A stretch of 64,000 nucleotides of DNA from Amycolatopsis nalaikhensis (GTDB lineage Bacteria; Actinomycetota; Actinomycetes; Mycobacteriales; Pseudonocardiaceae): the NCBI RefSeq assembly GCF_030264295.1, contig NZ_CP127173.1, positions 2,921,501 to 2,985,500 of the forward strand, in the 5' to 3' direction. Under the pieces are notes generated by a model that saw only the letters and a program-made list of their open reading frames with translations, did no database searches and had not been told where the DNA came from. This document shows, in pieces, positions 1 to 64,000 of the stretch (within the stretch, counting starts at the first letter, position 1; each line of letters begins with the position of its first letter). A program made the position numbers and the translations under genes.

Positions 1-129
1 TACGGCAAGGCGATCCAGGGCGCGATCCAGAAGCTGATCGACAGCGGCGCGTACAAGAAGATCCTGGACAAGTGGGGCCTGAACGCCGCCGGCGCGGTCA
101 CCAAGTCGGAGATCAACCCGGCTTCCTGA
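1..129 (+). CDS. Polar amino-acid ABC transporter substrate-binding protein, C-terminal fragment
   Basis: The window opens inside this gene; only the last 42 codons are visible, ending in TGA at 127-129. The visible tail (a helix with [10 protein letters not shown], then [10 protein letters not shown]) is the typical end of a periplasmic-type solute-binding protein of the polar amino-acid family, in which a final 'Y..I..KWG' motif closes the second lobe. A permease and an ATPase of the same class follow 17 bp downstream, so this is the binding component of that importer. Substrate cannot be read from the fragment. Identification rests on this tail plus context. Confidence 0.8.
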
Positions 130-146
130 GGCTAAGGACGTAGTTC

Positions 147-1079
147 GTGAGTTCCTCCGAAGCGCCTCCGACCGAGGCGCCGATCGACGCCGAGCGCATC
201 AAGGCCGTCCCGGTGCGCCACTACGGGCGCTGGGTCGCCGGCGTGATCATCCTGTTCCTGGCGTTCATCGTGATCCGCAGCGTGATCACGAACGACGCCC
301 TGCAGTGGCCGGTCGTCGGGGACTACCTCTTCGACGCCCGGGTGCTGCGCGGCCTGCAGAACACCCTGATCCTGACCGTGATCGCGATGCTGATCGGCAT
401 CGTCGGCGGGATCCTGCTGGCCGTGATGCGGCTGTCGCCCAACCCGCTGACCTCGGGCGCGGCGGCCATCTACATCTGGCTGTTCCGCGGCACGCCGCTG
501 ATCACGCAGCTGGTGATCTGGAACTTCCTGGCGCTGGCCTACCCGCGCCTCGGCCTGGGCATCCCGTTCGGGCCGGAGTTCGTCAGCTGGGACACCAACC
601 AGCTGATCACGCAGTTCACCGCGTCGCTGCTGGGCCTCGGCCTCAACGAAGCCGCGTACATGGCCGAGATCGTCCGGGGTGGCATCCAGTCGGTCGACTC
701 CGGCCAGCTGGAGGCGGCGAGCGCGCTCGGCATGAGCCGGACGAAGACCCTGCGGCGGATCATCCTGCCGCAGGCGATGCGGGTGATCATCCCGCCGACC
801 GGCAACGAGACCATCTCCATGCTGAAGACGACGTCGCTGGTCGTGGCCATCGGGTACTACGAGCTGATGGTCGCCGTGCAGACCATCTACGCGCAGAACT
901 ACAAGACCGTGCCGCTGCTCATCACGGCCGCGGCCTGGTACCTGTTCATGACCTCGGTGCTGACCCTGGTCCAGATCCAGATCGAGAAGCGCTTCTCGCG
1001 CGGGACGTCGCGGGACGTGGTCCAGCGGCAGGGCTGGGCGTCGCGGATGTTCAGCCGGGGTGGAGGGAACGTCACATGA
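147..1079 (+). CDS. Polar amino-acid ABC transporter permease (HisM/GlnP type)
   Basis: A 310-residue inner-membrane protein. A cytoplasmic N-terminus of about 30 residues is followed by several hydrophobic segments and the EAA loop characteristic of importer permeases ([17 protein letters not shown], roughly residues 191-207), which contacts the ATPase. The '[11 protein letters not shown]' and '[12 protein letters not shown]' blocks are typical of the His/Glu/Gln permease family. The GTG start at 147 lies 17 bp after the binding protein, and the stop overlaps the ATPase start as ATGA, so the three genes form one operon. Only one permease gene is visible; it may act as a homodimer. Confidence 0.92.
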
Positions 1080-1849
1080 CCCCCGTGGTGTCCGCGCAGA
1101 AGATCTGCAAGAGCTTCGGCAGCGTCGACGTCCTCAAGGGCATCGACCTCGAGGTGCACGAGCGGGAGGTGCTCTGCCTGATCGGGCCGTCCGGCTCGGG
1201 CAAGTCGACCCTCCTGCGCTGCATCAACCACCTCGAGAAGATCGACGCCGGCCGGCTCTACGTCGACGGCGTGCTCGTCGGCTACAAGGAGCGCGGCGAC
1301 AAGCTGCACGAGCTGCGCGAGAAGGAGGTCGCGTTCCAGCGCAAGGACATCGGCATGGTGTTCCAGCGGTTCAACCTGTTCCCGCACATGACCGCGCTGG
1401 AAAACGTGATGGAGGCGCCGATCCAGGTCCGCCGCGAGCCGAAGGCCCAGGTGCGCCAGCGCGCGCTCGAGCTGCTGGACCGCGTCGGCCTCGGCGACAA
1501 GGCGAAGAACTACCCGGCGCAGCTGTCCGGCGGGCAGCAGCAGCGCGTCGCCATCGCGCGGGCGCTGGCGATGAAACCGAAGCTGATGCTGTTCGACGAG
1601 CCGACGTCCGCGCTGGACCCGGAGCTCGTCGGCGACGTGCTGGGCGTGATGAAGCAGCTCGCGAAGGACGGCATGACGATGGTCGTCGTCACGCACGAGA
1701 TGCAGTTCGCGCGCGAAGTGGCGGACAAGGTCCTGTTCATGGACGGCGGCGTCGTCGTCGAAGAAGGGCCGCCCGACCAGGTCATCGGGAATCCGCGGGA
1801 AGACCGCACGAAATCGTTCCTCGCCCGGGTTCTCAACCCGAACGCCTGA
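1076..1849 (+). CDS. Polar amino-acid ABC transporter ATP-binding protein
   Basis: A 257-residue cytoplasmic ATPase that powers the importer encoded just upstream. Visible motifs are Walker [10 protein letters not shown] (37-45), the Q-loop in MVFQRF (Q97), signature LSGGQQQRV (150-158), Walker B LMLFDEP (170-176) with the D-loop SALDP, and the H-loop THE near 207. Length and motifs match the GlnQ/HisP group. The ATG at 1076 overlaps the permease TGA as ATGA, which favours it over longer in-frame starts inside the permease gene. A short insertion around residues 69-85 ([15 protein letters not shown]) is typical of the actinobacterial subgroup. Confidence 0.93.
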
Positions 1850-1901
1850 CGAAATCCGTTCGCGTTCGCTAGTTTGAAGGAGGGAGAGGGAGGGGCAGTC
1901 C

Positions 1902-4205
1902 GTGACGACCGAAAGCGCGCTGCCACCCCTCGACCCCTTCGCGGGCATCCCCGACCGCCACTACGAAGTCAAGGCGTCCGACCTGCTGAAACCCGGCGAC
2001 GGCGGATTGCTGCGCTGGCGCCGGCAGGCCACGAACGCCCCGATCGTCTACGTCGAGGACGCCTACATCACCGGGACGCTGGACCTGCGGGCCGCGGACC
2101 TCAAGTACCTCTTCCGGTTCGAGCGGTGCCGGTTCGAGCAGCCGCCGGACGTGCGCGAGGCGAACCTGCTGGGGCTCGTCTTCCGCAAGTGCTGGCTGCC
2201 CGGGCTCAAGGCCCGCAACATGCGCAGCCGCAACGACGTCCGGCTGATCCGCAGCGTCGTCCAGGTCGACGGCGCCGACCGCGAGATCGAGGAGACGACC
2301 GTCCAGCGCGGCGACGACCGCGAACGCGGGATGCCGAACGCCGCGGTCAACCTGACCGACGCGGTGATCGAGGGATCGATGGTGCTCACGCGCACGGTGA
2401 TCTCGCACCCGCACGGCAAGGCGATCCAGGCGGACCGGCTCGTGCTGACCGGCGCGTTGCTGGCGTACCGGATGGTCGCGAACGGCGAAGTCCGGCTGCC
2501 CGGGCTGCGGACCGGCGGTAACGTCAACTTCTCCGGCGCCACGCTGAACAACCCGGACGGCTTCGCGCTGAACGGCAACGGCCTGCACATCGGCGGCAGC
2601 CTGCTCTGCGAAGTCGACAACTACGGCCCGGCCAGCCAGCGCAAACGCTTCTCCGCCACCGGGATCATGTACCTGCCGAGTGCGTCGGTGGACAGCGACA
2701 TCAGCCTTCGCGAGGCGAAGCTGACGGTCTCGCAGCAGGGTCCGATCGCGATCGACGCGTGGAAGTCGAACGACCCGTACATCGACCCGCGGCCCGCGCT
2801 GGTCGCCGACCGGATGCGCGTCGACGGGAACGTCGAGCTGTCCGACGGCCTCCAGGCGCTGGGCACGTTGCGCATGGTCAACGCGCGAATCGGCGGCTCA
2901 CTGCGCTTGGCCGGCGCGGAGTTGCGGGTCGAGCGTGGCAAGTCCCAGCCGTACTACGACCGCGCGCTGCACCTGGACGGAACCGAGGTGGGCGGCGACA
3001 TCGAGGCGACGAGCCTGCGCGTCCCGGCGGGCCAGCTGCGCCTGGCGGATGTGACGGTGGGCGGCAACTTCCTGGCGTGGAACTCGATGTTCCGCCACCC
3101 CGGCCGCGACGTGTTCTCGGCGCGGCGGTCGAAGATCGCGGGCAACTTCCAGCTGACGGACGCGACGATCCACGGCACGCTGCGCCTGCAGGGCGTGGAG
3201 GTCGGCGGCAGCATCAACCTGGCCGGAACGCGCCTCACGGACCCGGGCCGCCGCACGACGAGCAGTTTTTCGCTCGACGTCCGCACGGGCCGGGTCGGCC
3301 GGGACTTGACGTTGCGCGACAACAACGGCCGCCCGTTCGTCGCGGAGGGCGGCGTCAACCTCGACGGCGCTCAGGTCGCCCGGCGCGTGGACCTGCGTGG
3401 GTCGCAGCTGGGCTCGTTGCCCCCGTTCGTGGTGGCGCTCGACGCGGGCGACGTCGCGGCGGACGAGTTCACGCTGACACCGAGCGTCCCCCCGGCGGGC
3501 CGCGTGGTGCTGCGCCGGGCGCACTGCGGAACGCTGACCGACAACGAAGCGTTCTGGGCGGCGTCCGAAGGCATCGAGCTGGAGGACTTCCGCTACGACG
3601 CACTGGGCAAGGGCATCCCCCTCGACGACGACAAAGCGCTGGATCATCGAATAGAACTGCTGCGCAAGGCGATGCGCGGCTACCGGCCAGGCCCGTACGA
3701 CCAGCTGGCGCACATGCTGCGCGCGGCGGGAAACGAAGAGCACGCGTCGACGGTGGCGTTGCGCAAACAGCAGTTCCGCTACGAGGCGCTGGCCCGCGGG
3801 TTCAAGTTCTTCGGCCCCGGAGTGCGGCTGTGGAGCTGGCTGCAGCGGTCGATGGTCGGCTACGGGTACCGCCCGGTGCGAGCGTTGGGCTGGCTGTTCA
3901 CGCTGCTGGTGCTGGGCAGCCTGTGGTTCGGCCTGGGCTCGGACGACTGCGTCAACGACAAGACGGGCCGCTACATCGCGAGCGGGCCGAGGTGCGTGGT
4001 GAACCAGCAGGACACGGGGCTGCAGTGGAACCCGGTGATCTACACGGCGGACCTGCTGGTCCCGATCGTCGACTTCGGCAACAAGTCGCGCTGGTACATG
4101 CATGGCCCGGACAACTGGGTAGCGGCGGGCTTCACGGCATCGGGCTGGATCCTGGCGACAACGGTGGCGGCGGGCGTCAGCCGCATGCTGCGGCGGGAGA
4201 GCTAA
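1902..4205 (+). CDS. Large beta-helical repeat protein with C-terminal membrane domain
   Basis: A 767-residue protein of unknown function. Residues from about 60 to 560 are built of degenerate beta-strand repeats with recurring patterns such as 'GGNVNFSGATL', 'IGGSLRLAGAEL' and 'GGSINLAGTRL', the style of right-handed beta-helix or pentapeptide-like folds. A short helical stretch follows (about 575-640). Two hydrophobic segments (about 656-676 and 735-758) flank a loop 'YTADLLVPIVDFGNKSRW', a conserved-looking pattern also seen in other repeat proteins with this tail. No signal peptide is seen, so the helix probably faces the cytoplasm. The GTG at 1902 has a GGGAGGGG-type ribosome site upstream. 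It stands alone, 52 bp after the ABC operon. Confidence 0.75.
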   Translation: MTTESALPPLDPFAGIPDRHYEVKASDLLKPGDGGLLRWRRQATNAPIVYVEDAYITGTLDLRAADLKYLFRFERCRFEQPPDVREANLLGLVFRKCWLPGLKARNMRSRNDVRLIRSVVQVDGADREIEETTVQRGDDRERGMPNAAVNLTDAVIEGSMVLTRTVISHPHGKAIQADRLVLTGALLAYRMVANGEVRLPGLRTGGNVNFSGATLNNPDGFALNGNGLHIGGSLLCEVDNYGPASQRKRFSATGIMYLPSASVDSDISLREAKLTVSQQGPIAIDAWKSNDPYIDPRPALVADRMRVDGNVELSDGLQALGTLRMVNARIGGSLRLAGAELRVERGKSQPYYDRALHLDGTEVGGDIEATSLRVPAGQLRLADVTVGGNFLAWNSMFRHPGRDVFSARRSKIAGNFQLTDATIHGTLRLQGVEVGGSINLAGTRLTDPGRRTTSSFSLDVRTGRVGRDLTLRDNNGRPFVAEGGVNLDGAQVARRVDLRGSQLGSLPPFVVALDAGDVAADEFTLTPSVPPAGRVVLRRAHCGTLTDNEAFWAASEGIELEDFRYDALGKGIPLDDDKALDHRIELLRKAMRGYRPGPYDQLAHMLRAAGNEEHASTVALRKQQFRYEALARGFKFFGPGVRLWSWLQRSMVGYGYRPVRALGWLFTLLVLGSLWFGLGSDDCVNDKTGRYIASGPRCVVNQQDTGLQWNPVIYTADLLVPIVDFGNKSRWYMHGPDNWVAAGFTASGWILATTVAAGVSRMLRRES

Positions 4206-4379
4206 GGACTTATCGCGCTTTCTAGCGCTGATGCAATACAGCCCCAGATCCGCCTATTGCCCCGGCCGGACTCCCCAGCCAGCCCCCTCCCTTCCCGGGG
4301 GGCGTCCCCAGTCCAGTCTATCGGCGGCAGGCGACGAAGCCGGCCCTGAAGGCCGCGCGGGGTCGACTTGTCCACATCA

Positions 4380-4750
4380 CCCGAAAGGCGTCCACAGGCC
4401 GGGTCGGCGGGGCGTCCGGGCCCGCCGTCGGCGCGAAGTTCAAAGGCCGCAACCGGCGGGGCTTCCGGCGCTGGAGCACCCTCTCCACGATCACCGACGC
4501 CGAGCCCGGGCGGCGGTTCGGCTTCGAGGTGACCTCGGTGGCGGGCCTGCCCGTCTCGCGCTGGCAGTACGACTTCGAGCCCGCCGGGGACGGCTGCGTC
4601 GTCGTCGAAAGCATGTGGGAACGGCGGCCCGCGTGGTTCCGGGTGCCGACCTCGACCGTCACCGGGGTCTGGAACCGCGACGAGGCCAACGCCGCCAACA
4701 TCGCGACCACCCTCGCCCGGCTGAAGCGGGCCGTCGAAGCTAGTCGATGA
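4380..4750 (+). pseudogene. SRPBCC (polyketide cyclase/START-like) gene remnant, N-terminus missing
   Basis: The frame ending in TGA at 4748-4750 reads 'GGASGPAVGAKFKGRNRRG', then 'WSTLSTITDAEPGRRFGFEV', and ends in a long helix: the middle and C-terminal parts of an SRPBCC hydrophobic-ligand-binding domain. Intact members are about 145-155 residues and start with a helix and 'W..V.D...W..W', about 40 residues that I cannot find here in any frame. The first in-frame ATG (4529) falls inside the beta-sheet and would give only 73 residues. The preceding stretch (4206-4379) shows no gene. The call is a decayed or truncated gene; a non-canonical upstream start is less likely. Confidence 0.55.
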
Positions 4751-5315
4751 AGCGGGACCAGAACGGGATGTAGCGCGGCCCGTCCGGCGGGGCCGTGCTG
4801 ATGCCGCCCGTCGCGAACTCGCGGTTCAGGTAATCGCGCAGGTCACAGCCGTACACGATGATGTCCGTCTGGTACACCGACAGCACGGGGTAGCCCGCCG
4901 TGCCCGGGAGGCCCGGCAGGTAGCGGTGGCCGCACACCGGCACCAGTTGCGGCACGTCGGCCAGCCGCCGGCGCGCCTCGCGCACCGCGTCCTCCGGGCC
5001 GACCGGCCGCGTGCCCCAGTCGGGCAGCCAGAAACCGTTGTGCTCGATGTCGTACAGCACCCCGTCGACCGGCCATGCCAAACGTTTGCGCAGCTGCTCG
5101 GAGTTGCCGCAGCGCCAGTCCGGCCAGCGGTCGCCGATGGGCACGCCGGCGGCCAGGAACGTCCGGTGGTCCGCGGCGAAGCGGAACCCGAACCGGCGCT
5201 CGACGTCGTCGAGCTCGGCTTCGCTCAACCCGGGACGCACGGGTTCCCGGAGGTTCTCCTGCAGGTGCCGCGCCTCCTCCAAGGTGAGGGCGCCGGCCGG
5301 CTGGACGGGGGTCAT
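4740..5315 (-). CDS. SMI1/KNR4 (SUKH)-like protein
   Basis: A 191-residue soluble protein. The pattern 'GLSEAELDDVERRFGFRFAADHRTFLAAGVPIGDRWPDW' (about residues 29-67) is the SUKH-family N-terminal helix-strand unit ('E..E..FG..LP.D...FL'). The following 'VDGVLYDIEHNGFWLPDWG' and a C-terminal 'YPVLSVYQTDIIVYGCDLRDYL' are the usual later elements. SUKH proteins include toxin-immunity proteins, but no polymorphic toxin is next to this gene, so a housekeeping or orphan role is equally possible. It converges on the SRPBCC remnant with an 11-bp overlap. Confidence 0.7.
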   Translation of the reverse strand: MTPVQPAGALTLEEARHLQENLREPVRPGLSEAELDDVERRFGFRFAADHRTFLAAGVPIGDRWPDWRCGNSEQLRKRLAWPVDGVLYDIEHNGFWLPDWGTRPVGPEDAVREARRRLADVPQLVPVCGHRYLPGLPGTAGYPVLSVYQTDIIVYGCDLRDYLNREFATGGISTAPPDGPRYIPFWSRFID

Positions 5316-5452
5316 GACCCGAGCCTAAGCGGCGGCTCACCCGCCCGCGCGTCCTTTTTCGTGCCGACCTGGGGGACCCCCGCGGGGTGAGTTTGTTCTC
5401 TCATCGGCTGAGCCGTGGAACACAGCGTGATCGCGTGTAGTTCACTCTTGCC

Positions 5453-7297
5453 GTGACTTCCCCACGACCGCAGAGCCGCGTGCGCGCCCCCGAGCTGCGC
5501 GGCGACGTCTGGCTGAACACCGGCGGCCGCCCGCTCACCCTCGCCGAGCTGCGGGGGCGGATCGTCCTGCTGGACTTCTGGACCAGCGGCTGCATCAACT
5601 GCCTCCACGTCCTCGACGAGCTGCGCCCGCTGGAAGCCGAGTTCGCGGACGTGCTGGTCACGATCGGCGTCCACTCGCCGAAGTTTCTGCACGAGGGCGA
5701 GCGCGCGTCCATCGAGGCCGCGGTGCGCCGGTACGAGGTGCACCACCCGGTGGTCAACGACCCGAAGATGGAGCTGTGGTCGCAGTACGCCGTGCGCGCG
5801 TGGCCGACGCTCGTGGTCGTCGACCCCGAGGGCTACGTCGTGCACGTCGCCGCAGGCGAAGGGCACGAAGAGGCGCTTCGCCGCGTCATCGCCGACCTCG
5901 TCACGAAGCACGAAGCGAAGGGGACGCTCCGCCGCGGCGGCAGCCCGTACGTGCCGGTCGAGGAGCAGCAGAGCGAGCTGCGCTTCCCGAGCAAGGCCGT
6001 CGCCACCGCCGAGGGACGCATCCTCGTCGCCGACACCGGGCACCACGCGATCGTCGAGTTCGCCTCGGACGGTGAAACGGTCATCCGCCGCTTCGGCAGC
6101 GGCGAGCGCGGCGGTCAGGACGGGCCTTTCGACGTCGCGACCTTCGCCGAGCCGTCGGGCATCGCGCTGTTGCCGTACGACGTCGCCGAGCGCGCCGGCT
6201 ACCACGCCGTCGTCGCCGACACCGCCGGCCACCGGCTGCGCGGCCTCGACCTCATCACCGGCGACGTGACCACCGTCGCGGGCACCGGCGCGCAGTGGCG
6301 CAGCGGCCCGGACTCCGGCAAGGGCGTCGAGGTCGACCTGACGAGCCCGTGGGACGTCGCCTGGTACGGCCCGGCCGGCGGGATCGTCGTCGCGATGGCG
6401 GGCAACCACACGCTGAGCGTGTTCGACCCGGTGTCCGGCACCATCCGCTGCTTCGCCGGGACGACCGTCGAAGGCCTCCGGGACGGCGACGTCACCGAAG
6501 CGTTCTTCGCGCAGACGTCCGGCCTCGCCGTGGACGGCGACAAGCTGTGGCTCGCCGACGCGGAGACGTCGGCGCTGCGCTGGATCGAGCCCGACGGCGA
6601 GTCGTTCACCGTCCACACGGCGATCGGCGTCGACCTCTTTTCCTTCGGCCACACCGACGGCCCGGCCGACGAGGCGCTGCTGCAGCACCCGCTCGGCCTG
6701 GCCGTGCTGCCGGGCGACAAGATCGCGATCGCGGACACCTACAACGGCGCCGTCCGCCGTTTCGACGTCTTCACCCGCGAAGTGACGACGATCGCGACGG
6801 GCCTCGCCGAACCGCAGGGGCTGCTGCTGCACGAGGGCGACCTGCTGGTCGTCGAGTCGGCGGGCAACCGGGTCGGCCCGCTGCCGTCGGCCGAGCCGGA
6901 GGTCGTCACCGGCGACGCGCACGCGGTCCGCCGCCCGCCGACCGTGCTGGCGCCGGGCGAGATCGACTTTTCCGTGGTGTTCACGGCGCCGCCGGGCGAG
7001 AAGCTGGACGACCGGTTCGGCCCGTCGACGCGGCTGGAGATCAGCGCGTCGCCGCCGTCGCTGCTGGTCGACGGCGTCGGCACCGGCACGGACCTGAAGC
7101 GCAAGATCCGCCTCGCGCCGGGCGTGACGGAAGGTGTGCTGCAGGTCGTGGCCCAGGCCGCGAGCTGCGACGACGGCGGCGAGCACCCGGCGTGCCGGAT
7201 CACCCGCCAGGACTGGGGCGTCCCGGTGCGGCTCGAGCCGGGCGGGGCGCGGGAGCTGAGCCTGGTCATGGCGGGTGCGCCGCGGACCGACGGGTAA
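5453..7297 (+). CDS. NHLRC2-like protein: thioredoxin-like domain plus NHL beta-propeller
   Basis: A 614-residue protein with the architecture of NHL-repeat-containing protein 2. Residues 1-150 form a thioredoxin/TlpA-like domain with the active-site-like motif WTSGCINC (cysteines at 47 and 50). Residues about 165-480 contain repeated beta-propeller blades ('ILVADTGHHAIVEF', 'KIAIADTYNGAVRRFD'). A beta-rich C-terminal domain ends the protein. There is no signal peptide. The family's bacterial role is not settled; redox activity is inferred from the CxxC. The GTG at 5453 is chosen because the domain begins soon after. The GroES-like gene starts one base past its stop, so the two are probably co-transcribed. 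Confidence 0.85.
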   Translation: MTSPRPQSRVRAPELRGDVWLNTGGRPLTLAELRGRIVLLDFWTSGCINCLHVLDELRPLEAEFADVLVTIGVHSPKFLHEGERASIEAAVRRYEVHHPVVNDPKMELWSQYAVRAWPTLVVVDPEGYVVHVAAGEGHEEALRRVIADLVTKHEAKGTLRRGGSPYVPVEEQQSELRFPSKAVATAEGRILVADTGHHAIVEFASDGETVIRRFGSGERGGQDGPFDVATFAEPSGIALLPYDVAERAGYHAVVADTAGHRLRGLDLITGDVTTVAGTGAQWRSGPDSGKGVEVDLTSPWDVAWYGPAGGIVVAMAGNHTLSVFDPVSGTIRCFAGTTVEGLRDGDVTEAFFAQTSGLAVDGDKLWLADAETSALRWIEPDGESFTVHTAIGVDLFSFGHTDGPADEALLQHPLGLAVLPGDKIAIADTYNGAVRRFDVFTREVTTIATGLAEPQGLLLHEGDLLVVESAGNRVGPLPSAEPEVVTGDAHAVRRPPTVLAPGEIDFSVVFTAPPGEKLDDRFGPSTRLEISASPPSLLVDGVGTGTDLKRKIRLAPGVTEGVLQVVAQAASCDDGGEHPACRITRQDWGVPVRLEPGGARELSLVMAGAPRTDG

Positions 7298-7298
7298 C

Positions 7299-7631
7299 AT
7301 GCACGCCGTGTCTGACGGGCCGAAACTCGAGATCCAGATGCTGCACGACCGGGTGCTCGTGCGGCTGTCCCCGGAAGAGGGCGAGCGCCGCAGCAGCGGC
7401 GGCATCGTGATCCCCGCGACGGCGCAGGTCGCGCGCAGGCTCGCCTGGGGTGATGTACTGGGCGTCGGCAACAGCGTGCGCAACGTCAAGACGGGCGACC
7501 GTGTGCTCTTCAACCCGGAGGACCAGCTCGAGGTCGAGATCCAGGGCGAGGGGCACCTGGTGATGCGCGAGCGCGACATCCACGCGGTGGCAACGGAGCG
7601 CACGGAGCACGGAACGGGGCTCTACCTGTAG
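7299..7631 (+). CDS. GroES-like co-chaperonin family protein
   Basis: A 110-residue GroES-fold protein. It shows 'QMLHDRVLVRL...GERRSSGGIVIPATAQ', then 'GDVLGVGNSVRNVKTGDRVLFNPEDQLEVEI' and 'HLVMRERDIHAV', corresponding to the start, dome and closing strands of GroES. It differs from the principal GroES in that there is no groEL beside it and the mobile loop (SSGGIVIPA) is divergent. Conserved stand-alone genes of this type occur in actinomycetes; whether they bind GroEL is not known to me. ATG 7299 is used; GTG 7308 is a close alternative. The VanW-family gene starts 21 bp downstream. Confidence 0.8.
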   Translation: MHAVSDGPKLEIQMLHDRVLVRLSPEEGERRSSGGIVIPATAQVARRLAWGDVLGVGNSVRNVKTGDRVLFNPEDQLEVEIQGEGHLVMRERDIHAVATERTEHGTGLYL

Positions 7632-7652
7632 AGAACCCGCGGAGGACGGCGC

Positions 7653-9714
7653 GTGGCAGACGACAAGGCGGACGAGCCCGCCGACCGGCGCGACCTCGCC
7701 GCCGAGCCGCCGGTCGGGTTTGATGCCGAAGCGCCGGAGGAGTCCGCGGCCGAGCCTGCAGACCCGGCGCAGGAGCCGCAGCCCGGCGTGCCGCTCGCGC
7801 CCGCGGATGGCGCGGCGGCCGAGGAGCCGCCTGCTGCGGCCGAGTCCGCAATCGACCCCGAGCCGCCGCTCTGGCCCGCCGCCGATCCTGAACCGCCGCC
7901 CGCGCCCGCCGACTCCGCTCCCACCGATCTCTTCGCCGATGACCTCCTCGGTGAGCTGCTCGAAACTCCCGCTCCGCCCCCGGCGCCGGAAACGCCCGCC
8001 AAGCGCATGCGCCGGGGTGTCGCGCGCACCATGATGGCCATCGGCATCGCGCTCGGGCTCTTCGTCATCCTCTACGCCATCGACCTCATCGCCAGCGCCG
8101 GGGATGTTCCGCGCGGGGTGACCGTCGCCGGTGTCGAGGTCGGTGGCCTCACCCATGCCGAGGCCGAAGCCAAGCTGCGGCACGAACTCGAACCCCGGCT
8201 CACCCGGCCCGTCGTCGTCCACGGCGGTGATGTCCAAGCCCAGCTCGTCCCGGCGCGCTCCGGGCTCGGGCTCGACTGGCCCGGCACCCTCGGCCTCGCC
8301 GGGCACCAGCCGCTCAGTCCGATCACGCGGATCATGTCCTTCTTCACCAGCCGCGAAGTCGGCGTCGCCACGCGGACCGACACCCAGCAGGTCTCCCAGG
8401 CCCTGCGTGAGCTGGCCGCGGGCAAGCTCGACCACCCGGCCACCGAAGGCGCGGTCGGCTTCGTGCCCGTCGCGGGCAGCGACGGCGGTGTCACCCCCTA
8501 CCCCGTCCTGCCCCGCCAAGGCCAGCAGCTCACCGACGTCGACGCGGCCGTCCACGCCGTCACCGACCACTGGCTGGACCCCGGCGGCGTCAAGCTCGCC
8601 ATGGCCATCACGCCCGTGAAAGCCACCGCCGCCGGGGTGCAGGCCGCGCTTCAGCAGATCGTCGCGCCCGCCGTCGCCAAGCCCGTTCTGGTGCACGGAC
8701 AGGGCAAGGACGTTCCGCTCAAGCCCGTCGCCATCGCCGCCTCGTTCCAGTTCGCCGCCGTCGAAGGCGGGGCCGTCGAGGTCCGGATCGACCAAGGCAA
8801 GCTGCAGGCCGCGCTCAAGGACGAGCTCGCCAGCACCGAGACCGACGGCAAGGACGCCCAAGTCGTCTTCACCGGCGACCAGCCCGCCGTCCAACCCTCC
8901 GAAGACGCCAGGAAGGTCGACTGGGAGAAGACCTTCCTGCCGCTCATCGACGTCCTCAAGAAGACCGACGGCCGCGACCTGCCCGTCGTCTACAACGCCT
9001 CGAAGCCCGCCGTGACGACCGAAGCCGCCGGGGCGCTCGGCATCAAGGAGGTCGTCGGCGAGTTCACCACCGGGGGCCTCGCCGGACCGGCCGCGACGAA
9101 CAACCGGACGCTCGCCGACCGCGTCTCGGGCACCATCGTCAAACCCGGCGAGACCTTCAGCCTCGGCGGCCGCTCCGGCCCGCGCACGACCGACAACGGC
9201 TACGTGCCCGCCCCGGTCGACGAAGACGGCACCGGCGCCACCGTGGTCGGCGGCGGCGTCTCGCAGCTCGCGTCCACTTTGTACAACGCGGGCTACCTCG
9301 CCGGCCTCACCGACGGCGGCCACCTCGAGCACGACCACTACCTCGACCGCTACCCCGCCGGCCGCGACGCCAAGGCCGTCAACGCCGACGGCAGCCCCGT
9401 CGAAGCTGAAGCTGACCAACGACTCGCCGACCGGGATCGCCATCCAGGCCACCGTTTCCGGTGACTCCGTCACCGTGCGGATCTGGGGCACCCGCCACTA
9501 CCGCGTCGAGGGCCAGACCAGCGCCCAAACCCCCGGCGCCGCCCCGCCGGTCCAGTTCGGGTCCGGTGGCTCCGGGCCGTGCCAGCCGTCGATCGGGTCA
9601 CCCGGCTTCAGCGTGACCGACACTCGCGTCCTCTACGACGTCGCGAGCGGCGCCGAGGTGCGCCGGACATCGCACACCGCGACGTACGGGCCTCGCCCGA
9701 CCATCCTGTGTTGA
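7653..9714 (+). pseudogene. VanW-family cell-wall protein with a frame break near the C-terminus
   Basis: Reading one corrected frame shift gives about 686 residues: a Pro/Glu/Ala-rich N-terminus (1-115), one transmembrane segment (about 129-150, 'MMAIGIALGLFVILYAIDLI'), two peptidoglycan-binding-4-like repeats, and a C-terminal VanW domain ('GETFSLGGRSGPRT', 'VVGGGVSQLASTLYNAGYLAGL'). As written, the frame runs to a stop at 9464 with an unrelated tail after 'NADGSPVE' (about 9405). The expected continuation 'KLTNDSPTGIAIQATVSGDSV' is in the +1 frame and ends at 9714, so one extra base lies near 9405-9412. Family role: cell-envelope or glycopeptide-associated, function unproven. GTG 7653 has GGAGG upstream. 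Sequence error and real mutation cannot be separated here. Confidence 0.8.
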
Positions 9715-9718
9715 GTTG

Positions 9719-10426
9719 TCAGCGAAGGACCATGCACCCCGCCTCCTCGAACTCGCGCAACCACGACGGCTCCCGGAAGTGCTTGTTCCACCGCAGGTCC
9801 AGCTTGTCCAGTTTGGACAGCTGAGCCACCGACGCGGGCAGTGTCTCCAACGCGTTCTCCCGCAGGTCGAGCTGGCGCAGCTCACTCAGCAAGCCGATCG
9901 ACGGCGGCAGCGCAGTGAGCGCGTTGCCCCGCAAGTGCAGCTCCCGCAACGCGCCGAGCGCACCGATCGACTCCGGCAGCGCGGTCAACCCGTTGCGGTA
10001 CAACCGGAGCTCGCGCAGCGACGCGAAACCCGAAAGGTCGGCGGGCAACGCCGTGATCCGGTTGTCCGTGCACCCCAAGTACCGCAACCGCCCCAACCGG
10101 CACCACGCCGGAGGGAACTCCGTCAGCCGGTTGTCGCTGACGTACAGGTACTCGGTGAGGCCGGCGAGGTCACCCAGCTCGTCCGGCAGCGAGTCGAACT
10201 CGTTGTGCCCCAAGTCGAGCGTGTGCAACGACGTCAGCGCCGAAATCCCCGGCGGCAGGGAGGTCAGCCGGTTCGCCGCCAGGTTGAGCACCCGCAGCTC
10301 GGTCAACGACCACAGCGACGCGGGCACCGCCGTGAGTTCGTTCTTGTAGAGATCCAGGTGCGTGACGTCGCCAGGCAGCGAAGGCACCGACGTCAGACCC
10401 TGGCCACTCAGCTCGATGGACGTCAT
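9719..10426 (-). CDS. Leucine-rich-repeat protein
   Basis: A 235-residue protein made almost wholly of about nine LRR units of 22-23 residues with the bacterial/ROCO-like consensus 'L..L.L..N.LT.LP..I..L' (for example 'LRVLNLAANRLTSLPPGISAL'). It has no signal peptide, transmembrane segment or catalytic domain, so it is likely a cytoplasmic protein-binding scaffold. The last units are shortened and end in 'WLREFEEAGCMVLR', a capping segment. Its ATG (10426) overlaps the TGA of the XRE regulator upstream as ATGA, so the two are translationally coupled. It converges on the VanW-family gene 4 bp away. Confidence 0.88.
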   Translation of the reverse strand: MTSIELSGQGLTSVPSLPGDVTHLDLYKNELTAVPASLWSLTELRVLNLAANRLTSLPPGISALTSLHTLDLGHNEFDSLPDELGDLAGLTEYLYVSDNRLTEFPPAWCRLGRLRYLGCTDNRITALPADLSGFASLRELRLYRNGLTALPESIGALGALRELHLRGNALTALPPSIGLLSELRQLDLRENALETLPASVAQLSKLDKLDLRWNKHFREPSWLREFEEAGCMVLR

Positions 10427-11256
10427 GACGACCGCCGCGTCGAAGGCAGCAGGGCCCAGGTGGCGGGATCGTCCGGAGTGGACACCTGGATCCGCAGCCC
10501 CGGCACCTCCGAAACGGCCAGCTCGGTGAGCCGGAAGTTCATCCGGCCCGCCCGCGGGTGGTGCAGCCGCCGCAATCGTGCGCGCGGTTCGGCGACCTCG
10601 TGCCGCGCCCACAGCTCGGTGAACTCCGGGCTCAGCGCCGAAAGCCGCCGGATGTCCTCCTCCCACGCCGCGTCGCCGAGGTGCCTGCCGTACTCGGCCC
10701 GCATCCTGGCGACCATGTGCGGGACCTCCTCGTCGTAGTTCAGCAGGAACTGCCGCGCGTTCGGCTCGGTCACGCAGCACCACAGCAGGTTCTTGTGCAG
10801 GCAGGGCATGCTGTGCCACTCCCAGAACAGCTCCTCCTGCGCCGCGTTCGACGCCAGCACGTCGAACCGGCCGTTGACCACCGTGGCGGGCAGCGGATCC
10901 AGCGCGCGCAGCACCTCGCGCACCGCGTCCGGCACCTCCTCGACCGACGACGGCAGCCGCGACGGCGTCAGCTCCGCCAGCCGGTACAGGTGCTCCCGCT
11001 CGGGGTGGTCCATCCGCAGCGTGCGGGCCACGGCGTCGAGCACCTGCGCGCTCGCGTTGATCGGCCGGCCCTGCTCCAGCCACGTGTACCAGGTGACGCC
11101 GACCCCGGCGAGCAGCGCGACCTCCTCCCGCCGCAGCCCGCTCAGCCGACGGCGGGGACCGGGCGCGAGCCCGACCTCTTCCGGGCCGATCCGCGCCCGG
11201 CACGCCTTGAGGAACAGGCCGAGTTCCTCTCGGCGGTTCGCGTGGACCTGGGTCAT
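10423..11256 (-). CDS. XRE-family regulator with MmyB-like ligand domain
   Basis: A 277-residue transcription factor. An N-terminal helix-turn-helix (about residues 10-70, with 'RRLSGLRREEVALLAGVGVTWYTWLEQGRP') is followed by the MmyB-like PAS-related domain ('LDPLPATVVNGRFDVLASNAAQEELF', 'NLLWCCVTEPNARQFLLNYDEEV'), a set-up common in actinomycetes for sensing fatty-acid-like ligands and controlling a neighbouring oxidoreductase or exporter. ATG 11256 is chosen over the upstream in-frame ATG at 11319 because the domain starts right after it. It is divergent from the MFS exporter gene (111 bp gap) and overlaps the LRR gene by 4 bp. Confidence 0.9.
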   Translation of the reverse strand: MTQVHANRREELGLFLKACRARIGPEEVGLAPGPRRRLSGLRREEVALLAGVGVTWYTWLEQGRPINASAQVLDAVARTLRMDHPEREHLYRLAELTPSRLPSSVEEVPDAVREVLRALDPLPATVVNGRFDVLASNAAQEELFWEWHSMPCLHKNLLWCCVTEPNARQFLLNYDEEVPHMVARMRAEYGRHLGDAAWEEDIRRLSALSPEFTELWARHEVAEPRARLRRLHHPRAGRMNFRLTELAVSEVPGLRIQVSTPDDPATWALLPSTRRSS

Positions 11257-11284
11257 GCGGACATGGTGCCCGAGGGGTACGACA

Positions 11285-11342
11285 TTTTTCGGCGAAGGAG
11301 GTACTCCCAGCACCAGCACTACCAGGCTCTCTCCGCCGAAAA
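11285..11342. promoter_or_regulatory. Inverted repeat in the divergent XRE-MFS promoter region
   Basis: The arm TTTTCGGCG at about 11286-11294 is matched by its complement CGCCGAAAA ending at 11342; extended with a few mismatches the arms reach about 14 bp around a 30-base interior. It sits between the starts of the divergent regulator (11256) and exporter (11367), the usual place for an autoregulatory operator. Assignment to this regulator is inference. Confidence 0.4.
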
Positions 11343-11366
11343 CCGAAGAGACCCAAGGTCGGAGCC

Positions 11367-12746
11367 ATGACTCTGACCACCCCTGCCCCGGCCACGGACC
11401 GGGAAGCCCGGCCGGACCGGCGGCCGTGGTTCATGCTGGCCGTCCTGCTGCTCGGCCAGTTCATGGCGCTGCTCGACGTCACCGTCGTGAACGTCGCCAT
11501 GACCGACATCCGCGGCGACCTGAACACGTCCGGCGCCGCGCTGCAGCTCGTCGTCTCCGGCTACACCGTGGGTTACGCGATGCTCTTGATCACGGGCGCC
11601 CGCCTCGGCGAGCTGTACGGCCGCCGCAGGCTGTTCATCACCGGCACAGTCGCCTTCACCGTCTGCTCGCTGCTGTGCGGGCTCGCCCCGAACCCCACGA
11701 CGCTGATCGTCGCGCGGATCGCCCAGGGCGCCGGGGCCGCGTTGATGATGCCGCAGGTCATCAGCCTCATCCAGGCGCGGTTCACCGGCGCCGCGCGGGC
11801 GAAGGCGCTCAGCGCGTACACCGCCGTCATCTCGGTCGCGTTCGTCGCCGGGCAGGTGCTCGGCGGGGTGCTCGTCGGCGCGGACCTGTTCGGGACGGGC
11901 TGGCGGCCGATCTTCCTGGTGAACGTCCCGATCGGCGTCCTCGTGGCGGTGCTCGCCGTCAAGCTGGTGCCGGGTGGCGTGGCGAAGGCCGGACGGCGCC
12001 TCGACCTCGCCGGGCTCGCGATCGCCGTGGCGGCGGTCGTGCTCGTCGTGCTGCCGCTGGTTCTCGGGCACGAGCTCGGCTGGCCCGCGTGGACGTTCGC
12101 CTCGATCGCCGCGGGCGGGCTGCTCGCCGTGCTGTTCGTGGTCGTGGAACGCCGGGTGCCGGACCCGCTCGTCGACCTGGCCGTGCTCAAGATCCGTGGT
12201 GTCGCGCCCGGTCTGGCCACGCTCGCGGCGGGCGTCGCGTCCTACGGCGGGTTCCTCTTCTGCGTGGCGCTGCACCTGCAGTCGGGTCTCGGCAAGACGG
12301 CGATGGCCGCCGGTCTGGCGATGGCGCCGGGCGGCGTCGTCTTCGGCCTGTGCGGGTTCTTCTGGAACCGGCTGCCCCAGCGCGTGCACGCTTGGCTGAC
12401 GCCGATCGGGTACGTGGGGTCCGCGATCGCCTACGCGCTGCTCGGGCTCGGTCGCGACGGCGGGCCGCTGTTCTTCGCGGCGCTCGTGCTGTTCGGCCTG
12501 TCGATGGGACCCGCGTTCGGCTCGCTGATGGTCAACGCGCTCACGCACGTCCCGCTCGAGCGCGCGGCGGACGTCAGCGGACTGCTGACCACGACGTTGC
12601 AGCTGGGCCAGGTCGTCGGCGTGGCGACGTTCGGCAGCCTGTTCCTGACACTGGCCGTGACGTCGTCGGCGACCGCCCTCACCACGGCGATGACCTGCGC
12701 CGCCGTGCTGCTGCTCGGCGGCGCAGGCCTGGCGCTCAGGCGGTAG
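11367..12746 (+). CDS. MFS drug exporter, DHA2 (EmrB/QacA) family
   Basis: A 459-residue integral membrane protein with about 14 hydrophobic segments. The first reads 'FMLAVLLLGQFMALLDVTVVNVAMTDI', the DHA2 motif C/D1 region (LDVTVVNVA) that separates this family from 12-helix exporters. 'GARLGELYGRRRLFITG' is motif A. Proton-driven export of hydrophobic or antibiotic compounds is the family role; substrate unknown. The divergent XRE/MmyB regulator 111 bp upstream is a likely controller. The 3' end overlaps the convergent small membrane-protein gene by 11 bp. Confidence 0.92.
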   Translation: MTLTTPAPATDREARPDRRPWFMLAVLLLGQFMALLDVTVVNVAMTDIRGDLNTSGAALQLVVSGYTVGYAMLLITGARLGELYGRRRLFITGTVAFTVCSLLCGLAPNPTTLIVARIAQGAGAALMMPQVISLIQARFTGAARAKALSAYTAVISVAFVAGQVLGGVLVGADLFGTGWRPIFLVNVPIGVLVAVLAVKLVPGGVAKAGRRLDLAGLAIAVAAVVLVVLPLVLGHELGWPAWTFASIAAGGLLAVLFVVVERRVPDPLVDLAVLKIRGVAPGLATLAAGVASYGGFLFCVALHLQSGLGKTAMAAGLAMAPGGVVFGLCGFFWNRLPQRVHAWLTPIGYVGSAIAYALLGLGRDGGPLFFAALVLFGLSMGPAFGSLMVNALTHVPLERAADVSGLLTTTLQLGQVVGVATFGSLFLTLAVTSSATALTTAMTCAAVLLLGGAGLALRR

Positions 12747-13029
12747 TGCGGCTGCCGCCCTTGATCTTGGCGTAGATCGCCGACGCCGCGATGACGCCGA
12801 CGACGGCCGCGACGACCTGGAAGATGTGCCGGATCCAGTCGATCCCGGACGTGTGCCGGACGCCGAAGACGCCGGCCAGCCAGTTGCCGATGAACGCGGC
12901 CACGATGCCGACGACGATGGTCAGCCAGATCGGGATCTTCTGGTCGCCCGGCGCGAACAGCCTGCCGAGCACGCCCAGGATCAGGCCCACGATGATCGTC
13001 GAGATGATGCCCCAAAGTCCGCCGAGCAC
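12736..13029 (-). CDS. GlsB/YeaQ/YmgE-type small membrane protein (first copy)
   Basis: A 97-residue membrane protein with three hydrophobic segments and the family signature 'GLILGVLGRLFAPG..KIPIWLTIVVGIVAAFIGNWLAG'. These transglycosylase-associated proteins are stress-related, with no proven enzyme activity. The GTG at 13029 is preferred because GGAGG lies 6-10 bases upstream on the minus strand; the ATG at 13062 lacks such a site. It is a paralogue of the next minus-strand gene, separated from it by a terminator. Confidence 0.85.
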   Translation of the reverse strand: MLGGLWGIISTIIVGLILGVLGRLFAPGDQKIPIWLTIVVGIVAAFIGNWLAGVFGVRHTSGIDWIRHIFQVVAAVVGVIAASAIYAKIKGGSRTTA

Positions 13030-13121
13030 GGCTGCCTCCTCGGATCGGCCAATAAGCGCCACCGTGACACCGATCCGGCCGGCCCGCCCGCCCGAACCCC
13101 CGATGGGGTGAGGGCGAAAAA

Positions 13122-13163
13122 GATCCGGCCCGGTTCGCCCCCGACAGCGAACCGGACCGGATC
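13122..13163 (-). terminator. Intrinsic terminator of the second GlsB-like gene
   Basis: A 17-bp stem (GATCCGGCCCGGTTCGC against its near-perfect complement) with a short loop. On the minus strand it is followed by TTTTTCGC (13114-13121). It lies 17 bp past the stop of the 13180-13455 gene and ahead of the first GlsB-like gene, so the two paralogues are separate transcription units. Confidence 0.8.
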
Positions 13164-13179
13164 GGCCTGGTTGAGGCAG

Positions 13180-13455
13180 CTACCTCGTTATGCCGCGGCG
13201 TCCGTAGGCGCCGGCGGCGATGCTGACACCGATGGCGGCCAGGACGACCTGGGTCAGGATCTCCAGCCAGTCGATGCCGTCGGTGTCGGCGTAGCCGATG
13301 CCGCGGGCGATGGCCGTGCCGATGAAGGCGGCGACGATACCGATCAGGATCGTCAGCCAGATCGGGATGCTCTGTTTACCGGGGGCGACCAGCCGGCCCA
13401 GCACGCCGATGATCAGCCCGACGACGATGGCGCTGATGATGCCGCCTACAGTCAT
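13180..13455 (-). CDS. GlsB/YeaQ/YmgE-type small membrane protein (second copy)
   Basis: A 91-residue paralogue of the gene at 12736-13029, with the same 'GLIIGVLGRLVAPGKQSIPIWLTILIGIVAAFIGTAIA' core and three hydrophobic segments; the last loop holds 'YADTDGIDWLEILTQVVLA'. A GAGAGGAGA ribosome site lies just before ATG 13455. The pair probably arose by tandem duplication. Function in envelope stress is family knowledge only. Confidence 0.87.
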   Translation of the reverse strand: MTVGGIISAIVVGLIIGVLGRLVAPGKQSIPIWLTILIGIVAAFIGTAIARGIGYADTDGIDWLEILTQVVLAAIGVSIAAGAYGRRGITR

Positions 13456-13545
13456 CGCTTCTCCTCTCAAGGATCCGCGAACCCGGCCACTCGGGTCCGT
13501 CGGACTCGGTGAGCGGAATGCCCGCCCCGGGCGGCCCTGAAACGC

Positions 13546-13581
13546 GAAACGGGCCCTCCCCGGGTGGGGAGAGCCCGTTTC
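13546..13581 (-). terminator. Terminator hairpin downstream of the acyl-CoA dehydrogenase gene
   Basis: A 16-bp stem, GAAACGGGCCCTCCCC against GGGGAGAGCCCGTTTC with one mismatch and a GGGT loop, 9 bp past the fadE5-like stop on the minus strand. Confidence 0.7.
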
Positions 13582-13589
13582 GTGACCTA

Positions 13590-15425
13590 TCAGAAAGCGG
13601 CTTCGTCCAGCTCCATGAGCGCGTTGTCGGCGGCCTCCACGATGGCGCGGCGGGCGGTCAGCTCCGGCAGTACCTGCTTCGCGAAGAACGAGGCCACGGC
13701 GATCTTGCCCTCGTAGAACGGCTTGTCCTTGGCGGACGCGCCCGCGTCGAGCTTGCCGATGGCGACCTCGGCGTGCTTGAGCAGCTGCCAGCCGATGAGC
13801 AGGTCGCCGACCGACATCAGCAGGCGGACCGTGTGCTGGCCGACCTTGTTGATGCTCTGCGGGTCCTCCTGCGACGCGGTCAGGTAGCCGATCAGCGAGC
13901 CCAGCATGCCCTGGGTGTCCTCGAGGGCCTGCTTGAGCAGCGCGCGCTCGTTCTTGAGCCGGCCGTTGCCCGCCTCGGACTCGATGAACTTCGTGATCTC
14001 GCCGGCCACGAAGGCCAGCGACTGGCCCTTGTCGCGGACGATCTTGCGGAAGAAGAAGTCCAGGGACTGGATCGCCGTGGTGCCCTCGTACAGCGAGTCG
14101 ATCTTGGCGTCGCGGATGTACTGCTCGATCGGGTAGTCCTGCAGGAAGCCGGACCCGCCGAGCGTCTGCAGCGACTGCACGAGCTGCTCGGTGGCGCGCT
14201 CGGAGCCGACGCCCTTGACGATCGGCAGCAGCAGGTCGTTCACGCCGTGCGCGACCTTCTGGTCGCCCTCGCCGGTCCACAGCTGGTCCTGGAACGACGC
14301 CGTGTACAGGTAGACCGCGCGGAGGCCCTCGGCGTAGGCCTTCTGGAGCATCAGCGAGCGGCGGACGTCCGGGTGGTGCGTGATGGTGACGCGCGGCGCG
14401 GTCTTGTTCAGCATGTTCGGCAGGTCGGCGCCCTGGACGCGCTCCTTGGCGTACTCGAGCGCGTTGAGGTAACCCGTCGACAGCGTCGCGATGGCCTTCG
14501 TGCCGACCATCATCCGGGCGTACTCGATGACCTGGAACATCTGCGCGATGCCGTCGTGCACCTCGCCGAGCAGCCAGCCCTTGGCCGGGGTGCCGTGCTG
14601 GCCGAAGGTCAGCTCGCACGTCGTCGAGGCCTTGATGCCCATCTTGTGCTCGACGTTGGTGACGTAGGCGCCGTTGCGCTCGCCCAGCTCACCGGTCTCG
14701 CTGTCGAAGTGGAACTTCGGCACGAGGAACAGCGACAGGCCCTTGGTGCCCGGCTTGGTCTCGATGCCGGGACCCTCGGGACGGGCCAGCACCAGGTGCA
14801 TGATGTTCTCGACCATGTCGTTCTCGGCCGAGGTGATGAACCGCTTCACGCCATCGATGTGCCAGGAGCCGTCCTCCTGCTTGGTGGCCTTGGTGCGGCC
14901 GGCGCCGACGTCCGAACCGGCGTCCGGCTCGGTGAGCACCATGGTGGCGCCCCAGCCCTTGTCGATCATGAGCCGGGCCCAGCGCTTCTGCTCTTCGGTG
15001 CCGTTCTTGTCGACGATCATCGCGAAGTTCGGGCCCGCCATGTACATGAACAGCGGGGCGTTGGCGCCGAGGATGAGCTCGGACGCGGCCCACTGCACGG
15101 TCGGGGGCAGACCGAAGCCGCCGAGGTCGTTGGTGAGGCCGAGGCGCCACCACTCGCCCTCCATGAGCTGGCGGTAGCTCTTCTTGAACGACTCGGGGAT
15201 GGTGACGCTGAACGTCTTCGGGTCGTAGACCGGCGGGTTGCGGTCGGCGTCGGCGTAGGAGTCGGCGAGCGGGCCGACGGCCAGCTTGTTCAGCTCGGAC
15301 AGCACGCCACGCGCGGTTTCCTCGTCGGATTCGGCGAGCACGCCCTTGCCGAGGCGCTCCTGCACGCCGAGTACCTCGAAGAGGTTGAACTCCAGGTCTC
15401 GGACGTTGCTCTTGTAGTGGCCCAT
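13590..15425 (-). CDS. fadE5: Acyl-CoA dehydrogenase, FadE5 type
   Basis: A 611-residue flavoenzyme for the first step of fatty-acid beta-oxidation (acyl-CoA to trans-2-enoyl-CoA, electrons to ETF). The start '[21 protein letters not shown]', the length of 611 and the extra C-terminal domain match mycobacterial FadE5. Seen are the flavin/substrate motif '[13 protein letters not shown]' (about residues 161-173), '[26 protein letters not shown]', and the catalytic-base motif YEGTTAIQ with Glu at 447. GGAG lies upstream of ATG 15425. Two TTACYNNNNRGTAA palindromes stand directly upstream, shared with the etfD/TetR region. A terminator follows. The orthologue name is inferred from memory of the family. 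Confidence 0.9.
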
Positions 15426-15472
15426 GTCGTCACTCCAATGTGTTCGGCTCCCCGGCCGGGCACATGTTCGCC

Positions 15473-15486
15473 TTACTCGCCGGTAA
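15473..15486. promoter_or_regulatory. TTACYNNNNRGTAA operator-like box 1, upstream of fadE5
   Basis: TTACTCGCCGGTAA, a dyad of two 5-bp arms around 4 bases, 47 bp upstream of the fadE5 start. The same pattern occurs at 15497, 20605 and 40025. AT-rich arms stand out in this GC-rich sequence. Likely a TetR-type operator (inference). Confidence 0.65.
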
Positions 15487-15496
15487 CTTCAGGATA

Positions 15497-15510
15497 TTAC
15501 CTGCGGGTAA
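15497..15510. promoter_or_regulatory. TTACYNNNNRGTAA operator-like box 2, upstream of fadE5
   Basis: TTACCTGCGGGTAA, 10 bp from box 1; the two box starts are 24 bp apart, a little over two helix turns. This would let two regulator dimers sit side by side on the fadE5 promoter. Confidence 0.65.
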
Positions 15511-15583
15511 CTGGAGCAAGCGGATCCGCACTTCCGAGTATCGGAAATCCACGCGTAAGTGGCGTTCTCGCTGGGGAAGAGGC

Positions 15584-16369
15584 TCAGCGGTGGCCCGGGA
15601 TCGCCGTTGTGTCGGCCGTCACCGGGACGTGGCCGTCCTCGGCCCTGGCGACCAGGATCCCGCCGCGGAAGGCGATCGTCACCGCGTGCGTCCGGTCCCG
15701 TGCGGAAAGCTTGCGCAGGATGCTCTTCACGTGCGTCCGGACGGTCTCCACGGACAGGAACAGCAGCTTCGCGATCGCCGAGTTCTCGAGCCCTTCGGCG
15801 ACGAGCTGCAGCACCTGGTATTCGCGCCTGGACAGCGGCATCGCGCCGCGCGGCGCTGGCGGGCTGTCGTGGGCGAGGTCGCCCTTCGGCACCGTCGCCC
15901 GCTTCGGCCGGGCGGTCAGCGCGGCGAGCGCGGGATCGATGTAGCGGCGCTCGGTGTGGGCTCGCCGGATCGCTTCGGCGAGCCGTCGCGAATCGATTGA
16001 CCGGGGCACGATCGCGTGCGCGCCGGCGGCGATCGCGGCGGCGAGGTACTGCTGCGTGCGATTCGCGTCACGGATGAGCGTGACCAGGATCAGCGCCGGG
16101 TCGCCCGCGTTCAGCAGCTTCGTCAGGTGGCAGTTCGGGTCGAGCGCCGAGTCGAGCACGACGACGTCCGGCTTGACCTGCTCGCACAGCTGCAAGGCGG
16201 CGTGATGACTGGCCGCCTGCCCGGCCCAGTGCAGCCCCTGGCTGCGGTGGACGAGCGCGGCGAGGCCGTCGCGGTAGATCGGGACCGGATCGACGACCGC
16301 CACGCCGAGACTGCGCCCGCCGGGTCCGATCGGCCCCGCGGGCCTGCGGGTGGGCTCGATGCCGTGCAT
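15584..16369 (-). CDS. LuxR/NarL-family response regulator
   Basis: A 261-residue regulator. A receiver-like domain (about 22-145) begins 'LGVAVVDPVPIYRDGLAALV' and contains 'KPDVVVLDSALD', where D of VVLD is the phospho-acceptor position. A LuxR helix-turn-helix (about 193-250) carries 'LSRREYQVLQLVAEGLENSAIAKLLFLSVETVRTHVKSILRKL'. The acidic pocket looks reduced (one D in 'VDP'), so phosphorylation may be weak or absent. No sensor kinase is adjacent. ATG 16369 has GGAGG upstream; the longer frame to 16534 would add an unstructured leader. Confidence 0.88.
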   Translation of the reverse strand: MHGIEPTRRPAGPIGPGGRSLGVAVVDPVPIYRDGLAALVHRSQGLHWAGQAASHHAALQLCEQVKPDVVVLDSALDPNCHLTKLLNAGDPALILVTLIRDANRTQQYLAAAIAAGAHAIVPRSIDSRRLAEAIRRAHTERRYIDPALAALTARPKRATVPKGDLAHDSPPAPRGAMPLSRREYQVLQLVAEGLENSAIAKLLFLSVETVRTHVKSILRKLSARDRTHAVTIAFRGGILVARAEDGHVPVTADTTAIPGHR

Positions 16370-16654
16370 CGCGGGCCTCCGTCTCTGCGCCGTCGCTCTT
16401 GGGACGCCGGGCGCGTCCCCTCGGTTCGCGTGTCCGGCACCACCCGGTCCCCCCTGCCGGGACCGGCCAAAAGTGACTCCTCCTGCTTGGTACGAGTCGC
16501 GATTGCGCAGCTCATGACGCCAATTCCCCCTCATGGCCCAACCCGGCGGTCACAGCAAACTCTGGGTAGAAAACGGTCATGGTGCTGCGGCTCGGCCGGG
16601 CCTGCGGAGACCGGATGGGGCATTCGGCGCTACTGAGGGTGGCCCACAGTCTGT

Positions 16655-17215
16655 TCAACGATTTCGACGACTCCGGGATGCGGCTCGCAGCTTCGCGAAC
16701 TCCTGCCCGAGCGCGGTTGGCGTCCAGTGGGCGTTGAGTCCGCTCGGGTTCGGCAGGACCCAGACGCGGGTCTCGCCGATCTTGTGTTCTTGAGGGCCGA
16801 CTTGGGCCTTCGGAAATCCGAACGCGGTGCGGTACGCGGTGATCCCGACGACCGCCAGCCATCGCGGGTGGTACTCGAGCACCTTCGCGGCCAGCCGTTT
16901 GCCGCCTTCGCGTAGTTCGTCGTCGGTGAGTTCGTCGGCTCGGGCGGTGGTTCTGGGGACGACGTTCGTGATGCCCAGGCCGAGCTTGAGCAGGTCTTCC
17001 TGTTCGCTGGGTTTGTAGAGGCGCGGGGTGAAGCCACCGGCGTGGAGGGCGGGCCAGAAACGGTTGCCGGGGCGGGCGAAGTGCTGGCCGAGCGCGCCGG
17101 AGTAGAGGCCGGGGTTGATGCCGCAGAAGAGAACGTCGAGGTCGGGAGCGATGACGTCCTCGATGGTCTTGTTGTGCGCGGCGGCCAGTTGGTCCTTGGT
17201 GGGTCGGGTGCTCAC
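16655..17215 (-). CDS. mug: G/U mismatch-specific DNA glycosylase (Mug/TDG)
   Basis: A 186-residue DNA repair enzyme that removes uracil or thymine opposite guanine. Motif 1 is FCGINPGLYSG (about 30-40) and motif 2 is 'LPNPSGLNAHWT' near the C-terminus, both diagnostic of the Mug/TDG branch. GTG 17215 is the most likely start; longer frames run into the divergent methyltransferase gene. The gap to the LuxR gene (16370-16654, 285 bp) holds no gene or clear signal that I can see. Confidence 0.9.
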   Translation of the reverse strand: MSTRPTKDQLAAAHNKTIEDVIAPDLDVLFCGINPGLYSGALGQHFARPGNRFWPALHAGGFTPRLYKPSEQEDLLKLGLGITNVVPRTTARADELTDDELREGGKRLAAKVLEYHPRWLAVVGITAYRTAFGFPKAQVGPQEHKIGETRVWVLPNPSGLNAHWTPTALGQEFAKLRAASRSRRNR

Positions 17216-17242
17216 CTGTTCAGTTTCCGGCACGCTCGGAGC

Positions 17243-17887
17243 ATGGAGGTCACCGCGGACGGTTGTTCCGTCGAGGTCTACCTGCTCCTGCCGCCCGCCG
17301 GGGAGCCGGAGATCGTGCACGCCGCCGTCCCGCCAGGAGCGTCGATCCTCGAGCTGGGCTGCGGCACCGGCCGGGTCACGCACCCGCTGCTGGACCTGGG
17401 CCACGACGTCGTCGCCGTGGACGATTCGCCCGCGATGCTGGCGCACGTGCGCGCCGAGACCGTGTGCGCGCGGATCGAGGAACTGGACCTCGGCCGGACG
17501 TTCGACGCCGTCCTGCTCGGCAGCCATCTGATCAACACCGCGCGAGACCCCGACCGCCGGGCGATGCTCGCCGCCGCGCGGCGTCACCTCGCGCCCGGCG
17601 GGCGGCTCGTCGTCGAGTGGCACCCGCCGGAGTGGTTCGATTCCGCCGCGTCCGGCCAAGGCGGACAGCTCGGTGAGGTGGCGGTCGAACTGGCCGACGT
17701 CGTCCGGGACGGGGATCTGCTGTCGGCGACCGTGCGGTATTCGGCCCGCGGACGGCGGTGGACCCAAGAATTCACCTGCCGCCGCCTGATCCTCGACGAC
17801 GTCCTGACCTCGAACGACCTGATCTTCGACGGCTGGCTTTCCGCTGACCGGTCCTGGTTCGCCGCCCGAGCCCGTCGCGGGGGGTAG
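17243..17887 (+). CDS. Class I SAM-dependent methyltransferase
   Basis: A 214-residue enzyme with the SAM motif I 'ILELGCGTGRVT' (35-46), the acidic end of strand 2 'VVAVDDSPAML' and a motif like 'FDAVLLGSHLINT' for strand 4. Later strands 'HLAPGGRLVVEWHPPEWF' complete the Rossmann core. The substrate is not evident; members include small-molecule methylases. Divergent from mug with 27 bp between starts, so the two promoters overlap. Confidence 0.85.
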   Translation: MEVTADGCSVEVYLLLPPAGEPEIVHAAVPPGASILELGCGTGRVTHPLLDLGHDVVAVDDSPAMLAHVRAETVCARIEELDLGRTFDAVLLGSHLINTARDPDRRAMLAAARRHLAPGGRLVVEWHPPEWFDSAASGQGGQLGEVAVELADVVRDGDLLSATVRYSARGRRWTQEFTCRRLILDDVLTSNDLIFDGWLSADRSWFAARARRGG

Positions 17888-17953
17888 CGAACCTGCCACG
17901 GACCTGCGTACCCTGTGTGATCTCCCGCACAGCGCCGTACCGAGGAGGATTTC

Positions 17954-18130
17954 GTGCAGCTTCCGATCGTCCTCGGGCTCGTCGCGCTGGTTGTCGCCGT
18001 CGCCGCGTTGGTTGTCGTTCTCGAAGACCGGCGGGCCGCCAAGCGGGCGGCCCTGCAGCGGAAAGCTCGGTTAGCGCGTCTGGGCGAGGTGGACCCGCTC
18101 GCGCCGAGCCGGCTGCACGTGGACCGGTGA
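17954..18130 (+). CDS. Small single-pass membrane protein (58 aa)
   Basis: A short gene with GAGGAGG 5 bases before GTG 17954. One N-terminal hydrophobic helix (about residues 3-23, 'LPIVLGLVALVVAVAALVVVL') is followed by a basic tail rich in Arg and Lys. Its last 60 bp overlap the 3' end of the convergent VanZ gene. The strong ribosome site and helix argue that it is translated; I know no function. Confidence 0.55.
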   Translation: MQLPIVLGLVALVVAVAALVVVLEDRRAAKRAALQRKARLARLGEVDPLAPSRLHVDR

Positions 18131-18697
18131 ACGCAGGAGGGCCAGCAGCAGCGCGCCGAACACCCAGCCGACGCCCGCGCCGAACGTGTTGTTCATGAGG
18201 TCGTCGACGTCGAAGATGCGGTAGACGTACGGCGCCGTGCCGAAGTTGGCCGTGACCTGGGTGAACTCGATCAAAAACGAGGCCGTGAAGCCGATCAGCG
18301 TCGTGCCGATCAGGCCGCGGCGCCACAGCATCCGGGCGAACACCCCGAGCGGCACGAACAGCAGGACGTTCAGGCACGCCTGCTGGAACGTCTGCGTCAT
18401 GAACCACTGTGACCCGTGCTTGAGCATCTCCGTGTGGATGTCGGTGATCCACTGGAACGGGTGCAGCTGCACGGTCTGGCTCAGCCGCCGGGTGCCCGGC
18501 CCGGGCAGCGGCAGGAAGACGACCGCGAGGGTCATGCAGCCGTAGAGCAGCACCGCCGCCGTGCTGGCGATGCTCCGCAGCCGGAGTTCGCCGTGGCGGG
18601 CGAGCTGCGTGATGAGCTGCGGGACGAGCACGACCGTCCACAGCGCGAGGAAGGCGATGAACCCGTACTGCAGGGCGGTGACCTGTGCGTTCGTCAT
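18071..18697 (-). CDS. VanZ-family membrane protein
   Basis: A 208-residue membrane protein with five or so hydrophobic segments and the VanZ pattern 'NVLLFVPLGVFARMLWRRG' and 'SFLIEFTQ...YRIFDVDDLMNNTFGAGVGWVFGALL'. VanZ proteins are linked to glycopeptide tolerance, but most chromosomal homologues have no proven role. No van resistance genes lie beside it; the VanW-family gene in this window is 9 kb away and probably unrelated. Its 3' end overlaps the small convergent gene at 17954-18130. Confidence 0.87.
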   Translation of the reverse strand: MTNAQVTALQYGFIAFLALWTVVLVPQLITQLARHGELRLRSIASTAAVLLYGCMTLAVVFLPLPGPGTRRLSQTVQLHPFQWITDIHTEMLKHGSQWFMTQTFQQACLNVLLFVPLGVFARMLWRRGLIGTTLIGFTASFLIEFTQVTANFGTAPYVYRIFDVDDLMNNTFGAGVGWVFGALLLALLRSPVHVQPARRERVHLAQTR

Positions 18698-18801
18698 GCC
18701 ACCGACGTTATGGATCTTGACCCGGGTGCGGCTTCGGTCGAAGAGCCGGACCGGCGGGCGCCCCCTCGGCCACTTGGCCGATCCCCGGGCGGGCCGATCG
18801 G

Positions 18802-18912
18802 TCAGTCGTCCTCGTTGTCCTCGGACCGCTCGGCTCGCCAGGCGCTGAACACGGTCCCGCCGATCAGCAGGACGACGACAGCCAGCACCACGAGTACGAC
18901 CTCGATGCCCAT
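18802..18912 (-). CDS. Small single-pass membrane protein (36 aa)
   Basis: A 36-residue peptide: an N-terminal hydrophobic helix ('MGIEVVLVVLAVVVLLIGG'), then a short acidic tail 'SAWRAERSEDNEDD'. GGGGGAA lies before ATG 18912. The hydrophobic-then-charged layout is typical of small bacterial membrane proteins. It is divergent from the GNAT gene at 18996 and stands 104 bp before the VanZ start on the same strand. Function unknown. Confidence 0.5.
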   Translation of the reverse strand: MGIEVVLVVLAVVVLLIGGTVFSAWRAERSEDNEDD

Positions 18913-18995
18913 GTTTCCCCCAGTCGCCGATCGTTCGCCTATCGCGCTCGCGTTAACAGGTGTTACGTAGCCGCCGCGCGTGCGAACCTGCGCAC

Positions 18996-19469
18996 ATGGT
19001 CCACGTGCGACGGTTGACCCCCGACGACGTCCCCGTGCTGCGCGAAATCCGGCTTCGCGCGCTCGCGGACACCTCGGAGAACTTCGGCTCGCTCGTCGCC
19101 GTCGAAGGCGCGAAGCCGGACGAGGAGTGGCGGGCGTGGCTTCGGGAACGCGCCTGGTTCGCCGCGTTCGACGGGGACGACGCCGTCGGGCTCGTCTGCG
19201 GCCTGCCCGGTGAGCCGGAATGGCTCCTCTTCTCGATGTGGGTTGCGCCACAGGCGCGGGGTCGCGGGCTGGCCGCGCGGCTCGTCGACGCCGTGCGGGG
19301 CGCGGCGGCGGAATCGGGCGCCGAAGCCATCGGCCTGCACGTCTTCGACGGGAACGACCGCGCCCGGCGGGTCTACGAGCGGCTCGGGTTCGTCCACACC
19401 GGTGAGTCGGAAATCATCGCCGGGAAGGGCAGGCGTAACCGGATGCGCCTTGCGCCGACCCGGGAATGA
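18996..19469 (+). CDS. GNAT-family N-acetyltransferase
   Basis: A 157-residue acetyltransferase. The acetyl-CoA-binding motif A is 'MWVAPQARGRGLAARLVDAV' (R/Q-x-x-G-x-G/A form), followed by 'LHVFDGNDRARRVYERLGFVHTGE', the usual motif B. The acceptor is unknown; RimI-like or antibiotic-modifying roles cannot be told apart. ATG 18996 is preferred to an upstream in-frame ATG at 18960. A Gfo/Idh/MocA gene follows 52 bp downstream. Confidence 0.88.
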   Translation: MVHVRRLTPDDVPVLREIRLRALADTSENFGSLVAVEGAKPDEEWRAWLRERAWFAAFDGDDAVGLVCGLPGEPEWLLFSMWVAPQARGRGLAARLVDAVRGAAAESGAEAIGLHVFDGNDRARRVYERLGFVHTGESEIIAGKGRRNRMRLAPTRE

Positions 19470-19521
19470 CCACGACGCTCGGCACGTCGAAGTCTTGTGC
19501 AGGGCAACGAAAGGAACGCTC

Positions 19522-20601
19522 ATGGCTCCGGTCCGGGTCGGCATCGTCGGGCTCAGCGCGAACGGCGGCTGGGCCGCCACCGCGCACGTGCCCGCGCTGG
19601 CCGCGGTGGACGGCTACGAGCTCCGCGCGCTGAGCGGGAGCAGCGCCGAGTCGGCGCGGGTGGCCGGGGAGAAGTACGGCGTGCCGCTGACCTTCGGCGA
19701 CGCGGGTGAGCTCGCGCGGCACCCCGAGGTGGACCTGGTCGTCGTCGCCGTGAAGGTGAGTGAGCACCGGGCGCTGATCGAGCCCGCGCTGGCCGCGGGC
19801 AAGCAGGTGCTGAGCGAGTGGCCGCTCGGCGTCAGCCTCGCCGAAAGCGAAGCGCTGACCGCGGCCGCCGCGGGCACCAAGACCGCCGTCGGCCTTCAAG
19901 GCCGGTCGGCGCCCGCGTTGCGCTACCTGCGTGACCTCATCAAGGACGGCTATGTCGGCCGCGTGCTGTCGACGTCGCTGATCGCCTCGGGCGCGAACTG
20001 GGGGCCGTCCGTGCGGGCCGGGCGCGACTACCAGCTGCACCCCGAAGGTGGCGCGACCATGCTCACCATCCCGTTCGCGCACACCGTCGACGCGCTCGAC
20101 ATGGTTCTCGGCCGCTTCACCGAGCTGTCGGCGACGATGGCGACCGTCCGGTCGCGGGTGCGGGACGAGGTCAGCGGCGAGTCCGTCGCGATGACCGCGC
20201 CGGACCAGATCGCCGTCACCGGGGTCCTGACCGGCGGCGCCGTCGCGTCGCTGCACCTGCGCGGTGGGACGTCGCCCGCGACCGACTTCCACTGGGAGAT
20301 CAACGGCACCGAAGGCACCCTGGTCGTCAACGCCGCGGATCCGCTGTTCTGGATCGCGAAGCTGACCCTGCGCGGCAGCCGGACCGGCACCCTCGAACGG
20401 CTCACCGTGCCCGCGCGCTACGAGCTGCCGCAGCTCGCTGGGCGCAGCGCCGAGCCGTCTTACAACGTCGCGCACGCCTACGCGCGGCACCTCAAGGGCG
20501 ACCTGCCGGACTTCGCGCACGCCCTGCGGGTGCACCGGGTGCTCGACGCCGTCCAGCGGTCGGCCGACACCGGAAAGCGGATTCTCCCAGACGGGGAGTA
20601 A
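19522..20601 (+). CDS. Gfo/Idh/MocA-family NAD(P)-dependent oxidoreductase
   Basis: A 359-residue sugar or polyol dehydrogenase-like protein. The N-terminal Rossmann fold has 'VRVGIVGLSANGGWAATAHVPAL' and later 'KQVLSEWPLGVSLAES'. The family's catalytic Lys in 'EKP' is replaced by Trp (EWPLG), as in Gal80-like non-classical members, so catalysis is doubtful. The C-terminal beta-sheet domain includes 'GGATMLTIPFAHTVDAL'. AAAGGAA lies before ATG 19522. Its stop is embedded in the upstream part of the palindromic region ahead of the hydrolase gene. Confidence 0.85.
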   Translation: MAPVRVGIVGLSANGGWAATAHVPALAAVDGYELRALSGSSAESARVAGEKYGVPLTFGDAGELARHPEVDLVVVAVKVSEHRALIEPALAAGKQVLSEWPLGVSLAESEALTAAAAGTKTAVGLQGRSAPALRYLRDLIKDGYVGRVLSTSLIASGANWGPSVRAGRDYQLHPEGGATMLTIPFAHTVDALDMVLGRFTELSATMATVRSRVRDEVSGESVAMTAPDQIAVTGVLTGGAVASLHLRGGTSPATDFHWEINGTEGTLVVNAADPLFWIAKLTLRGSRTGTLERLTVPARYELPQLAGRSAEPSYNVAHAYARHLKGDLPDFAHALRVHRVLDAVQRSADTGKRILPDGE

Positions 20602-20604
20602 CTG

Positions 20605-20618
20605 TTACTCTCGGGTAA
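20605..20618. promoter_or_regulatory. TTACYNNNNRGTAA operator-like box 3, at the alpha/beta-hydrolase start
   Basis: TTACTCTCGGGTAA; its last base is the A of the hydrolase ATG. It overlaps a second, perfect dyad GAGTAACTGTTACTC (20596-20610). A regulator bound here would block transcription or translation start directly. Same consensus as the fadE5 and etfD/TetR boxes. Confidence 0.6.
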
Positions 20619-21397
20619 TGGACGATGTCGTCTACGACCGCGCGGGCACCGGTGAGCCGCTGGTGCTCATCCACGGCATCGGTCACCGGCGCCAGGCGTG
20701 GACGCCGGTGTTGCCGCTGCTCACGCCGCACCGCGACGTCATCGCCGTCGACCTGCCCGGCTTCGGCGAGTCGCCCGAGCCGTCGCGCGGCTACGGCATC
20801 GAGCCCGCGCTGGTGATGTTCAAGGAGCTCTTCACCGATCTCGGGATCGACCGGCCGCACGTCGCCGGCAACTCGCTCGGCGGCCTGCTGTCGCTGGCCC
20901 TCGGCCAGGCCGGGCTCGTCCGCAGCGTCACGGCGTTGTCGCCGGCCGGGCTGTGGAACCGGACCCAGAAGATCTACGCCGTCTCCATGCTCAAGGCGCA
21001 CCGCGCGCTCGCCCAGCGCACGCCGCCGCACGTCGTGCGCCGCCTCGCCGCGACGGCCGCCGGGCGCAAGGCGCTGACCGGGATGATCGTCGGCAAGCCC
21101 GCCCTGCAGACCGTGGACGACGTCGTCGAGGACGCCCACGCGCTCGCGACCGCGCCGGGCTTCGAGCCCACCGCCGCCGAGTCGCGCGGCGGCTTCCGGT
21201 TCACCGGCCCGGTCACCGGCGTCCCGGTGACCATCGCGTGGGCCGAGCACGACCGGATCCTCGCCCGGCCTCGCGTGGCCGACCTGCGGAAGGTCGCGCC
21301 GGACGGGACGTTCCGGCTGCTGCCCGGCTGCGGGCACGTGCCGATGAACGACGACCCGGCGCTCGTCGCGCGGGTGCTGCTCGACGGCAGCCGTTAG
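20618..21397 (+). CDS. Alpha/beta-fold hydrolase
   Basis: A 259-residue hydrolase. It has the oxyanion-hole region 'PLVLIHGIGHRRQAW', the nucleophile elbow 'VAGNSLGGLLSLAL' (Ser in GNSLGG), an acid in 'WAEHDRILA' and the histidine 'LPGCGHVPMNDDP'. The substrate is not evident; the shared operator with fadE5 hints at lipid or acyl-ester metabolism. ATG 20618 lies 16 bp after the oxidoreductase stop with no good ribosome site, so it may be leaderless or coupled. Confidence 0.87.
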   Translation: MDDVVYDRAGTGEPLVLIHGIGHRRQAWTPVLPLLTPHRDVIAVDLPGFGESPEPSRGYGIEPALVMFKELFTDLGIDRPHVAGNSLGGLLSLALGQAGLVRSVTALSPAGLWNRTQKIYAVSMLKAHRALAQRTPPHVVRRLAATAAGRKALTGMIVGKPALQTVDDVVEDAHALATAPGFEPTAAESRGGFRFTGPVTGVPVTIAWAEHDRILARPRVADLRKVAPDGTFRLLPGCGHVPMNDDPALVARVLLDGSR

Positions 21398-21418
21398 GTG
21401 ACATTCGGTTCACGTCCG
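21397..21418 (+). promoter_or_regulatory. Candidate PHO box upstream of the 5'-nucleotidase gene
   Basis: Two adjacent 11-base units, GGTGACATTCG and GTTCACGTCCG, agree at 7 of 11 positions; the second matches the actinomycete PhoP direct-repeat core GTTCAC. It lies about 95 bp before the nucleotidase start. Phosphate control of secreted nucleotidases is known in related bacteria; here it is inference. Confidence 0.35.
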
Positions 21419-21513
21419 TCTTTTGCCCCTGGCAGCTGACTCGTCCGCGAGGCAGAATCCTCCGCCGTGCGCCCGTTCGGGGACCTTGGGCGCGAACTGG
21501 AGGAAGAACACGC

Positions 21514-23205
21514 ATGAGGCTTTCAACCCGGCTCGCGGTGTGCGCCGCGGCCGCACTGGCGACGACGGCGGTGACCACCGCCCCCGCGTTCGCCGGGCAG
21601 CGTCCGGACCCCACCACCGACGTCCGGATCATCACGTTCAACGACTTCCACGGCAACCTCGAGCCGCCGTCCGGTTCGAGCGGTCGCGTGACGCAGTCCG
21701 ACGGGACCACTGTGGACGCCGGCGGCGCCGCGTACCTGGCGACGCACGTGAAGGAGCTGCGTTCGCAGGTGCGCAACTCGCTCCTCTTCTCCGCCGGGGA
21801 CAACGTCGGCGCGTCGCCGGTGATCTCGGCGCTGTTCCACGACGAGCCGACCATCGACTTCCTCAACCAGCTCGGCGTGAGCGCGTCCGTCGTCGGCAAC
21901 CACGAGTTCGACGAGGGGTACCAGGAACTGCGGCGCATGCAGTCCGGCGGCTGCCACCCGACCGACGGTTGCCAGTTCGAGAAGACGTTCGAGGGTGCGG
22001 ACTTCCCGTTCCTCGGGTCCAATGTGTACTTCACCAACGGCCTGCCCGCGTTGTTGCCGTTCACCGTGAAGTTCTCCGGCGGGGTCCCGATCGGCGTCAT
22101 CGGCGCCACGCTGAAGGACCTGCCGACCGTCGTCACGCCGGAGGCCATCAAGGGCCTGAAGTTCGGGGACGAGGTCGAGGCGATCAACCGCACCGCGAAC
22201 CTGCTCGACTTCTTCGGCGTCAAGTCCCAGGTCGTGCTGCTGCACCAGGGCGACAACACCGAGGCGACCGGCCCGAACGACTGCAAGACGCTGCCCGGCC
22301 CGGCCACCGCCATCGCGAAGGCGGTGACCCCGAAGGTCGACGCGATCTTCACCGGCCACAGCCATCAGCAGTACAACTGCGTCATCAACGACCCGGCGGG
22401 TCAGCCGCGCACGGTCATCCAGGGCTCGTCGTTCGGCCGCCTGCTGTCCGTGGTGGACCTGAAGATCGACCTGAAGACGCGCGACGTCGTGCGGGCGCAG
22501 ACCAAGGCGCACAACGAGATCGTCACGCGCACGGTGACGCCGGACCCGGCCGTGGCCGCGCTGGTCGCCGACGCCAAGACGAAGGCCGCGCCGATCGCGA
22601 ACAAGCAGGTCGGCACCATCACCGCGGACCTGCCGGCGGCGGGCAACGCGGCCGGTGAGTCCTCGCTCGGCGACGTCATCGCCGACGCGCAGCTCGCGGG
22701 CACGCAGTCGAACAACGCGGTCGTCGCGATCACCAACCCGGGTGGCATCCGCGCCGACCTGACGTACAAGTCCTCGGCGAACGGCGAGGGCGACGGCGTG
22801 GTCACCTACGGCGAGGCGTTCACCGTCCAGCCGTTCGCGAACATCATGCAGACCATCACGCTGACCGGCGCGAACCTGAAGAACGTGCTGGAGCAGCAGT
22901 GGCAGGGCACGACCACGCGCATCCTGCAGATCTCGAGCTCGCTGCACTACAGCTACTCGGCGTCCGCGCCGCAGGGCTCGCGGATCTCGAACATCACGAT
23001 CAACGGCACGCCGGTCGACCCGGCCGCGTCGTACCGCGTGTCGGTGAACAACTTCCTCGCCGCCGGCGGGGACGGCTTCACCGAGTTCACGAAGGGCACG
23101 GACCTGGCGGGCGGGCCGGTCGACCTGGACGCGTTCATCGCGTACCTGGGCGCCCACCCGAACCTGGCCCCGCCCGCGGCGGACCGGATCACCCGCCTGC
23201 CGTAG
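21514..23205 (+). CDS. Secreted 5'-nucleotidase / UDP-sugar hydrolase family protein
   Basis: A 563-residue exported phosphoesterase that releases phosphate from nucleotides. It has a Sec signal peptide (about 1-28, ending AFA|G), then the metallophosphatase motifs: FNDFHGN (D44, H46), GNHEFDEG (N129, H130) and GHSH (281-284). The C-terminal 5'-nucleotidase domain (about 370-560) carries 'NPGGIRADL' and 'YRVSVNNFLAAGGDGF'. No cell-wall anchor is visible, so it is probably free. GGAGGAA lies before ATG 21514. Confidence 0.93.
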   Translation: MRLSTRLAVCAAAALATTAVTTAPAFAGQRPDPTTDVRIITFNDFHGNLEPPSGSSGRVTQSDGTTVDAGGAAYLATHVKELRSQVRNSLLFSAGDNVGASPVISALFHDEPTIDFLNQLGVSASVVGNHEFDEGYQELRRMQSGGCHPTDGCQFEKTFEGADFPFLGSNVYFTNGLPALLPFTVKFSGGVPIGVIGATLKDLPTVVTPEAIKGLKFGDEVEAINRTANLLDFFGVKSQVVLLHQGDNTEATGPNDCKTLPGPATAIAKAVTPKVDAIFTGHSHQQYNCVINDPAGQPRTVIQGSSFGRLLSVVDLKIDLKTRDVVRAQTKAHNEIVTRTVTPDPAVAALVADAKTKAAPIANKQVGTITADLPAAGNAAGESSLGDVIADAQLAGTQSNNAVVAITNPGGIRADLTYKSSANGEGDGVVTYGEAFTVQPFANIMQTITLTGANLKNVLEQQWQGTTTRILQISSSLHYSYSASAPQGSRISNITINGTPVDPAASYRVSVNNFLAAGGDGFTEFTKGTDLAGGPVDLDAFIAYLGAHPNLAPPAADRITRLP

Positions 23206-23243
23206 TTCCCGTTTTTGCAAGACGCCGGGTCGACAATGGACCC

Positions 23244-23582
23244 ATGACGACCTGGGAAGACGTCGTGCGCCTGGCCTCCGGGTTACCGGAGGTCGAGGCG
23301 TCGACCTGGTACCGCACGCCCGCGCTGAAGGTGGCGGGCAAGGGGTTCGCGCGGCTGCGCACCGAGGCCGAGGGTGGCCTGGTGGTGATGTGCGGCCTCG
23401 ACGAGAAGGCCGCGTTGCTGGACTCCGGCGACGCGGCCTTCTTCACGACCCCGCACTACGACGGCCACGGCTCGATCATCGTCGACCTCGAGCGCGTCGA
23501 CGTCGGTCAGCTGCGTGAGCTGCTCGAAGAGGCGTGGCGGCGGAAGGCGCCGAAGCGGCTCACCACTTCAGCTCGCCCTTGA
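23244..23582 (+). CDS. MmcQ/YjbR-family protein
   Basis: A 112-residue protein with the CyaY-like double-wing fold of MmcQ/YjbR: 'MTTWEDVVRLASGLPEVEA', 'TPALKVAGKGFARL' and C-terminal 'DVGQLRELLEEAWRRKAPKRL'. These proteins are predicted DNA-binding, with no settled role. Its 3' end overlaps the convergent GNAT gene by 23 bp. Confidence 0.85.
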   Translation: MTTWEDVVRLASGLPEVEASTWYRTPALKVAGKGFARLRTEAEGGLVVMCGLDEKAALLDSGDAAFFTTPHYDGHGSIIVDLERVDVGQLRELLEEAWRRKAPKRLTTSARP

Positions 23583-24093
23583 GCATGCTCATCAGGATCA
23601 TGTCGTGGCGCGTTCCGTCCTGCGCGACGAAGGCCTCGCGGTGGCGGCCCTCCTCGACGAACCCGACCTTGCGGTAGACGTGCCGCGCGACCTCGTTCTC
23701 CGCGACCACCCACAGCGTGATCTGGTGCAGCCGCATGTTGTTGAAGCCGTAGCGGCACATCAGGCGCAGCGCCTCGGTGCCGTAGCCGCCGCCGTTGCGG
23801 AACTCGGGGTCGCCGATGTAGATGTCGAGCTCGGCCTCGCCGATCTCGGGCTCGGCGTCGCGCAGGTCGACGACGCCGATGAGCCGCTGGCCACGGGCTT
23901 CGATCCCGAGGACGACCGAGTCGTAGGTGTTGACCGGGCGTTCCTCGGCGCGCTTGCGCAGCTGCGCGAGCGACCGCGGGTGGCCGTTGGTCATCCAGCG
24001 CCCGACCTCGGGGTCGTGCACCCATTCGTAGAGCTTCTCCGCGTCCTCCGGCTCGAGCGCGCGCAGCCGGACGAGCTCCCCCTGGAGCAGCAT
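23560..24093 (-). CDS. GNAT-family N-acetyltransferase (RimJ/RimL-like)
   Basis: A 177-residue acetyltransferase of the RimJ/RimL-like branch. Typical blocks are 'GELVRLRALEPEDAEKLYEWVHDPEVGRW', 'LDIYIGDPEFRNGGGYGTEALRL' (acetyl-CoA loop) and 'VFRKVGFVEEGRHREAF'-like 'VYRKVGFVEEGRHREA'. Acceptors in this group are ribosomal protein N-termini or small molecules; unassigned here. It starts 8 bp after the stop of the deazaflavin-dependent reductase gene, so both form an operon. Confidence 0.88.
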   Translation of the reverse strand: MLLQGELVRLRALEPEDAEKLYEWVHDPEVGRWMTNGHPRSLAQLRKRAEERPVNTYDSVVLGIEARGQRLIGVVDLRDAEPEIGEAELDIYIGDPEFRNGGGYGTEALRLMCRYGFNNMRLHQITLWVVAENEVARHVYRKVGFVEEGRHREAFVAQDGTRHDMILMSMLKGELKW

Positions 24094-24101
24094 CGCTCTC
24101 C

Positions 24102-24479
24102 CTACTCCCGCTTGAGCAGCAGGAAGTCGTGGACGTTCAGCAGGCCGAGCGCCTGCCGGATCGGTACCGGCATGGCCTGCCGCGACTCATCATGCACGAG
24201 CTCGGCGCCGCGCACCTCGATGTTTTTCCCGCGGCTGACGAGCGTGCAGCCGTCGGCGGCCAGCACGTTCTTGACCCAGTCGGCGTCCGGCCCGTAGGTC
24301 AGCGCGACGACGAAGCCGTCCGGCCGGCGGAAGACGTTGACCGGCGTGCGGAACTCGCGGCCGGACTTCCGTCCCTTGTGGACGACCATGGCGAAGCCGG
24401 GGGCCCAGCCGGCGATGTGCTTCAGGACCTGGTTGGTCGCCACGCGGTTGAAGCGGGCGACCCGCTTGGGGAGCACCAT
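24102..24479 (-). CDS. Nitroreductase/deazaflavin (F420)-dependent reductase-like protein (DUF385)
   Basis: A 125-residue split-barrel protein with 'VVHKGRKSGREFRTPVNVF' and 'FVVALTYGPDADWVKNVLAADGCTLVSRGKNIEV', the F420-binding pattern of the Ddn/DUF385 group. Members reduce or bind substrates with coenzyme F420 in actinomycetes. Substrate unknown. It leads a two-gene unit with the GNAT gene and is divergent from the hypothetical gene at 24566. Confidence 0.85.
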   Translation of the reverse strand: MVLPKRVARFNRVATNQVLKHIAGWAPGFAMVVHKGRKSGREFRTPVNVFRRPDGFVVALTYGPDADWVKNVLAADGCTLVSRGKNIEVRGAELVHDESRQAMPVPIRQALGLLNVHDFLLLKRE

Positions 24480-24565
24480 CGGCGGATAATATCAACGCTC
24501 GATGAATTATTCGAGCGGTGACCCCGGCTCCCGCCGCGGGTTGACCCGATGGTGGGATATGGCGC

Positions 24566-25216
24566 ATGTCGACCGCATGGCCGCTGCGCCAGGACCCGGA
24601 AGCGCCGGTCATCATCGCGTACGCGCTGGTTTCCGACCCCGACTCGCTGGGGTTCGTGGTCCTGGACGACGAGGACGACTGGTTCATCAGCGACGGCACC
24701 GAGCTGTCCGACGACGTGCTGGTCAACCGCGAAAGCTTCCGGAAGATGTCGCTGCGCGAGGCCGTCGAGCTGCTGCCGCAGCTGGCCGCGCTGAAGGACC
24801 TGCCGACGGGCATGGCCGCCGACTGGGATCCCGAGCGCCGCACGTGGCTGCTGTCGTCGGTGACCGGCTCCGACGACGAAGACGAGGACATCCGGCTGCT
24901 CACCCAGCGGCGCGCGGCGTGGGAGTTCGAAGGCTCCCCGGACGACGAAGCGCAGATCAGCAGCGGCCTCACCGAAATCCCGACCGGCCCCGAGCAGCCG
25001 GTGCGCGCGGTCCGGCAGGTCGTCCGCGAGCAGGACGGCACCTGGCTGTTCGTCGGCTTCGAGGTCCCCGAGGCGGAGGACTTCGAGGTCGAGGGCTTGG
25101 AGCTGGAGCACGTCGCGAACCTGTACCCGGACGTCCGCACGGTGCTGAAGGCCGCGCCCGGCCAGGTGTACGACCGCGCGACGCCGGACTCCGAGTGGGA
25201 GCTCGTCGAAGGCTGA
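24566..25216 (+). CDS. Acidic hypothetical protein
   Basis: A 216-residue soluble protein I cannot assign. It is rich in Asp and Glu ('LDDEDDWFISDGTELSDD', 'GSDDEDEDIRLL'), with no signal peptide or membrane segment. The N-terminal half has a 'PEAPVIIAYALVSDPDSLGFVVLD' strand-rich start; the C-terminal half has 'VRAVRQVVREQDGTWLFVGFEVPE'. The layout suggests two small mixed alpha/beta domains. No neighbour explains it. The ECF42 promoter candidate for the next gene starts 19 bp past its stop. Confidence 0.7.
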   Translation: MSTAWPLRQDPEAPVIIAYALVSDPDSLGFVVLDDEDDWFISDGTELSDDVLVNRESFRKMSLREAVELLPQLAALKDLPTGMAADWDPERRTWLLSSVTGSDDEDEDIRLLTQRRAAWEFEGSPDDEAQISSGLTEIPTGPEQPVRAVRQVVREQDGTWLFVGFEVPEAEDFEVEGLELEHVANLYPDVRTVLKAAPGQVYDRATPDSEWELVEG

Positions 25217-25234
25217 GAAAAGTTTCGGCGCGGT

Positions 25235-25262
25235 TGTCCTCGGGACGCCGGAGCCGTTCGTC
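25235..25262 (+). promoter_or_regulatory. Candidate ECF42-type promoter
   Basis: TGTCCT (25235-25240) and CGTC (25259-25262) are separated by 18 bases and lie about 50 bp before the DGPF gene start. ECF42 sigma factors are reported to read a TGTC-type -35 and a CG-containing -10 before DGPF genes. The -35 here departs from TGTCGA, so confidence is modest. Confidence 0.4.
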
Positions 25263-25314
25263 CTTACAGTGAGAGCCGGCGATCGGCGCCGGCCGGGACC
25301 TGTGAGGAGCAGCC

Positions 25315-25665
25315 ATGCCCAAGTACGCCGCGATCATCTACGCCTCCGACGTCGACCCGACGCAGCCCGAAGCGGCGGACATGATGAAGGACTACGACGA
25401 GTTCGGCGCGGGCGCGCACGCGGTCATCCGCGGCGGCGCGGCGCTGTACCCGACGGCGACCGCGACCACGGTCCGCGTCACCGGCGGCAAGGGCGGCGAC
25501 GTCGTCACCACCGACGGCCCGTACGCGGAGACGAAGGAAGCGCTGACCGGCTTCTACCTGCTGGAGTGCGCCGACCTCGACGAAGCCGTCAAGGTCGCGT
25601 CGCGCATCCCGGGCGCGTGGGACGGCGCGATCGAGGTCCGGCCGGTCGTCGACTTCGGCAAGTGA
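25315..25665 (+). CDS. DGPF (YCII-related) domain protein
   Basis: A 116-residue YCII-fold protein that contains its signature as TDGPYAETKEALTGFYLLE. DGPF proteins are paired with ECF42 sigma factors in many actinomycetes; the enzymatic role is unknown. GAGGAG lies before ATG 25315. Its TGA overlaps the GTG of the sigma gene (GTGA), giving tight coupling. Confidence 0.92.
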   Translation: MPKYAAIIYASDVDPTQPEAADMMKDYDEFGAGAHAVIRGGAALYPTATATTVRVTGGKGGDVVTTDGPYAETKEALTGFYLLECADLDEAVKVASRIPGAWDGAIEVRPVVDFGK

Positions 25666-26849
25666 CCGGCGCCGGGGACGCGGTCGCGCGGCTGGTCCGG
25701 GACGAGGGCACCCGGGTACTGGCCACGCTGGTCCGCGTCACCGGCAGCGTCGACCTGGCCGAGGACGCGGTCCAGGACGCCGTCGTGCGCGCGTTGGAGA
25801 CGTGGCCGCGCGACGGCGTCCCGGACAACCCGCGTGGCTGGCTGCTGGTGGCGGCCCGCCGCCGCGCCGTGGACGTGGTCCGCCGCGAGGCGAAGAGGCT
25901 CGGGAAGGAGGCGGACGCGATGCCGGCGGTCGACCCGCACCCGCACCCGGACCCGGTCTCCGTCCGCGACGACCTGCTGCGCCTGGTGTTCACGTGCTGC
26001 CACCCGGCGTTGTCGCTGGACGCCCAAGTCGCCTTGGCGCTCCGGACCTTGGGCGGTTTGTCGACCGCGGAGGTCGCCCGCGGCCTGCTGGTCCCCGAGG
26101 CGACGATGGCGAAGCGCCTGACGCGCGCGAAGCAGAAGATCGCCCAGGCACGGATCCCGTACCGGGTGCCGTCGGCGGAGGAACTGCCCGCGCGGCTGGC
26201 CGGGGTGGCGTCGACGGTGTACCTGATCTTCAACGAGGGCTACACGGGCCGTGACTCGCTGCTGTCCGAGGGAGTCCGCCTGGCCCGGTTGCTGGTTTCG
26301 CTGATGCCGGATGAGCCGACAGCGCTGGGGTTGCTGGCGTTGGTGCTGCTGCAGGACGCCCGCCGCGCGGCCCGGTTCTCGTCGGGGTTGCCGGTGCTGC
26401 TGGCCGAGCAGGACCGTTCGCGGTGGGACTTCGCGCTGATCAAGGAGGGCGTCGAGCTGGTCGGCCGCGGCCTGCGCCGCACCCCGTCGAAGCCGAACCC
26501 GTACGTGGTCCAGGCGGCGATCGCGGCCTGCCACGACCTGGCCCCGACGTACGCGGAGACGAACTGGGACGCGGTGATTTCCTGGTACGACGTGCTGTTG
26601 ACGGTCCAGGACACCCCGGTGGTCCGTCTGAACCGAGCGGCGGCGGTGGCAGAACGCGACGGCCCGGCCGCGGGACTGGCGTTGGTGGACGCGTTGCCGG
26701 GGCTGGCGGATTACCCGTGGTGGCACGCGTCGCGGGCGGAGTTGTTGCACCGCTTGGGTTCGCCGTCGGCTCTCGGGGCTTTGGCCCGTGCGGAGGAAAC
26801 GGGACTTCCGGCGCCGCACTTGGCGCATTTGCGCAACAGAATGGAATAA
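25662..26849 (+). CDS. ECF42-type RNA polymerase sigma factor with C-terminal TPR-like extension
   Basis: A 395-residue sigma factor. Region 2 is in 'TRVLATLVRVTGSVDLAEDAVQDAVVRALETWPRDGVPDNPRGWLL' (about 15-60), and region 4 in 'DAQVALALRTLGGLSTAEVARGLLVPEATMAKRLTRAKQKI'. Unlike most ECF factors, about 210 helical residues follow (185-395), including 'VYLIFNEGYTG' and 'VRLNRAAAVAERDGPAAGLALVDAL', the ECF42 extension. No anti-sigma gene is present; the extension is thought to act instead. GTG 25662 overlaps the DGPF stop. A terminator follows. Confidence 0.92.
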   Translation: MTGAGDAVARLVRDEGTRVLATLVRVTGSVDLAEDAVQDAVVRALETWPRDGVPDNPRGWLLVAARRRAVDVVRREAKRLGKEADAMPAVDPHPHPDPVSVRDDLLRLVFTCCHPALSLDAQVALALRTLGGLSTAEVARGLLVPEATMAKRLTRAKQKIAQARIPYRVPSAEELPARLAGVASTVYLIFNEGYTGRDSLLSEGVRLARLLVSLMPDEPTALGLLALVLLQDARRAARFSSGLPVLLAEQDRSRWDFALIKEGVELVGRGLRRTPSKPNPYVVQAAIAACHDLAPTYAETNWDAVISWYDVLLTVQDTPVVRLNRAAAVAERDGPAAGLALVDALPGLADYPWWHASRAELLHRLGSPSALGALARAEETGLPAPHLAHLRNRME

Positions 26850-26850
26850 C

Positions 26851-26880
26851 GAAAACCCCGGGCGAAATGCCCGGGGTTTC
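26851..26880. terminator. Bidirectional terminator between the ECF42 gene and tRNA-Gly
   Basis: GAAAACCCCGGGC and GCCCGGGGTTTC form a 12-bp stem with a small loop. T-tracts exist on both sides, so it can serve the sigma gene (+) and the tRNA (-). Confidence 0.8.
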
Positions 26881-26886
26881 GGTGAG

Positions 26887-26957
26887 AGCGGATGACGGGA
26901 ATCGAACCCGCGTATTCAGCTTGGGAAGCTGATGTTCTACCATTGAACTACATCCGC
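26887..26957 (-). tRNA. tRNA-Gly (anticodon CCC)
   Basis: A 71-base cloverleaf on the minus strand. The acceptor stem GCGGATG pairs with CATCCGC; the D-loop region reads TAGTTCAATGGTAGA; the anticodon stem TCAGC/GCTGA holds the 7-base loop TTCCCAA, so the anticodon is CCC and it reads GGG; the T-arm contains GGTTCGATTCC. CCA is not encoded. Confidence 0.96.
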
Positions 26958-27031
26958 AGTGCGTCGTCAGCATACACGGCGGCGTGATCCCCTTGTCCAG
27001 ACCCCTCCTCCTTGACGTCCGCGCCTCAAGT

Positions 27032-27047
27032 GACAACACTTGTTGTC
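27032..27047. promoter_or_regulatory. Perfect dyad upstream of the MpaB-family oxygenase gene
   Basis: GACAACA and TGTTGTC flank a CT spacer. The dyad overlaps the -10 region of a promoter candidate: TTGACG at 27012-27017, 17 bases, then AACACT. A repressor bound here would block this promoter. No regulator gene is adjacent. Confidence 0.5.
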
Positions 27048-27067
27048 GACTTCGGAGGTGAGCGCTC

Positions 27068-28261
27068 ATGGACGAGCCCGAGCTGTTCCGGCAAGGCGGA
27101 TTCCGGCTGGCCCAACGCCTCTTCATCGAGGGTGACATCCGGGGTGACGAGCGGCAGGTCGCCCGGCTCCGGGAGTTCGCGCAGGTCCAGGACCAGCTCG
27201 CGGACGACGTCGTCGCCTGGATGGCGCAGCAGCCGAAAGGCCGGGGGCGCGAGCTCTTCGAACAAGCCCTGAACACCGGCGTCGCCGCGCCGGGGCCGCT
27301 TCAAGCCTTCTTCGAGCAGGTGAACGCCAAGCCCTACTGGGTCGACGACGAGCGGCTCGACCGCGGGGCGCGGGCCATCACCCGGGCCGGGTTGCTGGGC
27401 CTCTTCCCGCTCGGTGACATGTCGCTCATGGGCGGCTACCTCGCCTCCCGCGCCACGAAAGCCCTGGTCGGGACCGGGGAGATCGAGTACAAGGCGCCGC
27501 GGCGGCTCGTCGAGACCGCCACCTGGTGGATCGACGTCACCACCCCCGGTGCCCTCGCGCACGGCGGCAAGGGCTACGCCTCCGCGTTGCGGGTCCGGCT
27601 CGTGCACGCCCACGTGCGCGCCGCGATGAACCGGCGGGACGACTGGGACTACGCCGCCTGGGACCGGCCCGTCAACCAGGTGCAGACCGCCGGGACCCTG
27701 CTGCTCTTCTCCCTCGTCTACGTCTTCGGGACGCAGCTGCTCGGCCTCCGCTACTCCGCCCGCGAGCGCGGCGACATCCTGCACCTCTGGCGGTACATCG
27801 GCTGGCTCATGGGCGTCGACGACGAGCTGCTCCCCGCCGGTGAGGAGGACGCCTGGCGCCTGCTCTGGCTGCTCGCCGCCACCGAGTTCATCCCGGACGA
27901 CGACTCGAAGCGGCTCGCCAAGGCCCTGGTCGAGGCCAACGCCGCCGTCGGCGAAGGGCGCGGCGCCGTCGGGAAGGTGCTCTCGCACGTCTCCGTCGCC
28001 GTGCACTCCTCGATCAGCAGGCTCGTACTCGGGAAGACCAACGCCGACTTCCTCGGCCTGCCGAACGACCCGGTCGCGCAGGCCGCGATCGTCGCCGTCG
28101 CGGGGGTCAACTTCGCCGCCGAGACCGTGCGGCGGTTCATCCCCGGGGCCACCGCGCTGCAGGAACGGCTCGGACGCGCCGGGCGCCGCGGGTACGTGAA
28201 GCGGCTCGAGAAGGTCTTCGCCCCTGACACGTCGTACGCGCAGCACATGCGGGTCGCCTGA
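27068..28261 (+). CDS. Oxygenase MpaB/latex-clearing-protein family (DUF2236)
   Basis: A 397-residue protein of the MpaB/Lcp family, haem b-dependent oxygenases that cleave double bonds (rubber, or side chains of meroterpenoids). The diagnostic region is 'ALRVRLVHAHVRAAMNRR', where the HAHVR histidine is the haem ligand position, and a nearby 'DWDYAAWDRPVNQVQTAGTLLLFSLV'. No Tat or Sec signal is seen, so a cytoplasmic role is more likely than rubber cleavage. Substrate unknown. GGAGGTGA lies 7 bases before ATG 27068, and a perfect dyad overlaps its promoter. Confidence 0.85.
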   Translation: MDEPELFRQGGFRLAQRLFIEGDIRGDERQVARLREFAQVQDQLADDVVAWMAQQPKGRGRELFEQALNTGVAAPGPLQAFFEQVNAKPYWVDDERLDRGARAITRAGLLGLFPLGDMSLMGGYLASRATKALVGTGEIEYKAPRRLVETATWWIDVTTPGALAHGGKGYASALRVRLVHAHVRAAMNRRDDWDYAAWDRPVNQVQTAGTLLLFSLVYVFGTQLLGLRYSARERGDILHLWRYIGWLMGVDDELLPAGEEDAWRLLWLLAATEFIPDDDSKRLAKALVEANAAVGEGRGAVGKVLSHVSVAVHSSISRLVLGKTNADFLGLPNDPVAQAAIVAVAGVNFAAETVRRFIPGATALQERLGRAGRRGYVKRLEKVFAPDTSYAQHMRVA

Positions 28262-28284
28262 ACCCACCCGTTAGGCTTCGGGCC

Positions 28285-28865
28285 GTGCTGCTCAGTGACC
28301 GTGACCTCCGCAAAGACTCGACGCCGCCCGGCTCGGCATCGACCCCTTCGATGCCGGCATGGTCCAGCCGTCCAGCATCGACGTCCGGCTCGACCGGTTC
28401 TTCCGCGTCTTCGACAACAGCAAGTACACCCACATCGACCCGCAGCTGCAGCAGGACGAGCTGACCTCGCTGGTCGAGAAGGAGGGCGACGAGCCCTTCG
28501 TGCTGCACCCCGGCGAGTTCGTCCTCGGCTCGACGTTCGAGCTGGTCACCCTGGCCGACGACCTCGCCGGCCGCCTCGAGGGCAAGTCCTCCCTCGGGCG
28601 CCTCGGACTGCTCACCCACTCGACCGCCGGGTTCATCGACCCCGGCTTCTCCGGGCACATCACCCTGGAGCTGTCGAACGTCGCCAACCTGCCGATCACG
28701 CTCTGGCCGGGCATGAAGATCGGCCAGCTGTGCATCTTCCGCCTGTCGAGCGCGGCCGAGCACCCGTACGGCTCGAGCGAGGCCGGGTCCCGCTACCAGG
28801 GGCAACGCGGCCCGACCCCGAGCCGGGCGTACAAGAACTTCCACCGGGTCGACACCTGGCGCTAG
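28285..28865 (+). pseudogene. dcd: dCTP deaminase (Dcd), one-base frame break near the start
   Basis: The product converts dCTP to dUTP (in actinobacteria sometimes straight to dUMP). The GTG at 28285 gives '[10 protein letters not shown]', the correct family N-terminus, but the frame then breaks at about 28315-28318. The matching continuation ('...[27 protein letters not shown]') is in the -1 frame and runs to TAG 28865. One base inserted there restores 193 residues, the usual length. The body keeps '[32 protein letters not shown]'. If the break is real, only a protein from ATG 28359, lacking about 25 residues, could be made. Confidence 0.85.
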
Positions 28866-30055
28866 GCGGCGACCTTCTCGGCCCAGTCGATGTGGTGGTT
28901 CCACATGAAGGCGTTCGGGTCCTCGTCGAACGGCTTCGCGAACGCCCGCTTGATGAAGAAGTCGCGGACCACGCGCCCGACCGGGCCGATCACCTTGTCG
29001 TCGCCGTTGCGCTTGCCCGCCGCGACGACGGCTTCGACGCGCTCGCGCCGCAGCCCCTCGTAGACGGCCAGTGCGCGCTCGACGTCCGGCACGTCACGAA
29101 GGCATTTGCCCAGCGTGACGGCGTCTTCGATGGCCATCGACGCGCCCTGGCCCGCCGCCGGTGACGTCGCGTGCGCCGCGTCGCCGATGATCACCATGCG
29201 GCCGCGGTGCCAGACCGGGACCGTCGGGAAGTCGTACGTCGGCCACGCCGGATAGAGCTCGCGGGTGGCTCGGATGATCTCCGCGGCGGGCGTCCGGTCG
29301 CGGGCCACGAGGTGCAAGAGCTCGGCGCGCAGCTTCTCCCCGGCGAGTGTCGCCAGCTCGGACGCCGTCGGCTCGGTCTTGCGGGCCGGGTTCGCGAACC
29401 ACCAGACGCGGCCGTCCGGGCTGACGACGTGGCAGAAGAACACCCGCTTGCCGAACACCATGTTCAGCACGCCGGGCTCGTCTTCGAGCGACAGCCCTTC
29501 GGCGAACCCGCCCGTGTTGAGCAGCGGCACGTACCGCGGCGACGGCGCGTCCGGGTCCAGGATCGTGCGGACGCGCGAACGCAGGCCGTCGGCACCGATC
29601 AGGAGGTCGCCGATTTCGTGGGAGCCGTCCGAGAATTCGGCTCTGACTTGCGATGACGTCTGGCTCGCGCCGATCAGGCGTTTGCCGTACTCGGCGTGGA
29701 TGCCGCGCCGGGCCGCTTCGTCGCGAAGGGCGACGTACAGGTCGGAGCGCAGGACGGTCTGGCTCACCGTGCCGTCCGCGAGCGCGCCGCCCAACGGGAA
29801 CTCGGCCAACCGGGTGCCGTCGCCGAGGCCGATCGACATCCTCGGCGAGTCGAAGCCCGCGCTCTTGACCACGTCTTTCAGGCCGAGCGGGAGCAGCGCG
29901 TCGAGGCCGTTCACCGCCAGCGTCAGGAATGCGCCGACGCCTTCGGCGCCGCGGTCGTACGCCTCGAACAGCAGGGGCTCGTGCCCGGCTTCGTGCAGCG
30001 CGATGGCTGTGATCGTGCCCGCGATGCCGGCCCCGATGATCAGTGCCCGTGTCAT
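28862..30055 (-). CDS. FAD-dependent monooxygenase (aromatic hydroxylase type)
   Basis: A 397-residue flavoprotein hydroxylase. It has the dinucleotide motif '[21 protein letters not shown]', the DG motif '[16 protein letters not shown]' and the FAD-ribityl GD motif '[28 protein letters not shown]'. TetX, salicylate hydroxylase and antibiotic-tailoring enzymes share this fold; substrate unknown. ATG 30055 is preferred because GAGAGG lies 10-15 bases upstream; the in-frame ATG 30064 abuts that site. It is divergent from a MarR gene, which probably controls it, and overlaps dcd by 4 bp at the 3' end. Confidence 0.9.
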
Positions 30056-30077
30056 GTCGTTCATCCTCTCGAATCTC

Positions 30078-30102
30078 TTAGAAACTAATTCGTTCTGTCG
30101 AA
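30078..30102. promoter_or_regulatory. Dyads between the FAD-monooxygenase and MarR genes
   Basis: TTAGAAACTAA (30078-30088) is a perfect dyad, followed at once by TTCG-6-CGAA (30089-30102). The AT-rich block fills the middle of the 73-bp divergent gap, the typical place of a MarR operator that controls both genes. Confidence 0.5.
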
Positions 30103-30128
30103 CTAAAGAGTGGGCTAGGCTGGTCGAC

Positions 30129-30599
30129 GTGTCAAGCGAGCGAGCGCAACTGGTCGAGAAAGTCCTGCTCAGGTCGCGGGAGCTGTCGACGGAGACGGTC
30201 ATGTTCCACACGGCGATCTCGGAGACGCGGGGGCTGTCCGCGGTCGAGAGCAAGGTGCTGGACTACCTGGCGCGCTTCGGTTCGCAGACGCCGAAGGAGC
30301 TCGCACGGCTGTCCGGCCTCACGCCCGCGTCCGTGACCGCGATGGTCGACCGGCTCGAGCGGAAGGGCATCGTCCACCGCGAGCCGCACCCCGATGACCG
30401 GCGCCGGGTCCTCGTCACACTCCAGATGAAGGCCATCGAAAGCGGCCTGCACCTGTGGGACCACCTCGTCCGGGGCATGCACGAGCTGTGCGACCGCTAC
30501 ACCGACGACGAGCTCCGCACGGTGATCGGCTTCGTCGAGGCGGCCACGGCGCTGACCCACGAGTCGACGGTGAAGCTGACCGGCGCCACGGACGGGTGA
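30129..30599 (+). CDS. MarR-family regulator
   Basis: A 156-residue winged-helix repressor. It shows 'LSAVESKVLDYLARFGSQTPKELARLSGLTPASVTAMVDRLERKGIVHREPHPDDRRRVLVTL', the complete HTH-wing unit. GTG 30129 gives the expected helical N-terminus. It is divergent from the FAD monooxygenase with dyads between, suggesting control of that enzyme by an aromatic or antibiotic ligand (inference). Confidence 0.9.
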   Translation: MSSERAQLVEKVLLRSRELSTETVMFHTAISETRGLSAVESKVLDYLARFGSQTPKELARLSGLTPASVTAMVDRLERKGIVHREPHPDDRRRVLVTLQMKAIESGLHLWDHLVRGMHELCDRYTDDELRTVIGFVEAATALTHESTVKLTGATDG

Positions 30600-30668
30600 G
30601 TTTAGGCGCGCGAAGGCCGCTCTCGTGCCACGCTCCCAAGGTCGTCTCGGCCCCGGAGGTGGCGAGGA

Positions 30669-33600
30669 GTGCCGTTGCCCGAAAGACCGCTTCGCCTGGT
30701 TCTCGTGCTGGCACTGGTCTTCCTGGCCTCGGCGCTGGTGCCGTCGGCGGGCGCGGCCGCCGCGCCGCCGTTCGCGGTCGGCTACGACGACGTCGTCTAC
30801 GGAGACTTCCTGTACGCGGGTAACGGCGTCCTGCGCTGCCCGGTCGCGGCCGACCACGCGCCGTCCGGCGGTGCGGTGGCCACGCCCGCGGCGTGCGCGA
30901 ACACCGCGGACCGCAAGGACACCCTGGCCAACGACGACTTCTTCATGCAGTGGGCCGACGTCGACGCCGACCCGGGCACGTTCGACTCGGCGAGCGCGTC
31001 GGTGACCGTTCCGCCGGGCGCGAAGATCGTCTTCGCCCGGCTGAACTGGGCGGGCAACACCGCTGCCCGGACGTGCGGCCCTCGCGAAGGCGTTCCCTCG
31101 GTTCCTCCGCCCGGCACGCCCGCCGGCCAGCACGTCCGGCTTTCGGTCGGCAGCGCGAAATCCGTCGACGTCGCGCCGACGGCGTTCGCCGAAGACGGCC
31201 CCTACTACTCGGCGCACGCGGACGTGACCAGCCAGTTCGCCGGCGCGCCGACCGGGGCGCCGCTCGAGCTGACGGTCGGGAACGTGTGGGCGCCCAAGGG
31301 TTTCGACTGCGCCGGCGGCTGGTCGATCGCGCTGGTCTACGCCTATCCGGAGCGCAACCCCGACTTCGCGCCGAACAAGCGCAAGATCGTCGTGGACGAC
31401 GGGCACGTCCGGCAGGACACCGGTGCCCCGCCGACGGAAACGACGATCGCGGGTTTCCGCGCCGCGGCGGCGGACGCGCACATCGGCGTCACCGCGTACG
31501 ACGGTGACTGGGGCGACTCCGGCGACCAGTTCCTCGTCGACGGCACCCCGGCCGCCGAGCCCGCGACCGGCGGGACGTCGAACTTCTTCGTCGCGAACGC
31601 GGACAACGCCGCGGCGCCGGGCGTGAAGAACAACTTCAGCGTGGATGCGAAGTCGTTCAACGTCGACAACGTTCCCGCGGGCGCGACGAGCGCGAAGCTC
31701 ACCTTCGTCACCAGCGGCGACGCCTTTCTCGCGCAGAACCTCACTTTCTCGGTGCCGGTGCCGGAACTCCACGTCGCGCTGCGGGCGACGCAGCCGAAGA
31801 CCCACGCCGGTGAGCCGGTCACGTTCGCCGCCGCGGTCGCCAACCCGGGCAGCGTCCCGGTGTCCGGCGTGCAGGTCACCGACGACGTCATCCCGGCGTG
31901 CGCCCGGCCGCTCGGCACGCTCGCGCCGGGCCAGACGGTGACGTTCACCTGCACCGGCCCCGCCCCGGCGGACGACTTCACGAACACCGCGAAGGCGACC
32001 GGCACGACGTCGCTCGGCGACCCGGTCGACGGCGAGGCGTCCGCCCGCGTCGACGTCCTGCACCCGGCGCTGGGCATGACGAAGTCGGCCGACCGGCCCG
32101 CCTACCGCGCCGGTGAGACCGCGACGTTCACGATCAAGGTCACGAACACCGGCGACACCGGGCTCCGCGACCTGCGGGTGACCGACCCGAAGACGCCGTC
32201 GTGCGCGCTCGCGGGAGCACTGGCCCCCGGCGAAAGCCGGACGGCGACGTGTACGGCGAAGGCGCCGATCGCCGACGGCGTCAACACCGCGAACGCCACC
32301 GCGACCGACGAGCTCGGCAAGCAGGTCACGGCCACCGCGGACGCTCCCGCGCCGACGATCGCGCCCGCCATCGAGGTCACGAAGACCGCCGAGCCGCCGG
32401 TGATCCACGCGGGCGACGCCGTCACGTGGACGGTCGCGGTGCGCAACAGCGGCGACAGCTCGCTCGCGCCGGTCAAGGTCACCGACGACACGACGACGTC
32501 ATGCTCGCGCGCGTTCGACAGCCTGGCCGCGGGCGCGACGCAGACGTACACGTGCACGGCGAACCCGTCCACGACGACGACGTCGCACGTGACAGCCACC
32601 GGCACCGACCTGGCCGGGCAGCCGGTGACGGCCACGGCGTCCGCGACCGTCACAGTGATCACCCCGGCGCTGACCTTGGCGAAGGACGCCGCACCGGGTG
32701 TCGTGCGCGCGGGCGACCCGATCACGTACACGATCACGGTCACCAACGCGGGCGACGCACCGTTGACGGAAGTCGCGGTGACCGACGACCGCACCCCGGC
32801 GTGCGCCAAGGCGATCGGCGCGCTGCCGCCGCGGGGCAGGCAGACGTACACGTGCACGGCACCGGCCCCACCGGACGACTTCACCAACACAGCGGCCGCC
32901 GAGGGCAAGGACCAGCTCGGCCGCACGGTGAAGGTGACCGACGACGCGGTGGTCGACGTGATCCACCCGGCACTGGCGATCGCGGCGCGCGCGGAACCGG
33001 CCCAGGTCCGCGAAGGCGACACGGTGACCTGGACGGTCACCGTGACCAACACGGGCGACGTGCCGCTCACAGCCGTCCAGCTCGCCGACGAGCAGGTGCC
33101 GGGATGCGCGAAGCCGCTCGGCACGCTCGAGCCGCGGGCGACGCAGACCCGGACGTGCACGACGATCGCGGGCCCGGCGGGCCTCACGAACCGGCCATCG
33201 GCGACGGGCACGGACCCGACGAACCGCCCGGTGACGGCGGCCGCGGAGGCAACGTTCGCGGTGCAGCACCCGGCGGTCGCGGTGACGGCGGAGGTCAAGG
33301 GAGGCCCGTTCCGCGAGGGCGACGCGGTGCCGGTGCGGATCACGATCCGCAACACCGGCGACGTGCCGCTGACCGGCTTGCGGGTCACGGACACGCAGTC
33401 TCCGGCCGCGCAGCCGACCGGCCGCGAACCCGCGGGCGCGCAGGGCAGCACTCCACGAGCGCGGTCCGGCCCGCAGGCGCGAGCCACCGGCTGCACCCAA
33501 ACGCTCGACGGCCCCCTCGAACCCGGCGCCACCAAAGACTTCGGCTGCACCACCACCGCGCCCGCCGACGACACCACCGTCGCCGTCAAGGTCACCGGCA

Positions 33601-35165
33601 CTCCACCCGTTGGCCCCGCCGTCTCCGGCGAAGCCACCGCGCACGTCGATGTCATCCATCCGGCCGTCGCGATCAGCCGGACCGTCGAGCCCGCCACCGT
33701 TCGCGCCGGGGACACCGTCACCTCGACGATCACCGTCACCAACACCGGCGACACCCGGCTACAGGACGCCTCCGTAGCCGATCAAGGCGCACCGGCCTGC
33801 GCCAAGTCGCTGGGCCCGCTCGAGCCGCAGGCCACGCAGACCTACCGCTGCACCCAAGTCGCCGGTGACACCGACTTCGCCGCCGTTGCCACAATCACCG
33901 CCGTTGACGCCACGAACCGTCCCGTGACCGCCAAGGCCGAAGCCCCCGTCGATGTCATCCACCCCGCGCTCACCGTCACGAACGACGCCACTCCCGCGCA
34001 GGTCCGGGCAGGCGACACCGTGACGTTCACCATCGCCGTCACCAACGCCGGTGATGTTCCGCTGACCGATGTGTCCATTGCGGACAGTCGCACTCCGGCG
34101 TGCGCTCAGACCATCGGCACCCTCCCTCCCGGCGCCCTCCAGCGCCACTCCTGCACGGTAACCGCGGGCACCGACAATTTCGCGACCTCGACCACCGCGA
34201 CCGGAACCGACCCGACAAAACGCCAGGTCAGCGCCACCGACGACGCTTCATACACCGTCCAGCACCCCGCGCTGGCGATCACCGCGTCCACCCACGGCCC
34301 CTTCCGCCAGGGCGACACCGTGCCCTTCACGATCACCGTCACCAACACCGGTGACGTCCCGCTCACTGCGATCGCCGTCACCGGCGAACCCGCCTGCGCC
34401 AAGAAGTTCGACAAGCTCGAACCCGGCGCCGCCCAGAAGTACGACTGTGCCACCACCGCCCCCGCGGACGACGTCGTCAGCACCGCGAAAGCCACCGCCA
34501 CGCCCCCGATCGGCCCGCCGGTCACCGCCGAAACCTCCGCGACGGTCGACGTCATCCACCCGGCCGTCAAGCTGACGAAGGACCCGAAACCCGCGACCGT
34601 CCGCATCGGTGACGACGTCACGTTCACCATCACCGTCACCAACACGGGTGACGTCCCGCTGACCGAACTATCCATTGTGGACGAAGACGCCTGCGCGAAG
34701 AAGTTCGGCAGCCTCGCCCCGCAGGCCACGCAGACCTACACCTGCACCCGCAAGGCCCCCGACGACGATTTCACCGACCCCGCCGACGTAACGGGAATCG
34801 ACCCGACCGGTCGCCCCGTGCAAGCGACCGGCGATGCGAAAGTCGACGTCGTCCACCCCGAAATCGCCGTGATGAAGGACGCGGCGCCGTACGAAGTCCG
34901 GCCGGGCGACACCGTCACCTTTTCCCTGCTGGTCAAGAACACCGGGGACGCTCCGCTCACCGCGGTGTCCGTCGTGGACGATCACACGCCGTCGTGCGCG
35001 CACACCGCCGCGAACCTGGCCGCGGACGCCGAAATCACCTACACCTGCACGACGGTCGCGGGCAAGGAAGGCTTCACCAGCAAGGCGACCGTCACCGCGC
35101 AGGATCCGACCGGCCGCCCCGTGACCGCGTCCGGCGAAGCCACCTTCGTCGTCCGAAGCGGCTGA
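30669..35165 (+). CDS. Giant secreted repeat protein with eleven DUF11-like domains
   Basis: A 1,498-residue exported protein. A signal peptide (about 1-33, ending GAAAAP) is followed by a unique N-terminal domain (about 36-360) and eleven Ig-like DUF11 repeats. Repeat starts fall near residues 365, 465, 565, 665, 766, 867, 997, 1098, 1199, 1297 and 1396, a near-exact 100-residue period. Each repeat has 'GD.VT.TITVTNTGDVPL' and two cysteines ('AC...YTC') likely forming a disulfide. The sixth is about 30 residues longer through a low-complexity insert. There is no LPXTG or C-terminal helix, so anchoring is unclear. GTG 30669 follows GGCGAGG; TTG 30675 is an alternative start. Confidence 0.9.
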   Translation: MPLPERPLRLVLVLALVFLASALVPSAGAAAAPPFAVGYDDVVYGDFLYAGNGVLRCPVAADHAPSGGAVATPAACANTADRKDTLANDDFFMQWADVDADPGTFDSASASVTVPPGAKIVFARLNWAGNTAARTCGPREGVPSVPPPGTPAGQHVRLSVGSAKSVDVAPTAFAEDGPYYSAHADVTSQFAGAPTGAPLELTVGNVWAPKGFDCAGGWSIALVYAYPERNPDFAPNKRKIVVDDGHVRQDTGAPPTETTIAGFRAAAADAHIGVTAYDGDWGDSGDQFLVDGTPAAEPATGGTSNFFVANADNAAAPGVKNNFSVDAKSFNVDNVPAGATSAKLTFVTSGDAFLAQNLTFSVPVPELHVALRATQPKTHAGEPVTFAAAVANPGSVPVSGVQVTDDVIPACARPLGTLAPGQTVTFTCTGPAPADDFTNTAKATGTTSLGDPVDGEASARVDVLHPALGMTKSADRPAYRAGETATFTIKVTNTGDTGLRDLRVTDPKTPSCALAGALAPGESRTATCTAKAPIADGVNTANATATDELGKQVTATADAPAPTIAPAIEVTKTAEPPVIHAGDAVTWTVAVRNSGDSSLAPVKVTDDTTTSCSRAFDSLAAGATQTYTCTANPSTTTTSHVTATGTDLAGQPVTATASATVTVITPALTLAKDAAPGVVRAGDPITYTITVTNAGDAPLTEVAVTDDRTPACAKAIGALPPRGRQTYTCTAPAPPDDFTNTAAAEGKDQLGRTVKVTDDAVVDVIHPALAIAARAEPAQVREGDTVTWTVTVTNTGDVPLTAVQLADEQVPGCAKPLGTLEPRATQTRTCTTIAGPAGLTNRPSATGTDPTNRPVTAAAEATFAVQHPAVAVTAEVKGGPFREGDAVPVRITIRNTGDVPLTGLRVTDTQSPAAQPTGREPAGAQGSTPRARSGPQARATGCTQTLDGPLEPGATKDFGCTTTAPADDTTVAVKVTGTPPVGPAVSGEATAHVDVIHPAVAISRTVEPATVRAGDTVTSTITVTNTGDTRLQDASVADQGAPACAKSLGPLEPQATQTYRCTQVAGDTDFAAVATITAVDATNRPVTAKAEAPVDVIHPALTVTNDATPAQVRAGDTVTFTIAVTNAGDVPLTDVSIADSRTPACAQTIGTLPPGALQRHSCTVTAGTDNFATSTTATGTDPTKRQVSATDDASYTVQHPALAITASTHGPFRQGDTVPFTITVTNTGDVPLTAIAVTGEPACAKKFDKLEPGAAQKYDCATTAPADDVVSTAKATATPPIGPPVTAETSATVDVIHPAVKLTKDPKPATVRIGDDVTFTITVTNTGDVPLTELSIVDEDACAKKFGSLAPQATQTYTCTRKAPDDDFTDPADVTGIDPTGRPVQATGDAKVDVVHPEIAVMKDAAPYEVRPGDTVTFSLLVKNTGDAPLTAVSVVDDHTPSCAHTAANLAADAEITYTCTTVAGKEGFTSKATVTAQDPTGRPVTASGEATFVVRSG
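31761..35130 (+). repeat. Tandem ~300-bp coding repeats (DUF11 units)
   Basis: Eleven units of about 300 bp encode the DUF11 domains of the 1,498-residue protein. Unit borders are marked by codons for 'HPA' after 'V.V.HPA'. The DNA has diverged much more than the protein pattern, so the array is old, but it could still recombine. The sixth unit is about 390 bp. Confidence 0.75.
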
Positions 35166-35275
35166 ATGGAGTAACGCGCTAGCGTCCGATTGCCGCGGAA
35201 TTCGTACCTGTCACCGAAACCGCGCCGAGGTAAATGTGACCAGTGCGTTCGTAGGGTTCTCGCTGTAATCGTTCC

Positions 35276-36013
35276 GTGATACGTTCTCGCGCCGTGTCCC
35301 CCATTGGTGAACGTGCTCGCGTGGTGATGGTGTCACTCAGTGTGCTGCTCGGCGTCTTTTCCGCCGCGGCCGGCACCTGGATGGCCACCGCGGAAGGAAA
35401 CACCGCCGAGCTCGGCGCCGCGGCGCTGGTCCTCCCCGACGCACCCGCGGGCTCCGGCGGCGGCAGCGGCACCGACCTGGCCGGTGGCCGGGTTCCGACC
35501 ACGAGCGCACCGCAGAGCCCGACCGAAGCGCCCCCGACGACCTCGAGCGCGGCGCCGACCCCGACCGAGACGTCCGCGACGCCCCAGCCGACCACGTCGG
35601 CAGCCGCGCCGCCGCCGAGCACCAAGGCCACCACCCGGGTCGCCCCTTCGACCGCCGCCCAGGTCATCACCCTCGTCAACGAGGAACGCGCGAACGTCGG
35701 CTGCAAGCCGCTGACCGAGGAATCGCACCTCACGACGGCCGCGCAGGACTACAGCGAACAGATGTCGGCCGAGAACTTCTTCTCCCACACCAGCCCCGAC
35801 GGCACCACGTTCGACCAGCGCATCAAGAACGCCGGTTACTCGAAGCCGGGCGCGGAGAACATCGCGAAGGGGCAGACGTCCGCGGCGCAGGTCATGGACG
35901 CGTGGATGAACTCAGCCGGTCACCGCGCCAACATCCTGAATTGCTCGCTGACCAAGATCGGCGTCGGCGTCACCACCAAGGGCTGGTACTGGGTTCAAGA
36001 TTTCGGCTACTGA
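35276..36013 (+). CDS. Secreted CAP-domain (SCP/PR1-like) protein
   Basis: A 245-residue exported protein. A signal-anchor-like segment (about 16-37) is followed by a Thr/Pro/Ala-rich linker (about 60-125), probably wall-spanning and possibly glycosylated, then a CAP domain (126-245). The latter has 'VITLVNEERANVGCKPLTEESHLTTAAQDYSEQM', 'NFFSHTSPDG' and 'NSAGHRANILNCSLTKIGVGV', which hold the conserved His and Glu. Activity of bacterial CAP proteins is unsettled. The GTG at 35276 is used; GTG 35294 is possible. It converges on the CDF gene with a 7-bp overlap. Confidence 0.88.
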   Translation: MIRSRAVSPIGERARVVMVSLSVLLGVFSAAAGTWMATAEGNTAELGAAALVLPDAPAGSGGGSGTDLAGGRVPTTSAPQSPTEAPPTTSSAAPTPTETSATPQPTTSAAAPPPSTKATTRVAPSTAAQVITLVNEERANVGCKPLTEESHLTTAAQDYSEQMSAENFFSHTSPDGTTFDQRIKNAGYSKPGAENIAKGQTSAAQVMDAWMNSAGHRANILNCSLTKIGVGVTTKGWYWVQDFGY

Positions 36014-37008
36014 GCTTGGCTGTTCCACCGCTCGGCGATGTCGCCGTAGCGCGCCAGCACGGTCGCCCGCAGCTCGGGATCGGTCCGCGGCACGGGCTCG
36101 ATGAACACCTCGGTGACGTCGTGGAACGACTCCGTCAGCTCGGCCGCGAGCCGGACGCAGGCGTGTTCGACGTCGCCCGCGCCCAGTGAGTCGTCGAAGT
36201 CCACGCGGGCGCAGACCAGTACCTGATCAGTGCCCATCAGCATGGTCTGCAGGTCGACGACGGCCTCGATCTCCGGCGCGCCGGACAGGTGGTCGCGGAC
36301 GCCGCGGACGAGCTGCGGGTCGGCCTGGCGCCCGATGAGCAGGCCGCGGTTGGTCCGGCCGAGCAGGTACGCGACGCAGGCGAGCAGCAGGCCGATGGCG
36401 ATCGACGCGACGCCGTCCCAGACCTCCGAGCCGGTGAGCTGGTGCAGCCCGATGCCGCCGAACGCGAGCAGCAGGCCCAGCAGCGCCGCGGAGTCCTCGA
36501 ACAGCACGGTCTTCGGCGTCGGGTCGTCGATGAGCCGCAGGTAGGTCCACATCGACCGGTTCTCGGCCTTCGACTCGCGGACGACCTGGCGCACGGCCTG
36601 CAGCCACGAGGTGCCTTCGAGCAGGAACGCCACGGCCAGCACGATGTAGCTGAGCAGCGACGTGCTCTGCGCTTCGCCGTGGCCGAGCACCGTCGAGACG
36701 CCTTCGTAGAGCGCGAACATCGAGCCCGACGCGAAGATCGAGACGGCGGCGAGCAAGGACCAGAAGTACCGTTCCTTGCCGTAGCCGAAGGGGTGCATGC
36801 GGTCGGCGGGCCGCGACGAGCGCTTCAGCGCCGTGAGCAGCAGGACTTCGGTGATCGTGTCGGCCACCGAGTGCGCGGCTTCGGACAGCATCGCCCCCGA
36901 GCCGCTGATGATGCCGGCGATCAGCTTCATCACCGCGATCGCCAGGTTCACCCCGCCGGCGAGCAGGACGGTCAGGGTGCTTTCGCCACCGGAGTTTTCC
37001 TCGCTCAC
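36007..37008 (-). CDS. Cation diffusion facilitator (CDF) transporter
   Basis: A 333-residue efflux transporter for divalent metals such as zinc or iron. It has about six membrane helices, the metal motif 'LSEAAHSVADT' in helix 2 (H and D), 'HPFGYGKERYFW' after it and 'FEDSAALLGLL' in helix 5, where E/D replaces the usual HxxxD, as in the SLC30A9-like branch. A cytoplasmic C-terminal domain ('PEIEAVVDLQTMLMG') follows. No metal-responsive regulator is adjacent. Confidence 0.9.
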   Translation of the reverse strand: MSEENSGGESTLTVLLAGGVNLAIAVMKLIAGIISGSGAMLSEAAHSVADTITEVLLLTALKRSSRPADRMHPFGYGKERYFWSLLAAVSIFASGSMFALYEGVSTVLGHGEAQSTSLLSYIVLAVAFLLEGTSWLQAVRQVVRESKAENRSMWTYLRLIDDPTPKTVLFEDSAALLGLLLAFGGIGLHQLTGSEVWDGVASIAIGLLLACVAYLLGRTNRGLLIGRQADPQLVRGVRDHLSGAPEIEAVVDLQTMLMGTDQVLVCARVDFDDSLGAGDVEHACVRLAAELTESFHDVTEVFIEPVPRTDPELRATVLARYGDIAERWNSQAQ

Positions 37009-37025
37009 CTTGGTGAGCGTAATGG

Positions 37026-37478
37026 TCAGAGGCGGCGCAGGCCGTGCAGCACGCGCTCCATGAGCGCGAGCGCCGGACGGCCCTCGGTGCTCACGCGGGT
37101 GTCGTGGATGGTGACCAGGCCCTGCTCGGCCATGTCGTCGAGGAGCACCCGGACGACGCCGAGCGGGACGCTGAGCGTGGCCGCGACCTCGGCTACCGAA
37201 CGCGGCTGGTGGCAGAGCGTGCGCACCGAGCGGAACTCGCCGGTGAGCCGGGCGCCGTTCCAGTGCGCGCCGGCCCGCGTCGAGACCAGCGCCTCGATCG
37301 CCAGGTGGCGCCGCGACTGCGTGCGGCCGCGGGTGAGGACGTACGGGCGCACGAGCGTCCGCTGGGCGGGCACGGGGTCGCGGTTGACGGGCGCGGGCTC
37401 GGCGAGCCGGTCTTCGATGTCGTCCGGGATGGTGCGGAGAGCGTGCCGCCCGGTCGTCGTCAGCCGGTCGTCGCCCAT
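37026..37478 (-). CDS. DUF742 protein (conservon CvnC-like), orphan
   Basis: A 150-residue protein with the DUF742 core 'RPYVLTRGRTQSRRHLAIEALVS' and 'LCHQPRSVAEVAATLSVPLGVVRVLLDDMAEQGLVTIH'. In conservons (cvnABCD) such proteins stand between a roadblock protein and a Ras-like GTPase downstream of a histidine kinase. None of those genes is here, so this is an orphan copy. ATG 37478 is preceded by GGGGGCGG. It sits 17 bp downstream of the CDF gene start on the same strand, with the CDF gene following. Confidence 0.88.
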   Translation of the reverse strand: MGDDRLTTTGRHALRTIPDDIEDRLAEPAPVNRDPVPAQRTLVRPYVLTRGRTQSRRHLAIEALVSTRAGAHWNGARLTGEFRSVRTLCHQPRSVAEVAATLSVPLGVVRVLLDDMAEQGLVTIHDTRVSTEGRPALALMERVLHGLRRL

Positions 37479-37705
37479 CCGTGCCGCCCCCGTTTCCGTG
37501 ATCGTCAAAGGTGCCCTCGCTGGCATCGGCGGCGGCGAGGAAACGTCAGGATACGCCCGTTGTCCAGAGTTCAGGAGCATGTTTGTGATTGGCTTGATGG
37601 GCCATTTCGGTGACTATCATGAACAATCTTCGGGAAAACGATTACCGTGACAAAATCCCAGCTAGTGGACCTGTGACGACTGGTAGTGAATCGGTTACCG
37701 AATAA

Positions 37706-37743
37706 GAATGGGCCCGGCCGGGAAGTCCCGGCCGGGCCCATTC
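37706..37743. terminator. Terminator downstream of etfD
   Basis: A very strong hairpin, with GAATGGGCCCGGCCGGGA against its 17-base complement and a 3-4-base loop, lying 10 bp past the etfD stop on the minus strand. It ends the etfD transcript and shields the DUF742 gene downstream. Confidence 0.85.
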
Positions 37744-37753
37744 GCGAAGTGCC

Positions 37754-39967
37754 TTACTCCTCCGAGAGCGACGGCGCCCCGAGGGGCACCGGCTTCGGCT
37801 CCGGCTTCCGCTTGACCGACTCGAGCAGCATCTGCGCGACGTCGACGATCTCGACCTTCTCGCTCGCGGTGCCGTCGCTCTGGCGCGCGGTCAGGCCGTC
37901 GTTCAGCATCACCTTGCAGAACGGGCAGCCGGTCGCGATCTTCGACGGCGCGGTGCCGAGCGCCTCGTCGACGCGCTCGACGTTGATCCGCTTGCCGATC
38001 TTCTCTTCCATCCACATCCGCGCGCCGCCGGCGCCGCAGCACATCGACTTGTCGCCGTGCCGCGGCATCTCGCGCAGCTGCGCGCCGGTCGCGCCGACCA
38101 GCTCGCGCGGCGCCTCGTACACCTTGTTGTGGCGGCCGAGGTAGCACGGGTCGTGGTAGGTGACGTCCTCCGCGACCGGCGCCACCGGCACCAGCTGCTT
38201 CTCGCGCACCAGGCGGTTCAGCAGCTGCGTGTGGTGCACGACGTCGAACTGGCCGCCCAGCTCCGGGTACTCGTTGGCGAGGGTGTTGAAGCAGTGCGCG
38301 CAGGTCACGACGACCTTGCGGGCCTTGCGCTCACGTCCCTCGAACACCGAGTTCAGCACCTCGACGTTCTGCTGGGCCAGCATCTGGAACAGGAACTCGT
38401 TGCCCGCGCGGCGAGCCGGGTCACCGGTGCAGGACTCCTCCGAGCCCAGCACGGTGTACTTGACGCCCGCCATGTGCAGCAGCTCGGCGACCGCGCGCGT
38501 CGTCTTCTTCGCGCGGTCCTCGAACGCGCCGGCGCAGCCGACCCAGAACAGGTACTCGGCGTCGCCGAGGTCCCCGTCGAACACCGGGACCTCGAAGTCC
38601 AGGTCCTCGGTCCAGGCCAGCCGGTCCTTGGCGTTCTGGCCCCACGGGTTGCCCTTGTTCTCCAGGTTCTTGAACATGCCGTTCAGCTCGCTGGGGAACG
38701 ACGACTCGATCATCACCTGGTAGCGGCGCATGTCGACGATGTGGTCGACGTGCTCGATGTCGACCGGGCACTGCTCGACGCAGGCGCCGCAGCTGGTGCA
38801 GGACCACAGGACGTCGGGATCGATGACGCCGCCGTCGTCGCCGACCAGGGCCTTCTGGGACTCGGCGATCGCGAGGACATCGATCCCGGCGTACATGTTG
38901 TCCCCGGACAAACCGACCTCGTCGCCCGCCATGTCGCGCTTGCCGCCCGCCAGCAGGTACGGCGCCTTCGCGTAGGCGTGGTCACGCAGCTGCGTGATGA
39001 CCAGCTTCGGCGACAGCGGCTTGCCCGTGTTCCACGCGGGGCACTGCTCCTGGCAGCGGCCGCACTCGGTGCACGTCGAGAAGTCCAGCCAGCCCTTCCA
39101 GCTGAAGTCCTCGATCTTGCCGACGCCGAAGGTGTCCTCGTCCGGGTCGGCTTCTTCGAGGTCGAGGACCTTGCCGCCGCTCATCATCGGCTTGAGTGCG
39201 CCGAGGGCGACGCCGCCGTCGGCCTCGCGCTTGAAGTAGATGTTGAAGAACGCGCTGAACCGGTGCCACGCAATGCCCATGGTCATCGTGCGGGCGACGA
39301 CGATCAGCCACACCGTGGCGCTCATCAGCTTGACGAACGCGAACACCGTCACCAGGTTCGGGCTGGCCGGGAGCAGTTCGCCGAGCGGGTTGGAGACGAA
39401 GGCGGCCCAGGTCGGCGTCTCGTGCGCGCCGAGCGCGGCCTTCGCGGCGCGGACGCCGATGATGCCGATGCCCTCGATGAGCACGACGGCCTCGATGAAG
39501 TACGCCCACTTGAAGTTCGAGCCCTGGAAGCGGCTCTGGCGGTCGGCGCGACGCGGGTGGTTGCGCTGGCGGATCGCCATCAGCACCAGGATGCCGACGA
39601 TCGTGCCGAGCCCGAGCAGCTCCATGAGCAGCTGGAACGGCGGGAAGTCGTCGAGGATCGGCCAGCCCCACGTCGGGACGAAGACCTCGCCGTAGGCCTC
39701 GAACAGGGCGAGCGAGCCGAGCAGGAAGCCCCACATCACCAGCCAGTGCGCGGGCCCGACGCTGCGCTTGCGGTTCATCCGCGTGTGCGCGGCGAACTCC
39801 TTGATCAGCGTCTTCATGCGGGGCATGAACGGGCCGTTGCGCGTCGAGTCGGGCTGCCCGAGACGGATGACGCGCACGAAACGCGCGATCGTCGCGGCGA
39901 ACATCCCCCAGGCGACGACGCCGAGGACGACGGCGATGCCGCCCAGCGTCAGTTGTAGAGCGCCCAT
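37754..39967 (-). CDS. etfD: EtfD-type membrane iron-sulfur oxidoreductase (ETF:quinone type)
   Basis: A 737-residue membrane Fe-S protein. The N-terminal part (1-260) has five or six hydrophobic segments of the nitrate reductase gamma/HdrE type with histidines for haem. Two 4Fe-4S motifs follow: CTECGRCQEQCP (about 298-309) and CTSCGACVEQCP (about 390). Two CCG domains with 'CTGDPARRAGNEFLFQ' and 'MCCGAGGARMWMEE' end the protein. The set-up matches mycobacterial Rv0338c, called EtfD, which passes electrons from EtfBA to menaquinone in beta-oxidation. It is divergent from a TetR gene, and a TTACYNNNNRGTAA box in the gap is shared with fadE5. Confidence 0.85.
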   Translation of the reverse strand: MGALQLTLGGIAVVLGVVAWGMFAATIARFVRVIRLGQPDSTRNGPFMPRMKTLIKEFAAHTRMNRKRSVGPAHWLVMWGFLLGSLALFEAYGEVFVPTWGWPILDDFPPFQLLMELLGLGTIVGILVLMAIRQRNHPRRADRQSRFQGSNFKWAYFIEAVVLIEGIGIIGVRAAKAALGAHETPTWAAFVSNPLGELLPASPNLVTVFAFVKLMSATVWLIVVARTMTMGIAWHRFSAFFNIYFKREADGGVALGALKPMMSGGKVLDLEEADPDEDTFGVGKIEDFSWKGWLDFSTCTECGRCQEQCPAWNTGKPLSPKLVITQLRDHAYAKAPYLLAGGKRDMAGDEVGLSGDNMYAGIDVLAIAESQKALVGDDGGVIDPDVLWSCTSCGACVEQCPVDIEHVDHIVDMRRYQVMIESSFPSELNGMFKNLENKGNPWGQNAKDRLAWTEDLDFEVPVFDGDLGDAEYLFWVGCAGAFEDRAKKTTRAVAELLHMAGVKYTVLGSEESCTGDPARRAGNEFLFQMLAQQNVEVLNSVFEGRERKARKVVVTCAHCFNTLANEYPELGGQFDVVHHTQLLNRLVREKQLVPVAPVAEDVTYHDPCYLGRHNKVYEAPRELVGATGAQLREMPRHGDKSMCCGAGGARMWMEEKIGKRINVERVDEALGTAPSKIATGCPFCKVMLNDGLTARQSDGTASEKVEIVDVAQMLLESVKRKPEPKPVPLGAPSLSEE

Positions 39968-40024
39968 CGTTCGGGTGCCTTTCGTCCGGATGATTCGTGG
40001 TGGTAGCCGGCAGACTAATGCTTC

Positions 40025-40038
40025 TTACTGATGAGTAA
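40025..40038. promoter_or_regulatory. TTACYNNNNRGTAA operator-like box 4, between etfD and the TetR gene
   Basis: TTACTGATGAGTAA, 58 bp upstream of etfD and 83 bp upstream of the TetR start, in the divergent gap (39968-40120). It is the best placed copy to show which regulator owns the motif: the adjacent TetR protein. Confidence 0.65.
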
Positions 40039-40120
40039 CCCGTTGAGTGGCCTTAAGTCCCACCGATGTGGTGTACGTCGCTCTTTGTTTCGGGACGATC
40101 GTTCAGGTAGTTTTCACCCT

Positions 40121-40684
40121 ATGGTGAAGCTCCAAGTCGACGGCCGGAAGGCGCGCGGCGAGAAGCGGCGCACCGAACTCATCGAGGCCACGCTGCGGAT
40201 CATCGAGCGCGACGGCGTCGCGGGTGTGACGCACCGGACCGTCGCGGCCGAGGCGGGCGTTCCGACGACGTCCACGACCTATCACTTCTCGTCACTGGAC
40301 GACCTGCTGGTCGCGACGCTCATCTCGTGCGCCCGCGACATGGCCACCGAGGTCTACTGGATGATCGACCGGGCCCGTTCGCGCGGCTCACGCGGCGCCG
40401 AAGAGGTCGCGGCCCTGCTCGCCGAGGCGCTCGGGCCGCGTCGCGGCCGCACGATGGCCGAGTACGAGCTGTACCTCCTGGCGGCGCGCAAGCCCGAGCT
40501 GCGCCCGGCCGCGCGGCGCTGGCTCGACGTCCTGACGTCGATGGTCCGCCACGACGACGAAGTGGCGTTCCGGGTCTTCCTCGCGGGCATCGACGGGCTG
40601 CTCATCCAGGGCCTGATCGACGACGAGCCGCCGTCGGCGGAAGAGCTGCGTCCCGTCGTGGACTACCTGCTGAAACCGCGTTGA
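40121..40684 (+). CDS. TetR-family regulator
   Basis: A 187-residue repressor. The HTH is 'RTELIEATLRIIERDGVAGVTHRTVAAEAGVPTTSTTYHFSSLDDLLVATL' (about 17-67). The C-terminal ligand domain is short and helical, with 'YELYLLAARKPELRPAARRWLDVL'. ATG 40121 or GTG 40124 is the likely start; no ribosome site is seen, so it may be leaderless. It is the candidate reader of the shared palindrome at fadE5, the hydrolase gene and its own promoter. Confidence 0.9.
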   Translation: MVKLQVDGRKARGEKRRTELIEATLRIIERDGVAGVTHRTVAAEAGVPTTSTTYHFSSLDDLLVATLISCARDMATEVYWMIDRARSRGSRGAEEVAALLAEALGPRRGRTMAEYELYLLAARKPELRPAARRWLDVLTSMVRHDDEVAFRVFLAGIDGLLIQGLIDDEPPSAEELRPVVDYLLKPR

Positions 40685-40705
40685 CGCCGGGCTTAGTTTC
40701 GGATC

Positions 40706-41140
40706 ATGCGGACTTTCGGTGAGTACGAGCTGGACGACGACCGGACGCGGCTGGACCTCGACGTGGTGTGGAAGTTCCTCTCCACCGAGGCCTACTGGGG
40801 CCGCTGGCGCACGCGCGAGCAGGTCGAAGCCGCGGTCGACGGCTCGTGGCGGGTCGTCGGCGCCTACCGCGGCGGCGAGCAGGTCGGCTTCGCGCGGGCC
40901 TTCTCGGACGGCGTCGGGTCCGCGTACCTGGCCGACGTCTTCGTCGTCGACTCCGCCCGCGGCACCGGCCTCGGCAAGGAGCTCGTGCGGGAGATGATCG
41001 ACAACGGGCCCGGCGCGGGCTTCCGCTGGATGCTGCACACCGCCGACGCGCACGGGCTCTACCGGCAGTTCGGCTTCGGCGAGCACACCAAGGGCCGCTA
41101 CCTCGAGCGCGAAGGCGTCAACAAGGAGTCCTTGCGCTGA
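40706..41140 (+). CDS. GNAT-family N-acetyltransferase
   Basis: A 144-residue acetyltransferase with 'AYLADVFVVDSARGTGLGKELVREMID' (acetyl-CoA loop RGTGLG) and 'HTADAHGLYRQFGFGEH'. This YhhY/aac-like short form acts on unknown acceptors. It follows the TetR gene by 21 bp, so they may be one transcript. Its last 43 bp overlap the convergent NCS1 permease gene. Confidence 0.87.
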   Translation: MRTFGEYELDDDRTRLDLDVVWKFLSTEAYWGRWRTREQVEAAVDGSWRVVGAYRGGEQVGFARAFSDGVGSAYLADVFVVDSARGTGLGKELVREMIDNGPGAGFRWMLHTADAHGLYRQFGFGEHTKGRYLEREGVNKESLR

Positions 41141-42477
41141 GTCAGCTTGTAGTAGATCGCGCCCGGCACGGCGAGGCCGATCAGCCACGAGACGTCGGCG
41201 CCGCCCAGTAGCGGCGCCATCGGGCCGACGAAGATGCCTTCGACGTTCGAAAACGGGATCTGCACGGCGATCCCGACGAAGTACGCGATGAGCGCCGGCG
41301 CGGCCCAGCGCCCGTAGCGGCCGTTCGGGTCGTACATCGCTTCGAGGTCGTAAGACTCCTTGCGCACCAGGTAGAAGTCGACGAGGTTGATCGAGCTCCA
41401 CGGCGTCAGGAAGTACAGCAGGAAGTCCAGGAACAGGATGAAGTTCCCGAGGAACTCCCCGCGCCCGAGCACCGCGATCACCCCGCCGAGCACGCCGACG
41501 ACGGCGATGTACCCGACGCGCGCGCCCTGCGAGAGCGCGGCTTTGCGGCTGAACGCGGTGAGTGCGGTCGCGACCGTCATGTAGCCGCCGTAGATGTTCA
41601 GCACGTTCACGGTGAACTTGCCGAGCGCGATGGCGAACAGCAGCGGGATGAGCAGTGCCTCGCCGCCGAGCCCGACGACGTACGCGACTTCGTGGCCCTT
41701 GAACGCCTTCCCGGCGACGGCGTACGCGAGCGCGCCGAACGACATCGCCCAGGTCGCGCCGAGGACCGTGCCGCCGTAGGTCCACCAGAACGTCGCCCGC
41801 ACCGACGTCGTCGAGGGCAGGTAGCGCGAGGTGTCGGCGACGTACGGGCCGAAGGTGAGCTGCCACGACGCCGTCAGCGAGAGGGCCAGGAGGAACTTCG
41901 GGAAGTCGAGCGACGGCGCCTGGAGCACTGCCCCGAGGTCGTGCCCGCCGACCAGGCGGACCGTCAGGTAGACGAAGACGACCACGCTGAGCGCCGACGC
42001 GATCCACCCGAACCGGTGGATCAGCCGGTAGCCGACGATGGCGATCAGCGCGGAAAGGGCGGCGTACACGCAGATCGCGGCGTCGGTCGGCAGCCCGGTG
42101 ATCTCCGCGACGGCCTGTCCGCCCAGGACGTTGCCGCTGGCGAAGTACCCGAGGTACATCACGACGACGAGGACGAGCGGCAGGATCGCGCCGTAGACGC
42201 CGAACTGCGCGCGCGACTGGATCATCTGCGGGATGCCGAGCTTCGGCCCCTGCGCGGCGTGCAGCGCCATCGGGACCCCGCCGAGGACGTTCCCGCCCAG
42301 CACCGCGACCAGCGCCCACAGCGGGTGGACGCCGACGAGCACGGTCAGCGCGCCGGTGACCGCCGACGTGATCTGCATGTTCGCCGCGAACCAGAGCGTG
42401 AAGAGGCTGCGCGGGTGGCCGTGCCGTTCGGCTTCCGGGACCGGGTCGATGGACCTGCGTTCGAGGGCTGCCGCCAC
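41098..42477 (-). CDS. NCS1-family nucleobase permease (CodB-like)
   Basis: A 459-residue, 12-helix permease for purines, pyrimidines or related compounds. Its N-terminus 'HPRSLFTLWFAANMQITSAVTGAL' and 'NVLGGVPMALHAAQGPKLGIPQMIQSRAQFGVYGAILPL' are NCS1 hallmarks, and 'FLTPWSSINLVDFYLVRK' is the late conserved block. The GTG at 42477 follows GGAGG. No nucleobase deaminase is adjacent. Confidence 0.92.
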   Translation of the reverse strand: MAAALERRSIDPVPEAERHGHPRSLFTLWFAANMQITSAVTGALTVLVGVHPLWALVAVLGGNVLGGVPMALHAAQGPKLGIPQMIQSRAQFGVYGAILPLVLVVVMYLGYFASGNVLGGQAVAEITGLPTDAAICVYAALSALIAIVGYRLIHRFGWIASALSVVVFVYLTVRLVGGHDLGAVLQAPSLDFPKFLLALSLTASWQLTFGPYVADTSRYLPSTTSVRATFWWTYGGTVLGATWAMSFGALAYAVAGKAFKGHEVAYVVGLGGEALLIPLLFAIALGKFTVNVLNIYGGYMTVATALTAFSRKAALSQGARVGYIAVVGVLGGVIAVLGRGEFLGNFILFLDFLLYFLTPWSSINLVDFYLVRKESYDLEAMYDPNGRYGRWAAPALIAYFVGIAVQIPFSNVEGIFVGPMAPLLGGADVSWLIGLAVPGAIYYKLTQRKDSLLTPSRSR

Positions 42478-42551
42478 GGGACCTCCAGAAATCGTGCGTT
42501 GGAGGTATTAACCGCGTCTTCGACGCCGTGGCCTAGACCCGTGATCGCGAT

Positions 42552-45500
42552 TCAGTCTGGTATTCCAGACGCCAGCCGTCCCGCCGCCCGCTCGATGGCC
42601 GACTCGACCGCTCCCACCCGGTCGGCCAGCAGCCCCACGGCACCGACCGCACGGCTCATCGGGTCCTCGTCGTCCCCGCCGAGGGCCTGGGCTCGCAGGA
42701 ACGCGGCTTTCACCTCGGACCACCGCCGCGCCTGCTCCGGCGACAGCCGTCCCCGCAGCTCGGCCAGCTTCAGCAGGTTCGCTTCCGCGCCCGAGGTCAG
42801 CGTCTGCGCCTCACCGGCGTAGTGGTCGTCGACCAGGGCTTCGAGCTCCGCGTCGTTCATCGCGGGCACGATCCGCTCGGCGAGCTTGGTCATGTTCCGG
42901 TACGAACCCTGCAGCTGGAACGGCGGTTCGGTGCGGGAAGCGTCCGCCTGCGCCGCCGAAGCGATGTACGCCTGGTTGTTGGCCAGCACGATCCGCTGCA
43001 GCCGCAGGAGCTTCCGGAGCACGGACAGGACCTGCTCCAGCTCGATCGCCGAATAGGCGTGCCCCAGCTGGTCGGCGCGCACCGAACCGTCCCCGCCCGC
43101 CATCCGGACCAGCGCGTCCACATCGGACCGCTCGCGCGCGGCGAGCGGTGCCAGCACGGGGTTCGCGGTCAGCGCGTTCTCGATGTAGCTCAGTGCGAAC
43201 AGCTCTTCCTTGCCGGACAGCACGTCCCCGAGGTTCCACACGTCCGCGCGGTTGGCGAGCATGTCCGGGATGCGGAACCGCTTGCCCTGCTCGGTGTACG
43301 GGTTCCCGGCCATGCACACCGCGAACCGCTTGCCGCGCAGGTCGTAGGTCCGCGTCCGGCCCTCCCACACGCCTTCCATCCGCCGCTGCGCGTCGCACAG
43401 CGAGATGAACTTCTGCAGCAGCTCCGGCGACGTGTGCTGGATGTCGTCGAGGTACAGCAGCACGTTGTTGCCCTGCTCCAGCGCGAACGAGATCTTCTCG
43501 ACCTCCTGGCGCGCGGTCGCGTCCGGTGCGTCGGCCGGGTCCACCGACGTGACGCCGTGACCGAGCGCCGGCCCGTTGACCTTCACGAAGACCAGCCCGA
43601 GGCGGCTGGCGACGTACTCCATGAGCGTCGTCTTGCCGTAGCCCGGCGGCGAGATGAGCAGCAGCAGGCCGGACTGGTCGGTGCGCTTGGCGTCCCCGGT
43701 CGCGCCGAGCTGCTTGGCCAGGTTGTCGCCGATCAGCGGCAGGTACACCTCGTCCAGCAGGCGGTTGCGCACGAACGCGCTCATCACCTTCGGCCGGTAC
43801 TCCGCCAGCCGCAGCCGTTCACGTTCGGCGGCCACGAGCGCGTTGCGCTGCCGCTGGTAGGCGCGGAACCCCGGCACGCGGTCCCGGCGGAAGCGGTGGG
43901 TCCGGGCCAGCGTCTCGTCGAGCCGCAGCGTCAGCGCCCGGCCGGTGATCCGCGGGTGCGCGCCGAGCAGGCCGTCCACCGTGGCCACCAGCGTCGCCGA
44001 CGAGTCGTGGCGCGGGAGATCGCACAGCTCGATCGCGACGGCTTCCGGGAGGTCGTCGGCGGGCAGGCCGCTTGCCTCGGCGAACGACCGCAGCCAGGCC
44101 TCCACGAGCTGGTGGCGGTCCGCGAGGTCGTCGAGGGCACCCAGGTCCTCGGTGAAGCTGCGCCGGTCGAGCCGGAACTTGTCGAGCACGGCCCGCGCGC
44201 CGGCACTCGCGACGAAGCCGGCCGGGGCCACAGCCAGCTCTTCGACCAGGTACTCCCCGGCGAACTCGGTTTCGAGCGCCAGCCCAGCGGTGTCGAAGAA
44301 CGCCCGCATGGCGTCCGTCAGCTCACGCGCCAGCTCGGCCATCGCCGGCGGGGGACCGAACGCGTCCCGGACCCGCGCGAGCGACGCGGCCCGCGTCGTC
44401 CAGACGGCCTTCTCCCGCTCGCCGGCGCCGTAGGCCCAGAACACCTGGGCGGCCGCCCGCGCCGCGGACGGGAACCGCAGCAGCCCGGCCGCGGACCGCA
44501 GGCGCAGCAGGGCCGCCAGGATCGCGGCCGCGTCGTGGTCGTGCACGCCGCGCGCATACCCCTCGTCGTACCGGCCCGCGGCGGTCTCGCGCACGACGTC
44601 GAGCAGGTCGGCTTCGACCAGCTCCGCGGCCGGCCGTTCGGCGAGGATCGACGTCGCCAGGTACTCGGCCCGGTACACCTCCGGCGACTCCGACACGAGC
44701 AGCTGGTCCCAGTACGGCCGCGTCGCCTCGAACGCCTCGTCGCGCACCGGCGCCCGGTAGTCGGTGCCGGTGATCGCGAACTGCATCGAGCCGTCGTGCG
44801 GTACGAGCGTCAGGTCGATGTCCTGCGTGTTGACGGCGAAGGTGTGGCGGCCGAGGCGGATCGTCTCGCCGCCTTCGCCGTAGAGGTCCAGCCGGTCGCG
44901 CAGGGCCCGGCCGGCCTCCTGGCGAGCGGCCTTCACCCGGCCTTCGAGCTCTTCGGCGCGGACCTGGTCGCCCAGTTCCCGCAGCTCCTCGACGACATTG
45001 CGCAGCTTCGCGACCATCGGATCGGCCGCGAAGTAGGTGTTGATCTCGTCGACGGACGCGAGCGAGCCGACCCGGCGCGTCACGCTGCCGAGGATCCGCT
45101 CGGCCGAGCCCGCCAGCCGGTCCGCCCGGCGCGCCCGCTCGTCGAGCAACGCCTGCTTGCGGGAGGAGAAGGCCTCGTAGACGTCGGTGCGCTTCTCCCC
45201 GAGCGCGGTCAGGAAGTCGTCGAACTCCCCGAACCGCGACTCGAGGTTCTCCAGCTGCAGCAGCAGCCGGCCCAGCTGCTCGTCACAGCGCTCCGGGGTG
45301 TCCGCGACCGCGAGCCCGCCCGTCACGGCCTGGGCGAGCAGCGCGAACTCGGCGGCGAACTCGGCCCGGCCCTCGGCTTCGAGCAGCTCCCGGCGGCGCG
45401 CGTCGAGCGTGGCCCTGGCGCGGTTGACCGCGCCGGTCACCTCGCCGACGCGCTCGAGGATCTTGGTGCGCACCACGGCGTCGGCGATGTCGAGCCCGCC

Positions 45501-47426
45501 GACGACTTCGGTGAGGACCGCGAGGCCGGCGGACTGCTCGTCGAGCCGCTCGGTGACCGGCGCCGCCTCGGCGACCGTCGTGATCGCGCCCGCCGCGGTG
45601 ATCAACGCGGTCACTTCGGCGTGGTAGCCGGTGAACGCGTCCTCGCCCTGCAGGAACCGCACCGCCCGCTGGGCGGTCTCGGAGAACGTCGTGTCCAGCT
45701 CGCCGACCAGCGCGTCCACCCGGGCGGTGTCGGCGTAGCGCAGCTCGCGCACGGTCACCAGGTGCCCGCGGGCCCGGTGCAGCTCGGCGAGGCGGCGCAC
45801 CCACGCGTCCGCCGCGTTCAGCGCCTCGCCCCGCACCCGCCGCACGAGCGACGCGGTGTCGGCCGCCGCGGTGTCGACGGCTTCGGCCGCCTGCGCGGTG
45901 AGCGAGGTGACCGTCTCGAACTCGTCCAGCACCTGCTCGGCGGTCACCCGGACGTCGGTCAGCGGTCCGCGCAGGTCACCCAGCTCGGGCTCACCGAGCC
46001 AGTGGTAGTGGTCGAAGACCCGGGCACACGCGGCGATCAGCGCTTCGAACACCGCCGCCGACGGCGCCATCTCGCCGGCCATCCGGGTGATCGACAGGCA
46101 GTCGGAGATCCCGCGGACGAGGTCGGCGTTCCCGATCCGCTCCAGCGGCCCGGTGCCGGCCGGCTGGGCCGCCGCGTAGGTGTCCGACTGGAACGGCGTC
46201 CGCCACACCTGCATCGGGTGCACCCGGCTCGGTTCGCCGGACAACGCGCGGAACAGGATCATCGTGCCGTCGTCGAACAGCGAATAGCCGTGGCACGGGA
46301 TCGGGGTCGCGACCTCCTTGCGGATCACGTTGTACGGCAGCAGGAGCGTGCGTCCCTCGGCCCGCGCGTGGAAGACGTACAGCACGTCCTCGCCGTTGGG
46401 CGAGCGGATCACGCGCTCGAACTCGAGGTCGTCCACCGTCGTGTCGAACGTCTTGCCGACGCCGGTGTCGAGGTAGTAGCCGCCGGGGAAGATGATGCCG
46501 TGGTCCTCCGGCAGCCGCTGGCACGCCTGCCCGATGCCGTCGAGCCGCGCGACGTCCCGCGTGCGCGTGTTGAAGACCAGGTAGCGGTAGTCGGTCTCCT
46601 TGTACGGCAGCATGCGCAGCAGGATCAGCGGGCCGATCCGCGCGTACGAGACTTCGGCGTCCGCGAGGCTCTGCAACGGCTCGTCGACGGGCTCGGCGTA
46701 GACGCCCTCCCCGGTCTCGGTGTTGTTTTCGACCTTGATCGTCAGCGTGCCGCCGACGGTCTCGACGAACACCTCGTTCTCGATCGAGATGTGCGGGTGC
46801 CGGCCGAGGACGTGGTCCTCGCGGGTGGTCTCGACCCACTCGAAATCGTGCGAGGGTGGGAAGACGTGGTCGCGCTCGCCGCGGTTGTCCAGGTAGGACA
46901 CCGCGCCGTCGGCCGCGACGGTCCACCGCAGCACCCGGATGTCCTCGGTGCGCGGGCCGGTCTGGAACACCGCGAGCAGCTTGCCGTCCAGCCGTCGCAG
47001 CTGCAGCAGCCGGGCCTGCCGGTAGTACCGGTACAGCTCGCCGAAGTCCCGCTCGAACTGCTCGTCCCGCAGCAGCTCGGGCAGCTCGTCGGCGCTCACG
47101 TCGTCGAACCGGAACGCGTCTTCGTCGTGGCTGAAGCGCTGCAGGGAGAAGACGTCGTCGACCGCCGTCTCGGGCTTGAGCCCGATGAAGACGTTGTAGC
47201 CGAACAACATCCGCCCGCCGACCGCGACGATGTCCCGCGGCACGCAGTTGTTCGCGGTGCGGATGCGCTCGGTGCCGACCAGCGCGAGCTGCGCGCCGCC
47301 GAAGACCTCCAGCCGCCGCGCGTTCAGCTCGTCCGCGCGCTTCGCCAGCTCCGCCGCCTGCGCGGCCAGCCGGGCGCGGAGCACCTCGTAGGTGCCCGCG
47401 TCCAGCTCGGGTCCGGCCGCGGTCAC
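42552..47426 (-). CDS. Giant AAA-type ATPase ('DNA repair ATPase' family) with long coiled coils
   Basis: A 1,624-residue cytoplasmic protein. Residues 1-45 form a helix; about 46-460 are strand-rich (propeller-like, with 'TANNCVPRDIVAVGGRMLFGYNVFIG'); 470-880 are mostly coiled coil; a further mixed region leads to the ATPase core. This has Walker A SPPGYGKTT (Lys 1265), Walker B LLYLDD (Asp 1327/1328) and sensor 1 'AGNPYTEQG' (Asn 1375). The family is named 'DNA repair ATPase' in databases, but I know no proof of that role. The GTG at 47426 overlaps the flotillin TGA, so it is the last gene of an NfeD-like/flotillin operon and may act at the flotillin membrane platform. Confidence 0.85.
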   Translation of the reverse strand: MTAAGPELDAGTYEVLRARLAAQAAELAKRADELNARRLEVFGGAQLALVGTERIRTANNCVPRDIVAVGGRMLFGYNVFIGLKPETAVDDVFSLQRFSHDEDAFRFDDVSADELPELLRDEQFERDFGELYRYYRQARLLQLRRLDGKLLAVFQTGPRTEDIRVLRWTVAADGAVSYLDNRGERDHVFPPSHDFEWVETTREDHVLGRHPHISIENEVFVETVGGTLTIKVENNTETGEGVYAEPVDEPLQSLADAEVSYARIGPLILLRMLPYKETDYRYLVFNTRTRDVARLDGIGQACQRLPEDHGIIFPGGYYLDTGVGKTFDTTVDDLEFERVIRSPNGEDVLYVFHARAEGRTLLLPYNVIRKEVATPIPCHGYSLFDDGTMILFRALSGEPSRVHPMQVWRTPFQSDTYAAAQPAGTGPLERIGNADLVRGISDCLSITRMAGEMAPSAAVFEALIAACARVFDHYHWLGEPELGDLRGPLTDVRVTAEQVLDEFETVTSLTAQAAEAVDTAAADTASLVRRVRGEALNAADAWVRRLAELHRARGHLVTVRELRYADTARVDALVGELDTTFSETAQRAVRFLQGEDAFTGYHAEVTALITAAGAITTVAEAAPVTERLDEQSAGLAVLTEVVGGLDIADAVVRTKILERVGEVTGAVNRARATLDARRRELLEAEGRAEFAAEFALLAQAVTGGLAVADTPERCDEQLGRLLLQLENLESRFGEFDDFLTALGEKRTDVYEAFSSRKQALLDERARRADRLAGSAERILGSVTRRVGSLASVDEINTYFAADPMVAKLRNVVEELRELGDQVRAEELEGRVKAARQEAGRALRDRLDLYGEGGETIRLGRHTFAVNTQDIDLTLVPHDGSMQFAITGTDYRAPVRDEAFEATRPYWDQLLVSESPEVYRAEYLATSILAERPAAELVEADLLDVVRETAAGRYDEGYARGVHDHDAAAILAALLRLRSAAGLLRFPSAARAAAQVFWAYGAGEREKAVWTTRAASLARVRDAFGPPPAMAELARELTDAMRAFFDTAGLALETEFAGEYLVEELAVAPAGFVASAGARAVLDKFRLDRRSFTEDLGALDDLADRHQLVEAWLRSFAEASGLPADDLPEAVAIELCDLPRHDSSATLVATVDGLLGAHPRITGRALTLRLDETLARTHRFRRDRVPGFRAYQRQRNALVAAERERLRLAEYRPKVMSAFVRNRLLDEVYLPLIGDNLAKQLGATGDAKRTDQSGLLLLISPPGYGKTTLMEYVASRLGLVFVKVNGPALGHGVTSVDPADAPDATARQEVEKISFALEQGNNVLLYLDDIQHTSPELLQKFISLCDAQRRMEGVWEGRTRTYDLRGKRFAVCMAGNPYTEQGKRFRIPDMLANRADVWNLGDVLSGKEELFALSYIENALTANPVLAPLAARERSDVDALVRMAGGDGSVRADQLGHAYSAIELEQVLSVLRKLLRLQRIVLANNQAYIASAAQADASRTEPPFQLQGSYRNMTKLAERIVPAMNDAELEALVDDHYAGEAQTLTSGAEANLLKLAELRGRLSPEQARRWSEVKAAFLRAQALGGDDEDPMSRAVGAVGLLADRVGAVESAIERAAGRLASGIPD

Positions 47427-49432
47427 TGCTTCGCGGGCACGAGGGTGGCCACCGACGTCTCGGCGAGGCCGAGCCGCTGCGCGGTGAGCATCAGCTCACG
47501 CAGCTTGTCGCTGTCCGGGCCGCCCGTCTGCAGCTGCTGCGCCAGGAAGGCCGACAGCGTCAGGTTCTTCACGTCCTCGGTGCTGACCGCGCCGAGGATC
47601 TTGGTGAGGTCGTCGGTGAAGCTGGCCGAGCCGTCGAGGTAGGGCCGCGCGAGCGACTGGACGACGTCGGAGTGCTGCACGAAGCCGTCCACGCTCTTGC
47701 CGAGGCCGATCGAGCCGACGATCCGGTCGAAGAACGCCGTCTCCCCGCCGACGATGTCGATGTCCGCCTTCTCCAGCCCGGCACTGAGCACGACCGCCTG
47801 TGCCTCGGCGACGTCCCGCTGCACGTCGAGCGCGGCCAGCCGGATCTCCTTCTCGGCGTCCAGCCGCAGCCGGTACTCCTCGTGCTCCCGGCTCGCGTTG
47901 TCCAGCGCGGCCATCGCGGCGGCCTTCTCGGTGAGGCCCTCGGCTTCACCCTTCAGCTTGTCGCGCAGGGCATCGGCGACCACGGTCGCCTTCTCGCGCT
48001 CGACGATCGCCTCGGCGCGGCCGACCTTCTCCAGCGCGACGGCGTCGCGTTCCTTGACCTGGGCGGCGGCCAGCCCCGCGGCGGCCTCCTCGGCCTGGAT
48101 CCCCTCCGCCAGCCGGATCTTGGCCCGCGTGTCCAGCTCGGCGGCCTGCTGGCGCGCCTCGGCGAGGACCAGCTCTTCGCGGGCCTTGTGCTTGGCGGCC
48201 TGTTCCGCGGCCTCGGCGGCCTTGATGTCCTTGACCAGGTTCTCCTGCGCCTCGGCCTCGGCCCGGATGACGAGCGCCTCACGCGTGCGCTGCGCCTCTT
48301 CGAGCACGCGCAGCTTCTTGATGTTCTCCTCCTGCTCGGCCACGGTCTTCTCGACGGCGATCCGCTCGCGGACCACCTCGGCGATCGACCGCTTCTCGGC
48401 TTCGAGCTCCTTGTCCTTCGCGATCCGGGACAGCTCGGTCTCGCGCTCGCGGCCGATCACCTCGAGCAGGCGGTCCTTCTCGATCCGCTCGGACTCGATG
48501 GCGATGACGCGCTCGCGGTTCTTGCCCGCGACCTCGATCTCGCGCTGCTGGTTCTGCTGCTGGATGCCGAGCTGCTCGTCCGTGCGCAACTGCGCGGCCT
48601 GCGCCTTGAGCCGCTCTTCGGCCTGCACCTTGGCGATCTCGGCCTCTTCGCGCGCCCGCATGGTCTCGACCTCGCGGCGCTGCTTGATCTCCGCGTCGGT
48701 CTGCCGCCGCTCCAGTTCGAGGATCGCCTCGCGGGCGTCGACGTCCTGGCGGGTGATCTCCTTCTCCTCGTTGCGGCGGAACTCGTTGGTGCGCACGTGC
48801 TCGATCGCCGTCAGCTCGGTGATCTTGCGGATGCCCTGCGCGTCCAGGATGTTCGCCGCGTCGAGCGACGCCATCGGGGTCTGCTCGAGGTAGTCGATCG
48901 CGGCGTCTTCGAGGCTGTAGCCGTTCAGGTCGGTGCCGATGACGCGGATGATCTGGTCGCGGAACTCGTTGCGCTGGGTGTAGAGGTCGACGAAGTCGAG
49001 CTGCTTGCCCACGGTCTTCAGCGCCTCGGAGAACTTGGCGTTGAACAGCTCCTGCAGGGTTCCCTGGTCGCTCGCGCGTTCGGTGCCGATCGCCTGCGCG
49101 ACCTTCACGACGTCCTCGGCGGTCTTGTTGACGCGCACGAAGAACGAGATCCGGATGTCGGCGCGGATGTTGTCGCGGCAGATCAGGCCTTCCTGACCGG
49201 TGCGGGCGATGTCGATCGTCTTCACCGAGATGTCCATGACCTCGGCCTTGTGCAGCACGGGCAGCACGATGGCACCGGTGAAGGTGACGTCGACCCGGCG
49301 CACCTTGGAGATGATCAGAGCCTTGCCCTGCGGCACCTTGCGGAACAGCCGGCTCACGACGAACAGCAGCACGAGAACGATCAGGACGACGACGGCGATC
49401 ACGACGCCGGCCCCCACGCCGATGGCATCCAT
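47423..49432 (-). CDS. Flotillin-family (YqiK-like) SPFH protein
   Basis: A 669-residue membrane-anchored scaffold. An N-terminal membrane helix (about 5-27) is followed by the SPFH domain (about 35-215, with 'GKALIISKVRRVDVTFTGAIVLPVLHKAEVMDISVKTIDI'), then a very long Glu/Ala/Arg-rich coiled coil (about 215-560) and a C-terminal region that should drive oligomers. Bacterial flotillins organise membrane microdomains. It lies 6 bp past the NfeD-like gene and overlaps the ATPase start by 4 bp, which places the three proteins in one assembly (inference). Confidence 0.92.
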   Translation of the reverse strand: MDAIGVGAGVVIAVVVLIVLVLLFVVSRLFRKVPQGKALIISKVRRVDVTFTGAIVLPVLHKAEVMDISVKTIDIARTGQEGLICRDNIRADIRISFFVRVNKTAEDVVKVAQAIGTERASDQGTLQELFNAKFSEALKTVGKQLDFVDLYTQRNEFRDQIIRVIGTDLNGYSLEDAAIDYLEQTPMASLDAANILDAQGIRKITELTAIEHVRTNEFRRNEEKEITRQDVDAREAILELERRQTDAEIKQRREVETMRAREEAEIAKVQAEERLKAQAAQLRTDEQLGIQQQNQQREIEVAGKNRERVIAIESERIEKDRLLEVIGRERETELSRIAKDKELEAEKRSIAEVVRERIAVEKTVAEQEENIKKLRVLEEAQRTREALVIRAEAEAQENLVKDIKAAEAAEQAAKHKAREELVLAEARQQAAELDTRAKIRLAEGIQAEEAAAGLAAAQVKERDAVALEKVGRAEAIVEREKATVVADALRDKLKGEAEGLTEKAAAMAALDNASREHEEYRLRLDAEKEIRLAALDVQRDVAEAQAVVLSAGLEKADIDIVGGETAFFDRIVGSIGLGKSVDGFVQHSDVVQSLARPYLDGSASFTDDLTKILGAVSTEDVKNLTLSAFLAQQLQTGGPDSDKLRELMLTAQRLGLAETSVATLVPAKQ

Positions 49433-49438
49433 TCCAGC

Positions 49439-50038
49439 TCAGTCCTTTTCTGCTTCGAGTTCCAGCGGGCTGACCCAGAAGAACTCGCCCTCGGAGTCGT
49501 AGTCGTGGATGACCACGCGGCTGCCCGCGTGGAGGTTGCCTTCGCCGGCCATCCGGACTTGGACGATCGCCGACGAGCCGTCGGCGGCGGTGACCTCGGC
49601 CTGGCCGAAGTCGTGCGTCACGGTCGACGTGCGGATGACGCAGGCCCGGCCCACGAAGTCCGCCCGCGTCGGCTCGGTCACGGAGAAGAGCCGGCGCAAC
49701 GGCACCACGAGCACCCGGGTGGCGAGCGCGCCGAGGACCAGGGCGACCAGCAGGACGGCGACGCCGAGGAGCACCCGCACCGGCGTGGCCGGGTGGACGG
49801 CCTGGAGAACCACCGTTCCGGCGAGGCTGAGGAACCAGCTGAACGCGGTGAGCAGCGAGAGCGGGATGGCCAGGGGAACGCCGCCGAAGCCGGCGAACAG
49901 TCCGTCACCGAGCCCGCCGTGGTGGTCCAGGTCGACGGCGCCGAGCAGGGCCAGCAGCCAGTAGCCGATCACGACGACCAGCAGGAAGCTGAAGAGCACG
50001 GCCGGAAAACCCGTGGCCGCGGCGATGAACCCGCTCAT
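49439..50038 (-). CDS. NfeD/YqiJ-like membrane protein with OB-fold tail
   Basis: A 199-residue membrane protein with three or four hydrophobic segments (about 12-140) and a C-terminal OB-fold domain (about 145-199, 'DFVGRACVIRTSTVTHDFGQAEVTAADGSSAIVQVRM'). YqiJ/NfeD proteins accompany flotillins in many bacteria. ATG 50038 is chosen because the first membrane segment starts just after it; GGAAGG is about 12 bases upstream. It is first in the operon with the flotillin and the giant ATPase. A terminator (50146-50177) separates it from the PEBP gene upstream. Confidence 0.88.
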   Translation of the reverse strand: MSGFIAAATGFPAVLFSFLLVVVIGYWLLALLGAVDLDHHGGLGDGLFAGFGGVPLAIPLSLLTAFSWFLSLAGTVVLQAVHPATPVRVLLGVAVLLVALVLGALATRVLVVPLRRLFSVTEPTRADFVGRACVIRTSTVTHDFGQAEVTAADGSSAIVQVRMAGEGNLHAGSRVVIHDYDSEGEFFWVSPLELEAEKD

Positions 50039-50145
50039 CGACGTCGAATCCTTCCCCCAAGAGGCTTCGGCGCCGCAAGCCTCGGAGCAGGACTGTAACC
50101 CGGCTGAACAGGGCAATCGACTACGAATGGGTCACGGTGACAAAA

Positions 50146-50177
50146 GGCCCGGCACCGGTTCGCACCGGTGCCGGGCC
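50146..50177 (-). terminator. Terminator downstream of the PEBP gene
   Basis: A perfect 14-bp stem, GGCCCGGCACCGGT with its complement, and a TCGC loop. On the minus strand it is followed by TTTTG. It separates the PEBP gene from the flotillin operon. Confidence 0.85.
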
Positions 50178-50187
50178 GTTGAAGCGG

Positions 50188-50721
50188 TCAGCCCTTGTTC
50201 TCGTACACCGGTGTGATCACGGCGCGGGCCAGCGTGTGGCCGAACATGTTGAAGCCGAGGAACGCCGGGGTCGCGTCCTCGTCGACCTCGAGCTTGTCGA
50301 GGTCCAGGGCGTGCACCGCGAAGTAGTACCGGTGCGGGCCGTGCCCGGGCGGGGGCGCGGCGCCGAGGAACTGCTTGACCCCGCCGTCGCCCTTCAGCGT
50401 CACCGCGCCCTCGGGCAGGCCGGAGCCGTCGCCCGCGCCGGACGCCAGCTCCGTCACCGACGCCGGGATGTTGAACACGGCCCAGTGCCAGAACCCGCTG
50501 CCGGTCGGGGCGTCCGGGTCGTAGCAGGTGACCGCGAAGCTCTTCGTCTCCGCCGGGAAGCCCTCCCACGCGAGGTGCGGCGAACGGTCCTCGCCGCCGG
50601 CGCCGAAGATGCCGGAGAGGTGGGGCGTGGCCAGGGTTTCGCCGTCGGCGACGTCGTCGCTGCGCACGGTGAACGACGGCACGTCGGGCAGGGATTCGTA
50701 CGGGCCGGGTGCTTGCGGCAT
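50188..50721 (-). CDS. YbhB/YbcL-family (PEBP, Raf-kinase-inhibitor-like) protein
   Basis: A 177-residue phosphatidylethanolamine-binding-fold protein. The ligand-pocket motifs are '[25 protein letters not shown]' and '[18 protein letters not shown]'. No signal peptide is present, so it is cytoplasmic. AGGAGG lies right before ATG 50721. The bacterial role is not settled. A terminator follows. Confidence 0.9.
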
Positions 50722-50895
50722 GGATCCTCCTGATCATGGAACTGGAGTCTTGCGCCAGGTTAGGCCCCCTGGTCCGGCCGCGCGTGTCAGGGACGGATCT
50801 CAGGGTTCTTCGGGGGGTTACCCCCATGTACTGGGTTCCCACTCGGTCATAACGTTCTTCACGCAGAGGAAACAACACTGAGGGGACCAACGACC

Positions 50896-51666
50896 ATGGC
50901 GCGCCCGCTTCTGGCTCTGGGTGGCATCGTCCTGATCGGCGTCGGCCTGGCGACCGCGTTCGGCTGGGGCTGGGGATCGGACTTCGAGAACACGAACACC
51001 CTTTCGGAAACCATCCGCAGCGTGAAGCTGGAGGGTGACTCGGGGTCGGTGAAGATCCGCACCGGCTCGGGGCCGTCGTCGGTGCACCAGAAGGTCGACT
51101 ACCACTGGCGCAGCAAGCCCGGTGACACCTTCTACCGCGTCGAGGGCGACCAGCTGGTGCTCGGCGACTGCGGGAACAACTGCTCGGTCGACTTCGACGT
51201 CGTCGTGCCGGCGGGGGTGCCGGTCACCGGCCAGGTCGACTCCGGCGGGCTGGACATCGCCGGCGTGGCCAGCGTGGACGTCCGCGCGGACTCCGGCCAC
51301 GCCCGCGTCGAAGACGTGCCCGGCCTGGTGAAGCTGCGGCTGGAGAGCGGCGGCATCGACCTGCGTGACGTCGGCGAGGTCCAGCTGCACGCCGACTCGG
51401 GCAGCATCAAGGGCAACGACGTCCGCGGCCCGGTCGACGTGACGTCGTCGAGCGGGAGCGTCGACTTTTCCTTGACGCAGGCGAACAACGTGAAGATCAA
51501 GGCGGACAGCGGCAGCGTCGAGGTGGCCGTGCCGGGCGGGCCGTACCGCGTGATCGGCGACAGCGACAGCGGGCACCGCGACATCGACGTCCCGACCGAC
51601 GGCTCCGCGCCGCACACGCTCGACCTCACCACCGAAAGCGGCAGCGTCACGGTCCGCGCGGCCTGA
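50896..51666 (+). CDS. DUF4097-family repeat protein, membrane-anchored
   Basis: A 256-residue protein: an N-terminal signal-anchor helix (about 4-27), then a DUF4097 adhesin-like beta-solenoid with repeated 'DSGSVKI', 'DSGGLDIAGV', 'DSGSIKGNDV', 'SSGSVDFS' strands. Two cysteines in 'GDCGNNCSVDF' may form a disulfide outside the membrane. DUF4097 proteins are often near envelope-stress regulators; none is seen here. The small gene at 51697 follows by 30 bp. Confidence 0.85.
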   Translation: MARPLLALGGIVLIGVGLATAFGWGWGSDFENTNTLSETIRSVKLEGDSGSVKIRTGSGPSSVHQKVDYHWRSKPGDTFYRVEGDQLVLGDCGNNCSVDFDVVVPAGVPVTGQVDSGGLDIAGVASVDVRADSGHARVEDVPGLVKLRLESGGIDLRDVGEVQLHADSGSIKGNDVRGPVDVTSSSGSVDFSLTQANNVKIKADSGSVEVAVPGGPYRVIGDSDSGHRDIDVPTDGSAPHTLDLTTESGSVTVRAA

Positions 51667-51696
51667 CCTTTTCCTTACTACGGGGGCATTTTTCCG

Positions 51697-51930
51697 ATGG
51701 GCAAGATCGAACGGCGGGTGCTCGCCGCCGCGTTGCTGGGAGCCGTCGCGATGTTCGGCGTCGTGGGCTTCACGCGGGGGGAGGAACCCGCGGCGCCGGC
51801 TCAGGGGGTGCCGGTCGCCGCGGATTCCCACTATCGAGTGATCTCCTGGACGAGCACTCCGGCGGAAGTCGTTGTGTCGCAAGGGGATTCGGATTTCTTC
51901 TTCACTTCCTGGACTACTCGCCGCTCCTGA
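51697..51930 (+). CDS. Small exported or membrane-anchored hypothetical protein
   Basis: A 77-residue protein with a hydrophobic N-terminal segment (about 7-26, 'VLAAALLGAVAMFGVVGFT') and a short Pro/Ala-rich then strand-like tail ending 'SWTTRRS'. I recognise no domain. It stands 30 bp after the DUF4097 gene and 67 bp before the peptidase gene, so all three may be co-transcribed. Confidence 0.6.
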   Translation: MGKIERRVLAAALLGAVAMFGVVGFTRGEEPAAPAQGVPVAADSHYRVISWTSTPAEVVVSQGDSDFFFTSWTTRRS

Positions 51931-51997
51931 GTTGTCGGTGGTCGCTGTTAGGAAGGAAGCACGCCGAAGGACGGCGTGCAGGGGGAGGAACCACATC

Positions 51998-53437
51998 ATG
52001 GGGATACGCGGGATCGTCGCGCTCGTGGCGGCGGTCGTGGTCGCGGCGGCGGTACCGGCCGTCGCGGAGGCTTCTTCGCTCTCGTGGCGGCCATGCGCCA
52101 CAACACAGGAGCCGACGGCGGAGTGTTCGACGGTCGAGGTCCCGATCGACCGCGCCCGGCCGGAGCTGGGGTCGGCGCAGTTGGCGCTGGCGCGGCTGCC
52201 CGCGCTCGACCCGGCGCACCGGATCGGCTCGCTGCTGGTGAACCCGGGCGGTCCGGGCGGCTCCGGCGTCGGGTTCGTCCAGTTCGGCGGGCTGGCGTCC
52301 CCGGACCTCGCGCGGCTGCGGCAGCGGTTCGACATCGTGGGCTTCGACCCGCGCGGCGACTGGTTCAGCACCCCGCGCATCACGTGCGGCGAGGGGTTGT
52401 GGGACCCGGCGCTGAACCGGTTCCCGGCGACCCGGACGGAGTACGACGCGCTGGTGGCGCACAACCGGAAGGTGGGCGAGGAGTGCCTGGCCCGCACGGG
52501 ACCGCTGCTGGAGAACGCGGACACGCAGAGCGCGGCCGAGGACATCGAGACGATCCGCGCGGCGCTGGGCGAGCCGAAGATCTCGTGGCTGGGCCTGTCG
52601 TACGGCACGGAGCTGGGGGCGGTCTACGCGTCGAAGCACCCGGACCGGGTGCGCACGATGGTCCTGGACGGCGCGGTCGACCACGCCCGCCCGTTGCGCC
52701 AGGCGATCCTCGAAGAGGCGGCGGCGACGGAAGACGCACTGGTCCGGTTCGCGGACTGGTGCCGCGGGTCGGCCGACTGCGCGTTGCGCGGCGAGGACGT
52801 CCTGGCGTTCTACGACGACGTGGTGTCCCGAGCGGCCCACGGAGCGGTGTGGTCGAGCGACCTCAAGCGCCCCGCGACGGCCGACGAGATCTCGGCGGGC
52901 GTCTACAACCACTTGTACATCCGCGAGGAGTGGCCAACGCTGGGCAAGGCACTGGCCGCGGCGGGCGGCGAGTTCCCGGACGCGGCGAAGCTGACGGGTC
53001 GGAACCAGTTCCAGTCCCCGATCTACGGGGCATACCGGGCGATCGGCTGCCACGACTTCCCGTCACCGTTCACCGGACCGGCGGACATGGGCGCGATGGC
53101 CGGGCTGCTGCGCGTGGTGGCGCCACACAGCTGGCGGTATTCGGAGTACTGGGACTTCACGAGCGGCTGCACGGGCTGGCCGATCCCGCCGAAGAACCCA
53201 CCCCAGCAGCACCCGGTGAAGGGAGCCCCGCCGATCCTGGTGGTGGGCGGCGCACACGACCCGGCAACGCCGCTGGCCTGGGCGCGCGGGCTGGCGTCGA
53301 GCATCGAGGGAGCGGCACTGCTGATTCGAACGGACGACGGCCACACGGGGCTGTTCAACTCGGCATGCGCCCGTGCGGCGGAGGTGGAGTACTTGGTGAG
53401 CGGGGTGCCGCCGGGACGCGGGGCGGTGTGCCGGTGA
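51998..53437 (+). CDS. Secreted alpha/beta-hydrolase, tripeptidyl aminopeptidase (TAP) type
   Basis: A 479-residue exported peptidase. A signal peptide (1-25, ending AEA|S) is followed by the hydrolase core. The oxyanion region is 'GSLLVNPGGPGGSG', the nucleophile elbow 'WLGLSYGTELGAVYA' (Ser in GLSYG), and the C-terminal TAP-like domain gives 'VVGGAHDPATPLAWA' (Asp) and 'TDDGHTGLFN' (His). Such enzymes remove tripeptides or act as prolyl-type exopeptidases outside the cell. GGGGGAGG lies 9 bases before ATG 51998. Confidence 0.9.
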   Translation: MGIRGIVALVAAVVVAAAVPAVAEASSLSWRPCATTQEPTAECSTVEVPIDRARPELGSAQLALARLPALDPAHRIGSLLVNPGGPGGSGVGFVQFGGLASPDLARLRQRFDIVGFDPRGDWFSTPRITCGEGLWDPALNRFPATRTEYDALVAHNRKVGEECLARTGPLLENADTQSAAEDIETIRAALGEPKISWLGLSYGTELGAVYASKHPDRVRTMVLDGAVDHARPLRQAILEEAAATEDALVRFADWCRGSADCALRGEDVLAFYDDVVSRAAHGAVWSSDLKRPATADEISAGVYNHLYIREEWPTLGKALAAAGGEFPDAAKLTGRNQFQSPIYGAYRAIGCHDFPSPFTGPADMGAMAGLLRVVAPHSWRYSEYWDFTSGCTGWPIPPKNPPQQHPVKGAPPILVVGGAHDPATPLAWARGLASSIEGAALLIRTDDGHTGLFNSACARAAEVEYLVSGVPPGRGAVCR

Positions 53438-53875
53438 GGGCCTGCGGAGCCGCGACCTGGCAGAGCCAACGAGCGCGCCCGGTGGCCTTGACGCTGGTGA
53501 CCCGCCCGGCGGCCACGGGAGAACGGCGGCTGGGTCCGGCCGCGGGAGGACCGGTGGCTAGGTCGCACCCCGCGCGGCGAAGCCGCGGGGTCGGCCCGAG
53601 CCGGGTCCACCCCCGGCGCCCGGGCCCCTGGCCGGGCGGCGGCCCCGAGCTCGGCGGCTCGGCCGCGGAAGCCCGGCCCAGCCAAGCCGCAGCGGCACCG
53701 CCAACACAGGCCCGAGCCGGGTCCAACCCCCGGCACCCGGCCTCGCCAAGCCCGGCCACCGACCCCATCCACCGAGGTCACCGGCCGGGTGAGCGGCGTC
53801 ACACCAACCCGATCGCCCACCCACTCCAGGCCCGGGAACAAGAACCCGAATCCGCTCGTTAGGCTGGGTACGAAG

Positions 53876-53896
53876 GTTGAGCGCAGTCGACTCAAG
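53876..53896 (+). promoter_or_regulatory. HAIR element (HspR binding site) upstream of dnaK
   Basis: GTTGAGC, 7 bases, then ACTCAAG. The HspR consensus is CTTGAGT-N7-ACTCAAG; the right arm is perfect and the left matches 5 of 7. It lies just before the -35, as expected for repression by HspR, encoded last in the same operon. Confidence 0.88.
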
Positions 53897-53902
53897 TCCG
53901 GC

Positions 53903-53933
53903 TTGACGAGGCGCGCGAAGGCCGGACTAAACT
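53903..53933 (+). promoter_or_regulatory. dnaK promoter candidate
   Basis: TTGACG (53903-53908) and TAAACT (53928-53933) with a 19-base spacer; a shifted -10 would give 17. It is followed 75 bp later by the dnaK start and overlaps the downstream side of the HAIR site. Confidence 0.55.
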
Positions 53934-54008
53934 TGCCACGGGCCCGCTCAAGGCGGGAACGAACGTGCAGGTCACGAACATAGCAGGCTTACACAGGAGG
54001 AAAGCACC

Positions 54009-55876
<1,868 letters not shown>

Positions 55877-55880
<4 letters not shown>

Positions 55881-56584
55881 CCCATAGCTACGACGCATCC
55901 GAGAACCAGGGCCGCGGCCCCGAGGAGCCGGTGGTCGTGCGGGATCGGCGGCGGGTGGACCCCCAGACCGGGCAGGTCCGCCCGCCCGGTCCGGCCCACG
56001 CCGCCCCGGAGCCCGACGAGGTGCCCGTGGAACACGCGGGCCCCTCGCTCGGCGAGTCCATTGTGGACGAGTCGGTGACCGTGGTCTCCGACGTGGAGAA
56101 GGAGCTGGCCGAGCGCACCGCCGACCTCCAGCGCCTGCAGGCGGAGTACGCCAACTACCGCAAGCGCGTCGAGCGTGACCGGGAGGCCGTCGTCCTCGGT
56201 GCGAAGGCGACGGTGGTGAACGACCTGCTGCCGCTGCTCGACGACCTCGAGCGGGCCGAGCAGCACGGTGACCTCACCGGGGCGTTCAAGGCGGTCGGTG
56301 ACAAGCTGATCAGCGGTCTCCAGCGGGCCGGCCTCGAGTCGTTCGGCGCCGAGGGCGAGCCCTTCGACCCGAGCGTGCACGAAGCCGTGCAGCACAACAC
56401 CTCGCCGGACGTGGCGGGCCCGACGGTCACCGTGGTCATGCGCCGCGGCTACCGCTTCGGGGACCGCGTACTGCGGGCGGCGCTGGTCGGCGTGACCGAC
56501 CACGAGCCCGGTGCGGCCCCGGTGGACCCGTCCGTCGGTGGCGAGCTGCCACTCGACGGCGGAGTCGATGAACAACAGCAATAA
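55877..56584 (+). CDS. grpE: Nucleotide exchange factor GrpE
   Basis: A 235-residue cochaperone that releases ADP from DnaK. The long N-terminal coiled coil ('[33 protein letters not shown]', about 74-106) is followed by '[14 protein letters not shown]' and the beta domain '[17 protein letters not shown]...[21 protein letters not shown]'. An acidic, Pro-rich leader of about 65 residues is typical of actinobacteria. GTG 55877 overlaps the dnaK stop. Confidence 0.96.
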
Positions 56585-56614
56585 GGCGGTTCAAGTGGGA
56601 GGAGGAGACGCCCG

Positions 56615-57784
56615 ATGAGTGCACGGGAATGGATCGGTAAGGACTTCTACCGTGAACTGGGCGTCTCCTCCGACGCCACGGCGGACGAAATCAAGAAGGC
56701 CTACCGGAAGCTGGCCAAGGAGAACCACCCGGACGCGAACGCCGGCAACGCGCAGGCGGAGCAGAAGTTCAAGGCGGTCTCCGAGGCCTACGGCGTGCTC
56801 TCCGACGCGAGCAAGCGCAAGGAGTACGACGAGGCGCGGCGGCTGTTCGGCGGCGGGGGTGGGTTCAACTTCCCCGGCGGCGGCGGCACCGGCGGCTTCG
56901 ACATGGGCGACATCTTCGGCCAGGCCGGCGCCGGTCAGCAGGGCGGCTTCGGCGGGCTGGGCGACATCCTGGGCGGCATCTTCGGCCGCGGCCGAGCGTC
57001 GGCGGGCGCGACGGCCAACCGGCCGCAGCGCGGAGCCGACGTCGAGACCGACGTCCGGATCGACTTCACCGAGGCGGTCAAGGGCGCGACCCTGCCGCTG
57101 CGGTTGTCGAGCCCGGCGACCTGTGGGACGTGCGGCGGCAACGGCGCCCGTCCCGGCACGTCGCCGCGGACCTGCCCGACCTGTTCCGGGTCGGGCCTGG
57201 TCAGCCGCAGCCAAGGCGCGTTCGCGTTCTCCGAGCCGTGCCGCGACTGCCGCGGCCGCGGGACGATCATCGACGACCCGTGCCCGGAGTGCGGCGGCGA
57301 AGGCGTCAGCACGCGGACGCGCACGCTGACCGTCCGGATCCCGCCGGGCGTCGACGACGACCAGCGCATCCGGCTGGCCGGCCAGGGCGAGCCGGGCCGG
57401 GGCGGCGCGCAGGCGGGCGACCTCTACGTGCGGGTGCACGTGGCGCCGCACGCGCTGTTCGGCCGCAAGGGGCTCGACCTGACGATCACCGTGCCGGTGG
57501 ACTTCACCGAGCTGGCGCTCGGCACCACGATCACGGTGCCGACGCTCGAGGGCAAGGTCTCGCTCAAGGTGCCGCCGGGCACCGCGAGCGGGCGGGTGCT
57601 GCGCGTGCGCGGCAAGGGCATCGCCAAGCGCGACGGTTCGCAAGGTGACCTGCTCGTCACCCTCCAGGCGGCGATTCCCGCCAAACTGGACGACAAGGCG
57701 CGCGAGGCACTGCAGGCGTACGCCGAGGCGATGGCCGGGCACGACCCCCGGCCGGAGATCACCGAGCTGCTCCAAGGTAGGTGA
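56615..57784 (+). CDS. dnaJ: Chaperone DnaJ (Hsp40, type I)
   Basis: A 389-residue cochaperone that stimulates DnaK ATPase. The J-domain has the HPD motif (38-40), followed by a Gly/Phe-rich linker (about 77-140). The four zinc-binding repeats are CGTCGGNG, CPTCSGSG, CRDCRGRG and CPECGGEG. The C-terminal beta domains end '...ELLQGR'. GGAGGAG lies before ATG 56615. Its TGA overlaps the hspR GTG. Confidence 0.97.
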   Translation: MSAREWIGKDFYRELGVSSDATADEIKKAYRKLAKENHPDANAGNAQAEQKFKAVSEAYGVLSDASKRKEYDEARRLFGGGGGFNFPGGGGTGGFDMGDIFGQAGAGQQGGFGGLGDILGGIFGRGRASAGATANRPQRGADVETDVRIDFTEAVKGATLPLRLSSPATCGTCGGNGARPGTSPRTCPTCSGSGLVSRSQGAFAFSEPCRDCRGRGTIIDDPCPECGGEGVSTRTRTLTVRIPPGVDDDQRIRLAGQGEPGRGGAQAGDLYVRVHVAPHALFGRKGLDLTITVPVDFTELALGTTITVPTLEGKVSLKVPPGTASGRVLRVRGKGIAKRDGSQGDLLVTLQAAIPAKLDDKAREALQAYAEAMAGHDPRPEITELLQGR

Positions 57785-58215
57785 GTGGGATGTTCGGCGG
57801 GATGCCCCAGGGGGGCGACGAAGAGACCCCGGTGTTCGTCATCTCGGTGGCGGCCCAGCTCGCGGGGATGCACGCGCAGACGTTGCGCACGTACGACCGG
57901 CAGGGTCTGGTGTCGCCGGGCCGCACGGCCGGCGGCGGACGGCGCTACTCGATGCGGGACATCGCGCTGCTGCGCGAGGTCCAGCGACTGTCCCAAGAGG
58001 ACGGTGTCAACCTGGCGGGCATCAAGCGCATCATCGAGCTGGAGAACCAGGTCGACGCGCTGCGGTCCCGGATAACGGAGCTGACGGAGGAACTGGCCGC
58101 GGCGTACGCGGCGGCGGAACACGCCGCGGCGGCGGCGCACGCGTCCTACCGCCGCGACCTGGTGCCGCTCAACCAGCAGACGGCGATGGTGGTCTGGCGC
58201 CCCAAGCGCCGCTGA
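57781..58215 (+). CDS. hspR: Heat-shock repressor HspR (MerR family)
   Basis: A 144-residue repressor of its own operon. The MerR HTH is 'FVISVAAQLAGMHAQTLRTYDRQGLVSPGRTAGGGRRYSMRDIALLREVQRL' (about 20-70), followed by a coiled coil (90-125). HspR binds HAIR with DnaK as co-repressor, giving feedback on chaperone levels. GTG 57781 overlaps the dnaJ stop. A terminator follows. Confidence 0.96.
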   Translation: MSGMFGGMPQGGDEETPVFVISVAAQLAGMHAQTLRTYDRQGLVSPGRTAGGGRRYSMRDIALLREVQRLSQEDGVNLAGIKRIIELENQVDALRSRITELTEELAAAYAAAEHAAAAAHASYRRDLVPLNQQTAMVVWRPKRR

Positions 58216-58228
58216 CCACGCCGACGAC

Positions 58229-58260
58229 GAAGGCCTCCCCGGGCACCCGGGGAGGCCTTC
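58229..58260 (+). terminator. Terminator of the dnaK operon
   Basis: A perfect 14-bp stem GAAGGCCTCCCCGG with its complement and a GCAC loop, 14 bp past the hspR stop. The remaining 58261-58487 shows no gene. Confidence 0.85.
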
Positions 58261-58487
58261 GCGCATCAGAGGGGGCAGGCCGCGGCGGCGAGGGCCGCTG
58301 GGACGGCGGGAATCGCTCACTGGTCACGATGACCAAGGCCTGCGAGGTCCGACCGGGCGGTGGGAGCCGGGCTTGCAGGGCGCCCGCGCTGGGCGGCGAG
58401 AATCGCTAGCGGGCCCGGCCAACTCCGCCCGACGCCAAGCCGCGGGCAGCCCCTCCTGGCTGTCCGCGGCCCGCGCCGCGGGGGACG

Positions 58488-59021
58488 TCATGCCTTGGTG
58501 TTCAACAACTCCTTCACCTCGGCCGAGCGGGAGTCGATCACCCTTCGGGCCAGGTCGCGGGCCTGGGCGTTGATTCCGCCGCCCGGGCCGTTCTCCGTCT
58601 GGGCCAGCTCCACCGCTCCTTGCTGCTGGCCCGTCAGCACGTCCAGGAACTGGCGTGTGAACGAGCCGTCCGGGACCGTGCGGAGTGCGCCCACCACGTC
58701 CGGGGCCGTCGTCCTCATTCCGCCGTGGCCCGCGTGCGCGTGGGGGTCCGTGCTCATCGTTTCGGGCTCGTTCCACGCCCGGAGCCAGTTCTTCATGTCT
58801 TCGATCTCGGTCCGCTGCGTCACCTCGATCGCCGCCGCCAGCTCCTTGAGCGGCGCGGGCAGCGGGCGGCCCGCCGCCAAGCGGACGATGTCGATGCCCT
58901 GCTGGTTCTGGGGGATCAGCATCTGCAGGAACATCACGTCGGCCGCGTTGTGGGTGGGTGGGGCCGCCGTCGCGCTGCAACCCGTCAGCAGCAGCGCGAC
59001 GACGGCCAAGAGCACCTTCAC
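58488..59021 (-). CDS. DUF305-family lipoprotein, coupled to the LPMO gene
   Basis: A 177-residue lipoprotein with a lipobox-type signal ('LLAVVALLLTGC', Cys about 15). The two DUF305 four-helix repeats are present ('HNAADVMFLQMLIPQNQQGIDIVRLA' and 'TRQFLDVLTGQQQGAVELAQTE'). In typical members each has a His-His pair (HHQQA, HHxGA) linked to copper; here these read QNQQG and QQQGA. A His-rich loop DPHAHAGHGGM lies between. The GTG at 59021 overlaps the LPMO TGA as GTGA. A role in copper supply to the secreted LPMO is inference, weakened by the lost His pairs. Confidence 0.82.
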   Translation of the reverse strand: MKVLLAVVALLLTGCSATAAPPTHNAADVMFLQMLIPQNQQGIDIVRLAAGRPLPAPLKELAAAIEVTQRTEIEDMKNWLRAWNEPETMSTDPHAHAGHGGMRTTAPDVVGALRTVPDGSFTRQFLDVLTGQQQGAVELAQTENGPGGGINAQARDLARRVIDSRSAEVKELLNTKA

Positions 59022-59773
59022 TGACGCTGCCACAGCGCCGGGGTGTTCGGCGGCTCCCAGCCCGCGATCGCGGTGTGCGGCTGGAGGCAGCGGTACGTCG
59101 CGCCGCCGTACGTCACGATGTCGCCCGCCTTGTACGCCGTGCCCGCCGACCACGTTCCGCCCGATGGCGGCTGGGTCGTCGGCGGCGGGGTCGTCGTGGG
59201 CGGCCGCGTTGTGGTTGGGGGCGGGGTGGTCGTCGTCGGCGGTGGGGTGCCGCCGCCGATCTGGAGGTCCACGCAGCTGTAGAACGCGTTGGCCGTGTCG
59301 GAGATGTTCCAGATCGCGAGCACCTTCACCCGGCCCGAATAGCCGGCCAGGTTCACCTGGTGCGACACCGTCGACGGGGGCTGCTGGTTGTTGCCCGGGA
59401 TGTTCGCGACGCGCGTGCCGCCGATGTAGTACTCGTAGTTCGACGTCGCGTGCCGGGCGGTGAACACCCAGTTGAACGTCACCGTGGTGCCGACGGACTT
59501 GGCGGGCCACGGCTTCGACTCGTCGGACAGCTGCGAGAAACGGGAATTCCCGCCGTCGCAGCTGCGCAGGCCCTTGGGCCCTTCGACGCTCTGGGGTTCG
59601 TACACGATGTCGCCGCAGTTCGGGACTTTCCCGGCCGCGCAGTTGGCCTGGCGGCTGGGCGGGTCCGAGATGTAACCGTGGGCGCTCGCGGTGGTGGCGG
59701 GGAGGACGACGACCAGCACCGGCGCCAACAGCGCACCGGCAGCGGCCGCGAAGAGCGTTCTTTTCCAGGTCAT
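59018..59773 (-). CDS. Chitin/cellulose-active lytic polysaccharide monooxygenase (AA10) with CBM5/12
   Basis: A 251-residue secreted copper enzyme that cleaves crystalline chitin or cellulose by oxidation. The signal peptide ends ATTASA|H, which leaves His32 as the mature N-terminus, required for the copper 'histidine brace'; the second His is H108 in FTARHATSNY. An AA10 domain (32-180) is followed by a Pro/Thr linker (about 181-205) and a CBM5/12 ('WSAGTAYKAGDIVTYGGATYRCLQPH'). GAGGAG lies before ATG 59773. A DasR-like palindrome is 68 bp upstream of the start. Confidence 0.93.
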   Translation of the reverse strand: MTWKRTLFAAAAGALLAPVLVVVLPATTASAHGYISDPPSRQANCAAGKVPNCGDIVYEPQSVEGPKGLRSCDGGNSRFSQLSDESKPWPAKSVGTTVTFNWVFTARHATSNYEYYIGGTRVANIPGNNQQPPSTVSHQVNLAGYSGRVKVLAIWNISDTANAFYSCVDLQIGGGTPPPTTTTPPPTTTRPPTTTPPPTTQPPSGGTWSAGTAYKAGDIVTYGGATYRCLQPHTAIAGWEPPNTPALWQRQ

Positions 59774-59838
59774 TTCGGCTCCTCGAGGGGGAACAGCGTT
59801 GTTCCGGAGGGAGGGCGAACGAGCACATCCGGGGAAGA

Positions 59839-59854
59839 TGTGGTCTAGACCATA
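59839..59854. promoter_or_regulatory. DasR-responsive element (dre)-like site
   Basis: The core TGGTCTAGACCA (59841-59852) is a perfect 12-bp palindrome and is the exact core of the streptomycete dre consensus (ASTGGTCTAGACCAST). It stands upstream of the LPMO/DUF305 operon. DasR represses chitin-utilisation genes until GlcN6P rises. Confidence 0.85.
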
Positions 59855-59918
59855 AGGCGAATCGGGCACAACGGTCAACGAAGTACAGCCGTTCGGCGAA
59901 AACGCTGCCCCACTCGGC

Positions 59919-60635
59919 TCAGTGCGAAGGTCGGGCCGGTTGCTGCAGGTGTTCGCCGAAGAACGACGTCACCCGGCGCCACGCGTCCTCCGACGCCTCG
60001 TGGTGGTAGGTGAACCCGACGACCTTGAGCAGCAGGTTCACCGGCGCCGCGACCTCGATCTTGTTGGCGAACCCGTGGCTGGCGCCCGGGTACTCCTTGA
60101 CGTCGTGCGGGATGTCGCGCTCGGTGAGCGCCGTCTCGAGCTTCGCCGCGGCGCCGCGCAACGAGAAGTCCTTCTTGCCGAAGCTCGCGACCACCGGGCA
60201 CGCGTCGTCGAGCACGGACAGGTTCTTCGGCAGCTGCCCGTAGTACGGCGCGGACGCGTCGAACCCGCGCGACGCCGCCACGAGCGCGAAGCCGCCGCCC
60301 ATGCAGAACCCGGCGATGCCGATCCGGCCCGTGCAGTCCGGGCGGTCGGCCAGCAACGCGCGCGACGCCTCGATGTCGTCGAACGCGCGGCCGCGGTGGG
60401 CGAACATGTCCGAGAACACCTGACGCAGGCACCGCCGCATGCCGCCGCGCGAATACAGGTCCGGGCTCAGCGCGAGGTAGCCCTCGGCGGCGAAGCGGTC
60501 GGTGATGGTCTTCGTGTCCTGGCTGAGCCCGAACGCGTCGTGGATGAGCACCACGCCGGGGTGCGGTCCGTCGCCGGCGGGCTCCGCCAGGTAGCCGCCG
60601 ATCGTGCCGTCCGAAACCGGAATAGTCATCTCCAT
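59919..60635 (-). CDS. Dienelactone-hydrolase family protein
   Basis: A 238-residue alpha/beta hydrolase of the DLH family, which opens lactones in ring-cleavage pathways. The nucleophile is cysteine in GFCMGGG (C111), with the acid in 'FGKKDFSL' and the histidine in 'GASHGF'. The start is 'MEMTIPVSDGTIGGYLAEP'. The first ATG (60635) is used; no clear ribosome site is present, and ATG 60629 is equally possible. No aromatic degradation genes are nearby. It is 53 bp past the first flavohaemoglobin-like gene on the same strand. Confidence 0.88.
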   Translation of the reverse strand: MEMTIPVSDGTIGGYLAEPAGDGPHPGVVLIHDAFGLSQDTKTITDRFAAEGYLALSPDLYSRGGMRRCLRQVFSDMFAHRGRAFDDIEASRALLADRPDCTGRIGIAGFCMGGGFALVAASRGFDASAPYYGQLPKNLSVLDDACPVVASFGKKDFSLRGAAAKLETALTERDIPHDVKEYPGASHGFANKIEVAAPVNLLLKVVGFTYHHEASEDAWRRVTSFFGEHLQQPARPSH

Positions 60636-60688
60636 ATCGGTGAAGATAGCGAGATTCCGGCCGGTGCGTCCGGTGCGCTGAGAGTTCC

Positions 60689-61864
60689 TCAGTCCAGCGT
60701 GAACGGGTCGTAGGCGATGCGGTCCAGCTCGAACCCGGCGGCGAGCAGCTTCGCGATGGTCGCCTGGATCATCGGTGGCGACCCGGATACGAGGACGTCG
60801 TGGTCGTCCCAGGTGCCGCGCTGGGTCACCGCGTGCGCGAGCGTGCCGCGGTCGCCGCCGGCCAGCGCGCCCTCCTCGGTGACCGGGGTGACCGTCAGCC
60901 ACTTCGACGTCGCCGCGAGCCGCCGCAGGTCGTCCAGCGCGTACAGGTCCTCCGGTCTTCGGCCGCCGAAGAACAGGTGCACCGGCGGATTCCGCTTCCA
61001 GCGCGCCAGGTCGTCGAGGATGGCCAGCAACGGCGTGATCCCGGTGCCGCCGCCGATCATCAGCAGCCGCCGCTTCGTGGTCGTCGGCCGGACGTTGAGC
61101 ACGCCCATCGACGGGCCGAGGCGCCAGACGTCGCCCGGCCGGGTGTGGTTGACGATGCTGCCGCTCACCCAGCCGCCGGGCACCGCGCGCACGTGGAACA
61201 CCAGCTGCCCGTCGCCGCGGGGCGCGTTGGCCGGCGAAAGGTACCGCCACAGCCGGGGCCGCTGGGGCACCTCGACGCTGACGTAGCCGCCGGCCCGGTA
61301 CGGCAGCAGCCCGTCGGTGCGCACCCTGACCAGGGCGACGTCGCGGGAGAGCTTGCGGTGCTCCAGCACCGTCGCCGCCCACGACGCCGGACCCGTCTCG
61401 GTCTGGGCCGCCTCGCGCATGGTCTTGGCGATGAGCCCGTACGCCGTGGTCCACGCGGCCTCGACCTCGGGGGTCCACTTCTCCTTGAGGAACCGTTTCA
61501 ACGCCGCCAGCAGCGCGACGCCGACCGCGTCATAGTGGCGGGAGACGACGGCGAACTTGCGGTGGTCGCGGCCGAGCTGCCCGAGGAACGTCGCGAGCTC
61601 GTCGGGCCGGTCGACCATCTGCACCACGTACACGAGCGCGCGCAACAACCGGCTCCGCTGGTTCGCCATGGTGGCCGGGAACAAGTCCCGGCAATCGGGC
61701 GCGACCACGAACAACGCGCCGTAGAAGTACTGCGCCAGTTCGTCGGCTTTCGGCTCGACCGCGGCAAAACTTTCACGGATCAACCGGGCCAGCTCGCGAC
61801 CTTCCACTGCCGAAACGGGAACGGTCTTGGGCAGCGCGGAGATCTTCACGGATTCGGCACTCAT
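60689..61864 (-). CDS. Flavohaemoglobin-like protein (copy 1)
   Basis: A 391-residue fusion of a globin (about 20-150) with an FAD/NAD(P)H reductase. In the globin are 'FYGALFVVAPDCRDLFP' and a distal-to-proximal stretch 'QLGRDHRKFAVVSRHYDAVGVALLAAL' with the proximal His in RDHRKF. The reductase has 'PRLWRYLSPANAP' (FAD) and 'LMIGGGTGITPLLAIL' (nucleotide). Flavohaemoglobins detoxify nitric oxide to nitrate. The globin diverges from canonical Hmp (KHxSLG absent), so activity should be tested. Tandem paralogue of the next gene. Confidence 0.88.
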   Translation of the reverse strand: MSAESVKISALPKTVPVSAVEGRELARLIRESFAAVEPKADELAQYFYGALFVVAPDCRDLFPATMANQRSRLLRALVYVVQMVDRPDELATFLGQLGRDHRKFAVVSRHYDAVGVALLAALKRFLKEKWTPEVEAAWTTAYGLIAKTMREAAQTETGPASWAATVLEHRKLSRDVALVRVRTDGLLPYRAGGYVSVEVPQRPRLWRYLSPANAPRGDGQLVFHVRAVPGGWVSGSIVNHTRPGDVWRLGPSMGVLNVRPTTTKRRLLMIGGGTGITPLLAILDDLARWKRNPPVHLFFGGRRPEDLYALDDLRRLAATSKWLTVTPVTEEGALAGGDRGTLAHAVTQRGTWDDHDVLVSGSPPMIQATIAKLLAAGFELDRIAYDPFTLD

Positions 61865-62091
61865 CGGGAACGGTAATCTCCAGTCGTGCAAAGGATTTTC
61901 ACACCGTGCATGCGGCTTCGCCGTCACGTGCCGCCCCCGAGGGTTCCCGACTGTAGGCGCATTCCCGTGCAGATGCGCGTGATCCCGCACGTTCCGCTCG
62001 AACGGAGCAATTTCCACCACGTGCGGTCAAGTCGATCTGGCGCAGCGTACAAAGGATCTTCGCGAAATTGCGAAGAAACGGATTTCCCCGT

Positions 62092-63267
62092 TTAGTCGAT
62101 CGTGAACGGGTCGTACTGGATCTGGTCGAGCGCGCTGCCCGCCACGAGCATGCGCGACACCGTCGCGCGGATCATCGCGGGCGAGCCGGACACCAGGATG
62201 TCGTGCTCCGGCCAGGCGCCGTACCGCGTCACCGCCTCGGCCAGCGTGCCCTGCTCGAACCCGGGGACGTCGCCGCCGCGCTCCACCACCGGCGTGATGG
62301 TCAGCCAGGGGTTGATGGCCGCGAGCGCGCGCAGTTCTTCGAGGTCGTAGAGGTCTTCCCGGCTCGGCCCGCCGTAGAACAGGCGCGTCTTCGGGTTTTC
62401 GCCCCACAGCGCGAGGTGGTCGAGGATCGAGCGCAGCGGCGCCACGCCGGTGCCGCCGGCGACCATCAGGACGCCTCGTGACCGTTCGCGGTCGACCGTC
62501 ATCCGGCCGAGTGGCGGGCCGAGCCGCCAGACGTCGCCGGGCTGGGTGTGGCTGACGATGGCGCGCGAGACCCAGCCGCCGTCGATCGCGCGGACGTGGA
62601 ACTCGATGCCGCCGTCCTCGCGCGGCGCGTTGGCCGGCGAGAGGTAGCGCCACAGCCGTGGCCGCTGCGGGACTTCGACGCTGACGTACTGGCCGGGGTG
62701 GTAGGGCACCGGCTGGTCGGGCAGCAGCCGGACCAGGGCGAGGTCCCAGGTCAGCCGCCGGTGCTCGACGACGGTGGCCTGCCACGACGGCGGGTTCTGG
62801 TCGGCCGCGGCGGCGTCCTGCATGGCCCGCGCGGCGATGGTGAACGCCTCGGCCCAGGCCCGCTCGACCTCGGGCGTCCACTCCCGGCCGAGGTGGTTCT
62901 TCAGCGACGCGAGCAGCGCCGTGCCGACGGCTTCGTAGTGCCGCGGGACGACGCCGAACTTGCGGTGGTCGCGGCCGAGCTGCTGCAGGAACGGCGCGAG
63001 GTCGTCGGGCCGGTCCACCATCTGCACGATGTGCACCAGCGCGCGCACCAGCCTGCCGCGCTGGATCTCCATGTTGATCGGGAAGAAGTCGCGCGTGGTC
63101 GGCGCGAGGGTGAACAGCATCCCGTAGAAGAACTGCGAGATCTCCGCGATGTAGGGCTCGGACTTGGCCCAGCTGTCCCGGATGAGCCGGACCATCGCGG
63201 TGACCGCCGCGGGGGCTTCACGCGGGGCCGAGGACCTGGGGAGCGGGCTGACGGAATCGGCGGTCAT
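62092..63267 (-). CDS. Flavohaemoglobin-like protein (copy 2)
   Basis: A 391-residue paralogue of copy 1 with the same fusion layout. It has 'FYGMLFTLAPTTRDFFP', 'QLGRDHRKFGVVPRHYEAVGTALLASL', 'PRLWRYLSPANAP' and 'MVAGGTGVAPLRSIL'. Both copies have the identical length and share many blocks, so they arose by tandem duplication; 227 bp separate them, enough for a separate promoter for copy 1. Its start (63267) is 264 bp from a divergent MarR gene with a palindromic operator. Confidence 0.88.
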   Translation of the reverse strand: MTADSVSPLPRSSAPREAPAAVTAMVRLIRDSWAKSEPYIAEISQFFYGMLFTLAPTTRDFFPINMEIQRGRLVRALVHIVQMVDRPDDLAPFLQQLGRDHRKFGVVPRHYEAVGTALLASLKNHLGREWTPEVERAWAEAFTIAARAMQDAAAADQNPPSWQATVVEHRRLTWDLALVRLLPDQPVPYHPGQYVSVEVPQRPRLWRYLSPANAPREDGGIEFHVRAIDGGWVSRAIVSHTQPGDVWRLGPPLGRMTVDRERSRGVLMVAGGTGVAPLRSILDHLALWGENPKTRLFYGGPSREDLYDLEELRALAAINPWLTITPVVERGGDVPGFEQGTLAEAVTRYGAWPEHDILVSGSPAMIRATVSRMLVAGSALDQIQYDPFTID

Positions 63268-63491
63268 GACGGGTTGTTCACGGGTCGGGGACCGCCTCCG
63301 GGGTCCTTCGCCACTGCTGCCACCTCGTCACTCAACGTCACTCGAACGGGCCGTGCGCGCGGCCCGTCCGCAGGTTAGCCGCCGGGCGGCCTTTTGCCCG
63401 CATTGTTGCTCCGACCGGGTGTATCACCCCGGCCGTCGGCGTGGGCGACCTCACCGGTCCGATCCTTGCCCGCGCAAGCGTTCCCCAATAA

Positions 63492-63508
63492 ACTTGTATT
63501 ACACAAGT
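63492..63508. promoter_or_regulatory. Palindromic operator upstream of the MarR gene
   Basis: ACTTGT, 5 bases, ACAAGT: a perfect 6+6 dyad with the ACAAGT half sites typical of MarR operators, 23 bp before the MarR start. It probably gives autoregulation and may reach the divergent flavohaemoglobin gene. Confidence 0.65.
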
Positions 63509-63531
63509 AATGGCCCTGGCAGGAGGTCCCG

Positions 63532-64000
63532 ATGGGCTTCGACGACACCGACGACGACGTCCGGGTCGAGCTCATGCGCGAGCTGAAGACGGCCTCGCAG
63601 CTCCAGCACGCCTGGATCATGCAGGCCTGGCAGGAGCAGCCCGCGCTGCACCCCGCGGCCGCGATGCTGCTGTCGGACCTCGCGAAGAACGGCGAAGCGC
63701 GGCCGTCCGAGCTGGCGAAACGCCGGTACGTCGACCTGTCGGTGGTCAGCAGGCAGATCTCGCAGCTCTCCGCCGCCGGGCTGGTCGACCGCCGTCCCGC
63801 GCCCGAAGACGGCCGGGCGTCGCTGGTCAGCGTGTCCGAGAAGGGGCGGGCCGAGCTCGCCCGCTGGCGTGCCAACTACCTCGAGTTCATGGAGCAGGCG
63901 CTCGGCGACTGGGACGACGAGCGCGTCACCGACCTCACCGCGCGGCTCGCGGAGATGAACACCGACCTCCGCCGCGCACTGGGCAGCGCCGCCTGCCTCG
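63532..64000 (+). CDS. MarR-family regulator, 3' end outside the window
   Basis: At least 156 residues are visible. The winged-helix unit is 'LHPAAAMLLSDLAKNGEARPSELAKRRYVDLSVVSRQISQLSAAGLVDRRPAPEDGRASLVSVSEKG' (about 39-105), followed by the dimerisation helix 'YLEFMEQALGDWDDERVTDLTARLAEM'. AGGAGG lies 6 bases before ATG 63532. The frame is still open at the window edge; most of the protein is present. Confidence 0.9.
   Translation, partial: MGFDDTDDDVRVELMRELKTASQLQHAWIMQAWQEQPALHPAAAMLLSDLAKNGEARPSELAKRRYVDLSVVSRQISQLSAAGLVDRRPAPEDGRASLVSVSEKGRAELARWRANYLEFMEQALGDWDDERVTDLTARLAEMNTDLRRALGSAACL

Follow-up and report, generated by a model that had tools for sequence, protein, structure and literature searches.

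A flotillin-linked DUF3686 AAA+ ATPase operon in Amycolatopsis nalaikhensis, a possible membrane-anchored remodelling machine

Several described systems join flotillin-like or other SPFH proteins to small membrane partners or ATPases. Ravi et al. 2024 (PMC11237479) report a CesT/Tir-PspA-band-7/flotillin-AAA+ATPase-YqiJ operon together with an abbreviated form, for which membrane-associated assembly roles are proposed; the paper is not known to quantify the pairing of the genes or to address relocation, and its main text nowhere contains the word 'MoxR'. In Staphylococcus aureus, the flotillin FloA and NfeD, which binds it, are encoded in a single operon and reported to hold unfolded proteins without ATP (PMC11222466), and HflK/HflC-FtsH is a known SPFH-AAA+ assembly acting at the membrane under stress (PMC13220708).

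The soil bacterium Amycolatopsis nalaikhensis encodes a trio of a YqiJ-like protein, an SPFH/flotillin-like protein and a AAA+ ATPase on the minus strand, at positions 42552-50038 of the 64,000-nucleotide stretch of DNA analysed here (the window). The features of the locus are as follows:

50146-50177, minus strand: intrinsic-terminator-like hairpin 3' of the upstream PEBP gene (sequence)
50092-50139, minus strand: upstream block CACCGTGACCC...TCGTAG...CGA (50117-50139) with a -10-like TTACAGT (50092-50098) (conservation)
49439-50038, minus strand: YqiJ-like membrane protein with a C-terminal OB-fold-like part, 199 aa, first gene of the operon (ORF; YqiJ profile match)
47423-49432, minus strand: SPFH/flotillin-like protein, 669 aa (ORF; Band_7)
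47633-47944, minus strand: flotillin C-terminal module, residues 497-600 (alignment; covariation)
42552-47426, minus strand: DUF3686 ATPase, 1,624 aa (Pfam PF12458, PF25472, AAA_5)
46194-47294, minus strand: predicted beta-propeller, ATPase residues 45-411 (AlphaFold2 model, mean pLDDT 88)
44883-46148, minus strand: predicted long helices and coiled coil, ATPase residues 427-848, with DUF7902 at 596-680 (model; Pfam)
43782-44876, minus strand: predicted beta and helical segment, ATPase residues 851-1215, candidate flotillin-facing part (model, mean pLDDT 89; covariation)
43107-43781, minus strand: AAA+ core, ATPase residues 1216-1440, with a hairpin ahead of the sensor-1 strand (model; invariant motifs)
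42570-42571, no strand: junction (comparison with relatives' trios and a trio-free site)

The trio resembles the operon of Ravi et al. 2024 in its protein with transmembrane, band-7 and coiled-coil regions, its propeller/coiled-coil AAA+ ATPase and its YqiJ/YuaF protein, but no CesT/Tir or PspA gene adjoins it. As the single PspA match of the genome lies at 6,357,832, 3.4 Mb from the trio, the locus corresponds to the abbreviated form, and since the operon type is already described, it represents a further member rather than a new idea. An ORF check confirmed the layout given in a first-pass annotation of the sequence, with three minus-strand genes separated by a 6-bp gap and a 4-bp GTGA overlap, in which the GTG start codon of the ATPase overlaps the flotillin stop. 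The upstream terminator claimed there was also recovered, as the hairpin that follows the upstream PEBP gene (50188-50721) and therefore bounds the operon on this side. The block between hairpin and first gene is kept in the window and in ten further loci of the genus. A candidate regulator site, GTNACC-N5-GTNRCC, was found upstream in 10 of 154 loci and in 3 of 3,080 control segments and was rejected; all ten loci belong to one genus with conserved promoters and do not constitute independent evidence.

The link between ATPase and flotillin was checked across 162 loci. Far from occurring mostly without a flotillin neighbour, the ATPase homologues have a flotillin directly upstream on the same strand at 159 of these loci (154 of 157 distinct ones), the remaining three being cut by contig ends, with no strand violation. 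Furthermore, in a family sample of 249 genomes, the ATPase and the ATPase-linked flotillin type occur in the same 63 genomes and in no others. No ATPase-flotillin or flotillin-YqiJ gene fusions were identified among the 162 loci. These counts support the view that the ATPase is dedicated to its flotillin. YqiJ-like relatives are present at 141 of the 162 loci, in keeping with the expected pairing of YqiJ/NfeD proteins with flotillins. At eleven loci, over 5 kb of sequence upstream of the flotillin contains no YqiJ-like match, so the partner is dispensable there or has diverged past recognition.

The small protein had been called NfeD-like. A profile comparison with YqiJ (hhalign, five versus four sequences) gave probability 97 and E 1e-10, which bears out the YqiJ part of this description, but no Pfam family, NfeD included, was matched at E 0.1, the cut-offs of Pfam YqiJ_N and YqiJ_OB were not reached, and no solved structure was matched by sequence. 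E. coli YqiJ-YqiK shares with the trio the YqiJ homology by profile, an SPFH partner and the gene order; it differs in that the Salmonella and E. coli plasmid loci lack the ATPase and the E. coli-plasmid YqiK carries the Pfam Flot domain (1.3e-38). This C-terminal domain (PF15975) is absent from the window flotillin and from three scanned ATPase-linked flotillins, and the earlier term 'flotillin' is better replaced by SPFH/flotillin-like. Membership in SPFH/Band_7 has moderate support, because Band_7 was matched in the genome search (45.8 bits, cut-off 23.6) and was missing from the hmmscan hits of the protein alone. No solved structure matched the flotillin by sequence. In place of Flot, the ATPase-linked flotillins have in common a C-terminal module (residues 497-600) with the consensus HEEYR ... 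IVGG, or HDKW ... FGG in Vibrio and Photobacterium, which was not seen in an alignment of four unlinked YqiK-type flotillins. H517, E518, E519, G562 and G563 of this module are invariant in five linked flotillins. Across 18 divergent relatives, mean identity is 0.47 in the module, 0.53 in the coil and 0.67 in the SPFH domain.

The ATPase matches PF12458 (DUF3686; E 9e-226, 750 bits, cut-off 25), PF25472 (DUF7902; E 6.6e-30) and AAA_5 (E 4e-6), and it has no Pfam match to a protease domain. Its propeller-like and coiled-coil N-terminus, proposed from the sequence at first reading, is consistent with the model, in which a predicted propeller and long helices span approximately 850 residues. Structurally, the propeller is best matched by WD40 propellers (Z 9.2, rmsd 6.6, 215 aligned), and by sequence the N-terminal half matched solved structures at chance level (best E 0.18), the ATPase yielding AAA+ P-loop matches only. 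The annotated Walker A GYGKT (K1265), Walker B D1327/D1328 and sensor-1 N1375 are invariant in alignments of 8 and 47 sequences, as is R1393. Walker B is D-D rather than D-E; with Walker A, Walker B and sensor 1 intact, the protein is predicted to be an active AAA+ ATPase. The model also contains a putative pre-sensor-1 beta-hairpin (strands 499-504 and 507-512, followed by the sensor-1 strand 518-522), a feature that extends beyond MoxR proteins. Among the 50 VIA-align matches listed for the single-chain model of the core, CbbQ2 (Z 16.5) and NorQ (15.5) rank ahead of dynein (14.8) and Mdn1 (14.2), Z differences below 1 being ties, and the core is probably nearest to MoxR-type or RuvB folds, depending on the method. 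In contrast to CbbQ and NorQ, to which the core is similar in predicted fold, the DUF3686 ATPase has a long propeller/coil N-terminus and flotillin as its constant gene partner; MoxR proteins are usually partnered by a VWA protein.

With the AAA+ half as query, Foldseek places RuvB at the top (E 2.6e-6, TM by target 0.37); RuvB is also a weak sequence match, and Pfam and NCBI label the family a DNA repair ATPase. A function in DNA repair is nonetheless very improbable, as the RuvB sequence matches are confined to the P-loop region, the ATPase is consistently partnered by a membrane scaffold, and no repair family occurs in the six flanking window genes scanned, in agreement with the earlier remark that the label has no visible support here. 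Our literature search found no paper joining the DNA-repair label with flotillin, nor any on DUF3686.

Docking of the ATPase on the flotillin coiled coil had been proposed. Covariation placed the C-terminal module first instead, as the best partner of ATPase residues 851-1215, with the distal coiled-coil half (341-480) second. Of the 54 pairs compared, a pairing of the module with these ATPase residues scores highest in 124 of 150 random halves, although covariation of distances can mirror shared evolutionary rate, the partial r is just 0.32-0.38 and the module is less well conserved than the coil or the SPFH domain. We hypothesize that the trio is a machine anchored in the membrane that uses ATP to remodel proteins, of the kind active in envelope stress, and that it serves membrane proteostasis or remodelling, a reading to which we give about even chances. 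The flotillin-like protein, together with the small YqiJ-like one, would build an oligomeric scaffold at the membrane's inner face, which would collect damaged or misassembled membrane-associated proteins, possibly upon envelope stress. The ATPase, with its predicted hairpin and a fold close to MoxR-type remodellers, may assemble as a ring held at this scaffold, mainly through the flotillin C-terminal module and its own residues 851-1215. The propeller would take in clients or adaptors, and the ATPase would pull or reshape the scaffold-held proteins. This reading draws on the constant gene linkage, the reciprocal presence, the covariation, the VIA-align ranking of CbbQ and NorQ, three of 13 non-actinobacterial loci described below (two next to PspA, one ahead of PLD and TelA genes) and the FloA-NfeD and HflK/HflC-FtsH precedents; the rarity of PspA near the trio, the loci lacking a YqiJ-like match and the method-dependent fold assignment weigh against it. 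Such a machine would differ from FloA-NfeD, described as a complex of flotillin and small membrane partner lacking an ATPase and acting independently of ATP (PMC11222466), and from HflK/HflC-FtsH, in which the AAA+ component is a protease. In Pseudomonas aeruginosa, deletion of SPFH genes is reported to cause no pronounced phenotype (PMC13086221), an observation that counts against the remodelling machine, though these genes are not known to be accompanied by a DUF3686 ATPase.

The PEBP, permease, GNAT and Toastrack neighbours of the window were not found in the flanks of the 162 loci, and its alpha/beta hydrolase was found at three (phmmer, E 1e-10). The Toastrack gene (50896-51666) drew attention, as Toastrack is tied to PSP systems by Ravi et al. 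2024 (PMC11237479), but the loci do not share it. When neighbours were clustered by k-mers (91 loci, L120-L205 and L207-L211; ORFs of at least 110 aa within 5 kb), three groups emerged: two consist of low-complexity frames, and the third covers 20 loci, mostly upstream of the trio on the opposite strand. Among 13 non-actinobacterial loci, two, on pQBR103 and in Hymenobacter, adjoin PspA with CesT/Tir or YjfI genes. Together with the placement of the operon with PspA by Ravi et al. 2024, these loci favour PspA-linked membrane repair, in which the ATPase would disassemble ESCRT-III-like PspA filaments in the manner of Vps4 on a flotillin membrane platform. We regard this as unlikely, given that PspA adjoins just 2 of the 162 loci and the structural matches listed are headed by MoxR-type proteins; no Vps4-like chains are among the 50 listed, which excludes nothing. 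A metal-oxyanion or tellurite-type stress module, similar to Ter/Tel, is improbable. It is suggested by PLD-like and TelA genes directly downstream of the trio in Vibrio (one of the 13 loci), by two comparably sized ORFs at the corresponding place in Photobacterium, and by a TerD annotated close by in Streptomyces, but such genes occur at few loci only, and none was found when six neighbours in the window were scanned.

The ATPase is patchily distributed: 26 genomes out of 60 in the genus encode it, as do 8 of 296 genomes of a phylum sample, its own genome counted. Within the genus, the trio has sharp bounds and several addresses, and its site in the window is empty of the trio in two relatives. 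Similarity to the relatives' trios stops at 42570-42586, and similarity to the trio-free site of one relative (G571) restarts at 42570; the last five residues of the ATPase (SGIPD) and its stop codon derive from DNA of the neighbouring permease site. A more tentative reading, which we consider possible and less probable than the remodelling machine itself, is that of a relocatable flotillin machine. Here, a MoxR-type AAA+ ring would be tied permanently to a flotillin subfamily of its own, dock via the flotillin C-terminal module and convert a membrane holdase that works without ATP into a remodeller driven by it, and whole promoter-plus-three-gene units would be exchanged between chromosomal sites in actinomycetes.

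Patchiness, several addresses and sharp bounds also resemble defence modules, and large AAA+ proteins occur commonly in defence systems, which counts in favour of an anti-phage or conflict system in which the membrane scaffold would detect infection and the ATPase would be effector or activator. Furthermore, members of PADLOC systems gave 13 matches among 124 neighbour proteins of 18 relatives versus 1 among 40 other window proteins. However, these 13 matches fall into five families (mad3, 5; AriA, 3; mad2, 2; mad8, 2; PDC-S29, 1) and are read as generic because the first 25 of the set's 122 Pfam families include ABC transporters, AAA proteins and regulators; the neighbours of the 18 relatives look ordinary. 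No protein of the trio itself reached E 1e-3 against PADLOC 2.0 (lowest E 0.0012, in the P-loop region), and no relative turned up in 50,697 phage records or, in a pattern-limited scan, in viral contigs. The phage-defence role raised earlier found no backing here, and we judge it slightly less probable than the PspA-linked one.

For the DUF3686 family, these results suggest that 'DNA repair ATPase' is a misleading name in public databases. The gene set was described earlier; its strict pairing and its differing sites in related genomes are the points worth testing. The operon makes it directly testable how bacterial flotillins function and whether any flotillin works with ATP, because it provides a dedicated, constantly paired ATPase, a small candidate contact surface on either side and natural presence or absence within a single genus.

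Amycolatopsis nalaikhensis encodes a YqiJ-like protein, an SPFH/flotillin-like protein (P0002, 669 residues) and a DUF3686 ATPase (1,624 residues) in a trio arranged as the first-pass annotation stated, with all genes on the minus strand, one 6-bp gap and one 4-bp GTGA overlap:

49439-50038, minus strand, YqiJ-like gene
47423-49432, minus strand, flotillin-like gene
42552-47426, minus strand, DUF3686 ATPase gene
50146-50177, hairpin located after the flanking PEBP gene
41098-42477, cytosine/purine-type permease gene, nearest gene downstream of the trio

The genome containing the window is a single contig of 10.67 Mb, and among the best 80 of 471 named matches the closest relative of the ATPase is from Amycolatopsis thailandensis (87%). 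A Toastrack (DUF4097) gene (50896-51666) lies two genes upstream of the operon and had no match in the flanking DNA retrieved for 162 related loci. Elsewhere, the window encodes a 1,498-residue protein (30669-35165) with about ten DUF7507/DUF11-type repeats, which is probably a cell-surface protein. An open frame on the minus strand (53892-55898) matches the Pfam family 'NAD-specific glutamate dehydrogenase' (PF10712, E 2.6e-146); it is antisense to a GC-favoured ORF (54009-55880) and is perhaps a shadow ORF and not a gene.

The 162 loci, which represent 157 different ATPase sequences, comprised 71 from two genome samples (296 of the phylum and 249 of the family), 80 named loci, which as the best 80 of 471 are skewed to close relatives, and 11 of the 12 ATPase-bearing records of a plasmid collection. 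The first-pass annotation had proposed the ATPase as a flotillin partner and had set beforehand, as the refuting observation, ATPase homologues mostly without a flotillin neighbour. Flotillin lies upstream of the ATPase on the same strand in 159 of the 162 loci (154/157 distinct), and the other three (L129, L187, L196) start at a contig end; the observation holds, and the idea at its centre survived this adjacency test. Thirteen loci fall outside the Actinomycetota, in Myxococcota-type and other uncultured records, Deinococcus, Hymenobacter and Gammaproteobacteria. A YqiJ-like protein is present in 141 of the 162 loci (136/157 distinct); in 11 of the 21 misses (L055 and ten Streptomyces loci) the sequence upstream of flotillin exceeds 5 kb, and in the other ten it is 1.5 kb or less, mostly nil. 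Of the 249 family-sample genomes, 63 encode the ATPase, among them that of A. nalaikhensis, and strong matches to the linked flotillin occur in the same 63, a count excluding five further genomes with flotillin matches below 25 bits only. Of the flotillin matches among plasmid records, the top 11 all come from records that carry the ATPase, and the one ranked next (31% identity) comes from a record lacking it; the twelfth ATPase record, from Hymenobacter, contains a flotillin gene, yet this is absent among the 60 flotillin matches listed. From the 63/63 overlap and the plasmid matches it follows that the presence of the ATPase and the linked flotillin type is reciprocal, related genomes not being independent observations.

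Judged from sequence, the ATPase-linked flotillin is a special subfamily. Four ATPase-free flotillins (Rhizobium, Bosea, Salmonella and an E. coli plasmid) are similar to that of the window across the SPFH domain and first coil, a similarity limited in tblastn to residues 27-400 at most. In an alignment inspected by eye, the linked flotillins have in common a C-terminal module (residues 497-600, consensus HEEYR...IVGG; HDKW...FGG in Vibrio and Photobacterium), which the four unlinked proteins lack. The Pfam Flot domain was not detected in P0002 or in three other linked flotillins scanned and is present in the YqiK type of the E. coli plasmid, the sole unlinked flotillin scanned. Conservation of the module does not exceed that of the rest of the protein: mean identity over 18 divergent relatives is 0.47, as against 0.53 (coil) and 0.67 (SPFH domain). 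Two plasmids carry related genes without the ATPase: a Rhizobium plasmid (L214, 4097-7572) has PspA, OB-fold and flotillin genes in a row, and an IncK2/Z conjugative plasmid (L217, CP088792.1, 5279-7620) has a YqiJ-flotillin pair flanked by a traC-annotated gene and type IV pilus genes. Flotillin matches in the plasmid collection include 229 Escherichia and 26 Shigella records, a few of them chromosome-sized, and 261 of the 316 matching records are predicted to be conjugative.

Covariation was compared between protein regions as residual evolutionary distances with the common trend removed, using 93 dereplicated loci out of 140 with three near-full-length proteins. The best partners of the C-terminal module are ATPase residues 851-900 (r 0.38), 901-1060 (0.37) and 1061-1215 (0.32); for the propeller (-0.28) and the AAA+ core (-0.26) its values are negative. 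In 124 of 150 random halves, the highest-ranking of the 54 pairs joins the module to part of ATPase 851-1215, and pairing of the module with 901-1060 is again first in the 81 actinobacterial loci alone (0.40). Close runners-up in those 81 are the distal coil (341-480) with ATPase 901-1060 (0.37) and the YqiJ OB part with the AAA+ core (0.34). Between the ATPase's own domains, the same measure reaches 0.50. Shared evolutionary rate may also give rise to the covariation of module and ATPase, and the pairing of the module with ATPase 851-1215 is put forward as a candidate contact, a lead and not proof.

The ATPase matches PF12458 (DUF3686, E 9e-226) in addition to DUF7902 and AAA families. AlphaFold2 models built from 47-sequence alignments (mean pLDDT 88.0 for residues 1-870 and 89.1 for 851-1624) predict a helix, a beta-propeller (45-411), long helices (427-848), a small beta plus helical part and an AAA+ core, in which a beta-hairpin directly precedes the sensor-1 strand. 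The propeller's top structural matches are WD40 domains, with a modest best score (Z 9.2, rmsd 6.6, 215 aligned). For the AAA+ half, VIA-align placed CbbQ2 first (Z 16.5, rmsd 3.9, 253 aligned), followed by NorQ (15.5), dynein (14.8) and Mdn1 (14.2), and the top Foldseek match was RuvB (E 2.6e-6), closely followed by NorQ and CbbQ2. The predicted fold puts the ATPase in the pre-sensor-1-hairpin group of AAA+ proteins, probably nearest to MoxR, with the exact clade varying by method. Across the 18 relatives, mean identity is highest in the ATPase's AAA+ core (0.73), with 0.55 in the propeller and 0.31-0.60 elsewhere in the protein. One genome (G128) encodes two DUF3686 paralogues, one broken by an in-frame stop (L049, 5178-10187), and the flotillins of L052 and L053 are each in two ORFs; these are either pseudogenes or sequence errors.

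Within the genus, where 26 of 60 genomes carry the ATPase, the trio is a bounded, relocating unit. Similarity of the window DNA to 11 relatives (84-90%) begins at 50040-50061, just ahead of the first gene, and ends at 42570-42586, inside the last ATPase codons; the last five ATPase residues and stop codon are therefore supplied by permease upstream DNA. A conserved upstream block (50092-50139, minus strand) with a -10-like TTACAGT accompanies the window's trio and those of ten further genus loci. The 22 genus loci compared fall into 7 upstream-flank and 9 downstream-flank groups, one of the latter (L075, 260 bp only) being discounted; 13 have one upstream address in common, and the window's trio shares neither flank with any other locus compared. 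Genome G571 lacks a DUF3686 gene; there the PEBP and permease genes of the window's site are separated by 1,175 bp, with an XRE/DUF5753-DUF397 gene pair (L219, 3517-4543) between them, and the site is possibly a place where small cargo is exchanged. In G555, which also lacks DUF3686, the two genes are about 20 bp apart. Both belong to the 11 other genomes with a permease of at least 83% identity; the remaining nine lack DUF3686 and have their best PEBP match elsewhere (13.7 kb away in G572). Gain of the trio at this site and loss in relatives are both possible. The PEBP protein is 92-96% identical where trio DNA is 89-90%, and 76-77% where it is 84-85%; trio divergence roughly tracks that of PEBP, and thus any transfer would be mostly within the clade.

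On pQBR103, the trio is preceded by YjfI (DUF2170), PspA, rhomboid, DUF2491, DUF350, DUF1190 and glutathionylspermidine synthase-type genes, and in Vibrio it is followed by PLD-like and TelA genes. PspA adjoins only 2 of the 162 loci, and in A. nalaikhensis is encoded elsewhere in the genome, away from the trio. Regarding phage defence, a role previously considered possible, a PADLOC scan of the trio proteins gave no match at E 1e-3; neighbour genes (124 of 204 listed) gave 13 member-matches to five families, and 40 other window genes, scanned as comparison, gave one.

This operon type has already been described (Ravi et al., 2024; PMC11237479). The Hymenobacter plasmid locus, where CesT/Tir and PspA precede the trio, matches the published arrangement, and the ATPase encoded there is related to the window ATPase over its full length; because of this, the trio and the described operon are taken to be the same family. 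A search of the available literature found no functional study of the DUF3686 ATPase, nor of a 'DNA repair ATPase' or MoxR with flotillin; the one paper naming MoxR together with flotillin concerns, by its title, Mycobacterium prophages, and the label 'DNA repair ATPase' occurs in 48 papers, but in the title or abstract of none of the 15 listed. According to related reports, FloA-NfeD holds unfolded proteins independently of ATP (PMC11222466), HflK/C-FtsH is an SPFH-AAA+ assembly responding to stress (PMC13220708), and SPFH gene deletions in P. aeruginosa had no pronounced phenotype, which advises caution on simple deletion tests (PMC13086221). The present analysis adds the strict reciprocal pairing, a flotillin subfamily distinguished by its C-terminal module, a candidate contact of that module with the ATPase, the predicted MoxR-like AAA+ fold and, in one genus, the bounded and relocating nature of the unit. 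For its role, the best-supported proposal, which we consider about evenly balanced between right and wrong, would be ATP-driven remodelling at a flotillin scaffold during envelope stress.
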